From contig NZ_JAJIRO010000001.1 of assembly GCF_025717535.1 (NCBI RefSeq), forward strand, positions 62,001 to 126,000: 64,000 nt of DNA. The letters are read 5' to 3'. Shown in pieces: positions 1 to 64,000 of the stretch; the stretch's first letter is position 1, and each line of letters begins with the position of its first letter. The notes under the pieces were generated by a model. The model saw only the letters and a list, made by a program, of their open reading frames with translations, did not search any database and was not told the DNA's origin. This DNA is from Paucibacter sp. Y2R2-4. Lineage in GTDB: Bacteria > Pseudomonadota > Gammaproteobacteria > Burkholderiales > Burkholderiaceae_C. The position numbers and the translations under genes are program-made.

Positions 1-332
1 GCGCCGAATATGTGGGTGTGACGGATGCGGAAGCCTTGGCCGCTTTCCATCATTTGTGTCGCACCGAGGGCATCATTCCGGCGCTGGAGTCCAGTCATGC
101 GGTCGCCTACGCCATGAAACTGGCGCCGACGCTGCCGGCTGATCAGCATTTGCTGGTCTGCCTGTCCGGACGCGGGGACAAAGACATTGGTACGGTGGCC
201 GATCTGTCCAAGGCCGAGTTCTACTGCCGCCCCTCCTGCAAGGGCCAATCGGTGAAGGGCGGGGATCCCGTTTCAATGGGTGTTCCAACTGCCGTTCCAG
301 TCGCGATGCCGGTGAGAGGAGCCCAGCCATGA
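1..332 (+). CDS. trpB: tryptophan synthase beta chain, C-terminal part (5' truncated by window edge)
   Basis: The last 109 codons of the PLP-dependent beta subunit, which joins indole to serine to make tryptophan in the cytoplasmic alpha2-beta2 complex. The visible part contains the family's C-terminal signatures: the [16 protein letters not shown] stretch and [14 protein letters not shown], where Phe is more usual before TVAD. About 35 residues follow the usual end of the fold (from [14 protein letters not shown] onwards), forming a Pro/Val/Ala-rich tail. The stop codon overlaps the trpA start (ATGA at 329-332), so the two are translationally coupled. The reading frame is open to the window edge; the N-terminal three quarters lie outside. 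Confidence 0.95.
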
Positions 333-1126
333 GCCGCATCCAAGCCACTTTTGCGCGATTGGCCGCTGAAGGTCGCAAAGCCCTGATTCCTTTTGTCACC
401 ACCGGCGACCCTTTCCCAGAAACCACCGTGCCGCTGATGTTGGCCATGGCGGAGGCGGGTGCCGATGTGATCGAGTTGGGCGTCCCGTTCTCGGACCCCA
501 TGGCCGATGGCCCGGTGATTCAACGGGCTGCGGAGCGCGCGGTCAAGGCCGGCATCGGCTTGGCGCGAGTCTTGGCTGATGTGGCCGAGTTTCGTCGCAG
601 CAATCAAGCCACGCCCGTGGTGCTGATGGGCTATGCCAACCCGATCGAGCGCTACGGCATCGAGCGTTTTGTGCTTGACGCTAAGGCGTCCGGCGTGGAC
701 GGCGTCTTGGTGGTGGACTATCCGCCGGAAGAGTGCGAAGCCTTCGCCGCCTTGTTGAAGGCGCAAGAGCTGGATCCGATCTTCTTGTTGGCCCCCACGT
801 CCTCCGAGGCGCGCATGCAGCGCATCGGCCAGATCGCCAGCGGCTATGTCTACTATGTGTCGCTCAAGGGCGTGACCGGCGCTGGCCACCTGAACACGGC
901 GGCCGTGGCCGAGATGATTCCGCGCATTCGGCGTCATGTGAGCACGCCGGTGGGGGTGGGTTTTGGCATTCGCGACGCCGTTACCGCGCGCGCTGTGGCC
1001 GATGTTTCGGACGCAGTGGTGATCGGTTCTCGGCTGGTTGAGTTGCTGGAGGTCCAGCCGCGCGATAATGTCGCCCAGACGGGTGCTCAGTTCATCCGCG
1101 AGATTCGGGCCGCGCTAGACGCATAG
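329..1126 (+). CDS. trpA: tryptophan synthase alpha chain
   Basis: A 265-residue TIM-barrel subunit that cleaves indole-3-glycerol phosphate and passes indole to TrpB. The N-terminal [10 protein letters not shown] and the [17 protein letters not shown] segment are visible, with the catalytic Glu and Asp expected in that motif. [10 protein letters not shown] and GVGFGIRD correspond to the phosphate-binding loops. Length matches the family. The ATG overlaps the trpB stop by four bases. An accD gene with its own strong ribosome-binding site follows after 37 bases, so trpB-trpA-accD is probably one transcript. Confidence 0.97.
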
Positions 1127-1163
1127 CCCGTCGCTTCAGTTCAAAAGACAAAGGAGTCTGCTT

Positions 1164-2036
1164 GTGAGTTGGCTTGAAAAACTTCTGCCGCCCAAGATGC
1201 AGCAAACCGACCCCACCGAGCGCCGCATGGTGCCGGAAGGTTTGTGGATCAAGTGCCCATCCTGCGAAACGGTGCTGTACAAGACCGACTTGGAGCAAAA
1301 CGTCAATGTCTGCCCCAAGTGCAGCCACCACCACCGGATTGGCGCGCGCGCCCGTCTGGATGCCTTTCTGGATGGCGAAGGCCGTTTCGAGATCGGCCAA
1401 GAGGTGCTGCCTGTCGATGCACTGAAGTTCAAAGACAGCAAAAAGTACCCCGACCGGCTCAAGGAAGCGCTGGAGCACACCGGCGAGACTGATGCGCTGG
1501 TGGTCATTGGCGGCGCCGTCATGACGGTGCCGGTGGTGGCGGCCTGCTTCGAGTTCAACTTCATGGGCGGCTCCATGGGTTCGGTGGTCGGCGAGCGCTT
1601 TGTGCGCGGCGTTGAAACCGCCATTGAGCAAAAGACGCCTTTCATTTGCTTCACGGCCACCGGTGGTGCCCGTATGCAAGAGGGTCTTTTGAGCTTGATG
1701 CAGATGGCCAAGACCAATGCAGCGCTGACACGTTTGGCCAAGGCCAAACTGCCTTATGTCTCGGTCTTGACGGATCCGACCATGGGCGGTGTGTCGGCGA
1801 GCTTTGCTTTTGTCGGCGATGTGGTGATTGCGGAGCCTAAGGCCTTGATCGGTTTTGCCGGCCCGCGCGTGATCGAAAACACTGTGCGCGAAAAGCTGCC
1901 GGCAGGCTTCCAGCGCGCCGAGTTTTTGATGGAGAAGGGCGCGGTCGACATGATTGTGGATCGCCGCGAACTGCGCGAGAAGATTGCTCGTCAACTCGCC
2001 ATGCTGCAACGCATGAGCTCCGACGCGGTGGCCTGA
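1164..2036 (+). CDS. accD: acetyl-CoA carboxylase, carboxyltransferase beta subunit
   Basis: The beta half of the carboxyltransferase that moves CO2 from carboxybiotin to acetyl-CoA, the first committed step of fatty-acid synthesis (partner AccA). At 290 aa it is normal length. An N-terminal zinc ribbon (CPSC about 15 residues before CPKC, near residues 29-51) precedes the crotonase-like fold with [10 protein letters not shown] and [12 protein letters not shown]. The start is GTG at 1164, chosen because a good Shine-Dalgarno (AAAGGAG, 1151-1157) sits six bases upstream and the [10 protein letters not shown] start is typical. A hairpin terminator follows at 2070-2104. Confidence 0.97.
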
Positions 2037-2069
2037 TCTCGACTCCAGCCGCTCGGCTTGTCAAACCCA

Positions 2070-2104
2070 ACGGCCAGGCCCACAAGGTCTGGCCGTGCTG
2101 TTTT
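2070..2104 (+). terminator. rho-independent terminator after accD
   Basis: An 8-bp stem, ACGGCCAG (2070-2077) pairing with CTGGCCGT (2089-2096), encloses an 11-base loop. TGCTGTTTT follows within a few bases. It lies 34 bases after the accD stop. It also argues against a folC start at the GTG at 2095, which would sit inside the hairpin. The T-run is short, so termination may be partial. Confidence 0.6.
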
Positions 2105-2112
2105 GTGAATCG

Positions 2113-3483
2113 ATGACGACGATGTCCTCTGATAGCTTGCAACCCAAGTTCGCGCACCCGGAAAGCCTGGACGCTTGGCTCGCCCATTGCGAACGACTGC
2201 ATCCCAAAACCATCGATATGACCTTGGATCGCGTCATCGCCTTGCGCGATCGGCTCGGTTTGAAGTTTGAAACGCCGGTGGTGATGGTGGCCGGCACCAA
2301 TGGCAAGGGCTCAACCTGCGCAATGCTGGAGTCGATCGCCCTGCAAGCGGGCTACCGGGTGGGCCTCTACATCAAGCCGCATTTGGTGCATTTCCAAGAG
2401 CGTTGCCGCGTTGGTGGCGAGCCGGTATCGGCGGACTCGTTGCTGCCTTACTTCGAGGCGGTTGAGGCGGCGCGTGGCGAGATGACACTGTCTTACTTCG
2501 AGTTCACGACCCTGGTCATCATGCTGCGATTGGCGGCAGAACCCTTGGATCTGGTGATCTTGGAGGTGGGCTTGGGCGGCCGCTTGGATGCCGTCAATGC
2601 GATCGATGCCGATTGCTCGGTCATCACCAGCATCGATTTGGATCACACCGAATACCTGGGGCCGGATCGTGAATCGGTGGGCCGAGAGAAGGCCGGCATC
2701 ATGCGCGCGGGCCGCCCGGTGGTCGTCAGTGATCCCATGCCGCCGGCCAGCTTGGCCGCGCGAGCCAAGGAACTGGGTGCCGATTTGCGCCAACTCGGCG
2801 TTGACTTCACTTACGCTGGCGACCGCCAGCAATGGCAATGGTCGGGGCGCAGTCGGCGCTTCAGCGGCATGGCCTATCCGGCTTTGCGCGGGGTCAATCA
2901 ACTGCTGAATGCCGCCGGCGTCTTGGCTGTTTTTGAGGCCCTGTACGAGCGCTTGCCCATAAGTGCACAGGCTGTGCGCAATGGCCTGGCCATGGTGGAA
3001 CTGCCGGGGCGCTTCCAGGTGCTGGCCGGTCAGCCGGCCTTGGTGCTGGACGTGGCGCACAATCCGCATGCCGTGGCGGCCTTGGCGCAGAACCTGGATC
3101 AGATGGGCTTCTTCCCTTGCACTCATGCGGTGTTTGGCTCGATGGCAGACAAGGATATTGAGGCCATCTTCCGGCGCATGGCGCCTCTCATCGACGTTTG
3201 GCACTTCTGCGATCTGGACCTACCGCGTGCTGCGACCGCAGCCGCCTTGCTCGCTCAGTTTGAGCAACTGCGCGCGGCCGGCGAGTTAAAGGCTGGCGCA
3301 CAAGTAACGCTCCATCAGCACGGCGATCCACTCACGGCATTGAATGCGGCGGCAGCCGGCGCTGACCCCGCTGATAGAATTCTGGTCTTCGGTTCCTTCC
3401 ATACCGTGGGAGGCGTGCTGAAGAACGGAGTGCCGCGTCTGCAGGCCGGTAAACCAGCCCAACCCCCTTCGATCCTGTCTTGA
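2113..3483 (+). CDS. folC: bifunctional folylpolyglutamate synthase/dihydrofolate synthase
   Basis: Adds glutamate to dihydropteroate and then to reduced folates, using ATP. The P-loop VMVAGTNGKGSTCAM (about residues 55-70), the LEVGLGGRLDAVNAID segment, the SIDLDHTEYLG motif and the Mur-ligase-type C-terminal domain with VLDVAHNPHA are all visible. The frame is open from a GTG at 2095, but that codon lies in the accD terminator, so ATG 2113 (about 456 aa) or ATG 2122 is preferred. Neither has an obvious Shine-Dalgarno, so the exact start is uncertain. Its position between accD and dedD matches a conserved proteobacterial order. Confidence 0.95.
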   Translation: MTTMSSDSLQPKFAHPESLDAWLAHCERLHPKTIDMTLDRVIALRDRLGLKFETPVVMVAGTNGKGSTCAMLESIALQAGYRVGLYIKPHLVHFQERCRVGGEPVSADSLLPYFEAVEAARGEMTLSYFEFTTLVIMLRLAAEPLDLVILEVGLGGRLDAVNAIDADCSVITSIDLDHTEYLGPDRESVGREKAGIMRAGRPVVVSDPMPPASLAARAKELGADLRQLGVDFTYAGDRQQWQWSGRSRRFSGMAYPALRGVNQLLNAAGVLAVFEALYERLPISAQAVRNGLAMVELPGRFQVLAGQPALVLDVAHNPHAVAALAQNLDQMGFFPCTHAVFGSMADKDIEAIFRRMAPLIDVWHFCDLDLPRAATAAALLAQFEQLRAAGELKAGAQVTLHQHGDPLTALNAAAAGADPADRILVFGSFHTVGGVLKNGVPRLQAGKPAQPPSILS

Positions 3484-3546
3484 AATCCGGGCCTCCATCC
3501 GAGGCCAGAACCTCAGCCTGTTACGGGCTCACGCTGCCAAAACGCC

Positions 3547-4473
3547 ATGGGTCTGCTGTCATTTTTCAAGCGCGGAACGCCTCCGCCGGCTGCCAAATCG
3601 GTGTCCGATTCTGTCGATGCGGTACAACAACTCCGTCTGCGTGCACGCCATCGCCTGATTGGCGCTGCGGTCTTGGTGGGTCTTGGGGTGATTGGCTTCC
3701 CTCTCTTGTTTGAGACCCAGCCGCGTCCGATTCCTGTGGATCTGCCCATCGAGATTCCGGGCAAAGACCATGTGGCGGCCTTGAAGGTGCCGGCGCCTCT
3801 GCCATCCGCACCCGCCCAGCAATTGCCAGCGCTTCCTGCTGCAGAAGCCGAAAGCCAAGCACCGGCTAAACAGGCGGCCGCTGTCACTGAAACGACTCAG
3901 ACTCCGAGTTCGACGCCGGCGATAGAAGCCAGCAAGGCATTGGCGGCGACGGCAGCTGCGGCCAAGTTGGCGGAGAAAACCACAGAGAAGGCGCCTGTCA
4001 AAGTCGCTGAACCGAAGGCAGAAGCCAAAGCGGAGAGCAAGCCTTCGACGCAGGCGGCGAAGGCTGCCGAAAAGCCGGCAGAGAAGTCCGCGGACAAAGC
4101 TGCCGACAAGGCTGCTGACAAGGCTGCGGAGCGCGCCAAGACCCACGAGGCAAAGGCCGATGCCAAGGGCAATGGCCATGAGGCCGCTCGGGTGCAATCC
4201 TTGCTTGACGGCAAGCCCAGCGATGCGCGCGCCTCCGATGCTGCTGGGCGCTTGGTCGTCCAGGTGGGCGCCTACGCCGACAGCAAGGCCGCGCAGGATG
4301 TGCGCCTCAAGGTCGAGAAGCTGGGCTTGAAGACTTACACCCAGGTGGCCAAGACACCGGCCGGGGACCGTATTCGTGTGCGCATCGGGCCTTTCGCCAA
4401 TCGGGATGAGGCCGACAAAGCGGCGGCTCGCATTCGGGCCGCAGGTTTGAGCACCGCAGTTCTGACGCTTTGA
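3547..4473 (+). CDS. dedD: SPOR-domain cell-division protein, DedD-like
   Basis: A 308-residue inner-membrane protein. A short cytoplasmic N-terminus is followed by one transmembrane segment (about residues 37-55, LIGAAVLVGLGVIGFPLLF). A long periplasmic Ala/Lys/Glu-rich linker (about 80-215) contains repeated DKAA units. A C-terminal SPOR domain (about 230-305, RLVVQVGAYADSKAAQDV to RIRVRIGPF) would bind denuded peptidoglycan at the septum. E. coli DedD is shorter (about 220 aa); the extra length is in the low-complexity linker. The location between folC and cvpA is the classical dedD position. Confidence 0.9.
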   Translation: MGLLSFFKRGTPPPAAKSVSDSVDAVQQLRLRARHRLIGAAVLVGLGVIGFPLLFETQPRPIPVDLPIEIPGKDHVAALKVPAPLPSAPAQQLPALPAAEAESQAPAKQAAAVTETTQTPSSTPAIEASKALAATAAAAKLAEKTTEKAPVKVAEPKAEAKAESKPSTQAAKAAEKPAEKSADKAADKAADKAAERAKTHEAKADAKGNGHEAARVQSLLDGKPSDARASDAAGRLVVQVGAYADSKAAQDVRLKVEKLGLKTYTQVAKTPAGDRIRVRIGPFANRDEADKAAARIRAAGLSTAVLTL

Positions 4474-4524
4474 TTGCCGCGGCGCAGCGAGAGCAAGTTT
4501 TGAGCACGACGGGGCGCTGAGAGC

Positions 4525-5019
4525 GTGAACTGGATCGACTGGCTTTTGCTTGGCTTGATGGGCGGCTCACTTTTGCTGGGCCTATGGCGGGGGCTGGTTT
4601 TTGAATTGTTGTCGCTCGCCGGATGGCTGGTCGCTTATTTGCTATCGCCTCTATTGAGCCCCTTGCTGGAAAGCTGGCTGCCTCAAGCCAAGTTGGGTCC
4701 CAGTCTGTCGCATGTGCTGGCACTGGTGATCGCCTTTGTGGCGGTCTTGTCGATCTGGGGGCTGGGGGCCAAGTTGTTTCGTGCGCTCTTGCATGCGTCT
4801 CCTTTGAGCATCTTGGATCGATTGCTGGGCGCTGGATTTGGTTTTTTGCGTGGACTCTTGATCTGTTTGGCCTTGGTGCTTGTCGTGGGCATGACCCCAG
4901 CGATAGAGTCCCAAGCTTGGCAGGGCTCCCAACTGGTGCCGCTCATGCAAGTCGTGTTGCAGACCTTGCGGCCTTTGTTGCCGGCTGAGTTGCTGCAGTC
5001 GGTGCCGGGCTTGGCCTGA
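4525..5019 (+). CDS. cvpA: CvpA family membrane protein (colicin V production)
   Basis: A 164-residue protein with about four hydrophobic helices. The start is GTG at 4525. The MNWIDWLLLGLMGGSLLLG N-terminus and the GLWRGLVFELLSLAGWLVAY segment match the CvpA family, whose members are small inner-membrane proteins needed for colicin V export and envelope robustness. It is encoded immediately before purF, as in E. coli and Pseudomonas. No clear terminator separates the two, so co-transcription is likely. Its molecular activity is not evident from sequence. Confidence 0.92.
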   Translation: MNWIDWLLLGLMGGSLLLGLWRGLVFELLSLAGWLVAYLLSPLLSPLLESWLPQAKLGPSLSHVLALVIAFVAVLSIWGLGAKLFRALLHASPLSILDRLLGAGFGFLRGLLICLALVLVVGMTPAIESQAWQGSQLVPLMQVVLQTLRPLLPAELLQSVPGLA

Positions 5020-5098
5020 GTTTTGGCAGCTTGCGCATCAAGGTTTTGAAGATTTTGTTTTTTAGTTTGTTAGCGTCTCTACAAGACAAGGAATAGCC

Positions 5099-6613
5099 AT
5101 GTGCGGCATCGTCGGCGTGATCTCTCGCTCACCGGTCAACCAGTTGATTTATGACGCGCTGCTGCTTTTGCAGCACCGCGGTCAGGATGCAGCAGGCATC
5201 GTCACCATGCAGGGCAATAAGTGCTTCATGCACAAAGCCCGAGGCATGGTGCGCGACGTCTTCCGTACGCGCAATATGCGTGCACTGCCAGGCACGATTG
5301 GCCTCGGTCAAGTGCGCTATCCGACCGCGGGCAATGCCTATAGCGAAGAAGAGGCGCAGCCCTTCTACGTCAATGCGCCTTTCGGCCTGGTCTTGGTGCA
5401 CAACGGCAATTTGACCAATGCGCAAAGCCTGAAGACCGAGCTCTTCGACATTGACCGCCGCCACATCAATACCGAGAGTGACTCTGAAGTCCTGCTCAAT
5501 GTCTTGGCCCATGAGTTGGAGCTGGCTGCGCGCGATTTGCCTTTGGGGGCTGAGGGCGTGTTCAAGGCGGTGAGCGCTGTTCACAAGCGCATCAAGGGGT
5601 CTTACGCCGTCATCGTGTTGATTGCGGGCCACGGCCTGCTGGCCTTCCGCGATCCTTATGGCATCCGGCCCTTGTGCTTCGGTCAGGCGGCAGATGGCGA
5701 GTTCATGGTGGCCAGCGAGAGCGTGGCCTTGGAAGGCAATGGCTTCCAGTTGATCCGTGATGTGGCGCCAGGTGAGGCCTTGTTCATCGACATGAATGGC
5801 ACTTTGAACACGCAGCAATGCGCCGAGAACCCTTCGCTGCATCCCTGCATGTTCGAGTTCGTTTATCTGGCTCGCCCAGATTCGGTGATGGACGGCATCT
5901 CCGTCTACCAAGCCCGCCTCAATATGGGCGAGACCTTGGCGCAGCGCTTGATCTCTACCATGCCGCCCAGCGATATCGATGTGGTGATCCCAATCCCTGA
6001 GTCCAGCCGGCCATCGGCCATGCAACTGGCCCATCGCATCGGCAAGCCGTATCGCGAAGGCTTTGTGAAGAACCGCTATGTGGGCCGCACCTTCATCATG
6101 CCGGGGCAGGGCGCGCGCAAGAAGTCGGTGCGCCAGAAGCTCAATGCCATCGGCCTGGAGTTCAAGAACCGCAATGTGCTGTTGGTCGACGACTCCATCG
6201 TGCGCGGCACCACCTCCAAAGAAATTGTGCAGATGGCTCGCGAGGCCGGCGCACGCAAGGTCTACCTGGCCTCGGCGGCGCCGCCGGTGCGCTACCGCAA
6301 TGTCTACGGCATTGATATGCCGACTAGCGAAGAGTTGGTCGCACACAACCGCAATATCGAAGAGATCCGTCAGTTCATCGGCGCCGACGCGCTGATTTAC
6401 CAAGATGTGGATGCCATGAAGCGCGTCGTCGCCGCCTTGCAGCCCGCGGTTCAGGGCTTTGAGGCGTCTTGCTTTGACGGCGTCTATGTGACCGGTGATG
6501 TCACGGCTGAAGACTTCGCCAAGCTGGAGGCTCAGCGCCGCGCTCAGGGCGATGAAGAAGAGGGCCCGGCCCGCACACGCTTGGCCCTGCAAAGCGGGGG
6601 TGAGGGTCAATGA
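5099..6613 (+). CDS. purF: amidophosphoribosyltransferase
   Basis: Catalyses the first step of purine synthesis, transferring the glutamine amide to PRPP. The protein begins MCGIVGVIS, so Cys2 becomes the N-terminal nucleophile with no propeptide, as in the E. coli enzyme. The class-II glutaminase domain covers about residues 2-235. The phosphoribosyltransferase domain carries the PRPP loop [14 protein letters not shown] near residue 365. Length (504 aa) is typical. RBS: AAGGAAT shortly before the ATG. The 3' end overlaps metZ by four bases (ATGA, 6610-6613), the same order as in Pseudomonas. Confidence 0.97.
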
Positions 6614-7851
6614 GCCACGACGAAGAGCGCCGCCTGCAACGCGCTCAATTGCCCGAAGGTTTGCGTCCAGAGACGCTGGCCGTGCGCACTGCGCTGGCGC
6701 CCAGCCAGCACGGCGAGAACTCTGAAGCCTTGTTCCTGACCAGCACTTTTGTGCAGCCCAACGCCGAGGAATCGGCGCGGCGATTTGCGGCTTCCGAGGA
6801 CTTCACTTACTCGCGCACCAGCAATCCGACGGTACGCAGTCTGGAGGCGCGTTTGGCCGCCATGGAAGGCACCGAGGCCGCCATTGCTACATCGACCGGC
6901 ATGAGCGCGATTCTCTTGGTCTGCATGGGCTTGCTCAAGGCCGGCGACCATGTGGTGTGCTCACGTTCGGTGTTCGGCTCCACCATCAATTTGTTTGCCA
7001 AAGAGTTTGGCAAGTTTGGGGTTGAGACCAGCTTTGTCTCGCAGACCGATTTGCAGGAATGGCGCGATGCCATTCGGCCGAACACCCGCTTGTTTTTTGC
7101 TGAGACGCCCACCAACCCGCTGACCGAAGTTTGCGATATCCGCGCCTTGGCTGATATGGCTCATGCGGCCGGCGCGATGCTGGTGGTGGACAACACGTAC
7201 GCGACACCAGCCCTGCAGCAACCGGCCAAGATGGGCGCTGATCTGGTTATGCATTCGGCGACCAAGTTCATGGATGGACAAGGCCGGGTCATGGCCGGCG
7301 CCTTGTGCGGGTCGAATGCACTGATCAAAGATGTGTTCGGTCCGGTGATGCGCACCTTGGGCATGGTCTTGGCGCCCTTCAATGCTTGGGTGATCTTGAA
7401 GGGCTTGGAGACGCTCAATTTGCGCATGCGCGCCCAAAGCGAAAGTGCCTTGGCCGTGGCCAAGTGGTTGGAAGCACGACCCGAGGTGGCGCGCGTCTAT
7501 TGCCCCTCTTTGCCCTCGCACCCCCAGCATGAGTTGGCGATGCGCCAGCAATCAGGGCAGGGTGGGGCGGTGTTGTCGTTTGAGCTGCGAGCGGACTCGC
7601 CCGAAGCCGCTCGCGCCGCAGCTTTTCACATCATCGACAGCACCCGCGTGCTCAGCATCGCCACCAACTTGGGCGATACCAAATCCATCATCACCCATCC
7701 CGCAACCACCTCGCATGGTCGCCTCAGCGAAGCGCAGCGTCAGGCCGCAGGCATCAGCCAAGGTTTGATCCGCTTGTCCGTCGGTCTGGAGCATGTCGAT
7801 GACATCACCGACGATTTGTTGCGCGGACTTTCTACTTTGAAATCGCTATGA
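6610..7851 (+). CDS. metZ: O-succinylhomoserine sulfhydrylase
   Basis: A 413-residue PLP enzyme of the cystathionine gamma-synthase family. It would make homocysteine directly from O-succinylhomoserine and sulfide in methionine synthesis. Visible are [11 protein letters not shown], the [20 protein letters not shown] cofactor region, [14 protein letters not shown] and the PLP lysine in [16 protein letters not shown]. Assignment to metZ rather than another trans-sulfuration enzyme rests mainly on the purF-metZ neighbourhood and the N-terminal [11 protein letters not shown] motif. It overlaps purF and gltX by four bases each. Confidence 0.92.
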
Positions 7852-9281
7852 GCCAAAACGCTTCACTCCCTGTTCGCACGCGAATTGCACCTTCGCCCAC
7901 CGGCTTTTTGCATCTGGGCACCGCACGTACGGCTTTGTACTCTTGGGCCTATGCGCGTCATTTCGGCGGCAAGTTTGTGCTGCGCATTGAAGACACCGAT
8001 GTGGCCCGATCGACGCAAGACTCGGTAGAACAGATTCTGGCTTCGATGAAGTGGTTGGGTCTGGACTATGACGAAGGCCCGATCTACCAGATGCAACGCC
8101 TGGAGCGCTATCACGCGGTGGCTGAACAATTGATCGCCGAGGACAAGGCCTATCGTTGCTACAGCACGCCGGCTGAGTTGGACGAAATGCGCGAGGCACA
8201 GCGGGCTCGTGGCGAAAAGACCCGCTACGACGGACGCTGGCGCCCGGAGGCCGGCAAGACGCTGCCACCTATTCCAACAGGTGTTGCGCCGGTCGTTCGC
8301 TTCAAGAACCCGCTCGAAGGCGATGTGACCTGGGACGACTTGGTGAAGGGTCCCATCACCATCAACAACCGCGAGATCGATGATCTGATCATCTTGCGAC
8401 CCGCCGCCGAAGACGCGCCGGCCGGCAGCCTGGGCGTGCCCACCTACAACTTCGCGGTAGTGGTGGACGATTGGGATATGCAAATCAGCCATGTGTTCCG
8501 GGGCGATGAGCATGTCAATAACACGCCTTGGCAGATCAATATCTTCAATGCGCTGGGCGCGCCCTTGCCTCAGTTTGGCCATGTGCCTGTGATCTTGGGT
8601 GATGACGGCCAGAAGCTGTCGAAACGCCGCGGCGCAGTTAGTGTCACGGCCTATGAAGAAGCCGGCTACTTGCCCGAGGCCATGCTGAACTACCTGTCGC
8701 GCTTGGGCTGGAGCCACGGCGACGACGAACTGTTCAGCCGGGAGCAGCTAGTGTCTTGGTTCGACGGTACCCATCTGAACAAGAGTCCGGCCCAATGGGA
8801 TCCCGCCAAGTTGGAATGGGTGAACAGCCAGTACATCAAGCAAGCCGATGATGCTCGCTTGGCCGGGCTGGTTTCTGCTCAGTTGCGCCAGCAGGGCATT
8901 GAGGCTGAACCTTCGCGCTTGCTGCCCATGTGTGCTTTGTTCAAAGACCGGTGCGCAACGACGGTCGCTTTGTGTGACTGGCTGCTCATGTACTTCGCGC
9001 CGGTCAGCCCCAGCGCAGAAGACCTAGCAAGCCATGTGACCGACGCAATCAAGCCTGCCTTGTCTGGACTTGCTGATCGTCTGGAGGCCATGGCGGAATG
9101 GACCAAGGCCAACATCGCTGCTGCGATCAAAGAAACGATTGCAGCACACGGCATCAAAATGCCCGTCTTGGCCATGCCTGTGCGCGCTTTGGTCTGCGGA
9201 CGAGTGCAAACACCCAGCGTGGATGCTGTACTCGAGTTGTTTGAAAAAGAAATTGTGATCAAACGCTTGCGCTCCGCCTAA
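7848..9281 (+). CDS. gltX: glutamyl-tRNA synthetase
   Basis: A class-I aminoacyl-tRNA synthetase charging tRNA-Glu. The HIGH-type motif is in PSPTGFLHLGTARTAL (about residues 17-32), and the KMSKS-type loop is KLSKRRGAVSV (about residue 258). The AEDAPAGSLGVPTYNFAVVVDDWDM segment and the all-helical anticodon-binding C-terminus complete the 477-residue protein. The ATG overlaps the metZ stop. Two tRNA-Glu(TTC) genes, its own substrate, lie just downstream; a gltX/tRNA arrangement is also known in Pseudomonas. Confidence 0.97.
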   Translation: MSQNASLPVRTRIAPSPTGFLHLGTARTALYSWAYARHFGGKFVLRIEDTDVARSTQDSVEQILASMKWLGLDYDEGPIYQMQRLERYHAVAEQLIAEDKAYRCYSTPAELDEMREAQRARGEKTRYDGRWRPEAGKTLPPIPTGVAPVVRFKNPLEGDVTWDDLVKGPITINNREIDDLIILRPAAEDAPAGSLGVPTYNFAVVVDDWDMQISHVFRGDEHVNNTPWQINIFNALGAPLPQFGHVPVILGDDGQKLSKRRGAVSVTAYEEAGYLPEAMLNYLSRLGWSHGDDELFSREQLVSWFDGTHLNKSPAQWDPAKLEWVNSQYIKQADDARLAGLVSAQLRQQGIEAEPSRLLPMCALFKDRCATTVALCDWLLMYFAPVSPSAEDLASHVTDAIKPALSGLADRLEAMAEWTKANIAAAIKETIAAHGIKMPVLAMPVRALVCGRVQTPSVDAVLELFEKEIVIKRLRSA

Positions 9282-9296
9282 AAAACGTTCTACAAT
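9267..9296 (+). promoter_or_regulatory. candidate promoter for the tRNA cluster
   Basis: TTGCGC (9267-9272), an 18-base spacer, then TACAAT (9291-9296) resembles a sigma-70 promoter overlapping the last codons of gltX. It is about 115 bases before the first tRNA-Ala. The -35 matches TTGACA in only four positions, so the call is tentative. Confidence 0.35.
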
Positions 9297-9410
9297 CTAC
9301 GTCTTGCTTGAACAGCGCGATACGCAAAACGTCGCACGGTAGCCAAGTCAAAGCGAGTGAAAGCTCAGATTGACAAAGTACTGAGTGAATGTTTTGAGTT
9401 GAAGGTTTTG

Positions 9411-9486
<76 letters not shown>

Positions 9487-9536
9487 ATATTATTTGGCGG
9501 CGCGCAGTTCAAGAAAGTAGAAAGTAGAAGGTTTAG

Positions 9537-9612
9537 TCCCCTTCGTCTAGAGGCCTAGGACACCACCCTTTCACGGTGACTACAGGGGTTCGAATCCCCT
9601 AGGGGACGCCAA
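9537..9612 (+). tRNA. tRNA-Glu (anticodon TTC), copy 1
   Basis: A 76-base cloverleaf with acceptor arm GTCCCCT/AGGGGAC, anticodon loop CTTTCAC (anticodon TTC), T-arm GGGGTTCGAATCCCC and encoded CCA. It is identical to the copy at 10040-10115. CCAAG...CTTGG around its 3' end could form a small hairpin that is also present after copy 2. Confidence 0.97.
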
Positions 9613-9680
9613 GTTTGACAAGACTTGGTAGTTGTTTTGAGAATGTTTTAAGACAACTACAAATTTGTTCTGTATATTCG

Positions 9681-9689
9681 TGTTATACT
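9681..9689 (+). promoter_or_regulatory. extended -10 element before tRNA-Asp copy 1
   Basis: TGTTATACT fits an extended -10 (TGnTATAAT-like), placed about 10 bases before the tRNA-Asp gene. The identical element recurs at 9844-9852, before the second tRNA cassette. No convincing -35 was found at 16-18 bases in either case. Confidence 0.35.
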
Positions 9690-9698
9690 AATATACAT

Positions 9699-9775
9699 GG
9701 AGTGGTAGTTCAGTTGGTTAGAATACCGGCCTGTCACGCCGGGGGTCGCGGGTTCGAGTCCCGTCCACTCCGCCA
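9699..9775 (+). tRNA. tRNA-Asp (anticodon GTC), copy 1
   Basis: A 77-base cloverleaf with acceptor arm GGAGTGG/CCACTCC, anticodon loop CTGTCAC (anticodon GTC), T-arm CGGGTTCGAGTCCCG and encoded CCA. It is identical to the copy at 10203-10279. A perfect 8-bp hairpin without a T-run follows at 9782-9803 and may be a processing element. Confidence 0.97.
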
Positions 9776-9843
9776 GCATACTGCTACGGTATTAACCGTA
9801 GCAAACATTAAAGTAGTTAGTTGAAAGATTAGCGAATTTAATG

Positions 9844-9852
9844 TGTTATACT
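9844..9852 (+). promoter_or_regulatory. extended -10 element before the second tRNA cassette
   Basis: TGTTATACT, identical to 9681-9689. It lies about 45 bases upstream of tRNA-Ala copy 2 and could start a separate transcript for the second cassette. TTGAAA at 9821-9826 is upstream, but the 20-base spacer is longer than ideal. Confidence 0.4.
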
Positions 9853-9897
9853 GAATGTAGTTGTGTTGCTTGAATAGCGCAGCGCCCTAAGAAATTC

Positions 9898-9973
<76 letters not shown>

Positions 9974-10039
9974 TTTACTGGCATTTGCTGATAGATGGCG
10001 GCGCGCGTTTTAAGCAGTATCGGTTGCATAGAAGGTTTA

Positions 10040-10115
10040 GTCCCCTTCGTCTAGAGGCCTAGGACACCACCCTTTCACGGTGACTACAGGGGTTCGAATC
10101 CCCTAGGGGACGCCA
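10040..10115 (+). tRNA. tRNA-Glu (anticodon TTC), copy 2
   Basis: Same 76-base sequence as 9537-9612. The upstream GAAGGTTTA and the downstream GCCAAGTTTGACAAG are also shared with copy 1, showing that short flanks were duplicated together with the gene. Confidence 0.97.
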
Positions 10116-10202
10116 AGTTTGACAAGGCTTGGTAATCACATTGAGTGATTACAAAACTTGTCCGATGATGAAGAGTTTGCTCATGCGAATTGTTCATCAT
10201 TT

Positions 10203-10279
10203 GGAGTGGTAGTTCAGTTGGTTAGAATACCGGCCTGTCACGCCGGGGGTCGCGGGTTCGAGTCCCGTCCACTCCGCCA
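10203..10279 (+). tRNA. tRNA-Asp (anticodon GTC), copy 2
   Basis: Same 77-base sequence as 9699-9775, anticodon GTC, encoded CCA. It is the last gene of the cluster, followed after six bases by a strong terminator. Confidence 0.97.
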
Positions 10280-10285
10280 ATATTG

Positions 10286-10325
10286 AAAGCCCTGATTGCG
10301 AAAGCGGTCAGGGCTTTTTCTTTTG
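10286..10325 (+). terminator. rho-independent terminator of the tRNA cluster
   Basis: AGCCCTGA (10288-10295) pairs with TCAGGGCT (10308-10315), followed by TTTTCTTTT. The strong stem and clear T-run end the tRNA transcript. Confidence 0.9.
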
Positions 10326-10803
10326 TGTCTGTCTCTGGCAGTTTGGGTGTCAGGGCCGTCTGCTCCAGCCTAAGCAGAAAGATGCGAGCCTGCTCCGAAG
10401 GGTGGCCCGTCAGTCGACCTCATCCCTCACTGCATTGCCTGATGCCTGATGCCTGATGCCTGATGCCTGATGCCTCATCTGAAGCTGGGTTTTCTGAATC
10501 AAGTTCAGAATCTACGATCGCTGACATGAATGGAGCTCGCGAGTCCGGCCCTTGTTGGGTCTGCTGGTTTCAATAACTCGCAAATCAGTTGGGCAAAAGC
10601 ATTTCAGCTTTTCGCTAGATCAGCTCAAAGCCGAGGCCATCAATGGATGGCCGTCGCCCACGTCATCGCGATTTTGAGTAAGACTCAGCATTGCTTGGTA
10701 CGGCCGGGTGATGATTCTCGTATTTGGAAGTAATCCGATACTCCAAACAATGAATACCAACCCAGTTTGGAAGGGCTGGCGCACATTTAGCGAAAAATTG
10801 GTT
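10326..10803. other. 480-base intergenic stretch, no supported gene
   Basis: The stretch lies between the tRNA terminator and the 3' end of lexA. Its only clear structure is the 7-base tandem repeat at 10437-10475. Short open frames exist on both strands (for example a 67-codon one at 10530-10733), but none has recognisable sequence, a good ribosome-binding site or the codon pattern of the neighbours. No terminator was seen for lexA here. Confidence 0.6.
10437..10475. repeat. 7-base tandem repeat, about 5.6 units
   Basis: Five exact copies of GATGCCT (10441-10475) are preceded by a partial unit TGCCT. The repeat lies in non-coding DNA about 110 bases after the tRNA terminator. The unit is too short and lacks spacers, so it is a simple-sequence repeat, not a CRISPR. 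Confidence 0.95.
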
Positions 10804-11538
10804 TCAGTTGAACATCTGCCCACGAATAAGGCCGACCGCCAATCCTTCGAGTGCGAAACTCTCATCGCCCTCAGCCACCAATATGGGCTCGAAGTCAGAG
10901 TTTTCAGGAAGCAATTCAATGCCTTTGCGATTGCGCTGATAACGCTTGACTGTGACTTCATCGCCGAGGCGAGCCACAACAATCTGACCGTTCTTGGCTT
11001 CGGAAGCTTTCTTCACGGCAAGCAAGTCGCCGTCCATGATGCCAATATCTTTCATACTCATGCCTCGGACTTTCAATAGATAGTCGGGCTTTTGTGTGAA
11101 CATGCTGGCTTCTACCGCGTAGCTTTGTTCGATATGTTCTTGCGCCAAAATAGGCTGACCCGCAGCAACACGGCCCACCAAGGGCAAACTCAATTGAGCC
11201 AGAGCCGCAAGCGGTAATGTGAATTGCCGGTCATTCAGCTCCTTGCTGCGGCTCAATCCCATGCGCAGTTGCTGGGCTTCTTTCGCTTCTCTTGCCTGAT
11301 GCACCGCTTTCAATGTGTCAGACTTCAGCCTGATGCCGCGGGATGTGCCGCCCAGCAATTCAATGACGCCTTTGCGAGCCAAGGCTTGTAAATGTTCTTC
11401 GGCGGCATTGGCCGAGCGAAACCCTAATTCAGCGGCAATTTCTGCCCGAGTGGGCGGCGCTCCGGTCATTTCGATGGCCTGTCGGACCAAATCAAGGATT
11501 TGTTGTTGACGTGCGGTGAGCTTCGGCTTGTCGTCCAT
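10804..11538 (-). CDS. lexA: LexA, SOS repressor and self-cleaving peptidase
   Basis: A 244-residue repressor of the DNA-damage response. The N-terminal winged helix-turn-helix starts with [12 protein letters not shown] and includes [23 protein letters not shown]. The C-terminal S24 peptidase domain has the Ala126-Gly127 cleavage site (GRVAAGQP), catalytic Ser161 ([10 protein letters not shown]) and Lys198 (EVTVKRY). A linker of about 40 residues makes it longer than E. coli LexA (202 aa). ATG at 11538 is chosen over an upstream in-frame start at 11571, which would lie within an SOS box. Two LexA boxes lie upstream (11560-11594), indicating autoregulation. Confidence 0.97.
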
Positions 11539-11559
11539 GGGGATCCTGCTTCGGTTGAC

Positions 11560-11575
11560 CTGAATATTCATCCAG
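11560..11575 (-). promoter_or_regulatory. LexA (SOS) box 1
   Basis: Read on the lexA strand this is CTGGATGAATATTCAG, a CTG-N10-CAG site matching the LexA consensus CTGT-N8-ACAG apart from one base in each half. It starts 22 bases upstream of the lexA ATG and is followed by a second box 19 bases away. Confidence 0.75.
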
Positions 11576-11578
11576 TAA

Positions 11579-11594
11579 CTGTATTTTCATCCAG
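11579..11594 (-). promoter_or_regulatory. LexA (SOS) box 2
   Basis: Read on the lexA strand this is CTGGATGAAAATACAG, matching CTGT-N8-ACAG with one mismatch. Its edge is 11 bases from the ATG of the divergent asparaginase gene at 11606. Tandem boxes before lexA are also the arrangement in E. coli. Confidence 0.8.
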
Positions 11595-11605
11595 CTCAGC
11601 GAAAA

Positions 11606-12610
11606 ATGCAAAAAAACTATACCTCTCATGGCCCAGATGAACAGACGCACGGCGTCGCCTCAGGGCGGGTGGTGATCTTGGGAACGGGCGGCACGATCGC
11701 GGGCACGGCGGAAGATGCGTCTGACAATGTGGGCTACCGTGCGGCACAACTCGGAGTTGAGCAGTTGCTGGTGGCAATTCCGCCGTTGGCGAATTACCTG
11801 CTTGAAACTGAACAAGTGGCCCAGTTGGACAGCAAGGATATGGATTTTGCGACCTGGCAACGTTTGGCTTTGCGTGTCGAAGCGCACCTGGCGCGTCCCG
11901 ATGTCGCGGGTTTGGTGATTACTCATGGGACGGACACGCTGGAAGAAACTGCCTACTTTCTTCAGCGTGTGCTGGCACCAAAGAAGCCCGTCGTTCTGAC
12001 CGCAGCCATGCGTCCAGCCACGGCTTTGCAAAAGGACGGCCCGCAGAACTTGCTGGATGCAGTGACTTTGGCACTGGACCCACGAGCCTCAGGTGTATTG
12101 CTCGCTTTTGCTGGCCAAGTCCATAGCGCCGAACAGGTGCGGAAAATTCATAGCTACAAGGTGGACGCTTTTGCTTCGGTCGATGGCGCGCGTTTGGCGT
12201 GCATCGAAGAAGGGCAAATTCGCTGGTTGGCTGCGGCGCCCGTTACAGGCGATGCAGTAGGCACCAAGGCCTTGTCGGCCAGTTCGATTGACGCCTGGCC
12301 CCGCATCGAGATCGTGATGAACTACGTGGGCGCCAACGGCTCGGCAGTTCGAGCGCTGCTGGCCCAGGGTGTCGATGGTCTCGTGGTTGCCGGCACAGGC
12401 AATGGCAGCTTGTCTGTGGGCCTGGAAGCCGCCTTGCGTGAGGCGCAAAGCGCTGGGGTTTCGGTGTGGCGAAGCACACGCTGTGATGCCGGCCCCGTCA
12501 CTTCGTCCACGGAAGCCTTGCCCAGCGCCGGTGCCTTGAGCCCGGTGAAGGCGCGCATCGAACTGTTGCTGACCTTGCTGTGGCAAAAATGCGGAGCGCA
12601 AAGTCGCTGA
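11606..12610 (+). CDS. L-asparaginase
   Basis: A 334-residue asparaginase/glutaminase-fold enzyme hydrolysing asparagine to aspartate and ammonia. The first catalytic Thr is in ILGTGGTIAGTA (about residues 25-36) and the Thr-Asp pair in ITHGTDTLEETAYF (about 110-123). TAAMRPATALQKDGPQNL is also typical. No convincing signal peptide is present, so it is probably cytoplasmic. The start at 11606 is only 11 bases from a LexA box, and no clear Shine-Dalgarno is visible. It is divergent from lexA and closed by a strong terminator at 12639. Confidence 0.93.
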   Translation: MQKNYTSHGPDEQTHGVASGRVVILGTGGTIAGTAEDASDNVGYRAAQLGVEQLLVAIPPLANYLLETEQVAQLDSKDMDFATWQRLALRVEAHLARPDVAGLVITHGTDTLEETAYFLQRVLAPKKPVVLTAAMRPATALQKDGPQNLLDAVTLALDPRASGVLLAFAGQVHSAEQVRKIHSYKVDAFASVDGARLACIEEGQIRWLAAAPVTGDAVGTKALSASSIDAWPRIEIVMNYVGANGSAVRALLAQGVDGLVVAGTGNGSLSVGLEAALREAQSAGVSVWRSTRCDAGPVTSSTEALPSAGALSPVKARIELLLTLLWQKCGAQSR

Positions 12611-12638
12611 GGCCAGGTGCCGAGTCGCTTCAGTTGAG

Positions 12639-12674
12639 CGGGGCCGCTGTTTTGCAGCGGCCCCGTTTGTTTAT
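12639..12674 (+). terminator. rho-independent terminator after the asparaginase gene
   Basis: A 10-bp GC-rich stem GGGGCCGCTG (12641-12650)/CAGCGGCCCC (12656-12665) with loop TTTTG is followed by GTTTGTTTA. It acts on plus-strand transcripts; the minus-strand side lacks a T-run, so it should not serve ohr. Confidence 0.85.
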
Positions 12675-12689
12675 CCTTCAGCAGCTGAC

Positions 12690-13115
12690 TTACACGATAT
12701 TCAAGCTGACATCGATATTGCCGCGCGTGGCATTTGAGTAGGGGCAGACCTGGTGAGCCGCAGCCACCAGTTGCTCAGCGCTCGCCTTGTCCAGGCCGGG
12801 GATGCTGATGTTCAGGGCGACCTGAATGCCGAAGCCTGCGGGAATCGGGCCGATGCCAACTTCGGCTTTGATGCTCAGGTCGGCAGGCAAAGCAATTTTC
12901 ATCTTGCTCGCAACGACCTTCATGGCACCAATGAAACAAGCTGAGTAGCCTGCGGCAAACAACTGCTCTGGGTTGGTGCCAGGGCCGCCGGCGCCTCCCA
13001 GTTCTTTGGGGGTAGACAGAGTCAAGTTCAGAACGCCATCTGGCGTCGAGGACTTGCCTTCGCGGCCGCCAGTGCTGGTGGCGTGGGCGGTATAGAGAAC
13101 TTTGTCGAGTGCCAT
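12690..13115 (-). CDS. ohr: organic hydroperoxide resistance peroxidase Ohr
   Basis: A 141-residue thiol peroxidase of the OsmC/Ohr fold that reduces organic hydroperoxides. The [20 protein letters not shown] start and [19 protein letters not shown] are diagnostic of Ohr. The two redox cysteines are Cys60 (SACF) and Cys124 ([13 protein letters not shown]). The start at 13115 is preferred over a much longer open frame because AAAGGAAG precedes it and the protein then has normal family length. It lies 122 bases downstream of ohrR on the same strand. Confidence 0.96.
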
Positions 13116-13237
13116 GGTGTCTTCCTTTGCGGTGGTGGGTGATCGAAACATGAAGAGGCGAAACGTGAGCAGGCGAAACGGTGTCGAACAGGCTTGGATG
13201 GCAGCTTGGGTGTGACTGGCTTTGCACGCCAAGCGTC

Positions 13238-13774
13238 TCAAGCAGGTCTTGTATCTCGACTTCGGTCGGTGTTTAAAAAACTCTGCATTTGCTGCTTCAG
13301 CTGATGCAATCGTTGCGTTAATTCTTGGAGCTCCTTCAAGCTGCAGTCGCTGGCGCAAGCCAAGATGCCAGGAATGGGGCGAGCAGCTGCTTTCAGGCTT
13401 TGCCCGTGCTCTGTCAAAAAGACCTCGACGCGCCGCTCATCTTCTTGGGCTCTTTGACGCCGGAGCCAACCGTTGCTTTCCATCCTTTTGAGCAGCGGAG
13501 TCAACGTGCCTGAGTCCAGCGATAGGCGTTCACCCAGTTGGGACACATGAATGCCATCGCTTTCCCAGAGTACCAACATCACCAAGTATTGAGGGTAGGT
13601 CAGTCCAAGCGGCTCGAGTAGGGGTTTGTAGGCCTTGGTCATCGCCAGAGAACTGGCGTACAGGGCGAAGCAAAGCTGCTGATCGAGTTGCATCATGGTG
13701 TCGCTCGAAGTCATGTCACGCGGCGAAGTTTTCTGAGTTCCGCTGCTTTGCTGAGGCGATGTTTTGCTTGGCAT
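13238..13774 (-). CDS. ohrR: MarR-family peroxide-sensing repressor OhrR
   Basis: A 178-residue winged-helix repressor. The sensing Cys35 lies in [22 protein letters not shown], split here as [11 protein letters not shown] and [11 protein letters not shown], and the DNA-binding region follows ([20 protein letters not shown]). Two further cysteines (about 140 and 144) suggest the two-cysteine type that forms a disulfide after oxidation. ATG at 13774 is used; an upstream TTG would extend it by seven residues, and ATG 13714 would shorten it by 20. A perfect palindrome at 13796-13815 just upstream is the likely operator. Confidence 0.92.
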
Positions 13775-13795
13775 GGATAAGAATGTAGCTGGCAA

Positions 13796-13815
13796 TTAAA
13801 TTGCGCACAATTTAA
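13796..13815. promoter_or_regulatory. putative OhrR operator
   Basis: A perfect inverted repeat, TTAAATTG (13796-13803) and CAATTTAA (13808-13815) with centre CGCA, lies 22 bases upstream of ohrR. AT-rich AATT-type palindromes are typical OhrR sites. No equivalent is seen in the 122 bases between ohrR and ohr, so both genes may be controlled from here as one transcript. Confidence 0.65.
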
Positions 13816-14002
13816 ATGGTTATTGGCCTTTGTGTTACGGCCCATACTAGGGTTCTTGCTGAGGGACTACAGGAATGCGCCTTTGGGGATTTGCTGCGGC
13901 TCTCAGGGCCAGGGTCTATAACTAATCCAAAAGGATCAGGCAAACAGGTCGGCGCATGTACAGTGCTGCGCTTTACACAAGCGACTTGAATTGGAGCCCT
14001 CG

Positions 14003-14362
14003 ATGCAATGGATTGCGAACCTTCTGCTGGCTTTGGTGGCCGGCTTGCATCTGTACTTCTTGGTCCTTGAGATGTTTCTCTGGACCAAGCCCTTGGGTCG
14101 AAAGGTGTTCGGCTTGACGCCGGAGTTTGCCCAGGCCAGCAAGGTGCTGGCTGCCAATCAAGGTCTCTACAACGGCTTCTTGAGCGCGGGGCTGTTTTGG
14201 AGCTTGAGCCAAGGGGCGACGGGCGTGCCGAACCAGCTTTTCTTCTTGGGCTGTGTGGTGGTGGCCGGTGTTTATGGAGCGGCTACCGTCAGCCGCAAGA
14301 TTCTCTTTGTCCAAGCCTTGCCGGCCGCCTTAGGCGTGGCGGCCGTGCTTCTCGCGCGCTGA
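14003..14362 (+). CDS. DUF1304 family small membrane protein
   Basis: A 119-residue protein with four predicted transmembrane helices. MQWIANLLLALVAGLHLYFL, the ...LEMFLWTKPLGRKVFGL motif and NQGLYNGFLSAGL are hallmarks of the DUF1304 family, whose function is unknown. ATG 14003 is used; an in-frame TTG upstream (13991) is less likely. It is convergent with the ABC-F gene and shows no obvious operon partner. Confidence 0.85.
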   Translation: MQWIANLLLALVAGLHLYFLVLEMFLWTKPLGRKVFGLTPEFAQASKVLAANQGLYNGFLSAGLFWSLSQGATGVPNQLFFLGCVVVAGVYGAATVSRKILFVQALPAALGVAAVLLAR

Positions 14363-14420
14363 ACCCTTGGCCGAGCTTGCACTGTGATGCGCGAGCTCGG
14401 GGGCCCGCGCTCCGGCGGGT

Positions 14421-16424
14421 TCAACCGGCGGCGTGGATGGCGTCGACTTCGGCGCTCAACTCCAGCCAGCGCATTTCCGCGTCGGCCAATTCGTCACCGA
14501 TGGCCTTCAATCGGCGGCCCAATTCAGCAATTTGCACCGGCGTGGCGCTGCCTGCGGCCAACTGAGCTTCCACCGCACTGCGCTCGTCGGCCAGTTTGTT
14601 CAGCTTCGCGTCAATGGATTCCATTTCGCGACGCAGCGGCTTGGTCTGCTCGGCCAGCTTTTGCCGCGCTTGGCCGCTGGACTTGCGGTCCTCCCGCGCT
14701 GCTGGCGCTTTGGCTGCGACCGGTGCCGCGACAGGGGCGGCGGCGGGCGCGGGTGCAGAGACATTGCCACCACTTCTAGCGCTCTTGAGCGCGGCTTTCG
14801 CCGCTTCCTTGGCCGCCTTGGCGGCTTCCTTGGATTGCTCCAGCAGCCACTTCTGATAGTCGTCCAAGTCGCCGTCAAAGGGCGATACCGCGCCCTTGGT
14901 GACCAGCCAGAATTCGTCGCACACCTCGCGCAGCAAGGCCCGGTCGTGGCTGACCAGCATCACCGTGCCCTCGAACTCATTCAAGGCCATGGACAAGGCC
15001 TCGCGGGTGTTCAAGTCCAGATGGTTGGTGGGTTCGTCCAAGAGTAGAAGGTTGGGGCGTTGCCAGACCAGCATGGCCAACACCAGGCGCGCCTTTTCAC
15101 CGCCCGACAAAGAGCCCACTTCCTGATTGACCATGGAACCGACAAAGCGGAACTGGCCCAAGAAGTCGCGCAACTCCTGCTCGCGCGCACTCGGGCTGAC
15201 CTCTTTGGCCAGGCGCACCATGTGCGAAAGCGGGCCTTCGTCGGGGCGCAACACGTCCATCTCTTGCTGGGCAAAGTAGCCGATCGTCAGGCCCTTGCCC
15301 TCGGTGATCTTGCCCCCCATGGCGCGCTGCATGCGGGCCACGGTTTTCACCACGGTTGACTTGCCCTGGCCGTTGGCGCCGAGGATGCCGATGCGTTGGC
15401 CGGCCAAGACCGAGCGGTTGATGCCGCGCACGATGACGTTCTCGCCCTCAGCGGTGTCGTAGCCGCAGGCCACTTCGTCAAACATCAGCATGGGGTTGGG
15501 CAAGTTCAGCGGCTCGCGGAACTCGAATGAGAAGTCGGCCGAGGCCAACACCGGCGCCAGCTTTTCCATTCTTTCCAAGGCCTTGACCCGGCTCTGTGCC
15601 TGCTTGGCCTTGCTGGCCTTGGCCTTGAAGCGGTCAATGAACTTCTGCAGATGGGCAATGCGTTCTTGTTGCTTGCCGAAGGCCGCTGTTTGCTGCTCCA
15701 TGCGCTCGGCGCGCATGGTTTCAAAGGTGGTGTAGTTACCGCCGTAGCGGATCAGCTTGGCTTCGTCCAGGTGCAGCGTCACACGGGTGATGGCGTCCAG
15801 GAATTCGCGGTCATGGCTGATCACGATCAGCGTGCCTTCATAGCGCTGCAGCCAGGCTTCCAGCCAGACCAAGGCGTCCAAGTCCAAGTGGTTGGTGGGC
15901 TCGTCCAGCAGCATCAAATCGGCCGGGCACATCAGCGCGCGGGCCAGTTGCAAACGCATGCGCCAGCCGCCCGAAAAGCTGTTCACCGGCGCATCGACCT
16001 GTTCACCCTTGAAGCCCAGGCCCATCAACAGGGCTTGCGCACGCGGCCGGGCATCAAAAGCGCCCACATCGCTGAGCAAGGCATGCGCGTCGGCCATGGC
16101 GTGGCCGTCTTCGGCGGCCTCGGCGGCGTCAAGCGCTGCGCGTGCCGCCATTAAGCGGGTGTCGCCTTCCAACACATACTCGGTCGCCGGCATCTCGGTT
16201 TCGGGCATGTTCTGCGCCACTTCACCCACCGCCCATTGACGCGGAATGTCCACCTCGCCTTTGTCGTTTTGCAGGCGGTGGGTCAGCATCGCAAACAGGC
16301 TGGATTTGCCGGCGCCGTTGCGCCCCACCAAGCCGATTTTTTCGCCCGGTTGAAGCGTGACGGAAGCGTCGTCGAGCACGACCTTGGTGCCGCGGCGCAG
16401 TGTGATATTGCGTAAGGTGATCAT
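14421..16424 (-). CDS. ABC-F ATPase, YheS-like
   Basis: A 667-residue soluble protein with two ABC domains and no membrane segments. Walker A motifs are GRNGAGKSS (about residue 35) and GANGQGKST (about 345). Signatures are FSGGWRMRLQLARAL and LSGGEKARLVLAML, each followed by LLLDEPTNHLDL. The inter-domain linker is Lys/Gln-rich and the C-terminus is an Ala/Lys-rich coiled coil (about 530-660). ABC-F proteins act on the ribosome; YheS is the nearest named relative by architecture. It overlaps prmB by four bases, so the two ribosome-linked genes are coupled. Confidence 0.92.
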   Translation of the reverse strand: MITLRNITLRRGTKVVLDDASVTLQPGEKIGLVGRNGAGKSSLFAMLTHRLQNDKGEVDIPRQWAVGEVAQNMPETEMPATEYVLEGDTRLMAARAALDAAEAAEDGHAMADAHALLSDVGAFDARPRAQALLMGLGFKGEQVDAPVNSFSGGWRMRLQLARALMCPADLMLLDEPTNHLDLDALVWLEAWLQRYEGTLIVISHDREFLDAITRVTLHLDEAKLIRYGGNYTTFETMRAERMEQQTAAFGKQQERIAHLQKFIDRFKAKASKAKQAQSRVKALERMEKLAPVLASADFSFEFREPLNLPNPMLMFDEVACGYDTAEGENVIVRGINRSVLAGQRIGILGANGQGKSTVVKTVARMQRAMGGKITEGKGLTIGYFAQQEMDVLRPDEGPLSHMVRLAKEVSPSAREQELRDFLGQFRFVGSMVNQEVGSLSGGEKARLVLAMLVWQRPNLLLLDEPTNHLDLNTREALSMALNEFEGTVMLVSHDRALLREVCDEFWLVTKGAVSPFDGDLDDYQKWLLEQSKEAAKAAKEAAKAALKSARSGGNVSAPAPAAAPVAAPVAAKAPAAREDRKSSGQARQKLAEQTKPLRREMESIDAKLNKLADERSAVEAQLAAGSATPVQIAELGRRLKAIGDELADAEMRWLELSAEVDAIHAAG

Positions 16425-17308
16425 GCTTGCAGGTCCTGGTTTTTCTTTGTGAGTTCTTCTTGGGTGACGAGCAAGACTTGGTCTTCTCCGGCCGATGTTT
16501 CCATCCAGGCCACTTCCAACTGCGGGAATGCCGCTTCAAAAAATTCGCGTTCGTTACCGATTTCCAGCACCAGCACGCCCTGCGGGCTGAGATGCTGGCT
16601 GGCCTGGGCCAACAGGCCACGAACAAAGTCCATGCCGTCGGTGCCACCGGCCAGCGCTAACTCGGGTTCTGCGCGGTACTCGGCCGGCAGCTTGCTCATC
16701 GAGTCGCTGTTGACGTAGGGCGGGTTGCACAGGATCAAGTCATAGCGCTGACCTGCCGCTGGGCTCAGGCCATCACCTTGAAGCAGACGGATGCGTTCGC
16801 TCAAGGCATGTTTGTCGACATTGATGCGCGCCACCTGCAGGGCATCAACGCTGAGGTCGATGGCGTCCACCGCAACCTCGGGCCAGGCCATGGCCGCCAA
16901 CACCGCCAAAGAGCCATTACCAGTACAAAGGTCCAACACGCGCTGGGTTTGGTCCGACAACCAGGCGTCAATCGACGCGTCTGCGATGAGCTCCGCGATC
17001 AAGCTGCGCGGCACGATGCTGCGCTCGTCCACATAAAAAGGAATACCCTGCAGCCAGGCTTCGCGGGTCAGGTAGGCGGCAGGCTTGCGGCTGCTGATGC
17101 GCTCGTCCACCAGAGTGCTGATTTGCTGCTCTTGCTCAGCACTCAGCTCCACTTGCTCATGCTCATCCAGGCTGTCCAGCGGCAGGCCGCAGCGCCACAG
17201 GACCAGCCATGCCGCCTCGTCGAATGCATTCGTGGTGCCATGCCCAAAGGAAACGCCCGCCTGGGTCAGGCGGGCGGCGTTCAGTTCAATGCAGTCAATC
17301 AGCTTCAC
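16421..17308 (-). CDS. prmB: 50S ribosomal protein L3 glutamine methyltransferase
   Basis: A 295-residue SAM-dependent N5-glutamine methyltransferase of the HemK/PrmB family. The SAM-binding loop [16 protein letters not shown] and the catalytic NPPY motif ([20 protein letters not shown], split here) are visible. The long spacing before [13 protein letters not shown] and the N-terminal helical domain with [13 protein letters not shown] favour PrmB over PrmC. It overlaps both dapE (17305-17308) and the ABC-F gene (16421-16424) by four bases. Confidence 0.94.
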
Positions 17309-18453
17309 AGCAGCAGGTTCTCCAGCGTGCGTCGGTAAATCTCTTTGAGCGGCTCCAGGCTGTCGGCGGGCAGGTACTCGTCGATCTTGTGGATGCTGGC
17401 ATTGATGGGGCCGAACTCGATCACCTGCGGGCAGATCTTGGCGATGAAGCGCCCGTCGGAGGTGCCGCCGGTGGTCGACAGCTGCGTCTGCAAGCCGGTC
17501 TGCGCCAGGATGGCTGCGCTGATGGCCGCACTCAAATTGCCTTCCGGGGTCAGGAAGGGTTCGCCGCCCAAGGTCCAGTCCAGCGCGTACTCCAAACCAT
17601 GGCGCGCCAGCAGGGCCTGCACCTTGGACTTCAGGCCTTCCGGCGTGGACTCGGTCGAGAAGCGGAAGTTGAAGTCCACCACCATCTCGCCTGGGATCAC
17701 ATTGGTGGCGCCGGTGCCGGCGTTGATATTGGAGATCTGGAAGGTGGTGGCGGGGAAATAGGCGTTACCAGCATCCCATTGGGTGCTTGCCAACTCGGCC
17801 AAGGCCGGCGCGGCCTGATGCACCGGATTGCGCGCCAACTGCGGATAGGCCACATGACCTTGAATGCCCTTGACCCGCAGTTTGCCGCTGAGCGTGCCGC
17901 GGCGGCCGTTCTTCAGCATATCGCCGAGCTGGTCCACCGAGGTGGGCTCGCCCACGATGCAGTAGTCCAGTTTCTGGCCGCGCGCCTGCAGCAGTTGGCA
18001 GCAGACCTTGGTGCCATCGACCGAGGGGCCTTCTTCATCGCTGGTCAGCAAAAATGCCAAGCTGCCGGCGTGGTCTGGGTGGGCCTGCACAAACTCTTCG
18101 GCGGCCACCACCATGGCGGCGACCGAACCCTTCATGTCCGCGGCACCACGGCCGTAGATGCGGCCCTCGCGGTAGCTGGGCACAAAGGGGTCTGAGGTCC
18201 AGCTGTCCAGGCGCCCCGGCGGCACCACATCGGTGTGGCCGGCCAACATCATCACGGCGGGATTCGGTGCGCTGCCATGCTTGATGGCCCAGAGGTTGCG
18301 GACACGGAAGTTGTCGGGGCCGCTGTCCATGCGTTCGATCTCAAAACCCAGCGCTTGCAGGTGGGTCGCAATCAGGTCTTGGCAGCCGGCGTCGTCGGGC
18401 GTGATCGAGGGGCGCGCAATCAGCGCCTCCAAAAGGGCGAGGGTGTCGGACAT
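17305..18453 (-). CDS. dapE: succinyl-diaminopimelate desuccinylase
   Basis: A 382-residue M20 zinc hydrolase that releases succinate from N-succinyl-LL-diaminopimelate in the lysine/peptidoglycan pathway. Metal and catalytic motifs are [24 protein letters not shown] and [12 protein letters not shown]. The frame stays open another 38 codons upstream, but [12 protein letters not shown] is the standard N-terminus, so ATG 18453 is used. It lies between pilU and prmB; dapD and dapC are encoded just upstream on the same strand. Confidence 0.96.
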
Positions 18454-18478
18454 CGTTGTTTTTCTTGTGCTGCTGCGT

Positions 18479-19636
18479 TCAGTCGTGACGGACGTCAAGC
18501 GTGATTTCGGTGAAGCTGGCCTCGTCGCTGGCCTTTTCTTGCACATGGGACACCGGCTTGGTGCCACCGGGTGCCTCGTTTTGCAGGCGCCAGAGCAGAT
18601 TGGTCGGTGAGTCGGCGAAGGCCAGGCCTTCTTCGCGGGTGATGGTGCCCTCGGTGATCAGCTTGGCGAAATGCTCTTCATAACTCTGCGAGCCCTCGGC
18701 AATCGATTTCTCCATCGCTTCTTTGACGCCGGCAAAGTCGCCTTGCTCGATCAGCTCAGAAATCAGCTTGGAGTTGATCAAGATCTCGATCACCGGAATG
18801 CGTCCACCGGCGGCGGCACGCACCAGGCGCTGCGAGACGATGGACTTCAGGCCCGCCGCCAAGTCGTTCAACAGCGCTGGCCGCGACTCCGGCGTGTAGA
18901 AGGACAGAATCCGGTTCAGTGCATGGTAGGAGTTATTGCCGTGTAGCGTGGCCAGCACCAGGTGGCCAGAAAGGGCATAGGAAATCGCTGCCGTCATCGT
19001 TTCGCGGTCGCGGATTTCGCCGATCAAAATGCAGTCCGGCGCCTGCCGCAGGGCGTTCTTCAGCGCAATCTGCAGGCTGGCGGTGTCGCGGCCGACTTCG
19101 CGCTGGTTGATGACCGAGCGCTTGTTGGTGAACAGGTACTCCAGCGGGTCCTCGATGGTGAGGATGTGGCCGGTCATGGTCTGGTTGCGCTGCTCCAGCA
19201 TGGAGGCCAGCGTGGTGCTCTTGCCGGTGCCGGTCGCGCCCACCATCAGGATCAGGCCGCGCTTTTCTTGCACCAACTTGCCCAGCACCGGGGGGAGGTT
19301 CAGGCTCTCCAGGCTGGGGATGTTGTGCGGGATGTGGCGGAACACGCCGGCAATGCTGCCGCGCTGGCGAAAGCCCGAGAGGCGAAAACTCCCCACCTTA
19401 CTGACCGACACGGCGAGATTCAGCTCGCCGCTTTGGTCCAGCTCGGCCATCTGGGCGGGCTCCACCACCTCGGCGATCAACTGGCGGGGTTGCAGCGGCG
19501 TCAACACCTGGTCGGACAACTGCACGATCTGGCCATTCAACCGGATCAGCACCGGCATATTGGCCGACAGGTAAACGTCGGACGCCCCCTTGTCCGCCAT
19601 CAGGCGCAGGATGCGCTCCATGTTTCCGCTGCTCAT
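18479..19636 (-). CDS. pilU: type IV pilus retraction ATPase, PilU-like
   Basis: A 385-residue hexameric secretion-type ATPase. The N-terminal PAS-like region ([20 protein letters not shown]) is followed by Walker [15 protein letters not shown], the Asp box [11 protein letters not shown], Walker [14 protein letters not shown] and the His box [18 protein letters not shown]. The C-terminal extension past the core (about residues 345-385) is longer than in PilT and favours PilU. The start has GGGAGG upstream. It lies between dapD and dapE, with no other pilus gene in the window, so its partner pilT is elsewhere. Confidence 0.88.
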
Positions 19637-19695
19637 TGCGCGCCTCCCGCTGCCTTGTTGATCGCTCTTGTTGTCGCCGCTGCTGCGTGCCGAAA

Positions 19696-20517
19696 TTAGG
19701 CGCGCAGAAGGTCGTTGATGCTGGTCTTGGCGCGGGTGCCGGCGTCGACCTTCTTGACGATGATGGCGGCGTAGAGGCTGTACTTGCCCTCATTCTTGGG
19801 CAGGCTACCGCTGATCACCACCGAGCCAGCGGGCACACGGCCGTAGCTGACGGTGTCGGTTTCGCGGTCATAGATCGGGGTGCTCTGGCCGATGTACACG
19901 CCCATGGAGATGACCGAGTTCTCTTCCACGATCACGCCTTCCACCACTTCCGAGCGGGCGCCGATGAAGCAGTTGTCCTCGATGATGGTGGGGTTGGCTT
20001 GCAGGGGCTCCAGCACGCCGCCGATGCCCACGCCGCCGCTCAGGTGCACGTTCTTGCCGATCTGAGCGCAGCTGCCGACGGTGGCCCAGGTGTCCACCAT
20101 GGTGCCTTCATCAACATAAGCGCCGATGTTCACGTAAGAGGGCATCAAGATCACGTTTTTGGCCAAGAAGCTGCCACGGCGGGCCACGGCGGGCGGCACC
20201 ACGCGCACGCCCATGGCGCGGATCGCGTCTTCACTTAGGCCGCCGAACTTGGTGGGCACCTTGTCGAAGAAGGTGGTGTCGCCGGCGCCCATCAGGCGGT
20301 TGTCGTTCAGGCGGAAGGACAGCAGCACGGCCTTCTTCAGCCACTGGTGCACCGTCCACTGGCCCACGCCCTGGCGCTCGGCCACGCGCAGGCGGCCCGC
20401 GTCCAGCTCAGCCATCACATGCTCAACGGCTTCGCGCACTTCGGGCGAGTTGCTGGTGGTGATGTTGGCGCGACCTTCCCAGGCCAGTTCGATGGTGGAT
20501 TGCAGATTTTGTGTCAT
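19696..20517 (-). CDS. dapD: tetrahydrodipicolinate N-succinyltransferase
   Basis: A 273-residue left-handed beta-helix enzyme transferring succinate from succinyl-CoA to tetrahydrodipicolinate. The hexapeptide-repeat region runs over about 100-230 ([51 protein letters not shown]). Length is normal for the long DapD type. It lies 78 bases downstream of dapC and 59 bases upstream of pilU on the same strand, so dapC-dapD-pilU-dapE is probably one operon. Confidence 0.97.
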
Positions 20518-20595
20518 GAGCTATTGAGCGCAAAAAGGAATGAACAGGGGCAGAGGAGAACGGGCGAGAGCGGGCGAGTACGGGCTTGGGGTCAA

Positions 20596-21837
20596 TCAAA
20601 CAGCCACGGCCGGCGCTGGGTAAGCGCGGCAGTAGTCGGCAATCCGCTGTGCGGCTTCCAGGCATTCGCCCACTTCCGCCACCAGCGCCAGACGGATACG
20701 CCCAGCGCCGGGATTGACACCATGCGCTTCACGCGCCAGCAGGCTGCCTGGTAATACCGCGACATTGTATTGAGCCAGCAAGCCCTGAGCGAAGGCAATG
20801 TCGCACCCGCCATTCATATGGGCGGGCACGGCGGCCCAAAGGTAAAAGCCGGCATCCGGCAGGGCCACTTCCATATGCTGAGCCAGTAGCGGCGTGACCT
20901 GGGCGAACTTGGCGCGGTATTGCTCGCGATTCGCCACCACATGGGCCTCATCGCCCCAGGCGGCGATGCTGGCCGCTTGCACCATCGGGTTCATGGCGCT
21001 GCCGTGATACGTGCGGTAGAGCAAGAACTTCTTGATGAGGGCGGCGTCTCCGGCCACAAAGCCGCTGCGCAAGCCCGGCACATTGGAGCGCTTGGACAGG
21101 CTGGTGAAGGCAATCAGATTGCGGAAGTCCGCGCGGCCCAAATGCGCTGCAGCTTGCAGGCCGCTCAGCGGCGCTTCCTCGCGGAAATAGATCTCCGAAT
21201 AGCACTCGTCCGAGGCGATCACAAAGCCATAGCGATCGCTCAACTCAAACAGTGTTTTCCACTCTTGCAGCGGCATCACCGCGCCCGTTGGGTTGCCGGG
21301 GGAGCAGACGTAGAGCAGCTGGGTCTTGGCCCAAGTGTCGGCGTCGATCTGGCTCCAGTCGGCGGCGAAGTTCTTGGTGGGGTCGCTGTTGGCAAAAGCC
21401 GTTTGCGCGCCGGCCAGCAAGGCTGCGCCTTCGTAGATTTGGTAGAAGGGATTCGGGCAGACCACGGTGGCGCCCGGGCGGCTGGCGTCGATGACGGTCT
21501 GCGCCAGAGCGAACAAGGCCTCGCGGGAGCCGTTCACCGGCAGCACCTGGCTGGCGGGGTCTAGCGCCAAGCCGTAGCGGCGCTGCAGCCATTGGCAGAT
21601 GGCTTCGCGCAAGCGCGGCTCGCCGGCGGTGGCCGGGTAGACCGAGAGCGTCTTCACGCTGGCGATCAGCGCGTCTTCGATCAGCTGCGGCGCCGGGTGC
21701 TTGGGCTCACCGATGCCCAGGCTGATGGCGCGCAAGGCTGGATTGGGCTGGATGCCCGCATTCAACGCACGCAGGCGCTCGAAGGGGTAGGGATGCAGCT
21801 TGTCCAGCAAGGGGTTGTGCGGGGCGGGAGGCGTCAT
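20596..21837 (-). CDS. dapC: succinyldiaminopimelate transaminase
   Basis: A 413-residue fold-type I PLP aminotransferase. The N-terminus (NPLLDKLHPYPFERLRALN) and ISLGIGEPKHPAP are typical of proteobacterial DapC. The PLP lysine lies in AFTSLSKRSNVPGLRSGFV, and CSPGNPTGAVMP is the substrate loop. ATG 21837 is chosen over an upstream in-frame start at 21891. It heads the dap cluster and supplies N-succinyl-L,L-diaminopimelate for DapE. Confidence 0.94.
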   Translation of the reverse strand: MTPPAPHNPLLDKLHPYPFERLRALNAGIQPNPALRAISLGIGEPKHPAPQLIEDALIASVKTLSVYPATAGEPRLREAICQWLQRRYGLALDPASQVLPVNGSREALFALAQTVIDASRPGATVVCPNPFYQIYEGAALLAGAQTAFANSDPTKNFAADWSQIDADTWAKTQLLYVCSPGNPTGAVMPLQEWKTLFELSDRYGFVIASDECYSEIYFREEAPLSGLQAAAHLGRADFRNLIAFTSLSKRSNVPGLRSGFVAGDAALIKKFLLYRTYHGSAMNPMVQAASIAAWGDEAHVVANREQYRAKFAQVTPLLAQHMEVALPDAGFYLWAAVPAHMNGGCDIAFAQGLLAQYNVAVLPGSLLAREAHGVNPGAGRIRLALVAEVGECLEAAQRIADYCRAYPAPAVAV

Positions 21838-21914
21838 GTACGTTCTTTCGGTCTCTTCTTCATGGCTTGGGCGCTTGATTGCCGAGGCCAATCATGGCGC
21901 GGCGGCCGCGCCGC

Positions 21915-22340
21915 TCAAAGCCAGCCAGCGCAGCCGGGCTTGCCGCAACGGCAGGCCAGCCGTCCTTCGTGGTGAGTCGCGCCATAAGCCACCGTGATCT
22001 CTTCGCCCACTTGCAAATCGCGCAAGGCAAAGAACTCGATGGCACCGGCCTCCACCGCAATGCGGGCGTTTGGCGCGCAAGAATGGTTGGTGAAGCGCAT
22101 CGGGTCGTCGGAGCGGGTGGCGTCAATCGCGCGGCTGGCCGAGATTTCAACCAGCATGATGCGCTGGCGACCCTCGGCGCGCCGCCTAGCCTCGGCCACG
22201 CTGATGGCTTCGCCGGTTAGCTCTCCCAGCTTGGTGCCCTGCGGCACGCTCTCGTCCGCAAACACGCCGAAGCCGTCAATGCGGCTGCGCCGCACGCGAA
22301 CAGCGCTCAGCTGATGGCTGCTACTGGTGGGAAAAGCCAA
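21915..22340 (-). CDS. small SET-domain protein (putative lysine methyltransferase)
   Basis: A 141-residue stand-alone SET domain. IDGFGVFADESVPQGTKLGE opens the fold. FTNHSCAPN (residues 83-91) is the SAM-binding NHS motif, and GEEITVAYG supplies the catalytic tyrosine (119). A post-SET zinc cluster CRCGKPGC (130-137) ends the protein. SET proteins methylate lysines in eukaryotic histones; bacterial versions are scattered and mostly of unknown substrate. It is encoded between dapC and queF. Start is at 22340. Confidence 0.88.
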   Translation of the reverse strand: MAFPTSSSHQLSAVRVRRSRIDGFGVFADESVPQGTKLGELTGEAISVAEARRRAEGRQRIMLVEISASRAIDATRSDDPMRFTNHSCAPNARIAVEAGAIEFFALRDLQVGEEITVAYGATHHEGRLACRCGKPGCAGWL

Positions 22341-22373
22341 GGTCCAAGCTCTTGCTGTGCCGATTGGGCTTGA

Positions 22374-23081
22374 TCAAGCCAGCAGGCCCGATTGGAAGCC
22401 ATGTTCGGGCAAGTCCACCCGGGGCAGCGGCTGCCAGCCCTTTTTGCGATGCTCCACCACCACATTGGTGTAGATGCCGCCGCGCACATACCACTTGGCA
22501 GTGATGCGGATGAAGCGCGGATTCGTCACCTTGACGATGTCTTCCAAGATGGTGTTGGTGACCTTCTCGTGGAAAGCGCCTTCGTTGCGGTAGCTCCAGA
22601 AGTACATCTTCAGGCTCTTCAGCTCGACGCAGTACTTGTCCGCAATCATGTCGATGGTGAAGTGCGCAAAGTCGGGCTGGCCGGTCAGCGGGCAGTGGCA
22701 GGTGAACTCCGGCACCTGAAACTGAATCACATAGTCCCGCTCGGGCGCCGGGTTAGGGAAGGCATGCAATTCCTTGCTGGGGCGCGAGGGCGGATTTGGC
22801 GGCATTTCGCGCTGCTTGGGCGCCATCTCCATGCTGACTTGGCTCTCCAGCACAGGGGCAGCCGCCTTGCGGGGCTTGACTGCGCTCGAAGCGGCCTTGC
22901 CTGCCGTGCCGGCCTTGGGGGCCAGCTTCAACACTTTTCGCGTCTTGGCCTCGAGTTCAAGGTCTTGCCTGGCCTTGTTGGTAGTCTTGTTGGCGGGCTT
23001 GGCAGAAGGCTTGGCGGAAGGCTTGGCGCTAGGCTTTGGCGCTTGCTTGGCTTCTTTGACGGTCGGGTTGTTCTTGGCCAT
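22374..23081 (-). CDS. queF: NADPH-dependent 7-cyano-7-deazaguanine reductase with long N-terminal extension
   Basis: Reduces preQ0 to preQ1 in queuosine synthesis. The catalytic domain (about residues 95-235) has the active cysteine in [15 protein letters not shown] (Cys130), the QueF motif ELKSLKMYF and [14 protein letters not shown]. The preceding 90 residues are Lys/Ala/Pro-rich, with PSAK repeats encoded by 12-base tandem repeats near 23000-23040, and look disordered. Type I QueF proteins are normally about 140-165 aa. The start is uncertain: ATG 23081 (235 aa) gives [11 protein letters not shown]; further in-frame ATGs lie at 23102 and 23138, none with a good Shine-Dalgarno. Confidence 0.9.
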
Positions 23082-23305
23082 GAATTCAGTGCGGCGCGAC
23101 ATGGGGCCGACAAGCAGCCCGCTGATGCTCACGCTCATGAGTAGAAGGGGGAGGGCCCAATGGTATCATCCAGCCCAGACAAAGCGCCCGCCTGTGGCGC
23201 TTTTGTATAAATAAATCAACGGCTTAGCAACGATTGCTGGAGCCCCCGGGAGGCCTATGGCGGCATGCGGGGCTTGGGCGATCGGGCTCACCTCATCTCG
23301 CACCC

Positions 23306-26300
23306 ATGCGTCTGAATTCGATCAAGCTCTCGGGCTTCAAGTCCTTTGCCGATCCGACGGTGTTTCAGCTGCCCGGGCAGCTGGTGGGCGTGGTGGGGCC
23401 CAACGGTTGCGGCAAGTCCAACATCATGGACGCGGTGCGCTGGGTGCTGGGCGAGAGCAAGGCGTCTGAGTTGCGTGGCGAGTCCATGCAGGACGTCATC
23501 TTCAATGGCTCCGGCAACCGCAAGCCCGCCAGCCGCTCCAGCGTTGAGCTGGTGTTCTCCAATGAAGACGGTCGCGCCGGCGGGCAATGGAATCAGTTCG
23601 CCGAAATCGCGGTGAAGCGCGTGCTGACGCGCGACGGCACCTCCAGCTATTTCATCAACAACCAGCCGGTGCGCCGCCGCGATGTGCAGGACGTGTTCTT
23701 GGGCACAGGCCTGGGGCCGCGTGCTTACGCCATCATCGGCCAGGGCACCATCAGCCGCATCATCGAATCCAAGCCGGAAGAGATGCGCATGTTTTTGGAA
23801 GAAGCTGCGGGCGTCTCCAAGTACAAAGAGCGTCGTCGCGAGACCGAGAATCGGCTGAAAGACACCCGCGAAAACCTGACCCGCGTGGACGACATCCTGC
23901 GCGAGCTGAACACCAATCTCGACAAGCTGGAAAAGCAAGCCGAGGTGGCCGCCAGCTACCGCAGCTTGCAAGACGCCGGCACTTTGAAGCTGCACCAGCT
24001 TTGGTTCCTCAAGCATCGCGATGCCACCTCCGAGCAAGGCCGCGTCAAGACCGAGCACCTGGAAGCCGTGAACGCACTGGAATCGCGAATGGCTGAGTTG
24101 CGCCAGGTCGAGGCCGAGCTGGAGACGGTGCGTCAAGCCCATTACGCAGCCGGCGACGAGTTGCACGCCTCGCAAGGCCGTTTCGCCGAGGCACAGCTGG
24201 AAGTCAGCCGCCTGGAAGAGCGCATTCGCTATGTGGTCGAAGGCCGCCAGCGGGTTGAGGCCCGCCTCTTGGATCTGAAGTCGCAAAGCCAGCAATGGGA
24301 AGAGCGTTCGCTGCAAGCCCAGGCGGAGCTGGAGACGATTGCCGAGCAAATCGCGGCGGCCGAAGAGCAAAGCGAAATCCTCGCCGCCCAAGCCGAAGAG
24401 CAGGGCGCCAATCTGCCCAATGCCGAAGACGCGGTGCGTGCGGCGCAAAACCGTGCCAATGAGCAGCGCGCTGCAGTGGTGCAGGTGCAGCAGCAGATCC
24501 AGGTGCTGGCCGCTGAGAGCCGCAGCGTCGACGAGCAGTCACGCCAGCTGCGCACCCGCCGCGAGCGTTTGGCGGCCGAACGCCAAGGCCTGGCCGCCCC
24601 CGAGCAAGAACGCCTGGCCGAATTGAAGCGCCAGAGCGACGCTGCCACCGAGGCGCAAGAAATGGCCGACGCGCGCCTGCATGAGCTGTCCGAGCAAGTG
24701 CCGGTTTATGAAGACGCACGTCGCAACACGCAGCAAGACGCCAATCAGCAAATGGCCAAGCAGTCAGCCTTGTCGGCGCGCCTGGAAGCGCTGAGAGCTT
24801 TGCAGGAAAAAGTGCAGACCGAAGGCAAGTTGTTGCCATGGCTGGCCAAGCATGGCCTGGACGGTCTGCAAGGGCTGTGGACCCGGCTGCACATCCAGTC
24901 CGGCTGGGAAAACGCCTTGGAGGCCGCCTTGCGTGAACGCATGAGCGCCTTGCAGGTGGGGCGTTTGGAAACGGTGCGCGCTTTCGAGCAAGATGCGCCG
25001 CCGGCGCGACTGGCTTTTTATTCCCCCCCATCGGCGGCGATTGCTAATACGCATGAAACGCTGCCAAGGCTCAGTGATTTGCTGCGTTTGGATGACGCCG
25101 GCTTGAAGGCCTTGTTGAATGATTGGCTGGAGGGCGTCTACACCGCCGCGTCCATGGACGAAGCGCTGGCGAGCCGCTCGCGCCTGACCCATGGCGAGCT
25201 GATCATGACGCCCCAGGGCCATGCGGTCAGCCAGTTTGCGGTGAGCTTTTACGCACCAGACACCGAGCAGGCCGGCATGTTGGCTCGGGCCCAGGAGATC
25301 GAAAACCTGGTCTTGGAGCTGCGCGCGCAAGCCGTGATCACCGACGACGCCAAGACTGCGCTGGTACGCGCCGAGGCGGCTTACTCCGAGGCCTCGCAAC
25401 GCTTGCAGAATCTGCGCCGCGAAGCCGCTGAAACGCAGACTCGGGCCCATCAGCTGCAGGTCGAATTGCTGCGCCTCACTCAGCAAGCCGAGGCCGCCAG
25501 CAGCCGCCGTTCGCAGCTGGAAGAGGAGCTGTTCGAGATCGACGCGCAGTCCGAAGAGTTGCAAGAGCGCCGCGTCACCGGTGAAGCGCGCTTTGAGGAG
25601 TTGGACATCCAGCTGGCCACCACGCAGGAGCGCCACGCCGAATTGGAAGACGCCACGCTGCTGGCCGAGCGCCGTTTGGGCGAAGCACGCGAACAGTTGC
25701 GCGCTTTGGAACGCCGCGCTCAAGAAGCGCAGTACAGCGCACGCGCGCTGGCCTCACGCCGTGGCGAGTTGCAGCGCGCCATCGAAACCGCGCAATCGCA
25801 GATGCAGACCAATAGCCAGTCCACCGAGAGCCTGCAGCGAGAGATGGAAACGCTCAATGACGCCGCCGCGCAAGCCGGCTTGCAGGACGCGCTGGCCTTG
25901 AAGATGGAGCGCGAGCAGGCTTTGGCCGCTGTGCGCAGCGGCTATGACGACCTGACCCTGCGCCTGCGCAAGGCCGATGAGCAGCGCCTGACCTTTGAGC
26001 GCAGCCTGGACCCGCTGCGCGATCGCATCACCAAGCTGCAGCTGGAAGAACAAGCCGCGCAGCTGGGCGGCGCACAGTACATGGAGCAGCTGGTGGCTGC
26101 CGCGGTGGATCTGGAAGCGCTGGCCCAAGGCATTGAAGCCGACCAGGTCAAGCTTTACGGCTTGCAAGGCGAGATCGACCGCATCAACCGCGAAATCGCG
26201 GCGCTGGGCGCCGTCAATCTGGCCGCGCTGGACGAGTTGACCGCCGCACGTGAACGCAAGACTTTCTTGGATTCGCAGTGCACCGACCTGATGTCGGCCA

Positions 26301-26818
26301 TGAAGACGCTGGAAGACGCGATTCACAAGATCGACCTGGAAACTCGCGACCTGCTGGGCGCGACCTTCGATCAAGTCAATATGCACTTCGGGCGTATGTT
26401 CCCTGTGCTCTTCGGCGGCGGGCAGGCCAAGCTGGTGATGACCGGCGACGAAATTCTGGATGCCGGTGTGCAGGTGATGGCCCAGCCGCCGGGCAAGAAA
26501 AACAGCACCATCCATCTGCTTTCGGGCGGAGAGAAGGCGCTGACCGCGATCGCCTTGGTGTTCGCGATCTTTCAACTCAACCCCGCCCCGTTCTGTTTGT
26601 TGGACGAGGTGGACGCGCCGCTGGATGACGCCAATACCGAGCGTTATGCCAAGCTGGTGGCCGAGATGAGCAGCGGAACCCAGTTCCTCTTCATCTCACA
26701 CAACAAGATTGCAATGGAAATGGCTGAACAACTGATTGGTGTGACCATGCAGGAGCAGGGTGTCTCCCGCATCGTGGCGGTGGATATGGACAAGGCCTTG
26801 GCCATGGCGGAGGCTTGA
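23306..26818 (+). CDS. smc: chromosome segregation protein SMC
   Basis: A 1170-residue condensin ATPase. The N-terminal head carries Walker A GPNGCGKSNIMDAVRWVLGE. Two long coiled coils, rich in Ala/Glu/Gln, flank a hinge (about residues 500-650). The C-terminal head has the LSGGEKALTAIALVFAI signature and Walker B FCLLDEVDAPLDDAN. The frame is open from 23234, but MRLNSIKLSGFKSF at ATG 23306 is the standard start. It is followed after four bases by zipA, an order conserved in betaproteobacteria. Confidence 0.97.
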   Translation: MRLNSIKLSGFKSFADPTVFQLPGQLVGVVGPNGCGKSNIMDAVRWVLGESKASELRGESMQDVIFNGSGNRKPASRSSVELVFSNEDGRAGGQWNQFAEIAVKRVLTRDGTSSYFINNQPVRRRDVQDVFLGTGLGPRAYAIIGQGTISRIIESKPEEMRMFLEEAAGVSKYKERRRETENRLKDTRENLTRVDDILRELNTNLDKLEKQAEVAASYRSLQDAGTLKLHQLWFLKHRDATSEQGRVKTEHLEAVNALESRMAELRQVEAELETVRQAHYAAGDELHASQGRFAEAQLEVSRLEERIRYVVEGRQRVEARLLDLKSQSQQWEERSLQAQAELETIAEQIAAAEEQSEILAAQAEEQGANLPNAEDAVRAAQNRANEQRAAVVQVQQQIQVLAAESRSVDEQSRQLRTRRERLAAERQGLAAPEQERLAELKRQSDAATEAQEMADARLHELSEQVPVYEDARRNTQQDANQQMAKQSALSARLEALRALQEKVQTEGKLLPWLAKHGLDGLQGLWTRLHIQSGWENALEAALRERMSALQVGRLETVRAFEQDAPPARLAFYSPPSAAIANTHETLPRLSDLLRLDDAGLKALLNDWLEGVYTAASMDEALASRSRLTHGELIMTPQGHAVSQFAVSFYAPDTEQAGMLARAQEIENLVLELRAQAVITDDAKTALVRAEAAYSEASQRLQNLRREAAETQTRAHQLQVELLRLTQQAEAASSRRSQLEEELFEIDAQSEELQERRVTGEARFEELDIQLATTQERHAELEDATLLAERRLGEAREQLRALERRAQEAQYSARALASRRGELQRAIETAQSQMQTNSQSTESLQREMETLNDAAAQAGLQDALALKMEREQALAAVRSGYDDLTLRLRKADEQRLTFERSLDPLRDRITKLQLEEQAAQLGGAQYMEQLVAAAVDLEALAQGIEADQVKLYGLQGEIDRINREIAALGAVNLAALDELTAARERKTFLDSQCTDLMSAMKTLEDAIHKIDLETRDLLGATFDQVNMHFGRMFPVLFGGGQAKLVMTGDEILDAGVQVMAQPPGKKNSTIHLLSGGEKALTAIALVFAIFQLNPAPFCLLDEVDAPLDDANTERYAKLVAEMSSGTQFLFISHNKIAMEMAEQLIGVTMQEQGVSRIVAVDMDKALAMAEA

Positions 26819-26822
26819 CGCA

Positions 26823-27881
26823 ATGACTTTGACTGAAATGCTTGCCGTCTCGGGTGGCGTTGTGTTGGTCGGTGTGGTGGCGCATGGCGCCTGGACCGCC
26901 CGCAAGGCAGGGCCGCGCCGCGCCGAGGTGCAGTTGGAACCGATGATGGACGGCGGCGGCACCCGCGTCGAGCCCGGCATGGACGATCTACAGCCCAGCG
27001 TTGAGTCGCCGAGCTTGGACGAAACGGTGCCGGTGGTCGCACGTGCACCGCGCAAGCCCTCGGCCCGCATCGACGCCTTGATCGACGCCATTGCCACCAT
27101 CACCCTGGACACCCCCATCAGCGGCGAAATGGCGCTCTCGCATTTGCCCGGCAGCCGCCGCGCCGGTACGAAGCCCTTTCACATTGAAGGTTTGAATGCC
27201 GAAACCGGCGATTGGGAACTGCCCACACCGGGGCAGCGCTACGGCGAGTTTCAGGCCGGCGTGCAGATGGCCAATCGCAATGGCGCGATGAATGAAATCG
27301 AGTACTCGGAGTTCGTGCAAAAAGTGCAGGGCTTTGCCGATGGCATCGGCGCTTTTGTGCAGTTCCCCGACATGCTGGACGTGGTGGGCCGCGCTCGCGA
27401 GTTGGATCACTTTGCCGGCGATCATGATGCGCAGCTGGCGATTGTTTTGCGTGCCAAGACGGCCGCTTGGACGCTGGGTTATGTGCAGCAGATGGCCTTG
27501 CGCCATGGCTTTGTGCCCGGCGCCATGCCCGGCCGCTTGGTGATGGCCTCGGCAGACGAAGGCGCGCCGCCGATTCTGTGCCTGAATTTTGAGCCGCAAG
27601 CAGCCTTGGCTGAGAATCCCCAACAGTCTTCGCTGCGGGAAATCTCGCTGTCGCTGGACGTGCCGCAAACGCCCGAGGCCTTGGAGCCCTTTGCCTCTTG
27701 GCAAGAAGCGGCGCGCGGACTGGCCCGCGATATCGAGGCCGATATCTGTGATGACCGCGGGCAGATCCTCAATTTGCACGCCTTTGCCGCGATCGGCCAG
27801 GAGTTGACCACGCTGTATCGCGCGCTGGCCTCGCGTGATTTGGCGGCGGGCAGCTTGGCTGCGCGGCGTTTGTTCAGTTAA
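26823..27881 (+). CDS. zipA: cell-division protein ZipA homologue
   Basis: A 352-residue protein with an N-terminal membrane anchor (about residues 5-22, MLAVSGGVVLVGVVAHGAW), a short charged linker and a C-terminal domain resembling the FtsZ-binding ZipA domain (from about 180: ...FVQKVQGFADGIGAFVQFPDML to the C-terminus). Sequence is diverged from E. coli ZipA; the call leans on topology and the smc-zipA-(ligA) gene order. ATG 26823 follows the smc stop by four bases, replacing an upstream in-frame start inside smc. Confidence 0.78.
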   Translation: MTLTEMLAVSGGVVLVGVVAHGAWTARKAGPRRAEVQLEPMMDGGGTRVEPGMDDLQPSVESPSLDETVPVVARAPRKPSARIDALIDAIATITLDTPISGEMALSHLPGSRRAGTKPFHIEGLNAETGDWELPTPGQRYGEFQAGVQMANRNGAMNEIEYSEFVQKVQGFADGIGAFVQFPDMLDVVGRARELDHFAGDHDAQLAIVLRAKTAAWTLGYVQQMALRHGFVPGAMPGRLVMASADEGAPPILCLNFEPQAALAENPQQSSLREISLSLDVPQTPEALEPFASWQEAARGLARDIEADICDDRGQILNLHAFAAIGQELTTLYRALASRDLAAGSLAARRLFS

Positions 27882-27918
27882 GTTTGGAGCTAAGCTCGCC
27901 TTAGTCAGGAGTTGCCGC

Positions 27919-29235
27919 TTGCTTACCAGTCTGTTGTTGATTGCCGCCTTGATCGCCAGCAGTGCTTTCTTCTCGATTGCCGAGATTTCGCTGGCCGGTT
28001 CGCGTCGTCTGAAGCTGCGACAGCTGGCCGATGAGGGCGACTCGCGCGCCGAGCGCGTCTTGCGAGTGCAAGAGCAGCCCGGCCATTACTTCACCGTGGT
28101 GCAGATCGGCGTCAATACCGTGGCTATCTTGGGCGGTATCGTCGGTGAAGGCGCTTTGACGCCGCACTACCAAGCCGCCTTGCAATTGCTGATGGCGCCG
28201 GAGCAGGCCGAGACCTTGGCCTTCGCCTTGTCCTTTGCCAGCATTACTGCCTTGTTCATCGTGTTGGCCGACTTGGTGCCCAAGCGTTTGTCCATGAGCG
28301 AGCCTGAGCGCATGGCCATGGCGGTCATCGGACCCATGCTGGGTCTGGTCACCTTGCTCAAGCCCTTGACCTGGGCTTTCAGCTCCCTGACCGATGTCTT
28401 GATTCGCTTGATGGGTCGCCCAGTGGCGCGCGACAACAGCATCACCCATCTTGACATCTTGGCCCTGGCCGAAGCCGGCAACGAGGCCGGTGTGGTGGCC
28501 GATGCCGAGCAGCAGATGATTGAGAACGTGTTCGAGCTGGACACGCGGCGGGTGGAGAGCGCGATGACCACGCGCGAGCGCATCGCTTACTTCTCGCTCA
28601 CCGATGATGACGCCATCATCCGCACCCGCATTGCCGAGCAGCCGTTTTCGACCTATTTGGTCTGCGAAGGCGAAATCGATCAAGTGGTTGGTTATGTCGA
28701 CGCCACCGCACTGTTTCAGCGCGTCTTGCGTGGCGAGCCCATCGAGCTGAGCGCCGAGGGCTTGGTCAAGAAAGTGCTGATCGTTCCGGACCGTTTGACG
28801 CTGTCCGAAGTGCTGTCGCAGTTCCGTGAAAAGCTGGAAGACTTTGCCGTCATCGTCAATGAGTACAGCCTGGTGGTCGGCATCATCACCCTGAACGATG
28901 TGATGAGCACGGTGATGGGCAATCTGGTGGCGTCCTATGACGAAGAGCAGCAAATCGTGCGCCGCGAGGACGGCTCCTTCCTGGCCGACGGCATCACGCC
29001 GATTCCTGATGTGCAGCGCGCCTTGGAGTTTGAAACCTGGCCGCATGCCGGCCAGTACGACACTTTGGCCGGCTTCTTGATGGTGATGCTGCGCCGCATT
29101 CCCAAACGCACCGATCAGGTGGTCTGGGAGGGTTGGCGCTTTGAGGTGGTGGATGTGGACAGCCACCGTGTTGACCAGGTGATGATTGCGCGGGTGGCTG
29201 CAGCCACGCCGGCTGAGCCCAAAGACGGGAGCTGA
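27919..29235 (+). CDS. CorC/HlyC family membrane protein with DUF21 and CBS domains
   Basis: A 438-residue protein with a DUF21 membrane domain (about residues 1-190), a CBS pair (about 210-340) and a C-terminal CorC_HlyC domain (about 355-425, REDGSFLADGITPIPDVQRAL to WEGWRFEVVDVD). Relatives are linked to magnesium/cobalt efflux or haemolysis. The open frame extends upstream into zipA, but TTG 27919 is the best start: AGGAG (27907-27911) lies seven bases before it and the protein then begins directly with its first membrane helix. Confidence 0.88.
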   Translation: MLTSLLLIAALIASSAFFSIAEISLAGSRRLKLRQLADEGDSRAERVLRVQEQPGHYFTVVQIGVNTVAILGGIVGEGALTPHYQAALQLLMAPEQAETLAFALSFASITALFIVLADLVPKRLSMSEPERMAMAVIGPMLGLVTLLKPLTWAFSSLTDVLIRLMGRPVARDNSITHLDILALAEAGNEAGVVADAEQQMIENVFELDTRRVESAMTTRERIAYFSLTDDDAIIRTRIAEQPFSTYLVCEGEIDQVVGYVDATALFQRVLRGEPIELSAEGLVKKVLIVPDRLTLSEVLSQFREKLEDFAVIVNEYSLVVGIITLNDVMSTVMGNLVASYDEEQQIVRREDGSFLADGITPIPDVQRALEFETWPHAGQYDTLAGFLMVMLRRIPKRTDQVVWEGWRFEVVDVDSHRVDQVMIARVAAATPAEPKDGS

Positions 29236-29270
29236 ACTGGCATGAAGCCGCCTGATGCGGCGGCGCTCAT

Positions 29271-30047
29271 TCAGACAAACATGCCGCCCGAGGCTTCGAT
29301 GCGCTGTGCATTGATCCAGCCGCTACCGGGGCCCAGCAAGGCGGCAATGGCGCCGCCGATGTCTTCCGGCTGGCCGACTCGGCCGAGTGCGGTTTGCGCG
29401 GCGATGAATCCATTCACCTGCGCGTTGTCGCGTACCGTTCCGCCGCCGAAGTCGGTGGCAATGGCGCCCGGTGCGAGCGTGTTGACGGCAATGCCTCTTG
29501 GCCCCAATTCCTTGGCCATATAGCGGCTCAGCACTTCAACCGCCCCTTTCATTGCGGCATAAGCGGCGTAGCCGGGCAGGGCGAAGCGGGTCAAGCCGCT
29601 GGAGATGTTGACGATGCGGCCGCCGTCGTTCATCAGCGGCAAGAGCTTTTGCGTCAGAAAGAACACGCCTTTCAGATGCACTTGAAATAGGGCGTCGAAC
29701 TGTGCTTCGCTGGTTTCCATCAGGCTTTGGTGCACACCTTCGCCGGCGTTGTTAACCAAGTGGTCAAAGCGTTCGCGCTGCCAGGTGTCGGCCAGGGTTT
29801 GTCGCACCGAAGCGGCAAAGGCTTCGAAATCGGCGCTGCGCCCCACGTCGAGCGGCAGAGCCACGGCCCGGCGGCCGAGCGCCTGGATTTCAGCCACGGT
29901 GGCTTCGGCGGCCGCGCGCTGGCTGCGGTAGCTGAGGATGATGTCGCTGCCCTGCGCGGCCAGACGAAGTGCGGTGCTCTTTCCGAGGCCGCGGCTGCCG
30001 CCGGTGATGAGGGCGATGGGCGAGATTGGGTGCGTGTTGTTTGTCAT
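29271..30047 (-). CDS. SDR family oxidoreductase
   Basis: A 258-residue short-chain dehydrogenase. The NAD(P)-binding ALITGGSRGLGKSTALRL motif, the DHLVNNAGEG motif, the catalytic Ser (NISSG) and the YxxxK-type pair in YAAYAAMKGAVEVLS (Tyr and Lys) are present. The basic residues after the first strand (SYRSQRA) favour NADP(H). Substrate is unknown. It is divergent from a LysR-type gene across an intergenic region containing a perfect palindrome, a typical regulator/target pair. Confidence 0.93.
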   Translation of the reverse strand: MTNNTHPISPIALITGGSRGLGKSTALRLAAQGSDIILSYRSQRAAAEATVAEIQALGRRAVALPLDVGRSADFEAFAASVRQTLADTWQRERFDHLVNNAGEGVHQSLMETSEAQFDALFQVHLKGVFFLTQKLLPLMNDGGRIVNISSGLTRFALPGYAAYAAMKGAVEVLSRYMAKELGPRGIAVNTLAPGAIATDFGGGTVRDNAQVNGFIAAQTALGRVGQPEDIGGAIAALLGPGSGWINAQRIEASGGMFV

Positions 30048-30112
30048 TGGCTTGGGCTCCGCTTGAGTTGCAGTGTTGGGGTGGCTGAACTTTATTGATT
30101 GCCTGAGTCAAC

Positions 30113-30136
30113 ATAAATCAGCAAAATCTGATTTAT
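30113..30136. promoter_or_regulatory. palindromic operator between SDR and LysR genes
   Basis: ATAAATCAG (30113-30121) and CTGATTTAT (30128-30136) form a perfect 9-bp inverted repeat with a 6-base centre CAAAAT, containing a T-N11-A-type LysR site. It is 21 bases from the LysR start and 65 bases from the SDR start. Confidence 0.7.
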
Positions 30137-30157
30137 CTGTTTAGCAATTTCGTGCCA

Positions 30158-35396
<5,239 letters not shown>

Positions 35397-35500
35397 GCGC
35401 ATCACTCCTTCGCGGCCGCCGCAGTTCGTCGAACCGTCAGCTTGACTGTATGCGAAGAACGGGGCCTTCAGTGGAGACTGAAACCTCCAGAAGTGTGCAG

Positions 35501-36853
35501 TCAGCCGACGTGCGCCTTGAATGCCCCAAGCGCTAGGATTTGCTCCGCCATTCGGGCGGCGGCGCCGCGATGCTGGGCCGCAAAGGCCAGCGATCGTTCG
35601 CGCATGAGGGCTTGTTCTGCCTTGTTCTGGCACAAGCTCAGCGCCATGGCCAGCCCAGTGGTCATATCGGGCGCGCGCTGCGCTGCTGCGCTTTCGATGG
35701 CCAGCGCCGAAGCCTCAGCAAAATTGAAGGTGTGCGGGCCCATGATGACCGGGCAGCCGCAGGCCGCCGCTTCGATCAGGTTTTGCCCGCCCAGTGGCGC
35801 AAAGCTGCCTCCCAGCAAGGCCACATCGCTGAATGCGTAATACAGGGCCATCTCGCGCATCGAGTCGCCCAAGCAGGCGTCGGCGCTGCAGTCTTTCGCA
35901 CTGGGTCCCTGGTCGTCCCATTGGCTGCGGCGGGACAGACGAAGTCCGGCCGCTTCAATCAGCCCAGCTACTTCATCAAAGCGCTGCGGATGACGCGGCA
36001 CGATCAGCAGCAAGGGTTTGAGGGAGCCGCTTTCGGCTGCACCAGGCCCCGAAGGCTTCTCCCAAGCTTGCTGCCAAGCCTGCAAAAGCATCGCTTCCTC
36101 GCCCTCGCGGGTGACCGCTGCCAGCAAGACCGGCCGCTGCAGCTGCTCGCGCCACTTCCGGCCTTGGGCCAAGAGCGCCTCATCCATCTGCATGTCAAAC
36201 TTCAAATTCCCCTGCACCTGCACGCTAGCAGCACCACTGGCGCTCAAGCGTTCGGCATCGGCCTGGGTTTGCGCCAAGGCCAGGGTAAGTCGTCGGCCAG
36301 CGGGTTGCAACAGCGCTTTGAAACGTTCGCCACGCCGCTGGCTTCGCTCCGACAGCCGCGCATTGGCCAGCACCATGGGCAGCTGGGCCTGCGCGGCTTC
36401 GAATTGCAGCGTGGGCCAGATTTCGGTCTCCATCAGCACGCCGAGGGCTGGCTGCCAATGCTGCAGAAAACGCCGCACCGCGCCCGGCGTGTCATAGGGC
36501 AGCCAGGTTTGAGCGTCGTCTTTTTGCAAGAGGGCCTGACCGGCTTCCCAGCCGGTGGCGGTGCTGTGGGTGAGCAGCAGGCGCAGCGTTGGCTGGCGTT
36601 CGCGCAAGGCACTGATCAAGGCTGCGGCCGCGCGGGTTTCACCCAGCGAGACCGCATGCACCCAGAGCCAGCCCTGGGCCGCCGCGGCCTGCTGATAAAA
36701 GCCTAAACGTTCGCCTAGGCGCTGCCGGTACTGCGGCTCCACCGAGCCGCGCCGCCACAGGCGCAGCAGGTAGAAGGGCGTCAGCAGGCGCAGCAGCCCC
36801 GCATAGGCCCAACGACTGAGCCTTTCAGCGAAGGTCTCGGCAACGGGGCTCAA
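35501..36853 (-). CDS. waaA: 3-deoxy-D-manno-octulosonic acid (Kdo) transferase
   Basis: A 450-residue GT30 glycosyltransferase that attaches Kdo to lipid A precursor at the inner membrane. [13 protein letters not shown] contains the catalytic Glu; [20 protein letters not shown] and NARLSERS are family motifs; [20 protein letters not shown] and MGPHTFNF mark the donor site. An N-terminal hydrophobic segment anchors it. A short Cys-containing insertion precedes [14 protein letters not shown]. It overlaps the upstream phosphomutase gene by four bases, linking LPS core and sugar-phosphate supply. Confidence 0.95.
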
Positions 36854-38238
36854 TGCCCAGCAGCGAAGGTGGCGTCGGGCTTGACGCGCTTGAGTTGCGC
36901 CAGCACATCGTGCTGAATGCGTTCCAGTGCTTCAGGCGTGTGGCCTTCAAAGCGCAGCACCAGCACCGGCGTGGTGTTGGAGGCACGCACCAGGCCAAAG
37001 CCGTCCTCGTACTCGACGCGCAGTCCGTCGATGGTGACGATTTCCTTGGAGCCCGGGAACTCGGCCACTTCCAGTAGCTTCTTCACCACCTCATGGTGCT
37101 CGCCCTCGGCGCAAGGCACATTGATTTCGGGGGTGTTGAAGCTGGTGGGCAGGGCGTTCAGCACGGCGCTCGGGTCGCTGGAGCGCGACAAGATTTCAAG
37201 CAGACGGGCGGCGGTGTACATCGCATCGTCAAAGCCGTACCAACGCTCAGAGAAGAAGATGTGGCCCGACAACTCGCCAGCCAGTGGTGCGCCGGTTTCC
37301 TTCAGCTTGGCCTTGGCCAGCGAATGGCCGGTCATCCACATCAGCGGCTTGCCGCCATGCTCACGAATCCACGGGGCCAGGCGCTGGGTGCACTTGACGT
37401 CGAAGATGATCTCGGCGCCGGGCTTGCGCTTCAAGATATCGGCGGCGAAGAGCATGATCTGGCGGTCCGGCATGATCATGGTGCCGTCTTTGGTGACCAC
37501 GCCCAGGCGGTCGCCGTCGCCGTCAAAAGCCAGGCCCAGTTCAGCGTCGCAAGCGTGCACGATGCGCTTCAGGTCTTCCAGGTTCTCGGGGCGCGATGGA
37601 TCGGGGTGGTGGTTGGGGAAGTCGCCGTCCACCTTGGAATAGATATCGATCACTTCGCAACCCAAGGCGCGCAAGATGGCCGGGGCGCTGGCGCCGGGGA
37701 TGCCGTTGCCGGAGTCCACCACGATCTTCATCGGACGCTTCAGCTTGGCATCCTTGACGATGCGGTGGGCGTACTCGGGCACGATGTCCATGGTGGCCGT
37801 GCGACCCTGGCCTGTTTTGTAGTCTTCGGCTTCGATGCGGCGGCGCAGGCCTTGGATCTGCTCGCCGTACACGGCAGCACCCTTCAAGACCATCTTGAAG
37901 CCGTTGTAGTCCTTGGGGTTGTGGCTGCCGGTCACCATGATGCCGCTGCGGCAGCCATGCTTGGCGCGGGTGGCGGCCACGTAGTACAGCATCGGGGTGG
38001 TGACGGCGCCCAGGTCCACCACATCCAGTCCGGTGGACTGCAGGCCGCGAATCAGCGCGGCGACCAGGCCAGGGCCGGACAAGCGGCCATCGCGGCCCAC
38101 GGCCACGGCTTTTTCGCCCAAGGCGCGAGCCTCGGTGCCGAAGGCGCGTCCCAGGTGCTCGGCCAGCTCTTCGTTCAGGGTCGTACCCACGACACCGCGG
38201 ATGTCATAGGCCTTGAAGATGGACGCGTGAACTTGCAT
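36850..38238 (-). CDS. phosphomannomutase/phosphoglucomutase
   Basis: A 462-residue alpha-D-phosphohexomutase interconverting hexose 1- and 6-phosphates for LPS and exopolysaccharide sugars. FKAYDIRGVVG opens the protein. The phosphoserine loop is MVTGSHNPKDYNG, metal is bound by FDGDGDRLGV, the sugar loop is GELSGHIFF, and the phosphate-binding loop lies near the C-terminus (VRASNTTPVLVLRFEG). It is of the AlgC/ManB type. ATG 38238 (GGGAAG upstream) is used; the frame is open another 41 codons. It is coupled to waaA. Confidence 0.94.
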   Translation of the reverse strand: MQVHASIFKAYDIRGVVGTTLNEELAEHLGRAFGTEARALGEKAVAVGRDGRLSGPGLVAALIRGLQSTGLDVVDLGAVTTPMLYYVAATRAKHGCRSGIMVTGSHNPKDYNGFKMVLKGAAVYGEQIQGLRRRIEAEDYKTGQGRTATMDIVPEYAHRIVKDAKLKRPMKIVVDSGNGIPGASAPAILRALGCEVIDIYSKVDGDFPNHHPDPSRPENLEDLKRIVHACDAELGLAFDGDGDRLGVVTKDGTMIMPDRQIMLFAADILKRKPGAEIIFDVKCTQRLAPWIREHGGKPLMWMTGHSLAKAKLKETGAPLAGELSGHIFFSERWYGFDDAMYTAARLLEILSRSSDPSAVLNALPTSFNTPEINVPCAEGEHHEVVKKLLEVAEFPGSKEIVTIDGLRVEYEDGFGLVRASNTTPVLVLRFEGHTPEALERIQHDVLAQLKRVKPDATFAAGH

Positions 38239-38452
38239 GTGGACTTCCCTTGGAATGATTGAATAGAAAACGCGATCTGCGAACAAATCAGTGGGCGGAT
38301 TGTAGGCAAGGGATTTGACTGTTCCTTGTCGGTAGCGCCCGTCGCGCGGCGGGCTTGCCATTCAAAAGAGCGGCTTGCCATTCATCTTGCCCTTTGTCGA
38401 TTCGTCGCAGGCGCCGGCAGGAGCGCTGAGTAGCTTGCCTACACTGCGACGC

Positions 38453-39619
38453 ATGAACACCCCCATCCACTCCTTCAAAAGCGGCCTGCGGCAAGCGTGG
38501 CAGTCGTTCACCGTGCTGACCAAGCATCGAAGCGAACCGACTTGGGCGCGCTTGCTGATCAGTACCGGCATCGGGCTTGGCTTTACTCTCTTGTTCACCC
38601 TGGTGCCCGGCCTGATCCTGGGGCGCTTGTTGGATGGGCCATGGCTGCGCCAGACCATGGGTGCCAATTTGATTCTGTGCCTGTGTATTTCGTACACCAT
38701 CCATGCCATGTTTCGTACGGCCGAGCTGTTGATCTCAGAAGGCCAGATTGAGCGCTTGCAAGTGGGCGGACGGGGGAACTGGCGCGCCGGCGTGTTCTCG
38801 GCCTCGATTGGCATTGGCGGCACGATCTTGGGCGGTGTGGTCGGCATGCTTCTCTTGGGGCATCTGTACCGAATTGATGCCTTGGGCAGCTTCTTGAGTC
38901 AGCCGACCAATTTGCGCATGTCGGGCTTTCTCACGGTCTTGATCACCGCCGCCAATATCTTCTGGTGGAAGATGCGCATCAAGCAGCAGGCGCTGCAACT
39001 GGCGGCCACCGAGGCTCAGCTGCGCTTGCTGCAGGGTCAGATTGAGCCGCACTTTTTGTTCAACACCTTGGCCAATGTGCAGAGCCTGATCGACTATGAC
39101 ACCGGTCGCGCCAAACAGATGTTGGAGGCCTTCACCGACTATCTGCGCGCCTCTTTGGGCCAGCTGCGCGACGGCAACAGCACCTTGGGCGCCGAACTGG
39201 ACATGGCGCAAAGCTATTTGCAGCTGCTGCAGATCCGCATGAATGACCGCTTGAGCTTTCAGATCGAGGCCAGCGCCGAGGCGCGTGCGGCCCTGCTGCC
39301 CCCGCTGCTTTTGCAGCCCTTGATTGAGAACGCCATTCACCATGGTTTGGAGCCCAAGGTGGAGGGCGGCCGGGTCTTGATTCGCGCCCAGGTCCATCAA
39401 GGCCGCTTGGAAGTGCAGGTTGACGATGACGGCTTGGGCCTGGACGCACCGCGTCGTCCGGGCCGCAAAGCGGGAGCGGGCCTGGCCCTGGGGAATATCC
39501 GGGCGCGCCTGCAAAGTCTGTACCCGCACAATGCCAGCCTGCAGCTAACGCAACAAAGCGTCGGCACCTTGGCGTCCCTGAACCTGCCCTATACCCGCGG
39601 CACTTCCGCAGCTCACTGA
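38453..39619 (+). CDS. LytS/YehU-type sensor histidine kinase
   Basis: A 388-residue kinase with about four membrane helices (roughly 33-57, 68-88, 113-137, 157-172). The His_kinase domain has its phosphoacceptor His200 in QIEPHFLFNTLANVQ, and an HATPase_c domain has the N-box PLIENAIHHGLEPK and the G-box GLALGNIRARL. No large periplasmic sensor is present, so the signal is probably sensed within the membrane. ATG 38453 is chosen over an in-frame start 26 codons upstream. Its LytTR partner begins five bases after the stop. Confidence 0.93.
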   Translation: MNTPIHSFKSGLRQAWQSFTVLTKHRSEPTWARLLISTGIGLGFTLLFTLVPGLILGRLLDGPWLRQTMGANLILCLCISYTIHAMFRTAELLISEGQIERLQVGGRGNWRAGVFSASIGIGGTILGGVVGMLLLGHLYRIDALGSFLSQPTNLRMSGFLTVLITAANIFWWKMRIKQQALQLAATEAQLRLLQGQIEPHFLFNTLANVQSLIDYDTGRAKQMLEAFTDYLRASLGQLRDGNSTLGAELDMAQSYLQLLQIRMNDRLSFQIEASAEARAALLPPLLLQPLIENAIHHGLEPKVEGGRVLIRAQVHQGRLEVQVDDDGLGLDAPRRPGRKAGAGLALGNIRARLQSLYPHNASLQLTQQSVGTLASLNLPYTRGTSAAH

Positions 39620-39624
39620 CCATC

Positions 39625-40380
39625 ATGACCCGTGCCCTGATTGCCGACGACGAGCCCCATCTGGCCCAGTACCTGAAGCAGCAACTGAGCCAGCTCTGGC
39701 CAGAGCTGGAGATCGTGGCCGTCGCCAAGAACGGCGTGGAGGCGGCCGAGCAGATCGCCGCCTTGCAGCCTGACTTGGCTTTCTTGGATATTCAAATGCC
39801 GGGCTTGACGGGCTTGGAGGTGGCGCAAGGCATTGAGGGCAAGACCCGCGTGGTTTTTGTCACCGCCTATGACGACTATGCCGTCGAAGCCTTTGAGGCA
39901 GCGGCGCTGGACTATCTGCTCAAACCGCTGAAGACCGAGCGCTTGGCGCGCTGTCTGGAGCGCCTGCGCGCCGTACAGCAGGCCGATCGGCAAGACCAGG
40001 GCCTCGCCGAAGTCTTGCAGCGATTGATCCCTCGTAGCACTGAAGCAAGCCCGCCCAGGCTGCGTTTCATCCGCGCCGCCAGCGGTGACTTGATGCATCA
40101 GGTGCCCGTCGAAGAAGTCTTGTTCTTCCATGCCGATGACAAGTACACCGTGGTGAAAACGGCCACTGCCGAGCATCTGATCCGAACCCCCATCGTGGAC
40201 TTGGCTTCGCAGTTGGACCCGGAACAGTTCTGGCAAGTGCACCGATCTACTTTGATCAATCTCGCGCATTTGGCCGGCACCCGGCGCGACGAGCAAAGCC
40301 GCTTGTTCTTGCGCATCAAAGGCCATGCCCAGGAGTTGCCGGTGAGCCGCGCCTATGTGCATCTTTTCAAGGCGATGTAG
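39625..40380 (+). CDS. LytTR-family response regulator
   Basis: A 251-residue regulator. The receiver domain has the acidic pair DD (residues 8-9), phosphoacceptor Asp55 in FLDIQMPGLTG, and the conserved Lys in LLKPLK. A C-terminal LytTR DNA-binding domain (about 150-248) includes VEEVLFFHADDKYTVVKT, FWQVHRSTLINLAHL and LPVSRAYVHLFK. It pairs with the kinase immediately upstream. The solute-binding-protein gene 70 bases downstream is a candidate target or sensor partner. Confidence 0.95.
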   Translation: MTRALIADDEPHLAQYLKQQLSQLWPELEIVAVAKNGVEAAEQIAALQPDLAFLDIQMPGLTGLEVAQGIEGKTRVVFVTAYDDYAVEAFEAAALDYLLKPLKTERLARCLERLRAVQQADRQDQGLAEVLQRLIPRSTEASPPRLRFIRAASGDLMHQVPVEEVLFFHADDKYTVVKTATAEHLIRTPIVDLASQLDPEQFWQVHRSTLINLAHLAGTRRDEQSRLFLRIKGHAQELPVSRAYVHLFKAM

Positions 40381-40450
40381 GCTGGAGATGGGGGCGGCGG
40401 TGTAGAGTTGGCGCCAGAACAGGGAGGCTGACCTAGAACTCACGCAGCCG

Positions 40451-41353
40451 ATGTTCACAGCCATCTCGCGTTTCAATGGGCGTATTGCATTCGCCCCCCA
40501 ATCCACTTTCCAAGGGGCGCGTCGCGCCGTCTTTCGATCCGGCCCGCAGGCTTGGGTCGCTGCCTTGAGTCTGGCGCTTTGGATACAAGCATTGCCCGTA
40601 GCCGCCCAATCGACTACCCAGTCGACTACCCAGTCGGCTGCTCAATCGGCAACCTCTGAGGCGAGCAAGAACAGCGCTTTGGAATGGGTCGCAGGGGAGT
40701 TGCCGCCCTTTGCCTGGCTGGGTCGGCAGGGGCCGCAAGGCTTGGCCTATGAGTTGGCGGCCCAGATGCGCAGCAAGTTAAACCGCAGCGGAGAGACCAC
40801 GTTCTACCCCTGGGCGCGTGCGGTTCGGATGGCTCAAACGGGCCCGTCTTTTGGTGTGTTTCCGCTGGCGCGTACACCTGATCGCGAGTTGCATTTCAAT
40901 TGGTTGATCCCGCTGACCACGGTGCACTACAGCTTCTTCAGTCTCGCGACCGATAGCTTTGATCACTTCGACACCGAAGCCTTGAAGGCCAGGCGCATCG
41001 GTGTCTTGCGAGGCTCGCCCATCATCAAGAATTTGCAGGCCGAGCGTTTCAGCAAGATCGTTGAGGCCAAGGACTACAAGGACTTGCTGCGCCTGCTGGA
41101 GCGCCAGCATATCGACGCCATCTACGCGGGCGAACCGATGTTGCGCGCTGCGATCGAGGAGTTCGGTTTCAAGTCGGCCACCTTCAGACGTGGTTTGAGC
41201 CTGAAGTCGGCCGAGCTCTATATGGCCACCTCAATCGCTGTCGACAAGCCTGAGGCCGAGCTCTGGCTGCAAGCCTATCGAGAGCTGGAACTGGATGGCA
41301 CTGTGGCCAGGCTGCAGAAAAAGTACCTCAGCACCGGGGTGCGCGAACGTTGA
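40451..41353 (+). CDS. periplasmic solute-binding protein (SBP family 3-like)
   Basis: A 300-residue exported protein with a long N-terminal leader; the signal peptide's hydrophobic part is WVAALSLALWIQALPVAAQS (about 35-54). A Thr/Gln/Ser-rich repeat (TTQS/AAQS) encoded by 12-base units follows. The mature domain resembles amino-acid-type binding proteins: LPPFAWLGRQGPQGLAYEL, RIGVLRGSPI and DAIYAGEPMLRAAIEE. No transporter permease or ATPase is adjacent, so it may be an orphan binding protein or ligand sensor. It follows the LytTR regulator. Confidence 0.8.
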   Translation: MFTAISRFNGRIAFAPQSTFQGARRAVFRSGPQAWVAALSLALWIQALPVAAQSTTQSTTQSAAQSATSEASKNSALEWVAGELPPFAWLGRQGPQGLAYELAAQMRSKLNRSGETTFYPWARAVRMAQTGPSFGVFPLARTPDRELHFNWLIPLTTVHYSFFSLATDSFDHFDTEALKARRIGVLRGSPIIKNLQAERFSKIVEAKDYKDLLRLLERQHIDAIYAGEPMLRAAIEEFGFKSATFRRGLSLKSAELYMATSIAVDKPEAELWLQAYRELELDGTVARLQKKYLSTGVRER

Positions 41354-41417
41354 TGTGGCTGCTTTCGGCAGGCGTATCGTCTTGAGGCCAAAGGCCCAAG
41401 TCCCGATAGCTAATGCT

Positions 41418-41864
41418 TTATTTCAGCTGCTGCCCGAGCGAATCCCAAACCTGGATCTGCACGGGGATGCCGGCAGCCACGCTTTGGGTCACGGTGCAAT
41501 AGGCTTCAAAACTACTCAAGACTCGGTCCAGCTGCGCCAACTCCGCGGCCGCTACGCCCAGCGTCAGCTTGGCGCTCAGGCCCAGCACGCGCATGCGGCC
41601 TTCGGCATTGCGGCCGACCTCCGCATCCACTTCGCAACGTAGGGGTTCCGGCGCTTGCTTGAACTTGCGCAGGGCGAACAGCAGCGAGTCACTCAAGCAG
41701 TTGCCGACAGCAGCCGCCAAAAGCTGCACGGGTGATGGGCCCAGGCCCGCGCCCAACGGTGGCGGTTCATCGCCCAGCAGGCTGGGAACATGGCCCCCAA
41801 ATTTGATTTGAAACTGGTAGTCCTGCTGCTGCGTTAATTCGACATGAACAAGGCCTTCAGACAT
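41418..41864 (-). CDS. OsmC family protein
   Basis: A 148-residue OsmC/Ohr-fold protein. The GPSPVQLLAAAVGNCLSDSL motif carries the first family cysteine (about 56), and a second cysteine lies at AYCTVTQSVAAG (about 122), where the peroxidatic pair is expected. It is not the Ohr subtype, which is at 12690-13115. GGAG precedes the start at 41864. It is the last gene of a four-gene minus-strand run adaptor-RND-DUF2892-OsmC. The function is probably thiol-dependent peroxide or persulfide handling (inference). Confidence 0.85.
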   Translation of the reverse strand: MSEGLVHVELTQQQDYQFQIKFGGHVPSLLGDEPPPLGAGLGPSPVQLLAAAVGNCLSDSLLFALRKFKQAPEPLRCEVDAEVGRNAEGRMRVLGLSAKLTLGVAAAELAQLDRVLSSFEAYCTVTQSVAAGIPVQIQVWDSLGQQLK

Positions 41865-41901
41865 GGTGGGGTTCTCCTTCAGTGATTCGGCAATTGTCGA
41901 T

Positions 41902-42111
41902 TCAAGCCTCGCGACGCAGGCCCAGCTTGGCGAGCAGGCTTTCCATCAGGCACCAGCGGCTGAAGCCGCTCTGCAGCAGATTGAGGCCGACAAAGGCGGT
42001 GAAGGCCAGCCACCAGCTGCTTTGGAAGATCGGGCTGCCCGGGATGCCGAGGGCCAGCGACAGCAGGATGAAGCTGCCCGCCACGATACGAACGATTTGC
42101 CATGTGCTCAT
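41902..42111 (-). CDS. DUF2892 small membrane protein
   Basis: A 69-residue protein with two hydrophobic helices, VRIVAGSFILLSLALG and WWLAFTAFVGLNLLQSGFS, ending in a basic tail. RWCLMESLLAKLGL, with one cysteine, matches the DUF2892 family, whose members are often encoded or fused with rhodanese domains (YgaP type). AGGAG lies six bases before ATG 42111. It sits between the RND gene and the OsmC gene, and a rhodanese is encoded divergently at the other end of the cluster. Confidence 0.85.
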   Translation of the reverse strand: MSTWQIVRIVAGSFILLSLALGIPGSPIFQSSWWLAFTAFVGLNLLQSGFSRWCLMESLLAKLGLRREA

Positions 42112-42140
42112 GGGTACTCCTGAGATGAAAATAGATGGGC

Positions 42141-45100
42141 TCAGTCGGCTTTGCCCGTCAGCGCCTGCAAGCGATGGCGGTAGGCCATGTAGTAGAGCGT
42201 CGGGATCACCACCAGCGTCAACACGGTGGAGACAAAGATGCCGAAGATCAGCGAGATGGCCAGACCATTGAAGATCGGGTCGTCCAGGATGAAGAAGGCG
42301 CCCATCATGGCGGCCATGCCGGTCAGCATGATGGGCTGTGCGCGGGTGATAGCTGAGCTGACAATCGCCCGCTCAAACGGCATGCCGCTGCGCACCTGCA
42401 GGTTGATGAAGTCCACCAACAAGATGGAGTTGCGCACGATGATGCCGGCCAGGGCGATCATGCCAATCATGCTGGTGGCGGTGTACTGCGCGCCCAGCAA
42501 GGCGTGACCGGGCATGACGCCAATGATGGTCAAGGGAATGGGCGCCATGATGATCAAGGGCGTGAGGTAAGAGCCAAACTGCGCCACCACGAGCAAATAG
42601 ATCAAGACCAAGCCAACGGCATAGGCCAAGCCCATATCGCGGAAGGTTTCATACGTCACCTGCCACTCCCCATCCCACTTGATGGCGTAGCCGCGGTAAG
42701 CGTCTTGCGGCTGGCTGATGAAATACTCCTGCAGGCGAGCGCCATCTGGCGCGGTGATTTGTTGCAAAGCGCTGCGCATGCCGAACATGCCGTAAAGCGG
42801 GCTGTCCAAGCGGCCTGCCATATCGGCCACCACCAGATTCATGGGCAATAAATCCTTGTGATAGACCGGCTGCTCGCGCTCGGTATCACTGATTTGCACC
42901 AACTCTTGGATGGGCACCAGCTTGCCGTTGGCCGCGCGAACGCTCAGAGACAAGAGCGCGTTCAAATCGCCTTGTGAGCTGGCCGGCAAGACCAAGGTGG
43001 CCGCGGCTGGATACTTGGCGCCGCCGTGCAGATAGCTGACGGCCTCACCGGCCAGTCCGGCCCGCAAGCTGCTGACGATGGCCTGCTGCGGCACGCCCAA
43101 GAGCGAGGCCTTGCTGCGATCGATCAGCAAGAGCTTGCGCGGCGCGGCGGCGATGCTGCTGTCGTCCACATCGACCAAGCCCTCGGCTTTCTCAAACACC
43201 GCCCGCACCTGGCGTGCCACCGCCTGGCGGCCTTCGGCCTCGGGCCCGTAGATCTCAGCGACGATGGGCGAGAGCACCGGCGGGCCTGGCGGCACTTCGA
43301 CCACCTTCACATTGGCGCCATGCCGGCGGCCAATCTCCTGCAAGGCCGGACGCAGACGAGTCGCGATGGCGTGGCTTTGCTCTTTGCGATGGTGCTTGTC
43401 CACCAAATTGACTTGCAGGTCGCCCTGGTTGCTGCCGGTGCGCAGCTGGTACTGGCGCACCAAGCCATTGAAGTTGATCGGTGCTGCCGTGCCGGCATAG
43501 GCCTGGTAGTGCGTCACTTCGGGCACTTCAGACAGCTGCGCGCCCAACTCGCGCAGCACGGCGGCGGTTTGCTCCAGCGGCGTGCCCGCCGGCATGTCGA
43601 CGATGATTTGGAATTCAGACTTGTTGTCAAAGGGCAGCATCTTCAAGAGCACCAAGCCGGTGGCCGGCAACAGCAGCGAGAGCCCAATCAGCCCGGCTAC
43701 GACCAGGCCCAAAATGCCGCGATTGCGTGCGCCGCGCTTCACGTCCAGCAGCGGCTTGAAGACGCGCTCAAACAGCGGCGCCAGTTTGGCGGACAAGCCG
43801 TGCAGCGCGTTCGGGTCGCCACCGTGGTCGGCCGGCAAGGCCTTCATGCCCAGCCGCGCCAGCCAGGGCGTCACCACGAAAGCGATGGCCAAAGACAGCA
43901 GCATGCCCATGCTGGCATTGATGGGGATGGGGCTCATATAGGGGCCCATCAGCCCGGACACAAAAGCCATGGGCAGCAAGGCGGCAATCACCGTCAAGGT
44001 GGCCAAGATGGTGGGGCCGCCGACCTCATCTACCGCGCTGGGAATGATCTGCGCCAGGCTCTTGCCCGGGAACAACTGCTGGTGGCGGTGGATGTTCTCG
44101 ACCACCACGATGGCGTCGTCCACCAAGATGCCGATGGAGAAGATCAGCGCAAACAGCGACACCCGGTTCAAGGTGAAGCCCCAGGCCCAGGAGGCGAACA
44201 AGGTGACCGTCAGGGTCAGGATCACCGCGGCGCCCACGATGGCGGCCTCCCGCCGACCCAGAGCCACAAAGACCAGGGCCACCACCGATGCGGTGGCAAA
44301 CATCAGTTTTTGAATCAGCTTTTGTGCCTTGTCATTGGCGGTGGCGCCGTAATTGCGTGTTTCGCTCACTTCCACATTGGCGGGGATGACGGTGTTGCGC
44401 AAGCCGTCCACACGCTGCATCACTGCATTCGCCACATCGATCGCGTTCTCGCCGGCCTTTTTGGTGACCGAGATCGTGATGGCTGGTGCTTCAAAGTGCT
44501 GCGACTTTTCAACGGCGCCGCCCATGCCGTGCCAGACATAACGCGTCGGCGTGGCGGGGCCATCGACAATTTTGGCGACGTCGCGCAAATAGATCGGCTT
44601 GTCTGCGCGCACCCCGACCAGCAAGATCTCCAGGTCCCGTGGGGATTCAAGAAAAGGGCCGGCTTCCAGCGCAATCGCCCGATTGCCTTGCAAGAGCTCG
44701 CCCAAGGGCATGCCCGCATTGGCCGACAGCAAGGCTTGGCGAAGATCGGCCACGGTCAGGCCCACGCTGTTCATGCGGGCGGCGTCCATTTCGACCAGCA
44801 CCGCGCGCCCCGGTCCACCCAGGCTTTTGACCTCGCGGGTGCCAGGCACGCGCTTGAGTTCGATCTCCATGCTGTGCGCCACGCGCTCGAGATCAAAGGC
44901 GCCGGTGTCGGTGTCGCGGCTGAAGAGGGTCAGGGTGAGGATGGGGACATCGTCAATGCCCTTGGGCTTGATCAGCGGGGCCAGCACGCCCAGGCCTTGC
45001 GGCAGCCAATCGGCATTGGCATTCACCGTGTCGTAGAGCCTCACCAAGGCTTCGGTGCGCGGCACGCCGACCTTGAACTGCACCGTGATCACCGCCATGC

Positions 45101-45410
45101 CGGGGTTGGAGACCGACATCACATGCTCAACCCCGGTGATCTGCGACAGCACTTGCTCCGCCGGCGTCGCCACCATCTGCTCCACATCCCGCACACTGGC
45201 GCCGGGGAAGGGGATCAGCACATTGGCCATGGTCACATTGATCTGCGGCTCTTCTTCACGCGGCGTCACCATCACGGCAAAGACACCCAAGAGCAGCGCC
45301 ACCAGGGCCAGAAGAGGCGTGATCTGCGCGCTTTGGAAGAAGGCGGCAATGCGCCCCGAGATGCCCATCGGGCTGTTCTCACTGCTGCTTTCTGGAGTTG
45401 TCGGCTTCAT
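42141..45410 (-). CDS. RND efflux transporter permease (AcrB superfamily)
   Basis: A 1089-residue inner-membrane proton-driven pump with the 12-helix RND layout and two large periplasmic loops. The proton-relay pair is visible in FSIGILVDDAIVVVENIH. The sequence differs clearly from the classical multidrug pump at 55788-58931: the N-terminus is longer and the porter region reads TPREEEPQINVTMANVLIPF. AGGAG precedes ATG 45410. The adaptor gene ends 15 bases upstream. The substrate is unknown; neighbours (OsmC, DUF2892, rhodanese) point away from a plain drug pump. No outer-membrane factor is adjacent. Confidence 0.93.
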   Translation of the reverse strand: MKPTTPESSSENSPMGISGRIAAFFQSAQITPLLALVALLLGVFAVMVTPREEEPQINVTMANVLIPFPGASVRDVEQMVATPAEQVLSQITGVEHVMSVSNPGMAVITVQFKVGVPRTEALVRLYDTVNANADWLPQGLGVLAPLIKPKGIDDVPILTLTLFSRDTDTGAFDLERVAHSMEIELKRVPGTREVKSLGGPGRAVLVEMDAARMNSVGLTVADLRQALLSANAGMPLGELLQGNRAIALEAGPFLESPRDLEILLVGVRADKPIYLRDVAKIVDGPATPTRYVWHGMGGAVEKSQHFEAPAITISVTKKAGENAIDVANAVMQRVDGLRNTVIPANVEVSETRNYGATANDKAQKLIQKLMFATASVVALVFVALGRREAAIVGAAVILTLTVTLFASWAWGFTLNRVSLFALIFSIGILVDDAIVVVENIHRHQQLFPGKSLAQIIPSAVDEVGGPTILATLTVIAALLPMAFVSGLMGPYMSPIPINASMGMLLSLAIAFVVTPWLARLGMKALPADHGGDPNALHGLSAKLAPLFERVFKPLLDVKRGARNRGILGLVVAGLIGLSLLLPATGLVLLKMLPFDNKSEFQIIVDMPAGTPLEQTAAVLRELGAQLSEVPEVTHYQAYAGTAAPINFNGLVRQYQLRTGSNQGDLQVNLVDKHHRKEQSHAIATRLRPALQEIGRRHGANVKVVEVPPGPPVLSPIVAEIYGPEAEGRQAVARQVRAVFEKAEGLVDVDDSSIAAAPRKLLLIDRSKASLLGVPQQAIVSSLRAGLAGEAVSYLHGGAKYPAAATLVLPASSQGDLNALLSLSVRAANGKLVPIQELVQISDTEREQPVYHKDLLPMNLVVADMAGRLDSPLYGMFGMRSALQQITAPDGARLQEYFISQPQDAYRGYAIKWDGEWQVTYETFRDMGLAYAVGLVLIYLLVVAQFGSYLTPLIIMAPIPLTIIGVMPGHALLGAQYTATSMIGMIALAGIIVRNSILLVDFINLQVRSGMPFERAIVSSAITRAQPIMLTGMAAMMGAFFILDDPIFNGLAISLIFGIFVSTVLTLVVIPTLYYMAYRHRLQALTGKAD

Positions 45411-45424
45411 GCTTGCGGCTCCTC

Positions 45425-46636
45425 TCAGCGCTTGCTGGCCGCGGCTTGCGGATTCAGCACCAACTTTTCACCGGCGTTCAGGCCGCTGAGAATCTCTTGT
45501 TGATCGCCTTGGATCTTGCCGACGCGAACTTGGCGCAGCAGCGGCTGCCCTTTGCCGTCCAGCACATAGACCGCCATCAATTCGGCACGACGCAGCAGCG
45601 CTGACCTGGGCACCAGGAAGGGCGCCGCTGAGGGCTCAAGGGCAGCGCTTGGTTTGCCCGCGAGAGCTGTTGGGGACTTGCTCAGCAAATCACTGGACCA
45701 CAGCACCCGCGCAAACATGCCCGGCACCACGCCGCTGAGTCCTGCAGGCAGGTCCAGTCTCAGCTCTTGGGTCAGCGATGCTGCATCGACGGTGGGCAAG
45801 ATCTGGATTTGGCTCGGCGTGATGTTGCGGCCGGCCGCGCCCAGGCCCGGCAACTCAATGCGGATCTGCCCCTGCGCTGGCTTGCCAGCGCTTTGCTGGA
45901 CCTGCAGCTGACGGCTCAGGCTTTGGCTCAGGTTCTGAGGCAAATGGGTGGTGATGCGCAGCGCGCTCGGATCGTAGATGGTTGCCAAGGCGCGGCCCGG
46001 CATGGCCATGTCTCCAAGGTTGACAGGCACATCGGCCACCACGCCGGCGTAGGGGCTGCGCACAATGCTGAAGCCGCTTTGGGTGCGCGCCACGCCGACC
46101 TGGGCCAGCTGCGCCTGCACCTGCGCTTGGGTGGCCTTGTACTGGGCTTCGGCTTGCTCCAGCGCGGCCTGGCTGATGTAGTTCTGCTTGAAGAGTTGCT
46201 GTTGGCGCTCGAACTCGCGCGCCGCCAAGAGGCCTTGAGCGCGTGCAGCCTGCGCTTGGGCCTCACTGGCTTGGGCGCTTTGTTCGGCTTGACGGGCATC
46301 GATACGCATCAAGACTTGACCGGCATGGACCCGGTCACCCACCTTGACCTCCATGTGCACGATGGCGCCCGCCACTTGTGCTGCGACCACGGTTTGCCGC
46401 TGAGCCTCCACCACGGCGTCGCGGCTGTCTTGCCCTAGCTGTGCTTGTTTGGCTATCAACAAGGTCTTCAACTCAGGCGCCTTCGGGGCGTTAGTGGTTG
46501 GACCGGCCGCGCCGACCTGCGCGCTCAGCAAAATGCCCGCCGCAGTGGCGGTCAAAGCAAAGGCCAGCCAGGCAGGGCTACGCAGCAAGGATGTGGACTT
46601 GAGCGGCTGGGCGGAAGAAGGCGTCAGTGGCTTCAT
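45425..46636 (-). CDS. RND efflux periplasmic adaptor subunit
   Basis: A 403-residue membrane-fusion protein. The N-terminal hydrophobic segment (about 24-43) acts as a signal or anchor. The lipoyl half motifs (AGAIVHMEVKVGDRVHAGQVL and SPYAGVVADVPVNLGDM) flank an Ala/Gln-rich helical hairpin. The C-terminus has beta-barrel and membrane-proximal regions. It is the first gene of the minus-strand cluster and divergent from the rhodanese across a 206-base region with an AT-rich inverted repeat. Confidence 0.9.
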   Translation of the reverse strand: MKPLTPSSAQPLKSTSLLRSPAWLAFALTATAAGILLSAQVGAAGPTTNAPKAPELKTLLIAKQAQLGQDSRDAVVEAQRQTVVAAQVAGAIVHMEVKVGDRVHAGQVLMRIDARQAEQSAQASEAQAQAARAQGLLAAREFERQQQLFKQNYISQAALEQAEAQYKATQAQVQAQLAQVGVARTQSGFSIVRSPYAGVVADVPVNLGDMAMPGRALATIYDPSALRITTHLPQNLSQSLSRQLQVQQSAGKPAQGQIRIELPGLGAAGRNITPSQIQILPTVDAASLTQELRLDLPAGLSGVVPGMFARVLWSSDLLSKSPTALAGKPSAALEPSAAPFLVPRSALLRRAELMAVYVLDGKGQPLLRQVRVGKIQGDQQEILSGLNAGEKLVLNPQAAASKR

Positions 46637-46677
46637 GGCTTCTCAGCGAGCTTCAATTCGCTGGACAGTTGGATCTT

Positions 46678-46695
46678 GTTAACTTATTATTTAAC
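46678..46695. promoter_or_regulatory. AT-rich inverted repeat, candidate operator
   Basis: GTTAA (46678-46682) and TTAAC (46691-46695) flank CTTATTAT; the same bases also form a direct repeat TTAACT-N6-TTAACT. This is the only AT-rich patch in the 206-base region between the divergent adaptor and rhodanese genes. The position suits a repressor site, perhaps of the ArsR type, but no regulator gene is adjacent. Confidence 0.4.
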
Positions 46696-46842
46696 TAATC
46701 ACGCAAATAGTCAAATGAGGCCGGAGCAAGACCTCAAATCAGCAAACAAGGCTTGCGTGTGTTGTGACTGAGCAAGGCTGTGGCTCTTCAGCTTAGAGAA
46801 ACAGCGCCCACCCATCCGAGAACAGCGAAGGAGCCCCGAACC

Positions 46843-47175
46843 ATGAGTACTCAACTGCTACAGATTGACCCCATCTCCGCGCTGGCCGCCTTGCGTGCGG
46901 GTGACTGTGCTTTGTTGGATGTCCGTGAAGCCCATGAAGTCGCGCGCATGGCTTACGACGCGCCCGCCGTCATTTGCATGCCGCTGAGTGAGCTGGAGCG
47001 CAGACATCAAGAATTGCCGCGCAATCTGGACCTGATCTTGGCCTGCGCCGCCGGTGGGCGCAGCATGCAAGCGCTGCAATACCTGCTGCATCACGGCCAC
47101 ACCCGAGCGCGCAACTTGGCCGGTGGCATGGGGGCTTGGCGCGCCCACGGTCTGCCGGTGCGCGAGGGCGCCTGA
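46843..47175 (+). CDS. single-domain rhodanese
   Basis: A 110-residue sulfurtransferase domain. LLDVREAHEVARMAYDAPAV is the typical N-terminal strand/helix region, and the catalytic Cys68 lies in ACAAGGRSMQAL (C-x4-R loop). ARNLAGGMGAWRAHGLPV closes the fold. No signal peptide is seen, so it is cytoplasmic. AAGGAG (46828-46833) supports ATG 46843 rather than an in-frame start 21 codons upstream. It is divergent from the adaptor/RND/DUF2892/OsmC operon. Confidence 0.93.
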   Translation: MSTQLLQIDPISALAALRAGDCALLDVREAHEVARMAYDAPAVICMPLSELERRHQELPRNLDLILACAAGGRSMQALQYLLHHGHTRARNLAGGMGAWRAHGLPVREGA

Positions 47176-47256
47176 GGCAGAGTCCAGTGAAGGCGCCGCC
47201 TCGGGGCTAGCGCCAAATTCACACGGACAAGGGGCAAATACAACGCTGGCTTCCAC

Positions 47257-47265
47257 GGGGGGGGG
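47257..47265 (+). repeat. G9 homopolymer tract upstream of cti
   Basis: Nine consecutive G between rhodanese and cti, 49 bases before the cti ATG and about 20 bases before a hairpin. Tracts of this length can slip during replication. It may also be a sequencing-sensitive spot. Confidence 0.9.
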
Positions 47266-47283
47266 CTGAGCGCGGCGAAAATG

Positions 47284-47306
47284 CCGCCGGAGTCATTCAC
47301 CGGCGG
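47284..47306 (+). promoter_or_regulatory. hairpin overlapping the cti ribosome-binding site
   Basis: CCGCCGG (47284-47290) and CCGGCGG (47300-47306) form a perfect 7-bp GC stem with a 9-base loop. The last two bases of the second arm are the first two of the GGAG Shine-Dalgarno (47305-47308) of cti, so the folded RNA would partly hide it. Confidence 0.5.
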
Positions 47307-47313
47307 AGCCCTG

Positions 47314-49743
47314 ATGAGAAGCAAATTCCTGCCTTGGCGCACATGGCTGGCAGCCCTGAGTCTGCTCAGTTTGATGGGCTGCGCGGCCGTCTTGTCCACG
47401 CAAATCGAGCAGCGCCTGGATCAGCAATTTGGGCCGGCCGACCCTGCGAAGTTTGACGCGCCCGCCCAGCCGCTGCTGGCCGGCCAGCGGCAGGTGATGG
47501 ACTATGACCGCCAGATCAAGCCTTTGCTGGACAAGCGTTGTGTGGTTTGCCATGCCTGCTATGACGCCCCTTGCCAGCTCAAGCTCAGCAGCTATGAAGG
47601 CCTGACCCGCGGTGCCAATCCCCGCGACATCTATGCGAACCGGCTGATCGCCGCCAACCCGACGCGCCTGTATCTGGACGCGCAAAGCAATGCCGACTGG
47701 CGCAGCCAGGGCTTCTTTCCGGTCCTGAATGAGCGCGAGTCTTTCCTGGCCGCTAATCGCGAGGCCGGCGTGATGCACCGTTTGTTGACCCTCAAGCAGC
47801 GCGCTCCTCAGAACACCGATGCTTTGCTGTCAGAGAAGGACTTTGACCTCTCCATTGACCGCAAGGCGCAATGCCCTCGCATTGAGCAAATGGATGCTTT
47901 TGAAGCCCAACATCCGCAGTGGGGCATGCCTTTTGGCTTGCCGGCGCTGAGCGAGCCCGAGCACCGCCTGCTCAGCAGCTGGCTCGCTTTTGGCGCACCG
48001 CGCAGCGCACCCAAGCCCTTGCCTGCGTCGGAGCTGGCCCAAATTGAACACTGGGAGCGCTTCCTGAACGCGGACAATTTGAAGTCCCAGCTGATGAGTC
48101 GTTATGTCTATGAACACTGGTTCGTGGGACATTTGTACTTTGATGAGGCCAAGACCGCTGGATCGGGCAATCAGCCTCAGCAGTTCTACCAGCTCGTGCG
48201 CTCGGCCACCCCGCCGGGCCAGGCCATTGCGCCGATTGCGACCCGTCGCCCCTATGACGACCCCGGCGTGGCGCGTGTCTACTACCGACTGCGCCCCCAC
48301 CAAGAAAGCGTCATCAACAAAACCCATCTGCCGCTGGCCTTGAACAGCGCTCGCATGGCGCGCCTGAAACGCTGGTTTTTGGAGCCCAGCTATGCCTTGA
48401 ACGCTTTGCCCAGCTACGAAGTCGCGGTGGCCTCCAACCCCTTTGTCGCCTTCCGGGCTTTGCCAGTCGAGTCGCGCCATCGTTTCTTGCTGGATGAAGC
48501 TCAATTCATCTTTGCGGCCTTTATGAAGGGGCCGGTGTGCCGGGGCCAAGTGGCCTTGAATGTCATCAACGACTATTTCTGGGTCTTCTTCACCCAGCCT
48601 GGCATCGAGGTGCAAAGCCAGGATGAAGATGCTTTGGCGGGCAGTCTGGACGTCCTGCGCATGCCGGCCGAACATGAAAGCACAGCGGGTCTGCTGAGTT
48701 TTCGCGGCTATGCCAAGCTGGAGCAGCAGTATCTGCAGCGCAAGAGCGAGTTCATGAACGCCCGCTTTGGTGCGCAGTCGCCCGTGACCCTGAAGACCTT
48801 GTGGTCGGGGCGTCAGGCCGGCGAGCTGCCTAACCCCAATGCAGCGCTGACGGCTTTCCGCCATTTCGACAGCGCCTCGGTGGTGCAAGGCTTGCATGGC
48901 GAGCGGCCGCAGACCGTGCTGGTGCTGGACTTCGCCTTGTTCGAGCGCATCTACTATCTCTTGGTCAGCGGCTTCGACATCTACGGCAATATTGGTCACC
49001 AACTGGCGACGCGCCTGTATATGGACTTCTTGCGCATGGAGGGCGAGTTCAACTTCTTGGCCCTGCTGCCCAAGGCTTCGCGTCAGGCGGTGCATGACCA
49101 GTGGTACCGCGGCGCCAGCCCTGCGCATATTGAGCAACTGAGCGCCATGCGTGCCTATTTCGATCAAGAGACCGGCCTGCGCTTCAAGACCGATGAACCC
49201 TTGCCCGAGTTGTTTGGCCTCTTGCGCCAGCACTATGCCGGCCTGGATGGCGGCCAGCATCGCATTGACACCGCTTGGCTGCCCGCTGCCAGCAAAGCGC
49301 AATTGCATGAACTTTCAACACTGCAGGGCCGCGCCGCCACCTTGATGCCCGAGGTCAGCTATTTGTGGCTGCAAACCTCGGGCTCAGGGGCTGGCCAGCC
49401 CTTCACCTTGCTGCGCCACAGCGCCCACTTGAATGTGGCCTCGCCCTTTGGCGAGGAAAAAAAACGTGTGCCCGAGGAAGACCGCTTGCAGGTCTTGCAG
49501 GGCTTTGTCGGCGCCTACCCGAATGCCTTGCTGCGGGTGGAGGAGGCGGATCTGAAGCGCTTTGTTGGCGAAGTCAGCCAGCTGAAGTCAGAGTCAGACT
49601 ATGCCGCCTTGATGCAGCGTTATGGTGTGCGCCGTACCGATCCTGGGTTCTGGCCGTACAGCGACCAGCTGCTGGAAAAAACAAGCCAGCGACCCATTTG
49701 GGAGGCTGGCTTGTTTGATTACTCGCGGCTGGAGAACCGCTGA
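47314..49743 (+). CDS. cti: fatty acid cis/trans isomerase (haem protein)
   Basis: An 809-residue periplasmic enzyme converting cis- to trans-unsaturated phospholipid acyl chains, making the membrane more rigid under solvent or heat stress. A lipoprotein-like signal (LSLLSLMGC, Cys23) precedes a c-type haem site CVVCH (residues 76-80). FMKGPVCRGQVALNVINDYF and YYLLVSGFDIYGNIGHQL are family-like blocks. ATG 47314 is chosen over an upstream in-frame ATG (47281) because GGAG lies six bases before it and the signal then starts correctly. It is monocistronic; the next gene is convergent. Confidence 0.92.
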   Translation: MRSKFLPWRTWLAALSLLSLMGCAAVLSTQIEQRLDQQFGPADPAKFDAPAQPLLAGQRQVMDYDRQIKPLLDKRCVVCHACYDAPCQLKLSSYEGLTRGANPRDIYANRLIAANPTRLYLDAQSNADWRSQGFFPVLNERESFLAANREAGVMHRLLTLKQRAPQNTDALLSEKDFDLSIDRKAQCPRIEQMDAFEAQHPQWGMPFGLPALSEPEHRLLSSWLAFGAPRSAPKPLPASELAQIEHWERFLNADNLKSQLMSRYVYEHWFVGHLYFDEAKTAGSGNQPQQFYQLVRSATPPGQAIAPIATRRPYDDPGVARVYYRLRPHQESVINKTHLPLALNSARMARLKRWFLEPSYALNALPSYEVAVASNPFVAFRALPVESRHRFLLDEAQFIFAAFMKGPVCRGQVALNVINDYFWVFFTQPGIEVQSQDEDALAGSLDVLRMPAEHESTAGLLSFRGYAKLEQQYLQRKSEFMNARFGAQSPVTLKTLWSGRQAGELPNPNAALTAFRHFDSASVVQGLHGERPQTVLVLDFALFERIYYLLVSGFDIYGNIGHQLATRLYMDFLRMEGEFNFLALLPKASRQAVHDQWYRGASPAHIEQLSAMRAYFDQETGLRFKTDEPLPELFGLLRQHYAGLDGGQHRIDTAWLPAASKAQLHELSTLQGRAATLMPEVSYLWLQTSGSGAGQPFTLLRHSAHLNVASPFGEEKKRVPEEDRLQVLQGFVGAYPNALLRVEEADLKRFVGEVSQLKSESDYAALMQRYGVRRTDPGFWPYSDQLLEKTSQRPIWEAGLFDYSRLENR

Positions 49744-49758
49744 GGCGCAGCTGCTTGC

Positions 49759-50334
49759 TTAGATGTGCATCCAGGCCAACGCGCCGAGCACAATGCCCAC
49801 GGCGCCCATGGCCAGGGTGCCCATTTCCATCCAGCGCTTCTTGGTCAGCAAGGTGATGGCGGCCAAAGCAATTGATACCTGCAAGGCGGTGGTGGCCTGC
49901 GCCCAGCGGTGATGCTGGTGCATCTGCTCTTCGCTCTTGTGATCAAAGTCTTTGGACTCGGCCTCAAAAGCCTCGGCCTTTTCCTTGATCTCGGCCTTTT
50001 CCTTTTTGTAGCGCTCGATTTCTTCGGCGTACTTGGCCTTCTTCTCGTCGCTCACCAGCACCAGGGCCAGCTCGGCCATATTCTGCTTGCTGCTCTTGGC
50101 CTGGTAGTAATTCCACTGGTTGGAGGCCTCGGTCTTCTTGATGGCCGCATCGTTCTTGTACAGGCCAGCGTTGGCCTGGGTGGCGCCACCCATATAGGAG
50201 AACATCGCGCCAATGGTGGCCAAGATCGCCGTGATCACCGCCAACTTGCCGGCAATGCCTTTGGGTTCATGTTGAGCCGCATGCTCCATCTCATGGTCAT
50301 GCGGGCCGTGGACGTGAAAGCCGTGTCCGGACAT
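49759..50334 (-). CDS. DUF4337 membrane protein
   Basis: A 191-residue protein. A His-rich N-terminus (HGFHVHGPHDHE) is followed by one membrane helix (about 30-48), a Lys/Glu-rich coiled coil (about 65-135, with AEEIERYKKEKAEIKEKAE) and two C-terminal hydrophobic helices (about 145-190). This layout and YKNDAAIKKTEASNQWNYYQ match DUF4337, whose function is unknown. The histidine cluster could bind metal (inference). It lies 20 bases after folA on the same strand. Confidence 0.82.
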   Translation of the reverse strand: MSGHGFHVHGPHDHEMEHAAQHEPKGIAGKLAVITAILATIGAMFSYMGGATQANAGLYKNDAAIKKTEASNQWNYYQAKSSKQNMAELALVLVSDEKKAKYAEEIERYKKEKAEIKEKAEAFEAESKDFDHKSEEQMHQHHRWAQATTALQVSIALAAITLLTKKRWMEMGTLAMGAVGIVLGALAWMHI

Positions 50335-50354
50335 CGGTCGTATCTCCTATGGAA

Positions 50355-50867
50355 TCAGGTGTTGCGGCGCTGATAGCGCACAAAGTGGTAAGGCCAGCCA
50401 TGGCCGCGCTCGGCCGGGCTGAAATGGGTTTGGCGCGAGACTTCTTCAAAGTCTTCTGCGCGCCAGGCCGGGAAGAAGGCGTCCGCGCCCACGGCCTCGG
50501 CATCGAATTCGGTCAGTTCCAGGCGATCGGCCAAGGGCAGGGCGAGGGCATAGATCTCCGCGCCGCCCATCACAAAGACTTCGTCCTCATGAGCACAGCT
50601 GTCCAAAGCCGCTTGCAGCGTGGTGAAGACCTCGGCGCCGTCCAATGTCAAATCGGATTGGCGAGTCAGCACCAGATTGCGCCGCTCGACCAGGGGCCGA
50701 AAGCGCGGCGGGATTGAGTCCCAGGTCTTGCGGCCCATGATGACGGTGTGGCCCAGGGTCAGCGCTTTGAAGTGCGCCATGTCCTCAGGCACGCGGAAGA
50801 TCAACTCATTGCCACGGCCGATGGCGCCGCCACGCGCTACGCCGGCAATCAAGGTCAGCGTCGTCAT
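50355..50867 (-). CDS. folA: dihydrofolate reductase
   Basis: A 170-residue enzyme reducing dihydrofolate to tetrahydrofolate with [45 protein letters not shown] (motifs for folate and NADPH binding) and [20 protein letters not shown] are diagnostic. The ATG overlaps the thyA stop by four bases (50864-50867). The pairing is logical because ThyA produces the dihydrofolate that FolA recycles. Confidence 0.96.
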
Positions 50868-51769
50868 ACCGCCACTGGCGCCTTGATGGCGGGGTGCGGG
50901 TCATAGTCGCTCAGCTCAAAGTCTTCGAACTCGTATTCAAAGATAGACGCAGGCCGGCGCTTGATCTGCATCGTCGGATAGGCACGGGGCGCGCGCTCCA
51001 GCTGGGTTTGCACCTGCTCGAAGTGATTGCTGTAGATGTGGCAGTCGCCGCCGGTCCAGACAAAGTCGCCCAGTGCCAGATCGCACTGCTGCGCCAACAT
51101 CTGAGTCAGCAGCGCATAGCTGGCGATATTGAAAGGCACACCCAAAAAGATATCGGCGCTGCGCTGGTAGAGCTGGCAAGACAGCTTGCCCTCGGCCACA
51201 TAGAACTGGAAAAAGGCGTGGCAAGGCATCAGCGCCATCTGATCCAGCTCGGCCACATTCCAGGCGCTGACGATGATGCGGCGCGAATCCGGGTTGTGCT
51301 TGAGTTGCTTGACCACCTCGGCGATCTGGTCGACATGGCTGCCATCGGCCTTGGGCCAGCTGCGCCATTGCACGCCGTAGACGGGCCCCAAGCCACCGTC
51401 TTCGCGCGCCCATTCATTCCAGATGGTGCAGCCGCGCTCTTGCAGCCATTTCACATTGGAGTCACCGCGCAAGAACCACAGCAGCTCCAGGATGATGGAC
51501 TTCAGATGCACTTTTTTGGTGGTGACCAGGGGGAAGCCTTCGTTCAAGTCGAAGCGCATTTGGTGGCCGAAGACCGAGCGGGTGCCAGTGCCGGTGCGGT
51601 CGGTCTTGGCTACGCCATGCTCGAACACATGGCGCATGAAGTCCTCGTACTGGGACCGTACAGGGCGGGTATCAGTGCGGCCATCCGGGCTGGTGAGAGG
51701 GCTGATGAGATGGCTGGATTGAGGCATGGCGGAGGCGCTCGGTACCGGGTGGATCAAGGGGCGGGTCAT
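50864..51769 (-). CDS. thyA: thymidylate synthase
   Basis: Methylates dUMP to dTMP using methylene-tetrahydrofolate. [34 protein letters not shown], the catalytic Cys in [14 protein letters not shown] and [19 protein letters not shown] are present, and the protein ends KAPVAV as expected. The fold alone needs about 264 residues; starting at ATG 51769 adds a Ser/Pro-rich N-terminal extension of about 37 residues. ATG 51727 would shorten this to about 23; neither has a clear Shine-Dalgarno. It is coupled to folA. Confidence 0.96.
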
Positions 51770-51811
51770 GGGGCGCGATTCTAAGTCGGTGGGCTGCAGA
51801 GGACGGCAGCC

Positions 51812-52231
51812 ATGAATTCAAGCTATTCTTTCCGGCCGACAGTTCTTCATGTAGGTGCCATCATCAAAACGACTTCCATCCTCTTCGTCCTGGCTTTGGC
51901 CGCTGCCGGCCCCGCACAAGCCCATTCCAATCTGCAGGCCATGAAGAATTCGGCCTTCTCGCGTTTCAGCACGGCCGATCAAAGCCTGCTGCGAGCGCAG
52001 ATCGACCAGGCCATTGCCAGCCCGCAAGAGGGTGCGAGCTTTGAGTGGAAGAGCGAGAAGACCCGAGCTTCCGGCCAAGTGACTGCCTTGGAGCGTGGCA
52101 AAAGCCGCGGCCTGGATTGCCGCAATCTGCGCATTGCCAATGCCTGGGGCAATCTGAAGGACGAGGGGGTCTATCGCTTCTGTCAGGATGCCAAGGGGCA
52201 GTGGAAATTGTCTGGCCCGGTGCTGGATTGA
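51812..52231 (+). CDS. small exported surface-antigen-like protein (RT0821/Lpp0805 type)
   Basis: A 139-residue protein with an N-terminal signal peptide ([20 protein letters not shown], cleavage likely after AQA). The mature part resembles the 17-kDa surface-antigen-like domain: [50 protein letters not shown] and [15 protein letters not shown]. Two cysteines (in LDCR and RFCQ) could form a disulfide. It is divergent from thyA and convergent with the AsmA-like gene. The function is unknown. Confidence 0.75.
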
Positions 52232-52260
52232 ACACCGTCCGCTGAGAGTCAAAGAGGCCC

Positions 52261-54351
52261 TCAGCCCCCCAACCAATTGCGCAGCGTCGGCCCAGCGCTT
52301 TTGTCTGGATTGAGCGCGCGGCGGCAGGGCTGCTCGGCCGGTTCGGGTTTGCTCAAGAGCCGCTGCGCCAAGATGGACAAGCCGCCGGTGGCCAGTTTCA
52401 GGCCGACCTGGGTGGCTTGCTGGGCGGTCCCGGCGGCGTCCCAGCTGATGTTCGGTTGGTTCAGCGGCCCTTCCAGTTGCACCAAGGCCGATAGATTGGC
52501 CGCGCTCACCCCCAGGCCTTTTTGGGTGCTGGGGCGCATCGACAGGCTGAGGGTTTCCTTGCCCAGGTCAATATGACCCAAGGCCGCCAGATTGAATTGC
52601 TCGGACTCCAAGGCGATGGAACGATCGATATCGGCCCGTCCTTGCTTGAAGGGCAGGCGCATCACGGCGCAGCGAATCGGGTTGTCGCGTCGCTTTTGAT
52701 CGCCCGGCAGCAGCGCTCGCAAAGTGCCGGTCAAGACATCGGTGCCCAGGTGCTTGGCTTGGCCCTGCAAGACGAAGTTGCGTGCATCGAGCAAGACCTG
52801 ACCCTCCAGCGACGAGACCCATTCGCGGGCATCGTCGCCCTTGGCGGCCACATCGATCGCCATGCGCAGGGCGCCACCGCGCAGCGCAGGCGGTGATGCG
52901 CTGCTCAGGTAGGGGGCCAAGTCGTCGACCTTGATGTCTCGGCCATCGAGCTTGAGGCGCCAACTTGGCGGCTTTGCCCCTGTTTGCGCAGCGCCTGCCT
53001 TGGCCGTCTTGCCCGCGTCCAAAGCCGGTAAATCCATGCCCGCCGAAGCCTGCCATTGCCCGCCCGCCATTTGCCACTGCGCGCTCTTCAGGTTCAGGCT
53101 TTGTGTTGCCATCTCCACCTGCGCCAGCAAGCCCTGCATCGGTGGCATTTTCGGCAACTGCAGCGAACGAATGTCCAAAGCCAGATCAAGCTCGAAGGGA
53201 AAGGCCTTGGGCAGGGGCCAGGAGTCGCGGCTGAAGACCGGGCCGCTCACTTGAGTCGTCCGAGCGGACTTCTGTGTGACTTGAGTTTTCGAGCTTTGGC
53301 CTTTCGGCTGGAGCAAAAAGGGCGCCAGGTCCAAGGAATCGGATTTCAGCTTCATCTCCAAACGCAGCGGCTGGCCGCCGCGCTCGAACAGTTCGCCCTC
53401 CATGCTCTGCCCAGCAGCGGCAATCTTGAAGGGTTGCACCGAGAGCAGGGCGCCTTGGCGGCGCACTTGCGCATCGAGTTGCAGGGCTTGGGGCAATTGT
53501 CTGAACAGTTCGGCACGCCGAGGCATCAAGGCTTGCAGCGCTTGGCTGTCGCTGAGAGCGGCCTTCAGCTCGACATTGAAATCCCCGGCATGCACGCCCA
53601 GGGCCAATTGGCCCTTGCTGCTCAAGTTCAAACCTTCTAGCTGCAGCTTCAGATCAAATGGCCAGAACTCGCTCTCGGCCCTGAAGGCCGCCAAGCCACC
53701 AAAACTGCCGTCGATGCGCAGAGGCTGTTCGGCCAAGCTCAACCGAGCTTGCAGCGCATAGTCAGCCTGCTGTGCATGCAAATTCAGTTCATCGATGTGC
53801 AGCAGCAAGTCTCGCGGCATGCGGGGGCTGTGCAGGGTGATTTTGGAGTCCGCCCATTGAATATGGGCCAGGCTGAAATCACCCGGCTTGCCCTGTGGCT
53901 TGGGCTTGCTTTTGGAATCAAGGCTAGCGCCTGACTGGCTCGGACTGAAGGCCCAGTTGCCGCGCCCTTGCTCATCGACTTCCAGCCAAATGTCGGCGCC
54001 CTCGATCAAAATGCGTTGCACCTCGATGCGCCCGTCCAGCAAGGGCTCAAGCGCCAACTCCAGCGCCGCCTTTCTGATGCTGAGCATTTCAGGCCGGCTG
54101 CCCCAATCGAGATTGGCCAGATGCAGGTCTTCCACCACCACCGCAATATTGGGCAGCAGCCGCCAGCTGATGGGGCCGCGGATCGCGAACTCACGGCCGG
54201 TCTTGGCTTGCACCTGCTCGGCCACCATGGCCAGCAGACGCTCGGGCGGATAAGCCCGTTTCAGCGCAAGAAAGCCCAGCAGCGCAATCAGGACGAGGGC
54301 GGCCAGCAGCCCCAAGGCCCAGCGCAGCTTGGATCGCCCTTGCTTGTGCAT
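52261..54351 (-). CDS. AsmA family protein
   Basis: A 696-residue protein with one N-terminal membrane helix (LGLLAALVLIALLGFLALK, about 13-31), then an AsmA domain (FAIRGPISWRLLPNIAVVVE) and long repetitive beta-strand regions consistent with the bridge-like lipid-transport or envelope-assembly family. The C-terminal block with SALVQLEGPLNQPNISWD is typical. It starts at the base before the stop codon of the outer-membrane factor gene, which suggests it belongs to the RND operon. The role in that operon is unknown. Confidence 0.88.
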   Translation of the reverse strand: MHKQGRSKLRWALGLLAALVLIALLGFLALKRAYPPERLLAMVAEQVQAKTGREFAIRGPISWRLLPNIAVVVEDLHLANLDWGSRPEMLSIRKAALELALEPLLDGRIEVQRILIEGADIWLEVDEQGRGNWAFSPSQSGASLDSKSKPKPQGKPGDFSLAHIQWADSKITLHSPRMPRDLLLHIDELNLHAQQADYALQARLSLAEQPLRIDGSFGGLAAFRAESEFWPFDLKLQLEGLNLSSKGQLALGVHAGDFNVELKAALSDSQALQALMPRRAELFRQLPQALQLDAQVRRQGALLSVQPFKIAAAGQSMEGELFERGGQPLRLEMKLKSDSLDLAPFLLQPKGQSSKTQVTQKSARTTQVSGPVFSRDSWPLPKAFPFELDLALDIRSLQLPKMPPMQGLLAQVEMATQSLNLKSAQWQMAGGQWQASAGMDLPALDAGKTAKAGAAQTGAKPPSWRLKLDGRDIKVDDLAPYLSSASPPALRGGALRMAIDVAAKGDDAREWVSSLEGQVLLDARNFVLQGQAKHLGTDVLTGTLRALLPGDQKRRDNPIRCAVMRLPFKQGRADIDRSIALESEQFNLAALGHIDLGKETLSLSMRPSTQKGLGVSAANLSALVQLEGPLNQPNISWDAAGTAQQATQVGLKLATGGLSILAQRLLSKPEPAEQPCRRALNPDKSAGPTLRNWLGG

Positions 54352-55791
54352 TCAGCTCTGCGGCGTCCAGCCCCCGCCCAAGGCGCGATACAACGCAATC
54401 ACCGAGGCATAAGTGCCGCTGGTCAACTGGGTCAGCTGCATTTGCGCGTCAAAGAGCTGACGCTGCGAGTCCAAGACCTCGAAGTAACTCGAAATCCCAT
54501 TGGCATAGCGCAGGTCCACCAGGCGCAGCCGTTCGCGACTTTCGTTGACGATGGTTTGCGTGGCATTGCGTTGCTCGCGCAGGTGCTGAAAGCGCAGCAG
54601 CGCGTCTTCGACCTCGCGCAGTGCGATCTGCGTGGTGCGGGCGTAGTTCTCCACGGCGATGCTTTGCTGCGCTTCGGCGGCGGCCAGATTGCTGCTCAGG
54701 CGCCCGCCGGTGAACAAGGGCAGGTTGATGGCCGGCGTGACGGTGTAGGCGCTGCGGTCGCCGTCCACCAAGCTGCTCAGCTGCGGGCTGATGAAGCCCA
54801 GAAAGCCAGTCAATGAAATGCTGGGCAGATGGGCTTTGCGAGCCGCGGCGACGCTGGACTGGCTGGCCGCCAAGCTCAGTTCGGCGGCGCGCACATCGGG
54901 CCGGCGACTCAGCAGGTCCGAGGGGATGCCGGCCGGCAAAGTCTCTGGCAGCGCATATTGGCTCAGCGGCGTGCTGGCGTGCAAGGGGCCGGGGTTGCGG
55001 CCGATCAGCAGGCACAGCGCATTTTCTTGCAGGCCGCGGTTTTGCTGCATCAAGGCCAGCGCCGCCTCGGCTTGGGCCAAGGAGGTGGCGGCCTGGGTCA
55101 CATCCACTTTGGAGACCACGCCGGCATTGAAACGCAGCCGCACAATGCGCAGCGATTCGGCGCGCGAGCTCTGGGTGCTTTTGGCGATCTCGATGGACTG
55201 ATCAAACTCCAAGAGCTTGAGCCAGCCCGCCGCGATCTCGGAGACCAAACCCACCTGGGCAAAGCGCTGCAGCGCTTCGCTGGATTCGAGATTGCGCAGC
55301 GCTGCATCATTCAAAGAGCCCAGCCGCCCCCACAAATCAATCTCCCAGGCCGGCATGGCCAAGCCCAGGCGATAGCTGGAAGAGACCAGGTTCTCCGTGC
55401 TGCTGAGCCCACTGGGCGCGCGTTGCCGGCTTGCGCTGGCGTCAGCGCCCAGGCTGGGCAGAGACGCGGACTTCTGCAGGCCGTACTGGGCACGCGCCAG
55501 TTCCACTCTTTGCGCGGCAATGCGAATGTCTGGGCTGTTGCGCAGCGCTTCTTGAATCAAGGCTTCCAGTTCGGCGTCGCGAAACAGGCTGGCGAAGGGG
55601 CGCTCGGCCAGATTGCTTTGCGTGTTGGCCGGGCTCTTCCAGCCCTGCGGCAAGCTCAGCGGCCTATCGGCCTGAGGCCCATCGACTGCGCGTTCTGGCG
55701 TACTGCTGCAAGCGCTCAGCAGCAGGGCGCTGGCCAAGAAGGCCAGGGTCATGGGTGCCGATGTGCTGAGCGAAGGGCGAAGGCGTTTCAT
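54352..55791 (-). CDS. outer-membrane efflux lipoprotein (NodT/OprM family)
   Basis: A 479-residue TolC-like channel. The signal peptide ends in a lipobox (LLLSACSS), so it is anchored by lipid in the outer membrane. The two repeated OEP domains show LIQEALRNSPDIRIAAQRVE and GLAMPAWEIDLWGRL, then RRPDVRAAELSLAASQSSV and INLPLFTGGRL. ATG 55791 is used because it overlaps the RND pump stop (55788-55791). The frame is open 27 codons upstream inside the pump gene. Confidence 0.94.
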   Translation of the reverse strand: MKRLRPSLSTSAPMTLAFLASALLLSACSSTPERAVDGPQADRPLSLPQGWKSPANTQSNLAERPFASLFRDAELEALIQEALRNSPDIRIAAQRVELARAQYGLQKSASLPSLGADASASRQRAPSGLSSTENLVSSSYRLGLAMPAWEIDLWGRLGSLNDAALRNLESSEALQRFAQVGLVSEIAAGWLKLLEFDQSIEIAKSTQSSRAESLRIVRLRFNAGVVSKVDVTQAATSLAQAEAALALMQQNRGLQENALCLLIGRNPGPLHASTPLSQYALPETLPAGIPSDLLSRRPDVRAAELSLAASQSSVAAARKAHLPSISLTGFLGFISPQLSSLVDGDRSAYTVTPAINLPLFTGGRLSSNLAAAEAQQSIAVENYARTTQIALREVEDALLRFQHLREQRNATQTIVNESRERLRLVDLRYANGISSYFEVLDSQRQLFDAQMQLTQLTSGTYASVIALYRALGGGWTPQS

Positions 55792-58700
55792 GAGTGCACC
55801 TCCTCGGTCTTGTTGCTGGGCTTTGCTGCGTCTGGCACTGCCTCTGTCGGTTTGGGTTTGCCGCCGAAGCAACTCATCATGGCCACATAGAACAGCGGCG
55901 TGAAAAACACGCCTACCAAGGTGGCAGCCAACATGCCGCCCAAGATGCCGGTGCCCACCGAATGCTGGGTGGCGGCACCCGCGCCGGTGGCCTTCACCAG
56001 CGGCAAGACGCCCAAGATAAAGGCCAGCGAGGTCATCACAATCGGGCGCAGGCGCTGGCGCCCCGCTTCAACGGCGGCCTCGACAAAGCCCTTGCCGGAC
56101 TCGTACTGCTGCTTGGCGAACTCAACGATCAGAATGCCGTTCTTGCCCGCCAAGCCCACCAAGGTGATCAAGCTGACTTGGAAGAACACATCGTTTGGTG
56201 ACTGTCGGAAGAGCAGGGCGATCAAGGCGCCCAGAATCGCAATGGGCACGATCAGGAACACCGCCACCGGCAGCGTCCAGCTCTCGTAGAGCGCCGCCAG
56301 GAAGAGGAACACGAACACCAAAGACAGCGCAAAGATGCCGGCCGATTGCGAGCCTGCCGAGCGCTCTTGCAAAGACTGGCCCGACCACTCAAAGCTGGTG
56401 CCCTCGGGCAGCGTGGTGGCGGAGATTTCTTCCATGGCCTGCAGCGCCTCGCCGGAACTGCGGCCAGGCGCCGGCCCGCCGTTGAGTTGCACCGAGGGGT
56501 AGCCGTTGTAGCGGGTCAAGGCGATGGGGGCCGAGCGCCATTCGGTGCGCATCAAGGCCGCCAAGGGCACCAAGTCGCCATTGCTGTTGCGGATCTGGAA
56601 GCGCTCCAAAGCGGCAGGGTCGGATCGGAAGCTTTGCTCCGCCTGCATCTTGACCTTGAGATTGGTACCAAAGGCCGTGAATTGATTGACGAAGGACGAG
56701 CCCATCAGGGTGCCCACGGTGGCATAGAGGTCAGGCACCGAGACGCCCAAGGCCTTGGCCTTGTTGCGGTCCACATCGAGGAAGAGGGTCTGCACCTCGG
56801 GCGCGGCCACGCTGCGGGCGCCGAGCAAGCGCTCGTCCTTGGCGGCCGCGCCGGCAATCGCCAGCGTGGCGGCATTGAGCTTGGCTCGGTCGCCATCCAA
56901 AGACAGCAGCCGGTAGTCAAAGCCGGCCACATTGCCCATGCCCGAGATCGGCGGTTCGTTCAGCGCGAACACTCGAGCCTCGGTGATGCTGGCGAACTTT
57001 TGATTGAGTCGCTTGATCAGGCCGGCCACGCGGGTTTCCGGCGTGTTGCGCTCTTCCCAAGGTTTGAGGGTGGTGAAGACAAAAGCCTGATTGGCGTAGC
57101 GATAAAAGATCGAGAAACCCAGAATGGCGGTGCTGTCTTTGATGGCCTCTTCGCTGGCCAAAATGGCTTCGGCTTTCTTCAAGGCTTCGCGGGTGCGTTC
57201 CGGCGAGGCGCCGGCCGGCAAGTCCACCGCCACATAGATGGTGCCTTTGTCCTCCTCGGGCACAAAGCCGCCCGGAATCGCGCCGAACAAATACACCACG
57301 CCAGCGATCAAACCGCCATAGACCGCCCAGGAGATTAGCTTGCGCCCCAGCAGCATTTTGACGCCAGCGACATAGCCACCGGTGACACGTTCAAAGAAAC
57401 GGTCAAAGGCCTGAATCGGTTTGAGCTTCTTCATGCCCGGCTTGAGGATCAATGCGCACAGGGCCGGCGTTAGCGTCAAGGCGGTGATGGCCGAGAGCAG
57501 GGTGGCGAAGGTGATGGTGATGGCGAACTGCTTGTACAAGGTGCCGGTCACGCCGCCCAAGAAGGCGATCGGCACAAAGACCGCACAGATCACCGCCGTC
57601 ACGCCCACGATGGCGCCGCCAATGCCCTGCATGGCCTTGATGGCCGCACTGGTGGCGTCCAGGTGCTCGTCGTGCATGATCTTCTCGACGGCCTCCACCA
57701 CCACGATGGCGTCGTCCACAACGATGCCAATTGCCAGCACCAGGCCGAAGAGCGTCAGCATATTGATCGAGAAGCCCGCCAGCAGCAGGCCGGCCATGGT
57801 GCCCACAATCGAGACCGGAATCGCCAGCAAGGGGATGATGGTGGCGCGCATGCTGCCCAGGAAGAGATAGACCACCACCAAAACCAGAATGAAGGCTTCG
57901 ATGAAGGTGTGCTTGACCAATTCCACCGAGGCGGTAACGAACTTGGTGGTGTCGTAGCTGATCGACCATTTGATCTCGCGCGGGAAGGCCAGGGTCAGCT
58001 GGTCCATGCGGGTCTTCAAGGCCTTGGCTAACTCCAGCGCATTGCCGCCAGGGCGCAGATAGACACCAATCGCCACCGCCGGCTTGCCGTTCAGGCGCGA
58101 CTCAAACTGATAGTCATCGGCGCCCAGTTCCACCCGCGCCACATCGCGCACCCGCACCACCGAGCCATCCGGCAGGGCGCGGATCACGATGTTCTTGAAC
58201 TGCTCCACCTCGGTCAGGCCGCCGGCAGTCTGCACCGGGAAGGTCAAGCTTTGGCCGTTATCGGCCGGGGACTGGCCGATCTCGCCGACCGCAAAATTCT
58301 GGTTTTGCTCGCGCACCGCATTGCCCACATCCGAGGCAGTAAGGCGGTATTTGGCGAGGCGGTCCGGGTCCAGCCACAAGCGCATCGCATAGGGCGCAGC
58401 GAACAGGGTCACATCGCCAGCGCCAGGCAGGCGTTTCAGTTCATTGACCACCTGGCTATTGGCCAGATTGGCAATATAGGTGCGGTCAAAGCGCGGGTCT
58501 TCCGACTGCAACACCAGAACCTGCAAGATCTGCGGATTGGTCTTGTCCACCCGCAAGCCATTGCGCAGCACCTCTTGCGGCAGCAGCGACTCCACCCGCT
58601 TGGCGCGGTTGTTGACTTCCACCGCCGCCAAGTCCAGATCGGTGCCGGGCTGGAAGAAGACTTGCAACTGCATCAGGCCGCTGGCCGAGCTGGTGCTCTG

Positions 58701-58931
58701 CATATAGAGCAGACCGGCGATGCCGTTCATCTCGCGCTCCAGTGGCGCGGCCACGGTCGTCTCCAGCGTTTCGGGGCTGGCACCGGGGTAGGTGGCGGTG
58801 ATCTGCACCTGGGGCGGCGCCACGTTGGGATACTGCTCCACCGCCAGCTGGCTGCTGGCGAGGATACCGATCAACATGAAGAGCAGGGCGATGACGGTCG
58901 CCATCACCGGGCGTTTGACAAAGAATCCCAT
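55788..58931 (-). CDS. RND multidrug efflux pump (AcrB/MexB type, HAE1)
   Basis: A 1047-residue trimeric drug/proton antiporter. The N-terminus FFVKRPVMATVIALLFMLIG and the porter motif GASPETLETTVAAPLE are canonical. The proton-relay Asp pair is in LVLAIGIVVDDAIVVVEAVE, and YKQFAITITFATLLSAITAL follows. The pump starts 15 bases after the adaptor stop and overlaps the outer-membrane factor by four bases, giving a complete tripartite operon. No TetR- or MarR-type regulator is adjacent. Confidence 0.97.
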   Translation of the reverse strand: MGFFVKRPVMATVIALLFMLIGILASSQLAVEQYPNVAPPQVQITATYPGASPETLETTVAAPLEREMNGIAGLLYMQSTSSASGLMQLQVFFQPGTDLDLAAVEVNNRAKRVESLLPQEVLRNGLRVDKTNPQILQVLVLQSEDPRFDRTYIANLANSQVVNELKRLPGAGDVTLFAAPYAMRLWLDPDRLAKYRLTASDVGNAVREQNQNFAVGEIGQSPADNGQSLTFPVQTAGGLTEVEQFKNIVIRALPDGSVVRVRDVARVELGADDYQFESRLNGKPAVAIGVYLRPGGNALELAKALKTRMDQLTLAFPREIKWSISYDTTKFVTASVELVKHTFIEAFILVLVVVYLFLGSMRATIIPLLAIPVSIVGTMAGLLLAGFSINMLTLFGLVLAIGIVVDDAIVVVEAVEKIMHDEHLDATSAAIKAMQGIGGAIVGVTAVICAVFVPIAFLGGVTGTLYKQFAITITFATLLSAITALTLTPALCALILKPGMKKLKPIQAFDRFFERVTGGYVAGVKMLLGRKLISWAVYGGLIAGVVYLFGAIPGGFVPEEDKGTIYVAVDLPAGASPERTREALKKAEAILASEEAIKDSTAILGFSIFYRYANQAFVFTTLKPWEERNTPETRVAGLIKRLNQKFASITEARVFALNEPPISGMGNVAGFDYRLLSLDGDRAKLNAATLAIAGAAAKDERLLGARSVAAPEVQTLFLDVDRNKAKALGVSVPDLYATVGTLMGSSFVNQFTAFGTNLKVKMQAEQSFRSDPAALERFQIRNSNGDLVPLAALMRTEWRSAPIALTRYNGYPSVQLNGGPAPGRSSGEALQAMEEISATTLPEGTSFEWSGQSLQERSAGSQSAGIFALSLVFVFLFLAALYESWTLPVAVFLIVPIAILGALIALLFRQSPNDVFFQVSLITLVGLAGKNGILIVEFAKQQYESGKGFVEAAVEAGRQRLRPIVMTSLAFILGVLPLVKATGAGAATQHSVGTGILGGMLAATLVGVFFTPLFYVAMMSCFGGKPKPTEAVPDAAKPSNKTEEVHS

Positions 58932-58946
58932 GGTCGGGCCCTCAGG

Positions 58947-60194
58947 TCAGCGGCTGGCGCCAGAGGACGGGAGAGCAGCCGCAGCGGCCGGCGATCCCGC
59001 CGCGCCGCCCGCACCCGGCGTCCAGGGCGAGGGGCTCACCACCGCGCCTTGCTGCAAGCGCTGCAAGCCCTCCACCACGACCTTTTCGCCGGCGCCGAGG
59101 CCTTTCTCGATGATCCAGTCACTCTTCAGCCATTCGCCCACCACCAGGTCACGACGTTCGACCTTGTTCTCAGGCCCGACCACCCAGGCGATATGGCCGG
59201 TAGGCGTCTTGGTGACGGCTTTTTGTGGAATGAGGATGGTGTCTGGCCTTGCGCCTGCGGTGTAGACCACGCGCACATACATGCCCGGCAAGAGCTTTTG
59301 CGCCGGATTGGGCATCACCACCCGCAAGGTGATGGTGCCCGTGCTGGGGTTGACCTGAGATTCAGAAAAGTCCAGCCGGCCGCTGCGTTCAAACTCGCTG
59401 CCGTCCGGCAGGAAGAGCCGCGCCTGCGCGCTGCCGGTGCCTTCGCCAGTCTTGACTCGACCGGCGCTGAGTTCGCGCCGCAGAATCAAGGCGTCACGAT
59501 CGGCCACATTGAAGTTCACATAAACCTGATCCAAGCGGTCCACCGTGGTCAGATGGGTGGATTCGCCGCGGCCGACCAAGCGCCCCTCGGGCACCAGCGC
59601 GGCGCCGATCTTGCCGGACTCGGTCGCCGTCACCCGGGTATAGCCCAGGTTGGTTTGAGCCCGCTCCACATTGGCGTTAGACACGGCCAACAAGGCTTCG
59701 GTCTGTTTGACCGCCGTGACCGCATCGTCATAGTCCTGCTGGCTGATGGCGTTCTCTTTCACCAGCGGTGCCAGGCGGCGCTCTTTGGAACGGGCGCTGG
59801 CCAAGTTGGCGGCACTGCGGGCCTGATCGGCCTGGGCATCGTTCAAGGCAATGCGATAGGGCGTTGGGTCAATGGTGTAGAGCAAATCGCCCTTTTTGAC
59901 CTCAGCGCCCTCGACAAAATGGCGGCGCTCCAGAATGCCCTCGACCCGGGCCCGCACTTCCACCGAGCGATAGGCGGCTACCCGACCAACGTACTCGTTA
60001 TTCACCGGCACTGTCTCTGAGCGAGAGGCCACGACCTTGACCGGAGCCGGAGGCAAGGCTTTCGGGGCCACGGCCTCTTTCTTCTGGCAGGCACTCAGGC
60101 CCAAAACCAGGGTGAGCAGGGTGAGCAGGGGGATCAGGATCCGGCCCCCCATTGCTCGTTTGGACACCCGGGACAAAGGCTGCGGCTGAGGCAT
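58947..60194 (-). CDS. RND efflux periplasmic adaptor (AcrA/MexA type)
   Basis: A 415-residue lipoprotein adaptor. Its lipobox is LGLSAC, followed by the lipoyl halves (VEVRARVEGILERRHFVEG and GYTRVTATESGKIGAALVPE), a helical hairpin and beta-barrel. The C-terminus is Ala/Pro/Ser-rich. The frame opens at 60266; ATG 60194 gives a better signal peptide, and a TATAGT element on this strand (60277-60282) would leave too little leader for the upstream start. It is the first gene of the efflux operon. Confidence 0.93.
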   Translation of the reverse strand: MPQPQPLSRVSKRAMGGRILIPLLTLLTLVLGLSACQKKEAVAPKALPPAPVKVVASRSETVPVNNEYVGRVAAYRSVEVRARVEGILERRHFVEGAEVKKGDLLYTIDPTPYRIALNDAQADQARSAANLASARSKERRLAPLVKENAISQQDYDDAVTAVKQTEALLAVSNANVERAQTNLGYTRVTATESGKIGAALVPEGRLVGRGESTHLTTVDRLDQVYVNFNVADRDALILRRELSAGRVKTGEGTGSAQARLFLPDGSEFERSGRLDFSESQVNPSTGTITLRVVMPNPAQKLLPGMYVRVVYTAGARPDTILIPQKAVTKTPTGHIAWVVGPENKVERRDLVVGEWLKSDWIIEKGLGAGEKVVVEGLQRLQQGAVVSPSPWTPGAGGAAGSPAAAAALPSSGASR

Positions 60195-60502
60195 GGTGCT
60201 GATTCCGTCAAGAGTTGGCTGGACCTGAACCGTCATGCCGCTGGCGCTAGAGCTTTTGATCAGCATGACTGGCGCACTATAACGGGCGAATTTGGCAGAA
60301 AGATGTGCGCTGAGGCCCGTGGATTTCCCCTAGGTTCTTCCGTCCAAACGGCCCGTTACTCAGCCTCTGTTGGTGTCGAAATGAGATGCTTTGGCGGCAG
60401 GGCCCGCAGCCTGAGTTGAGGTCGAAATCAGCGATAAAGTACAGGCGCTGACAAGCCTTGACCCTTGAGGCTTTTGCGGCCGGAATGGATTCGCCTGTAC
60501 CA
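60195..60502. other. divergent intergenic region between efflux operon and envelope-protein gene
   Basis: About 300 bases with no supported gene. On the minus strand TATAGT (60277-60282) could be the -10 of the efflux operon, but no good -35 is present. No strong palindrome for a TetR-like repressor was seen. Open frames here are short or antisense to the neighbouring genes. Confidence 0.4.
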
Positions 60503-62050
60503 ATGAAGCTTTTTTTCATGCTGCGCGTTTTGACATTGAGCCTCTTGGCCGGCATGAGCTTGGGCCTGCCCCACGCGGCCAGTTGGGCTAGTGCGGGCAG
60601 TGCGTCCAGTGCTGGCGAAGCACCAATCCAGAATCGGGTGCTGACGGGGCGGGTGCTGTTGCCGCCTGCTGCGCTTTTACCCAAGCAAGCGGTCTTGACC
60701 GTTCGAGTTGAAGACGTCAGCTTGGCCGATGCGCCTGCACGATTGATGGCTGAGTTCAAGCGAGACTTGACGGGCTCCGATCCGAAGTTGGACTTCAAGA
60801 TCACAGTGGCGCAGGCTGATATTGCTCCTCACCGCCGCTATTCGCTGCGCGCGACGATCCATGAAGCAGCGGCTTTGCGCTTCACCAGCACTCAGTTCCA
60901 TCCTGTGTTTGCAACTGATGGCCCAGGTAGTGCCACGCTGAATGGCCAGCGCCTGGAGATTCCCCTCGAGGCTGTGGGTCCAGTGACTACGCCGCTCCCC
61001 CATGCGCCTCAGCCGGGTTCAGTGTTTGGATCCGAAATGCCCAGCAGTTTTTCGGGGGTCTTGCCCTGCGCCGATTGCGAAGGCATTCAGCACCGCCTGA
61101 CCCTGCGCGATGACGGAAGCTATCGTCTGCGTTTGGACTACTTGGGCAAGCCGGGCCGCCTGTTTACGGAGTGGGGCCGGTGGTCTGTGCAGCCCAAGCA
61201 AGGGCTGATGCCTGGACGCTTGCTCTTGCAAGGGGCTCGCCAAGAGGCCAGGCATTTTGTGCTGGTGCCGGGCACTCAAAAGACTCCAGCGCGTCTGCGT
61301 CAACTGGATCGCCAGGGCCGGCACTTCTCGTCTTCCGCAAATCTGGACCTGCATCCAGTCGCAGCACAAGACGAAGGCCAGGAGCCGCTGCGCTTGCGCG
61401 GTGAGTTTCGCTATATGGCCGATGCCGCCAACTTCACCGATTGCGCCAGCGGCTTGCGCTGGCCCGTGCAAATGGGCGGTGACTATTTGGCGCTGGAGCG
61501 TCGCTATGGTGAGTTGCGGAGTTCGCCCGGTGCCGGCATCTGGGTTGAGTTGAAGGGCCGTGTGGCCCTGTCGCCCAGCATGGAAGGGCCGCCGCGTGAG
61601 CATGTCTTGGTGGATCAGTTCATTGCCGCCGATGGCGCGGCTTCTTGCGCCGCCCCGGCGCAGACGCTGGCGCCCGAAGCGCGGCCGCCGCTGGCCCAGT
61701 TACTCAATACTTATTGGAAGCTGATCGAGATTGAGGGCCAGCCCTTGCTGGGCACGGCTGTTCAGGCCTTGGGCGATGTGAGCCTGAGCTTGAGCGAACA
61801 AGAGGCGAGGGCTCGACTCAAATCTGTTTGCGGCAATGCAGTCGGGGCCTATCAATTGAATGGCAATACGCTGAAATTCAGCGCTATGGCGGGTACCATC
61901 AGCACATGCCCCGAGCCTGCCAAGGCCCTCGTTCTAAAACTGATTCAGGCTTTGAACGTGAGCCAGACTTACCGCATTGAGGGCGAGCAATTGCTGTTGA
62001 TGGGCGGCGACCAAAACTTGGCTCGCTTTGAATCTGTTTACCTGCGTTGA
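60503..62050 (+). CDS. composite exported envelope protein: YbaY-like + NlpE (N and C) + META/HslJ domains
   Basis: A 515-residue protein with a signal peptide (MLRVLTLSLLAGMSLGLPHA) and no lipobox cysteine. The YbaY-like domain (about 43-160) includes LTVRVEDVSLADAPA and YSLRATI. NlpE N-domain: FSGVLPCADCEGIQHRLTL, with a CxxC at 189-192. NlpE C-terminal OB domain: FRYMADAANFTDCASGLRWP (about 302-321). META/HslJ domain (about 400-515): LLNTYWKLIEIEGQPLLG and YRIEGEQLLLMGG. E. coli NlpE is an outer-membrane lipoprotein that triggers the Cpx response; here it appears soluble. Start at ATG 60503 is preferred over TTG 60458 and ATG 60485; no clear Shine-Dalgarno. Confidence 0.82.
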   Translation: MKLFFMLRVLTLSLLAGMSLGLPHAASWASAGSASSAGEAPIQNRVLTGRVLLPPAALLPKQAVLTVRVEDVSLADAPARLMAEFKRDLTGSDPKLDFKITVAQADIAPHRRYSLRATIHEAAALRFTSTQFHPVFATDGPGSATLNGQRLEIPLEAVGPVTTPLPHAPQPGSVFGSEMPSSFSGVLPCADCEGIQHRLTLRDDGSYRLRLDYLGKPGRLFTEWGRWSVQPKQGLMPGRLLLQGARQEARHFVLVPGTQKTPARLRQLDRQGRHFSSSANLDLHPVAAQDEGQEPLRLRGEFRYMADAANFTDCASGLRWPVQMGGDYLALERRYGELRSSPGAGIWVELKGRVALSPSMEGPPREHVLVDQFIAADGAASCAAPAQTLAPEARPPLAQLLNTYWKLIEIEGQPLLGTAVQALGDVSLSLSEQEARARLKSVCGNAVGAYQLNGNTLKFSAMAGTISTCPEPAKALVLKLIQALNVSQTYRIEGEQLLLMGGDQNLARFESVYLR

Positions 62051-62083
62051 TTTTGTTTTTTACTGTTTAGGGATGGATCTCCG

Positions 62084-62755
62084 ATGAATCGTTTTTCTGC
62101 TCTCGCCTTGGCCTGTACCTTGGCCTTCACTGCCAGCCTGCCTTTGTCGGCCCAAGCCCAAGGCGTGACCACCAATACCGTCAGTGCCAAGACCGATGGT
62201 GCCCGCATGAAGGGTGCGGAGATCGAGTACCGCGCCCGTGTGGTGGAGCTGGATGCGGGCAATCGCCTGCTGACACTGCGCGGCCCCAAGGGTCGCTTGA
62301 GCACGGTCAAGGTGCCGGCCGAGATGCAGAACTTTGAGAAGGTTCGCGTCGGTGACGATCTGGTGATCCGTTATGCCACCGCCATCGCAGCGGCCATGGA
62401 GCCCACCAGCAAGAGCGGTATTCGTGAACGGGTGGAGTCTTCCTCCGAAGGTCGTGTTGAGTCTGGCGGCATGCCAGCCGTGGCCGCCGGTCACACGGTG
62501 GAAGTGCTTGCCGTCATCACCGCCTTGGACCCAAAGGCGAACACCGCCACTTTGCGCGGCGTGAAACGCACCGAGACTTTGGCCGTGCCCGCGAATGTGG
62601 ACATCAACAAACTCAAGGTGGGCGACGAAGTCCGCCTGGCCATGGTGGAAGCGATGGCCATCAGCATCGAGCATGCGCCAGCTGCCAAAGCTGCCGCCAG
62701 CAAGCCCGCTGCGCCCAAGGCCGCCAAGCCTGCAGCCTCGGCCGCGTCGAAATAA
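62084..62755 (+). CDS. exported protein with two internally repeated domains, function unknown
   Basis: A 223-residue protein with a signal peptide cleaved after about residue 26 (PLSAQAQG). Two units resemble each other: about 50-104 (VVELDAGNRLLTLRGPKG ... VRVGDDLVIRYATAIA) and about 140-195 (ITALDPKANTATLRGVKR ... LKVGDEVRLAMVEAMAIS). Each looks like a small beta-barrel. An Ala/Lys/Pro-rich tail ends the protein. I do not recognise a named family with confidence. It is 33 bases after the composite envelope gene and 46 before a DUF4136 lipoprotein gene, so the three are probably co-expressed. Confidence 0.8.
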   Translation: MNRFSALALACTLAFTASLPLSAQAQGVTTNTVSAKTDGARMKGAEIEYRARVVELDAGNRLLTLRGPKGRLSTVKVPAEMQNFEKVRVGDDLVIRYATAIAAAMEPTSKSGIRERVESSSEGRVESGGMPAVAAGHTVEVLAVITALDPKANTATLRGVKRTETLAVPANVDINKLKVGDEVRLAMVEAMAISIEHAPAAKAAASKPAAPKAAKPAASAASK

Positions 62756-62801
62756 GACGTGTGGCCCAGCGTTTTTGCATTTCTAGATTGAGGAGCTCGC
62801 C

Positions 62802-63422
62802 ATGGCATTGAATTTTTTGACCAGCCGACGCAAGACAGTCCTTAGCTTCAGCGTGGCCGCTTTGGTCGTCTTGCTGAGTGCTTGCGCGAGCGGCCCACAG
62901 GTGCGGGTCAGCATGGACAAGTCGGCCGAGTTCAGCCAATACCAGACCTTTGCCTTTGCTGACCCCTTGGGCACCGACCGAGGCGGCTACCAAAGCATCG
63001 TCAGCCAGCACCTGAAAGACGCGACCAAGCAAGAGTTGGAGGCTCGCGGCCTGCGTTATGTGGCGAGCTCACCGCAACTGCTGGTGAACTTCAGCGCTTC
63101 TTTGAACGAGAAGATGCGCGTCATGTCGACGCCAGCGCCGATGTTGGGCATGGGCTATTACGGCTATCGCGCTGGCATGTACACCGCCTGGCCGCTGTAT
63201 GCCGAGCAACAGACGGTGACGCAGTACACCGAGGGCACTTTGAACATCGATGTGGTTGACGCCGCACGCAAGCAACTGGTGTGGGAGGGTGTGGTCACGG
63301 ACAGCGTCACGCAAAAAGAGCTGGATCAACTCAAGACCAGCATCGATATTGCGGTGAAGGCCGCTTTTGCCAAGTACCCGGTGGCTTTGCCTGCCGCAGC
63401 GACTGCGCCGAAGTCGCCCTGA
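62802..63422 (+). CDS. DUF4136 lipoprotein
   Basis: A 206-residue lipoprotein with lipobox LLSACAS (Cys at about 28). The mature part matches DUF4136: FSQYQTFAFADPLG, LEARGLRYVASSPQLLVNFS, TEGTLNIDVVDAARKQLVWEG and IDIAVKAAFAKYP. A Tyr/Gly/Met-rich middle segment (GMGYYGYRAGMYTAWPLY) is typical. Function is unknown, envelope-associated. GAGGAG lies seven bases before the ATG. Confidence 0.88.
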   Translation: MALNFLTSRRKTVLSFSVAALVVLLSACASGPQVRVSMDKSAEFSQYQTFAFADPLGTDRGGYQSIVSQHLKDATKQELEARGLRYVASSPQLLVNFSASLNEKMRVMSTPAPMLGMGYYGYRAGMYTAWPLYAEQQTVTQYTEGTLNIDVVDAARKQLVWEGVVTDSVTQKELDQLKTSIDIAVKAAFAKYPVALPAAATAPKSP

Positions 63423-63465
63423 GCCAAGGGACAGTACAGGGGCGAGGATGGACCGTTAGGTCCAA

Positions 63466-63500
63466 AGAAAAACGGCTGCAAGATGCAGCCGTTTTTTCGT
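63466..63500. terminator. bidirectional rho-independent terminator
   Basis: AAAAACGGCTGCA (63468-63480) pairs with TGCAGCCGTTTTT (63484-63496) around a 3-base loop, with A/T runs on both sides. It sits between the convergent DUF4136 and ABC-exporter genes and should stop both transcripts. Confidence 0.9.
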
Positions 63501-63525
63501 CTTGCTGAGAACTATTGGCTGCCCT

Positions 63526-64000
63526 TCAAGCTGCGAATTGCAGCGCCGCCAGACGCGCATAAAGGCCGCCGCGCGCACTCAACTCGGCGTGCGTGCCGAC
63601 CTCGACAATGCGGCCCTGCTCCATCACCACAATGCGGTCGGCACGTTGCACCGTCGCCAAGCGGTGCGCAATCACCAGCGTGGTGCGGTGCTGCATCGCG
63701 GCCTCAAGTGCGGCTTGGACCATGCGTTCGCTTTCGGCGTCGAGCGCGCTGGTGGCTTCATCCAGCAGCAGCAGTGGTGGGTTTTTCAACATCGCCCGCG
63801 CAATGCTGATGCGCTGCCGCTGGCCGCCAGACAAGCGCACGCCACGTTCACCCAAAAAGCTGGCATAGCCTTCGGGCAGGCGCAGGATGAACTCGTCAGC
63901 AAACGCGGCCTTGGCGGCGGCGATGACCTCGGCATCTGTGGCCTCGGGGCGGCCATAACGGATGTTTTCCATGGCGCTGGTCGAGAAGATCACGCTGTCT
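63526..64000 (-). CDS. ABC exporter, C-terminal ATPase part (MsbA-like; 5' end beyond window)
   Basis: The last 157 codons of a half-transporter. The Q-loop region ([20 protein letters not shown]), signature [16 protein letters not shown], Walker [17 protein letters not shown] and His-switch VIAHRLATV are visible. The Walker A and membrane domain lie outside. The pattern fits lipid or multidrug exporters of the MsbA/BmrA type; an exact substrate cannot be given. The frame is open to the window edge. Confidence 0.9.

Follow-up and report, generated by a model that had tools for sequence, protein, structure and literature searches.

In E. coli, the domains considered here are spread over three separate proteins. 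One of these, NlpE/CutF, is classed as a type I NlpE in PMC6737893. According to PMC6593411, E. coli NlpE requires both CpxA and an acylated +1 cysteine to sense trafficking and copper, and disruption of its C-terminal disulfide activates the Cpx response (work of Delhaye et al. cited there); PMC6538781 is a further source on its mode of action. In Pseudomonas aeruginosa, a Cpx system is present and an obvious NlpE homolog is absent according to PMC12802237. For HslJ, a likeness to MxiM and a hydrophobic cavity in the META/HslJ/MxiM fold are described in PMC3270026. The pilotin AspS is a stand-alone lipoprotein, and pilotins carry secretins by the Lol route, for which the lipid is needed; the same source proposes that PA3611, which has a link to the AspS pilotins but is not lipidated, stabilises secretins in the periplasm (PMC3542185).

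We analysed a gene of Paucibacter sp. Y2R2-4 whose product (hereafter the composite) joins these domains in one chain; the window is the whole 64,000-nucleotide stretch of DNA examined around it. The composite shares with E. coli NlpE (2z4h) both domains in the same order, the CxxC motif and the C-terminal cysteine pair, but lacks the lipid-bearing cysteine and has a YscW and a META domain added, and the CpxA sensor domain went undetected in its genome, which is thus the mirror image of P. aeruginosa: NlpE domains with no CpxA sensor domain detected. With E. coli HslJ it shares PF03724, the HslJ fold and both aligned cysteines, whereas HslJ stands alone and carries a lipoprotein annotation, and the META domain of the composite is the C-terminal module of a longer chain. 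Similarly, it shares PF09619 and the fold of 5wec with the YbaY/YscW/AspS pilotins; AspS is a protein in its own right and an outer-membrane lipoprotein, while the YscW domain of the composite is an unlipidated N-terminal module. Bacteroidetes proteins such as those of L022 and L062 also carry NlpE_N followed by META in one chain but, unlike the composite, gave no YscW or NlpE_C match with the window-domain queries. No such fusion was described in the titles and abstract openings of the open-licence PMC articles listed, although domain databases or subscription papers may already list the architecture.

The gene codes for a four-domain composite

A sequence-only reading of this DNA had proposed a YbaY-like region, an NlpE domain, an NlpE C-terminal domain and a META domain, in that order, behind a signal peptide devoid of a lipobox cysteine. 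Searched against Pfam-A, the 515-aa open reading frame matched all four domains, each above its own gathering threshold and in the proposed order (Table 1), the first under the Pfam name YscW, confirming that the gene codes for a real four-domain composite that is predicted to be exported. The placement of the NlpE CxxC at residues 189-192 also proved exact, and the lack of an anchor was borne out, the first cysteine being residue 189. Against PDB sequences, phmmer retrieved E. coli NlpE (2z4h, E 5.3e-20), 5wec (E 9.4e-9), titled as an alternative pilotin of the Vibrio cholerae type II secretion system, and 3lhn, a putative Shewanella lipoprotein. The NCBIfam NlpE equivalog matched the composite with an E-value of 2.5e-33, its score of 115.4 bits lying below the cut-off of 243. 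Genome-wide profile searches returned the composite as the sole match to PF09619, PF04170 and PF17185. A second place with META matches was found at G000:C3:107199-107825 (L174, L175), where two adjacent PF03724 matches share a single 279-aa open frame.

Table 1. Features of the composite gene and its neighbours (positions in the window).
Feature	Position	Strand	Basis and remarks
Four-domain composite gene	60503..62050	+	515 aa, no internal stop; Pfam and translation; an in-frame ATG at 60485 is another possible start
Predicted cysteine-free Sec signal peptide, approximately residues 1-31, with a cleavage-like ASA	60503..60595	+	Sequence and model helix 2-17 rather than a signal-peptide predictor; cleavage site inferred
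YscW/YbaY domain, residues 46-140, pilotin-like fold	60638..60922	+	PF09619, E 1.5e-16; 61.1 bits, cut-off 22.6
NlpE N-terminal domain, residues 183-277	61049..61333	+	PF04170, E 1.5e-17; 64.6 bits, cut-off 22
CxxC motif, C189-C192	61067..61078	+	Alignment with E. coli NlpE CxxC
NlpE C-terminal OB domain, residues 294-382, C314 and C382	61382..61648	+	PF17185, E 1.9e-20; 73.4 bits, cut-off 22; E. coli NlpE alignment
META/HslJ domain, residues 398-509, C443 and C469	61694..62029	+	PF03724, E 2.1e-15; 57.1 bits, cut-off 24; HslJ alignment and fold
Exported protein, two similar halves, weak CusF/DUF1344 similarity; 33 bases downstream of the composite	62084..62755	+	Sub-threshold CusF match, 18.1 bits, cut-off 27
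DUF4136 protein, lipobox-like LSAC signal sequence; 46 bases further on	62802..63422	+	PF13590, E 2.3e-38
Divergent RND efflux operon: MFP 58947-60266, RND 55788-58931, OMF 54352-55872	54352..60266	-	Pfam

Cysteines of the composite

The composite contains exactly six cysteines, at residues 189, 192, 314, 382, 443 and 469. None precedes residue 189, either in the protein or in its in-frame extension up to position 60458, and since no choice of in-frame start would place a cysteine close to the N terminus, the composite cannot be lipidated. In an alignment of seven chosen rows including E. coli K-12 NlpE, C189 and C192 fall on its CxxC and C314 and C382 on its two C-terminal cysteines (the phmmer alignment alone ended short of the second of these), while its fifth, lipid-bearing cysteine has no counterpart in the composite. 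C443 and C469 align with the cysteines of HslJ other than the one at its lipobox-like signal end. All six are invariant across the six four-domain members of the genus, of which the other five are 37-40% identical to the window protein. We infer that the three pairs are disulfides, the formation of which is plausible given the six DSBA-family matches in the genome.

Distribution of the architecture and loss of modules

Half of the genus genomes (9/18) match the composite at E <= 1e-5 and the other nine have no match. Pfam analysis of the nine loci found all four domains in G000 (the window's genome), G002, G004, G005, G007 and G014, and shortened proteins at the same locus in G001 and G009 (YbaY+NlpE_N) and in G013 (YbaY+META); the YscW module alone is kept in all nine.

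The survey of fusion variants was extended to the family, order and class, where the fusion recurs together with shortened forms. In the family, 41 of the 299 genomes match the composite, mostly over part of the protein, and 25 new loci (L094-L118) were scanned using the window protein's own domains. NlpE_C was found in 17/399 order genomes and 9/369 class genomes, the window's genome and G144 being part of both draws. Among the 23 loci L141-L163, an NlpE_C profile built in this study found an open reading frame in 18 (not in L156 or L160-L163): four code for four domains (G696, G490, G316 and G421, confirmed by Pfam), seven for NlpE_N+NlpE_C+META, three for NlpE_C+META, two for NlpE_N+NlpE_C and one for NlpE_C alone, and the remaining one, from G478, for YbaY+NlpE_N with a short NlpE_C that ends at an unread base. 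Pfam also detected four domains in G167 and in L004, a Methyloprofundus metagenome-assembled genome (MAG). The two best named matches in a scan of contigs (best 80 of 88 relatives) were a beta-proteobacterial MAG and a Sulfuritalea MAG.

Altogether, Pfam confirmed the four-domain order in 12 proteins, six in the genus and six beyond. A frameshift or misassembly joining separate genes, which the sequence-only reading had named among the findings that would undo its proposal, was thereby rejected, as was a recent chance fusion in a single strain.

The CxxC motif is absent from the four-domain relatives G696, G490, G316, G167 and L004; G478 has a C-x-x-C visible in its sequence. We also took 26 selected proteins, several of them with uncertain start sites, and looked for lipobox motifs within residues 1-90 using simple patterns rather than signal-peptide prediction. 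The strict pattern occurred in 3/26 (G002, G287 and G478), the lax one in 11/26 including those three, and neither in 15/26; for the 12 four-domain proteins, the strict pattern occurred in one (G002) and the lax one in five (G002, G014, G696, G316 and L004). By these patterns, the four-domain protein of G002 may be lipidated. G131, G287 and G156 code for YbaY+NlpE_C+META proteins with lipobox-like N termini, and since these three and L004 look like lipoproteins, the soluble state would not be essential to the wider family. Sequence comparison thus places the composite in an architecture that is established yet subject to module loss, with an anchor that varies among relatives. The G478 gene (L154, 1492-2736, minus strand) codes for a lipobox-like LAAC followed by about 110 extra residues ahead of the YbaY domain.

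Predicted structure

AlphaFold2 modelled the composite from a 22-sequence alignment with a mean pLDDT of 74.1 and a pTM of 0.39; the single domains appear reasonable, and a pTM of this value gives no reliable domain arrangement. The fold comparison re-examined Foldseek candidates and was not a search in itself. Residues 43-160 matched the V. cholerae pilotin 5wec, which we take to be AspS (Z 14.6, rmsd 2.5, 112 aligned residues), and the P. aeruginosa type III secretion system (T3SS) secretin pilot 2yjl (Z 11.1, rmsd 2.5, 103 aligned). Residues 173-288 matched 3lhn (Z 12.3), and residues 178-385 matched E. coli NlpE with a Z of 12.6 and an rmsd of 19.2, so that this match holds domain by domain only. 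For residues 394-515, HslJ (2kts, Z 12.7) was tied with a DUF4847 protein (4zgf, Z 13.5), followed by 1y9l, titled a secretion system protein and presumably Shigella MxiM (Z 10.9), and the Shigella T3SS pilotin 2jw1 (Z 10.5). The fold list also contained the DUF4847 protein 4l3r (Z 12.2) and, lower down, lipocalins, ToxS and adhesin or complement repeats. Because these folds are common ones, they show no function by themselves; as modelled, they would fit a binding or chaperone role at least as well as sensing.

Gene neighbourhood

Both genes behind the composite look exported, as had been proposed from the sequence, and the gaps of 33 and 46 bases suggest a single transcript, the composite probably being co-transcribed with the two genes. 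Among the eight other genus loci, the CusF-like gene follows the composite in seven (not in G009), the DUF4136 gene is present in seven (not in G001), an ABC transporter gene lies nearby in all eight, and the RND operon is divergent to the composite in five (not in G002, G005 and G014). G003 and G008, which have no composite match, carry a relative of the CusF-like gene. Scanned at the gathering threshold over 54000-64000, Rfam returned no RNA family; between 60100 and 63600 we counted 0 promoter-like sites (0.5 expected) and 2 terminator-like sites (4.1 expected in shuffles).

The two halves of the CusF-like protein align with a score of 71, which 0/2000 shuffles reached (maximum 55); BLASTP returned no significant match. 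A second CusF-like copy, 54% identical, lies at G000:C3:421625-422242, the aligned stretch crossing one stop codon. Near the first RND operon are a second RND-type transporter with its fusion protein (42141-46636, minus strand) and a fatty acid cis/trans isomerase gene (47281-49743, plus strand).

The flanking genes most similar to those of the window are found in G013, for which dN is 0.02-0.09 for five neighbours versus 0.44 for the composite, and dS 0.6-1.0 versus 1.8, the latter near saturation. Relative to L126 (G013), the diverged block spans about 60120-62175. It takes in the composite together with the DNA upstream of it and the beginning of the gene that follows, and on either side the DNA is roughly 75-92% identical in stretches of 60 bases; the NlpE modules are absent in G013. 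This pattern would fit a diverged allele having taken the place of the block, or else rapid evolution.

Candidate functions

The sequence-only reading had also cast the protein as a modified NlpE-type sensor of surface or metal stress. This claim fared poorly: the acylated +1 cysteine is absent, and the periplasmic domain of CpxA (PF16527) was found in 0/26 genomes, the window's own included, and was found in the E. coli control. The search took in 26 chosen genomes carrying the composite or a relative, a set drawn without, for example, G409, G669, G693, G656, G611 and most class-level genomes, and the PF16527 model may miss a very diverged CpxA. Since neither a lipid anchor nor a CpxA sensor domain was detected, CpxA-mediated sensing of lipoprotein trafficking is unlikely here, and disulfide-based signalling would be possible only with a receptor other than CpxA.

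We tentatively prefer to view the composite as a soluble, disulfide-stabilised periplasmic quality-control protein that binds clients or lipids, a reading that is possible rather than probable. The protein would be exported by Sec without lipidation, consist of four small domains folded as beta barrels or beta sandwiches, and stay soluble in the periplasm, where DsbA-type oxidoreductases may close its three cysteine pairs. YscW with its pilotin-like fold, NlpE_N with its lipocalin-like one and the cracked barrel of META might then bind lipids or the hydrophobic stretches of envelope proteins; the composite would in this way act in client-binding quality control and not as a Lol-dependent trafficking alarm. 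We counted in favour of this proposal the domains and folds, the hydrophobic cavity described for the META/HslJ/MxiM fold, the invariant cysteines and the DSBA-family matches, the recurrence in 12 proteins, the position of the composite as its genome's sole YscW, NlpE and NlpE_C match, and the conserved neighbourhood, and against it the loss of domains in G001, G009 and G013, the lack of a match in 9/18 genus genomes, the lipoprotein-like relatives and the pTM of 0.39. The absence of both lipid and CpxA, together with the precedent of PA3611, led us to favour it over a redox sentinel, a secretin chaperone or an accessory of a pump or of metal handling. A complete NlpE sensor placed between two pilotin-like folds and freed from Lol and CpxA could even serve as a one-chain sentinel that binds clients and either buffers envelope proteins that have misfolded or signals their presence to another receptor, a picture that we regard as rather unlikely.

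The C314/C382 pair could instead report failures of oxidative folding to an inner-membrane receptor other than CpxA, making the composite a soluble redox sentinel. Both NlpE_C cysteines align with the E. coli pair, whose disulfide activates Cpx when broken (Delhaye et al., cited in PMC6593411), and are invariant in the genus alignment. However, no receptor was found: CpxA_peri was found in none of the 26 genomes searched and no kinase was present among the 13 neighbour proteins scanned. NlpE_C is itself missing in G001, G009 and G013, and we hold this explanation to be unlikely.

A soluble pilotin-type chaperone for a secretin, for instance one belonging to type II or type IV pilus machinery, would account for the pilotin matches at both ends of the chain (5wec and 2yjl for the first domain, 1y9l and 2jw1 for the last) and has a precedent in the non-lipidated pilotin relative described in PMC3542185. 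The Lol route by which pilotins carry secretins nevertheless needs a lipid (same source), and no secretin was found among the 13 neighbour proteins scanned, leaving this role improbable in our view.

We give comparably little credence to a role as an accessory of the divergent RND efflux pump or as a metal-binding partner of the CusF-like neighbour. Counting the window, the divergent operon occurs in 6/9 genus loci and the CusF-like gene adjoins the composite in 8/9; yet the composite is complete in G002, G005 and G014, where no such RND operon was found within stretches of 15-16 kb, the CusF match is below its cut-off, and the four-domain relatives listed above lack the CxxC.

That the composite is a Cpx sensor of the classical NlpE lipoprotein type is scarcely credible: both NlpE domains score above cut-off and the NCBIfam NlpE model matches, but that match falls well short of the model's cut-off, there is no lipobox cysteine, and CpxA_peri was found in 0/26 genomes; a diverged CpxA missed by the Pfam model could revive part of this reading.

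In E. coli, NlpE needs its lipid and CpxA for its part in trafficking (PMC6593411). Relatives that retain the NlpE disulfide cysteines, with no lipid anchor and no CpxA sensor domain detected, could show what NlpE domains do alone. The forms that occur naturally at a single locus (four domains, YbaY+NlpE_N or YbaY+META) offer ready-made tests of which module matters. Besides its YbaY+NlpE_N gene, G001 codes elsewhere for another protein that resembles a lipoprotein and matches NlpE_N in its first part (L127, 4405-5568, plus strand).
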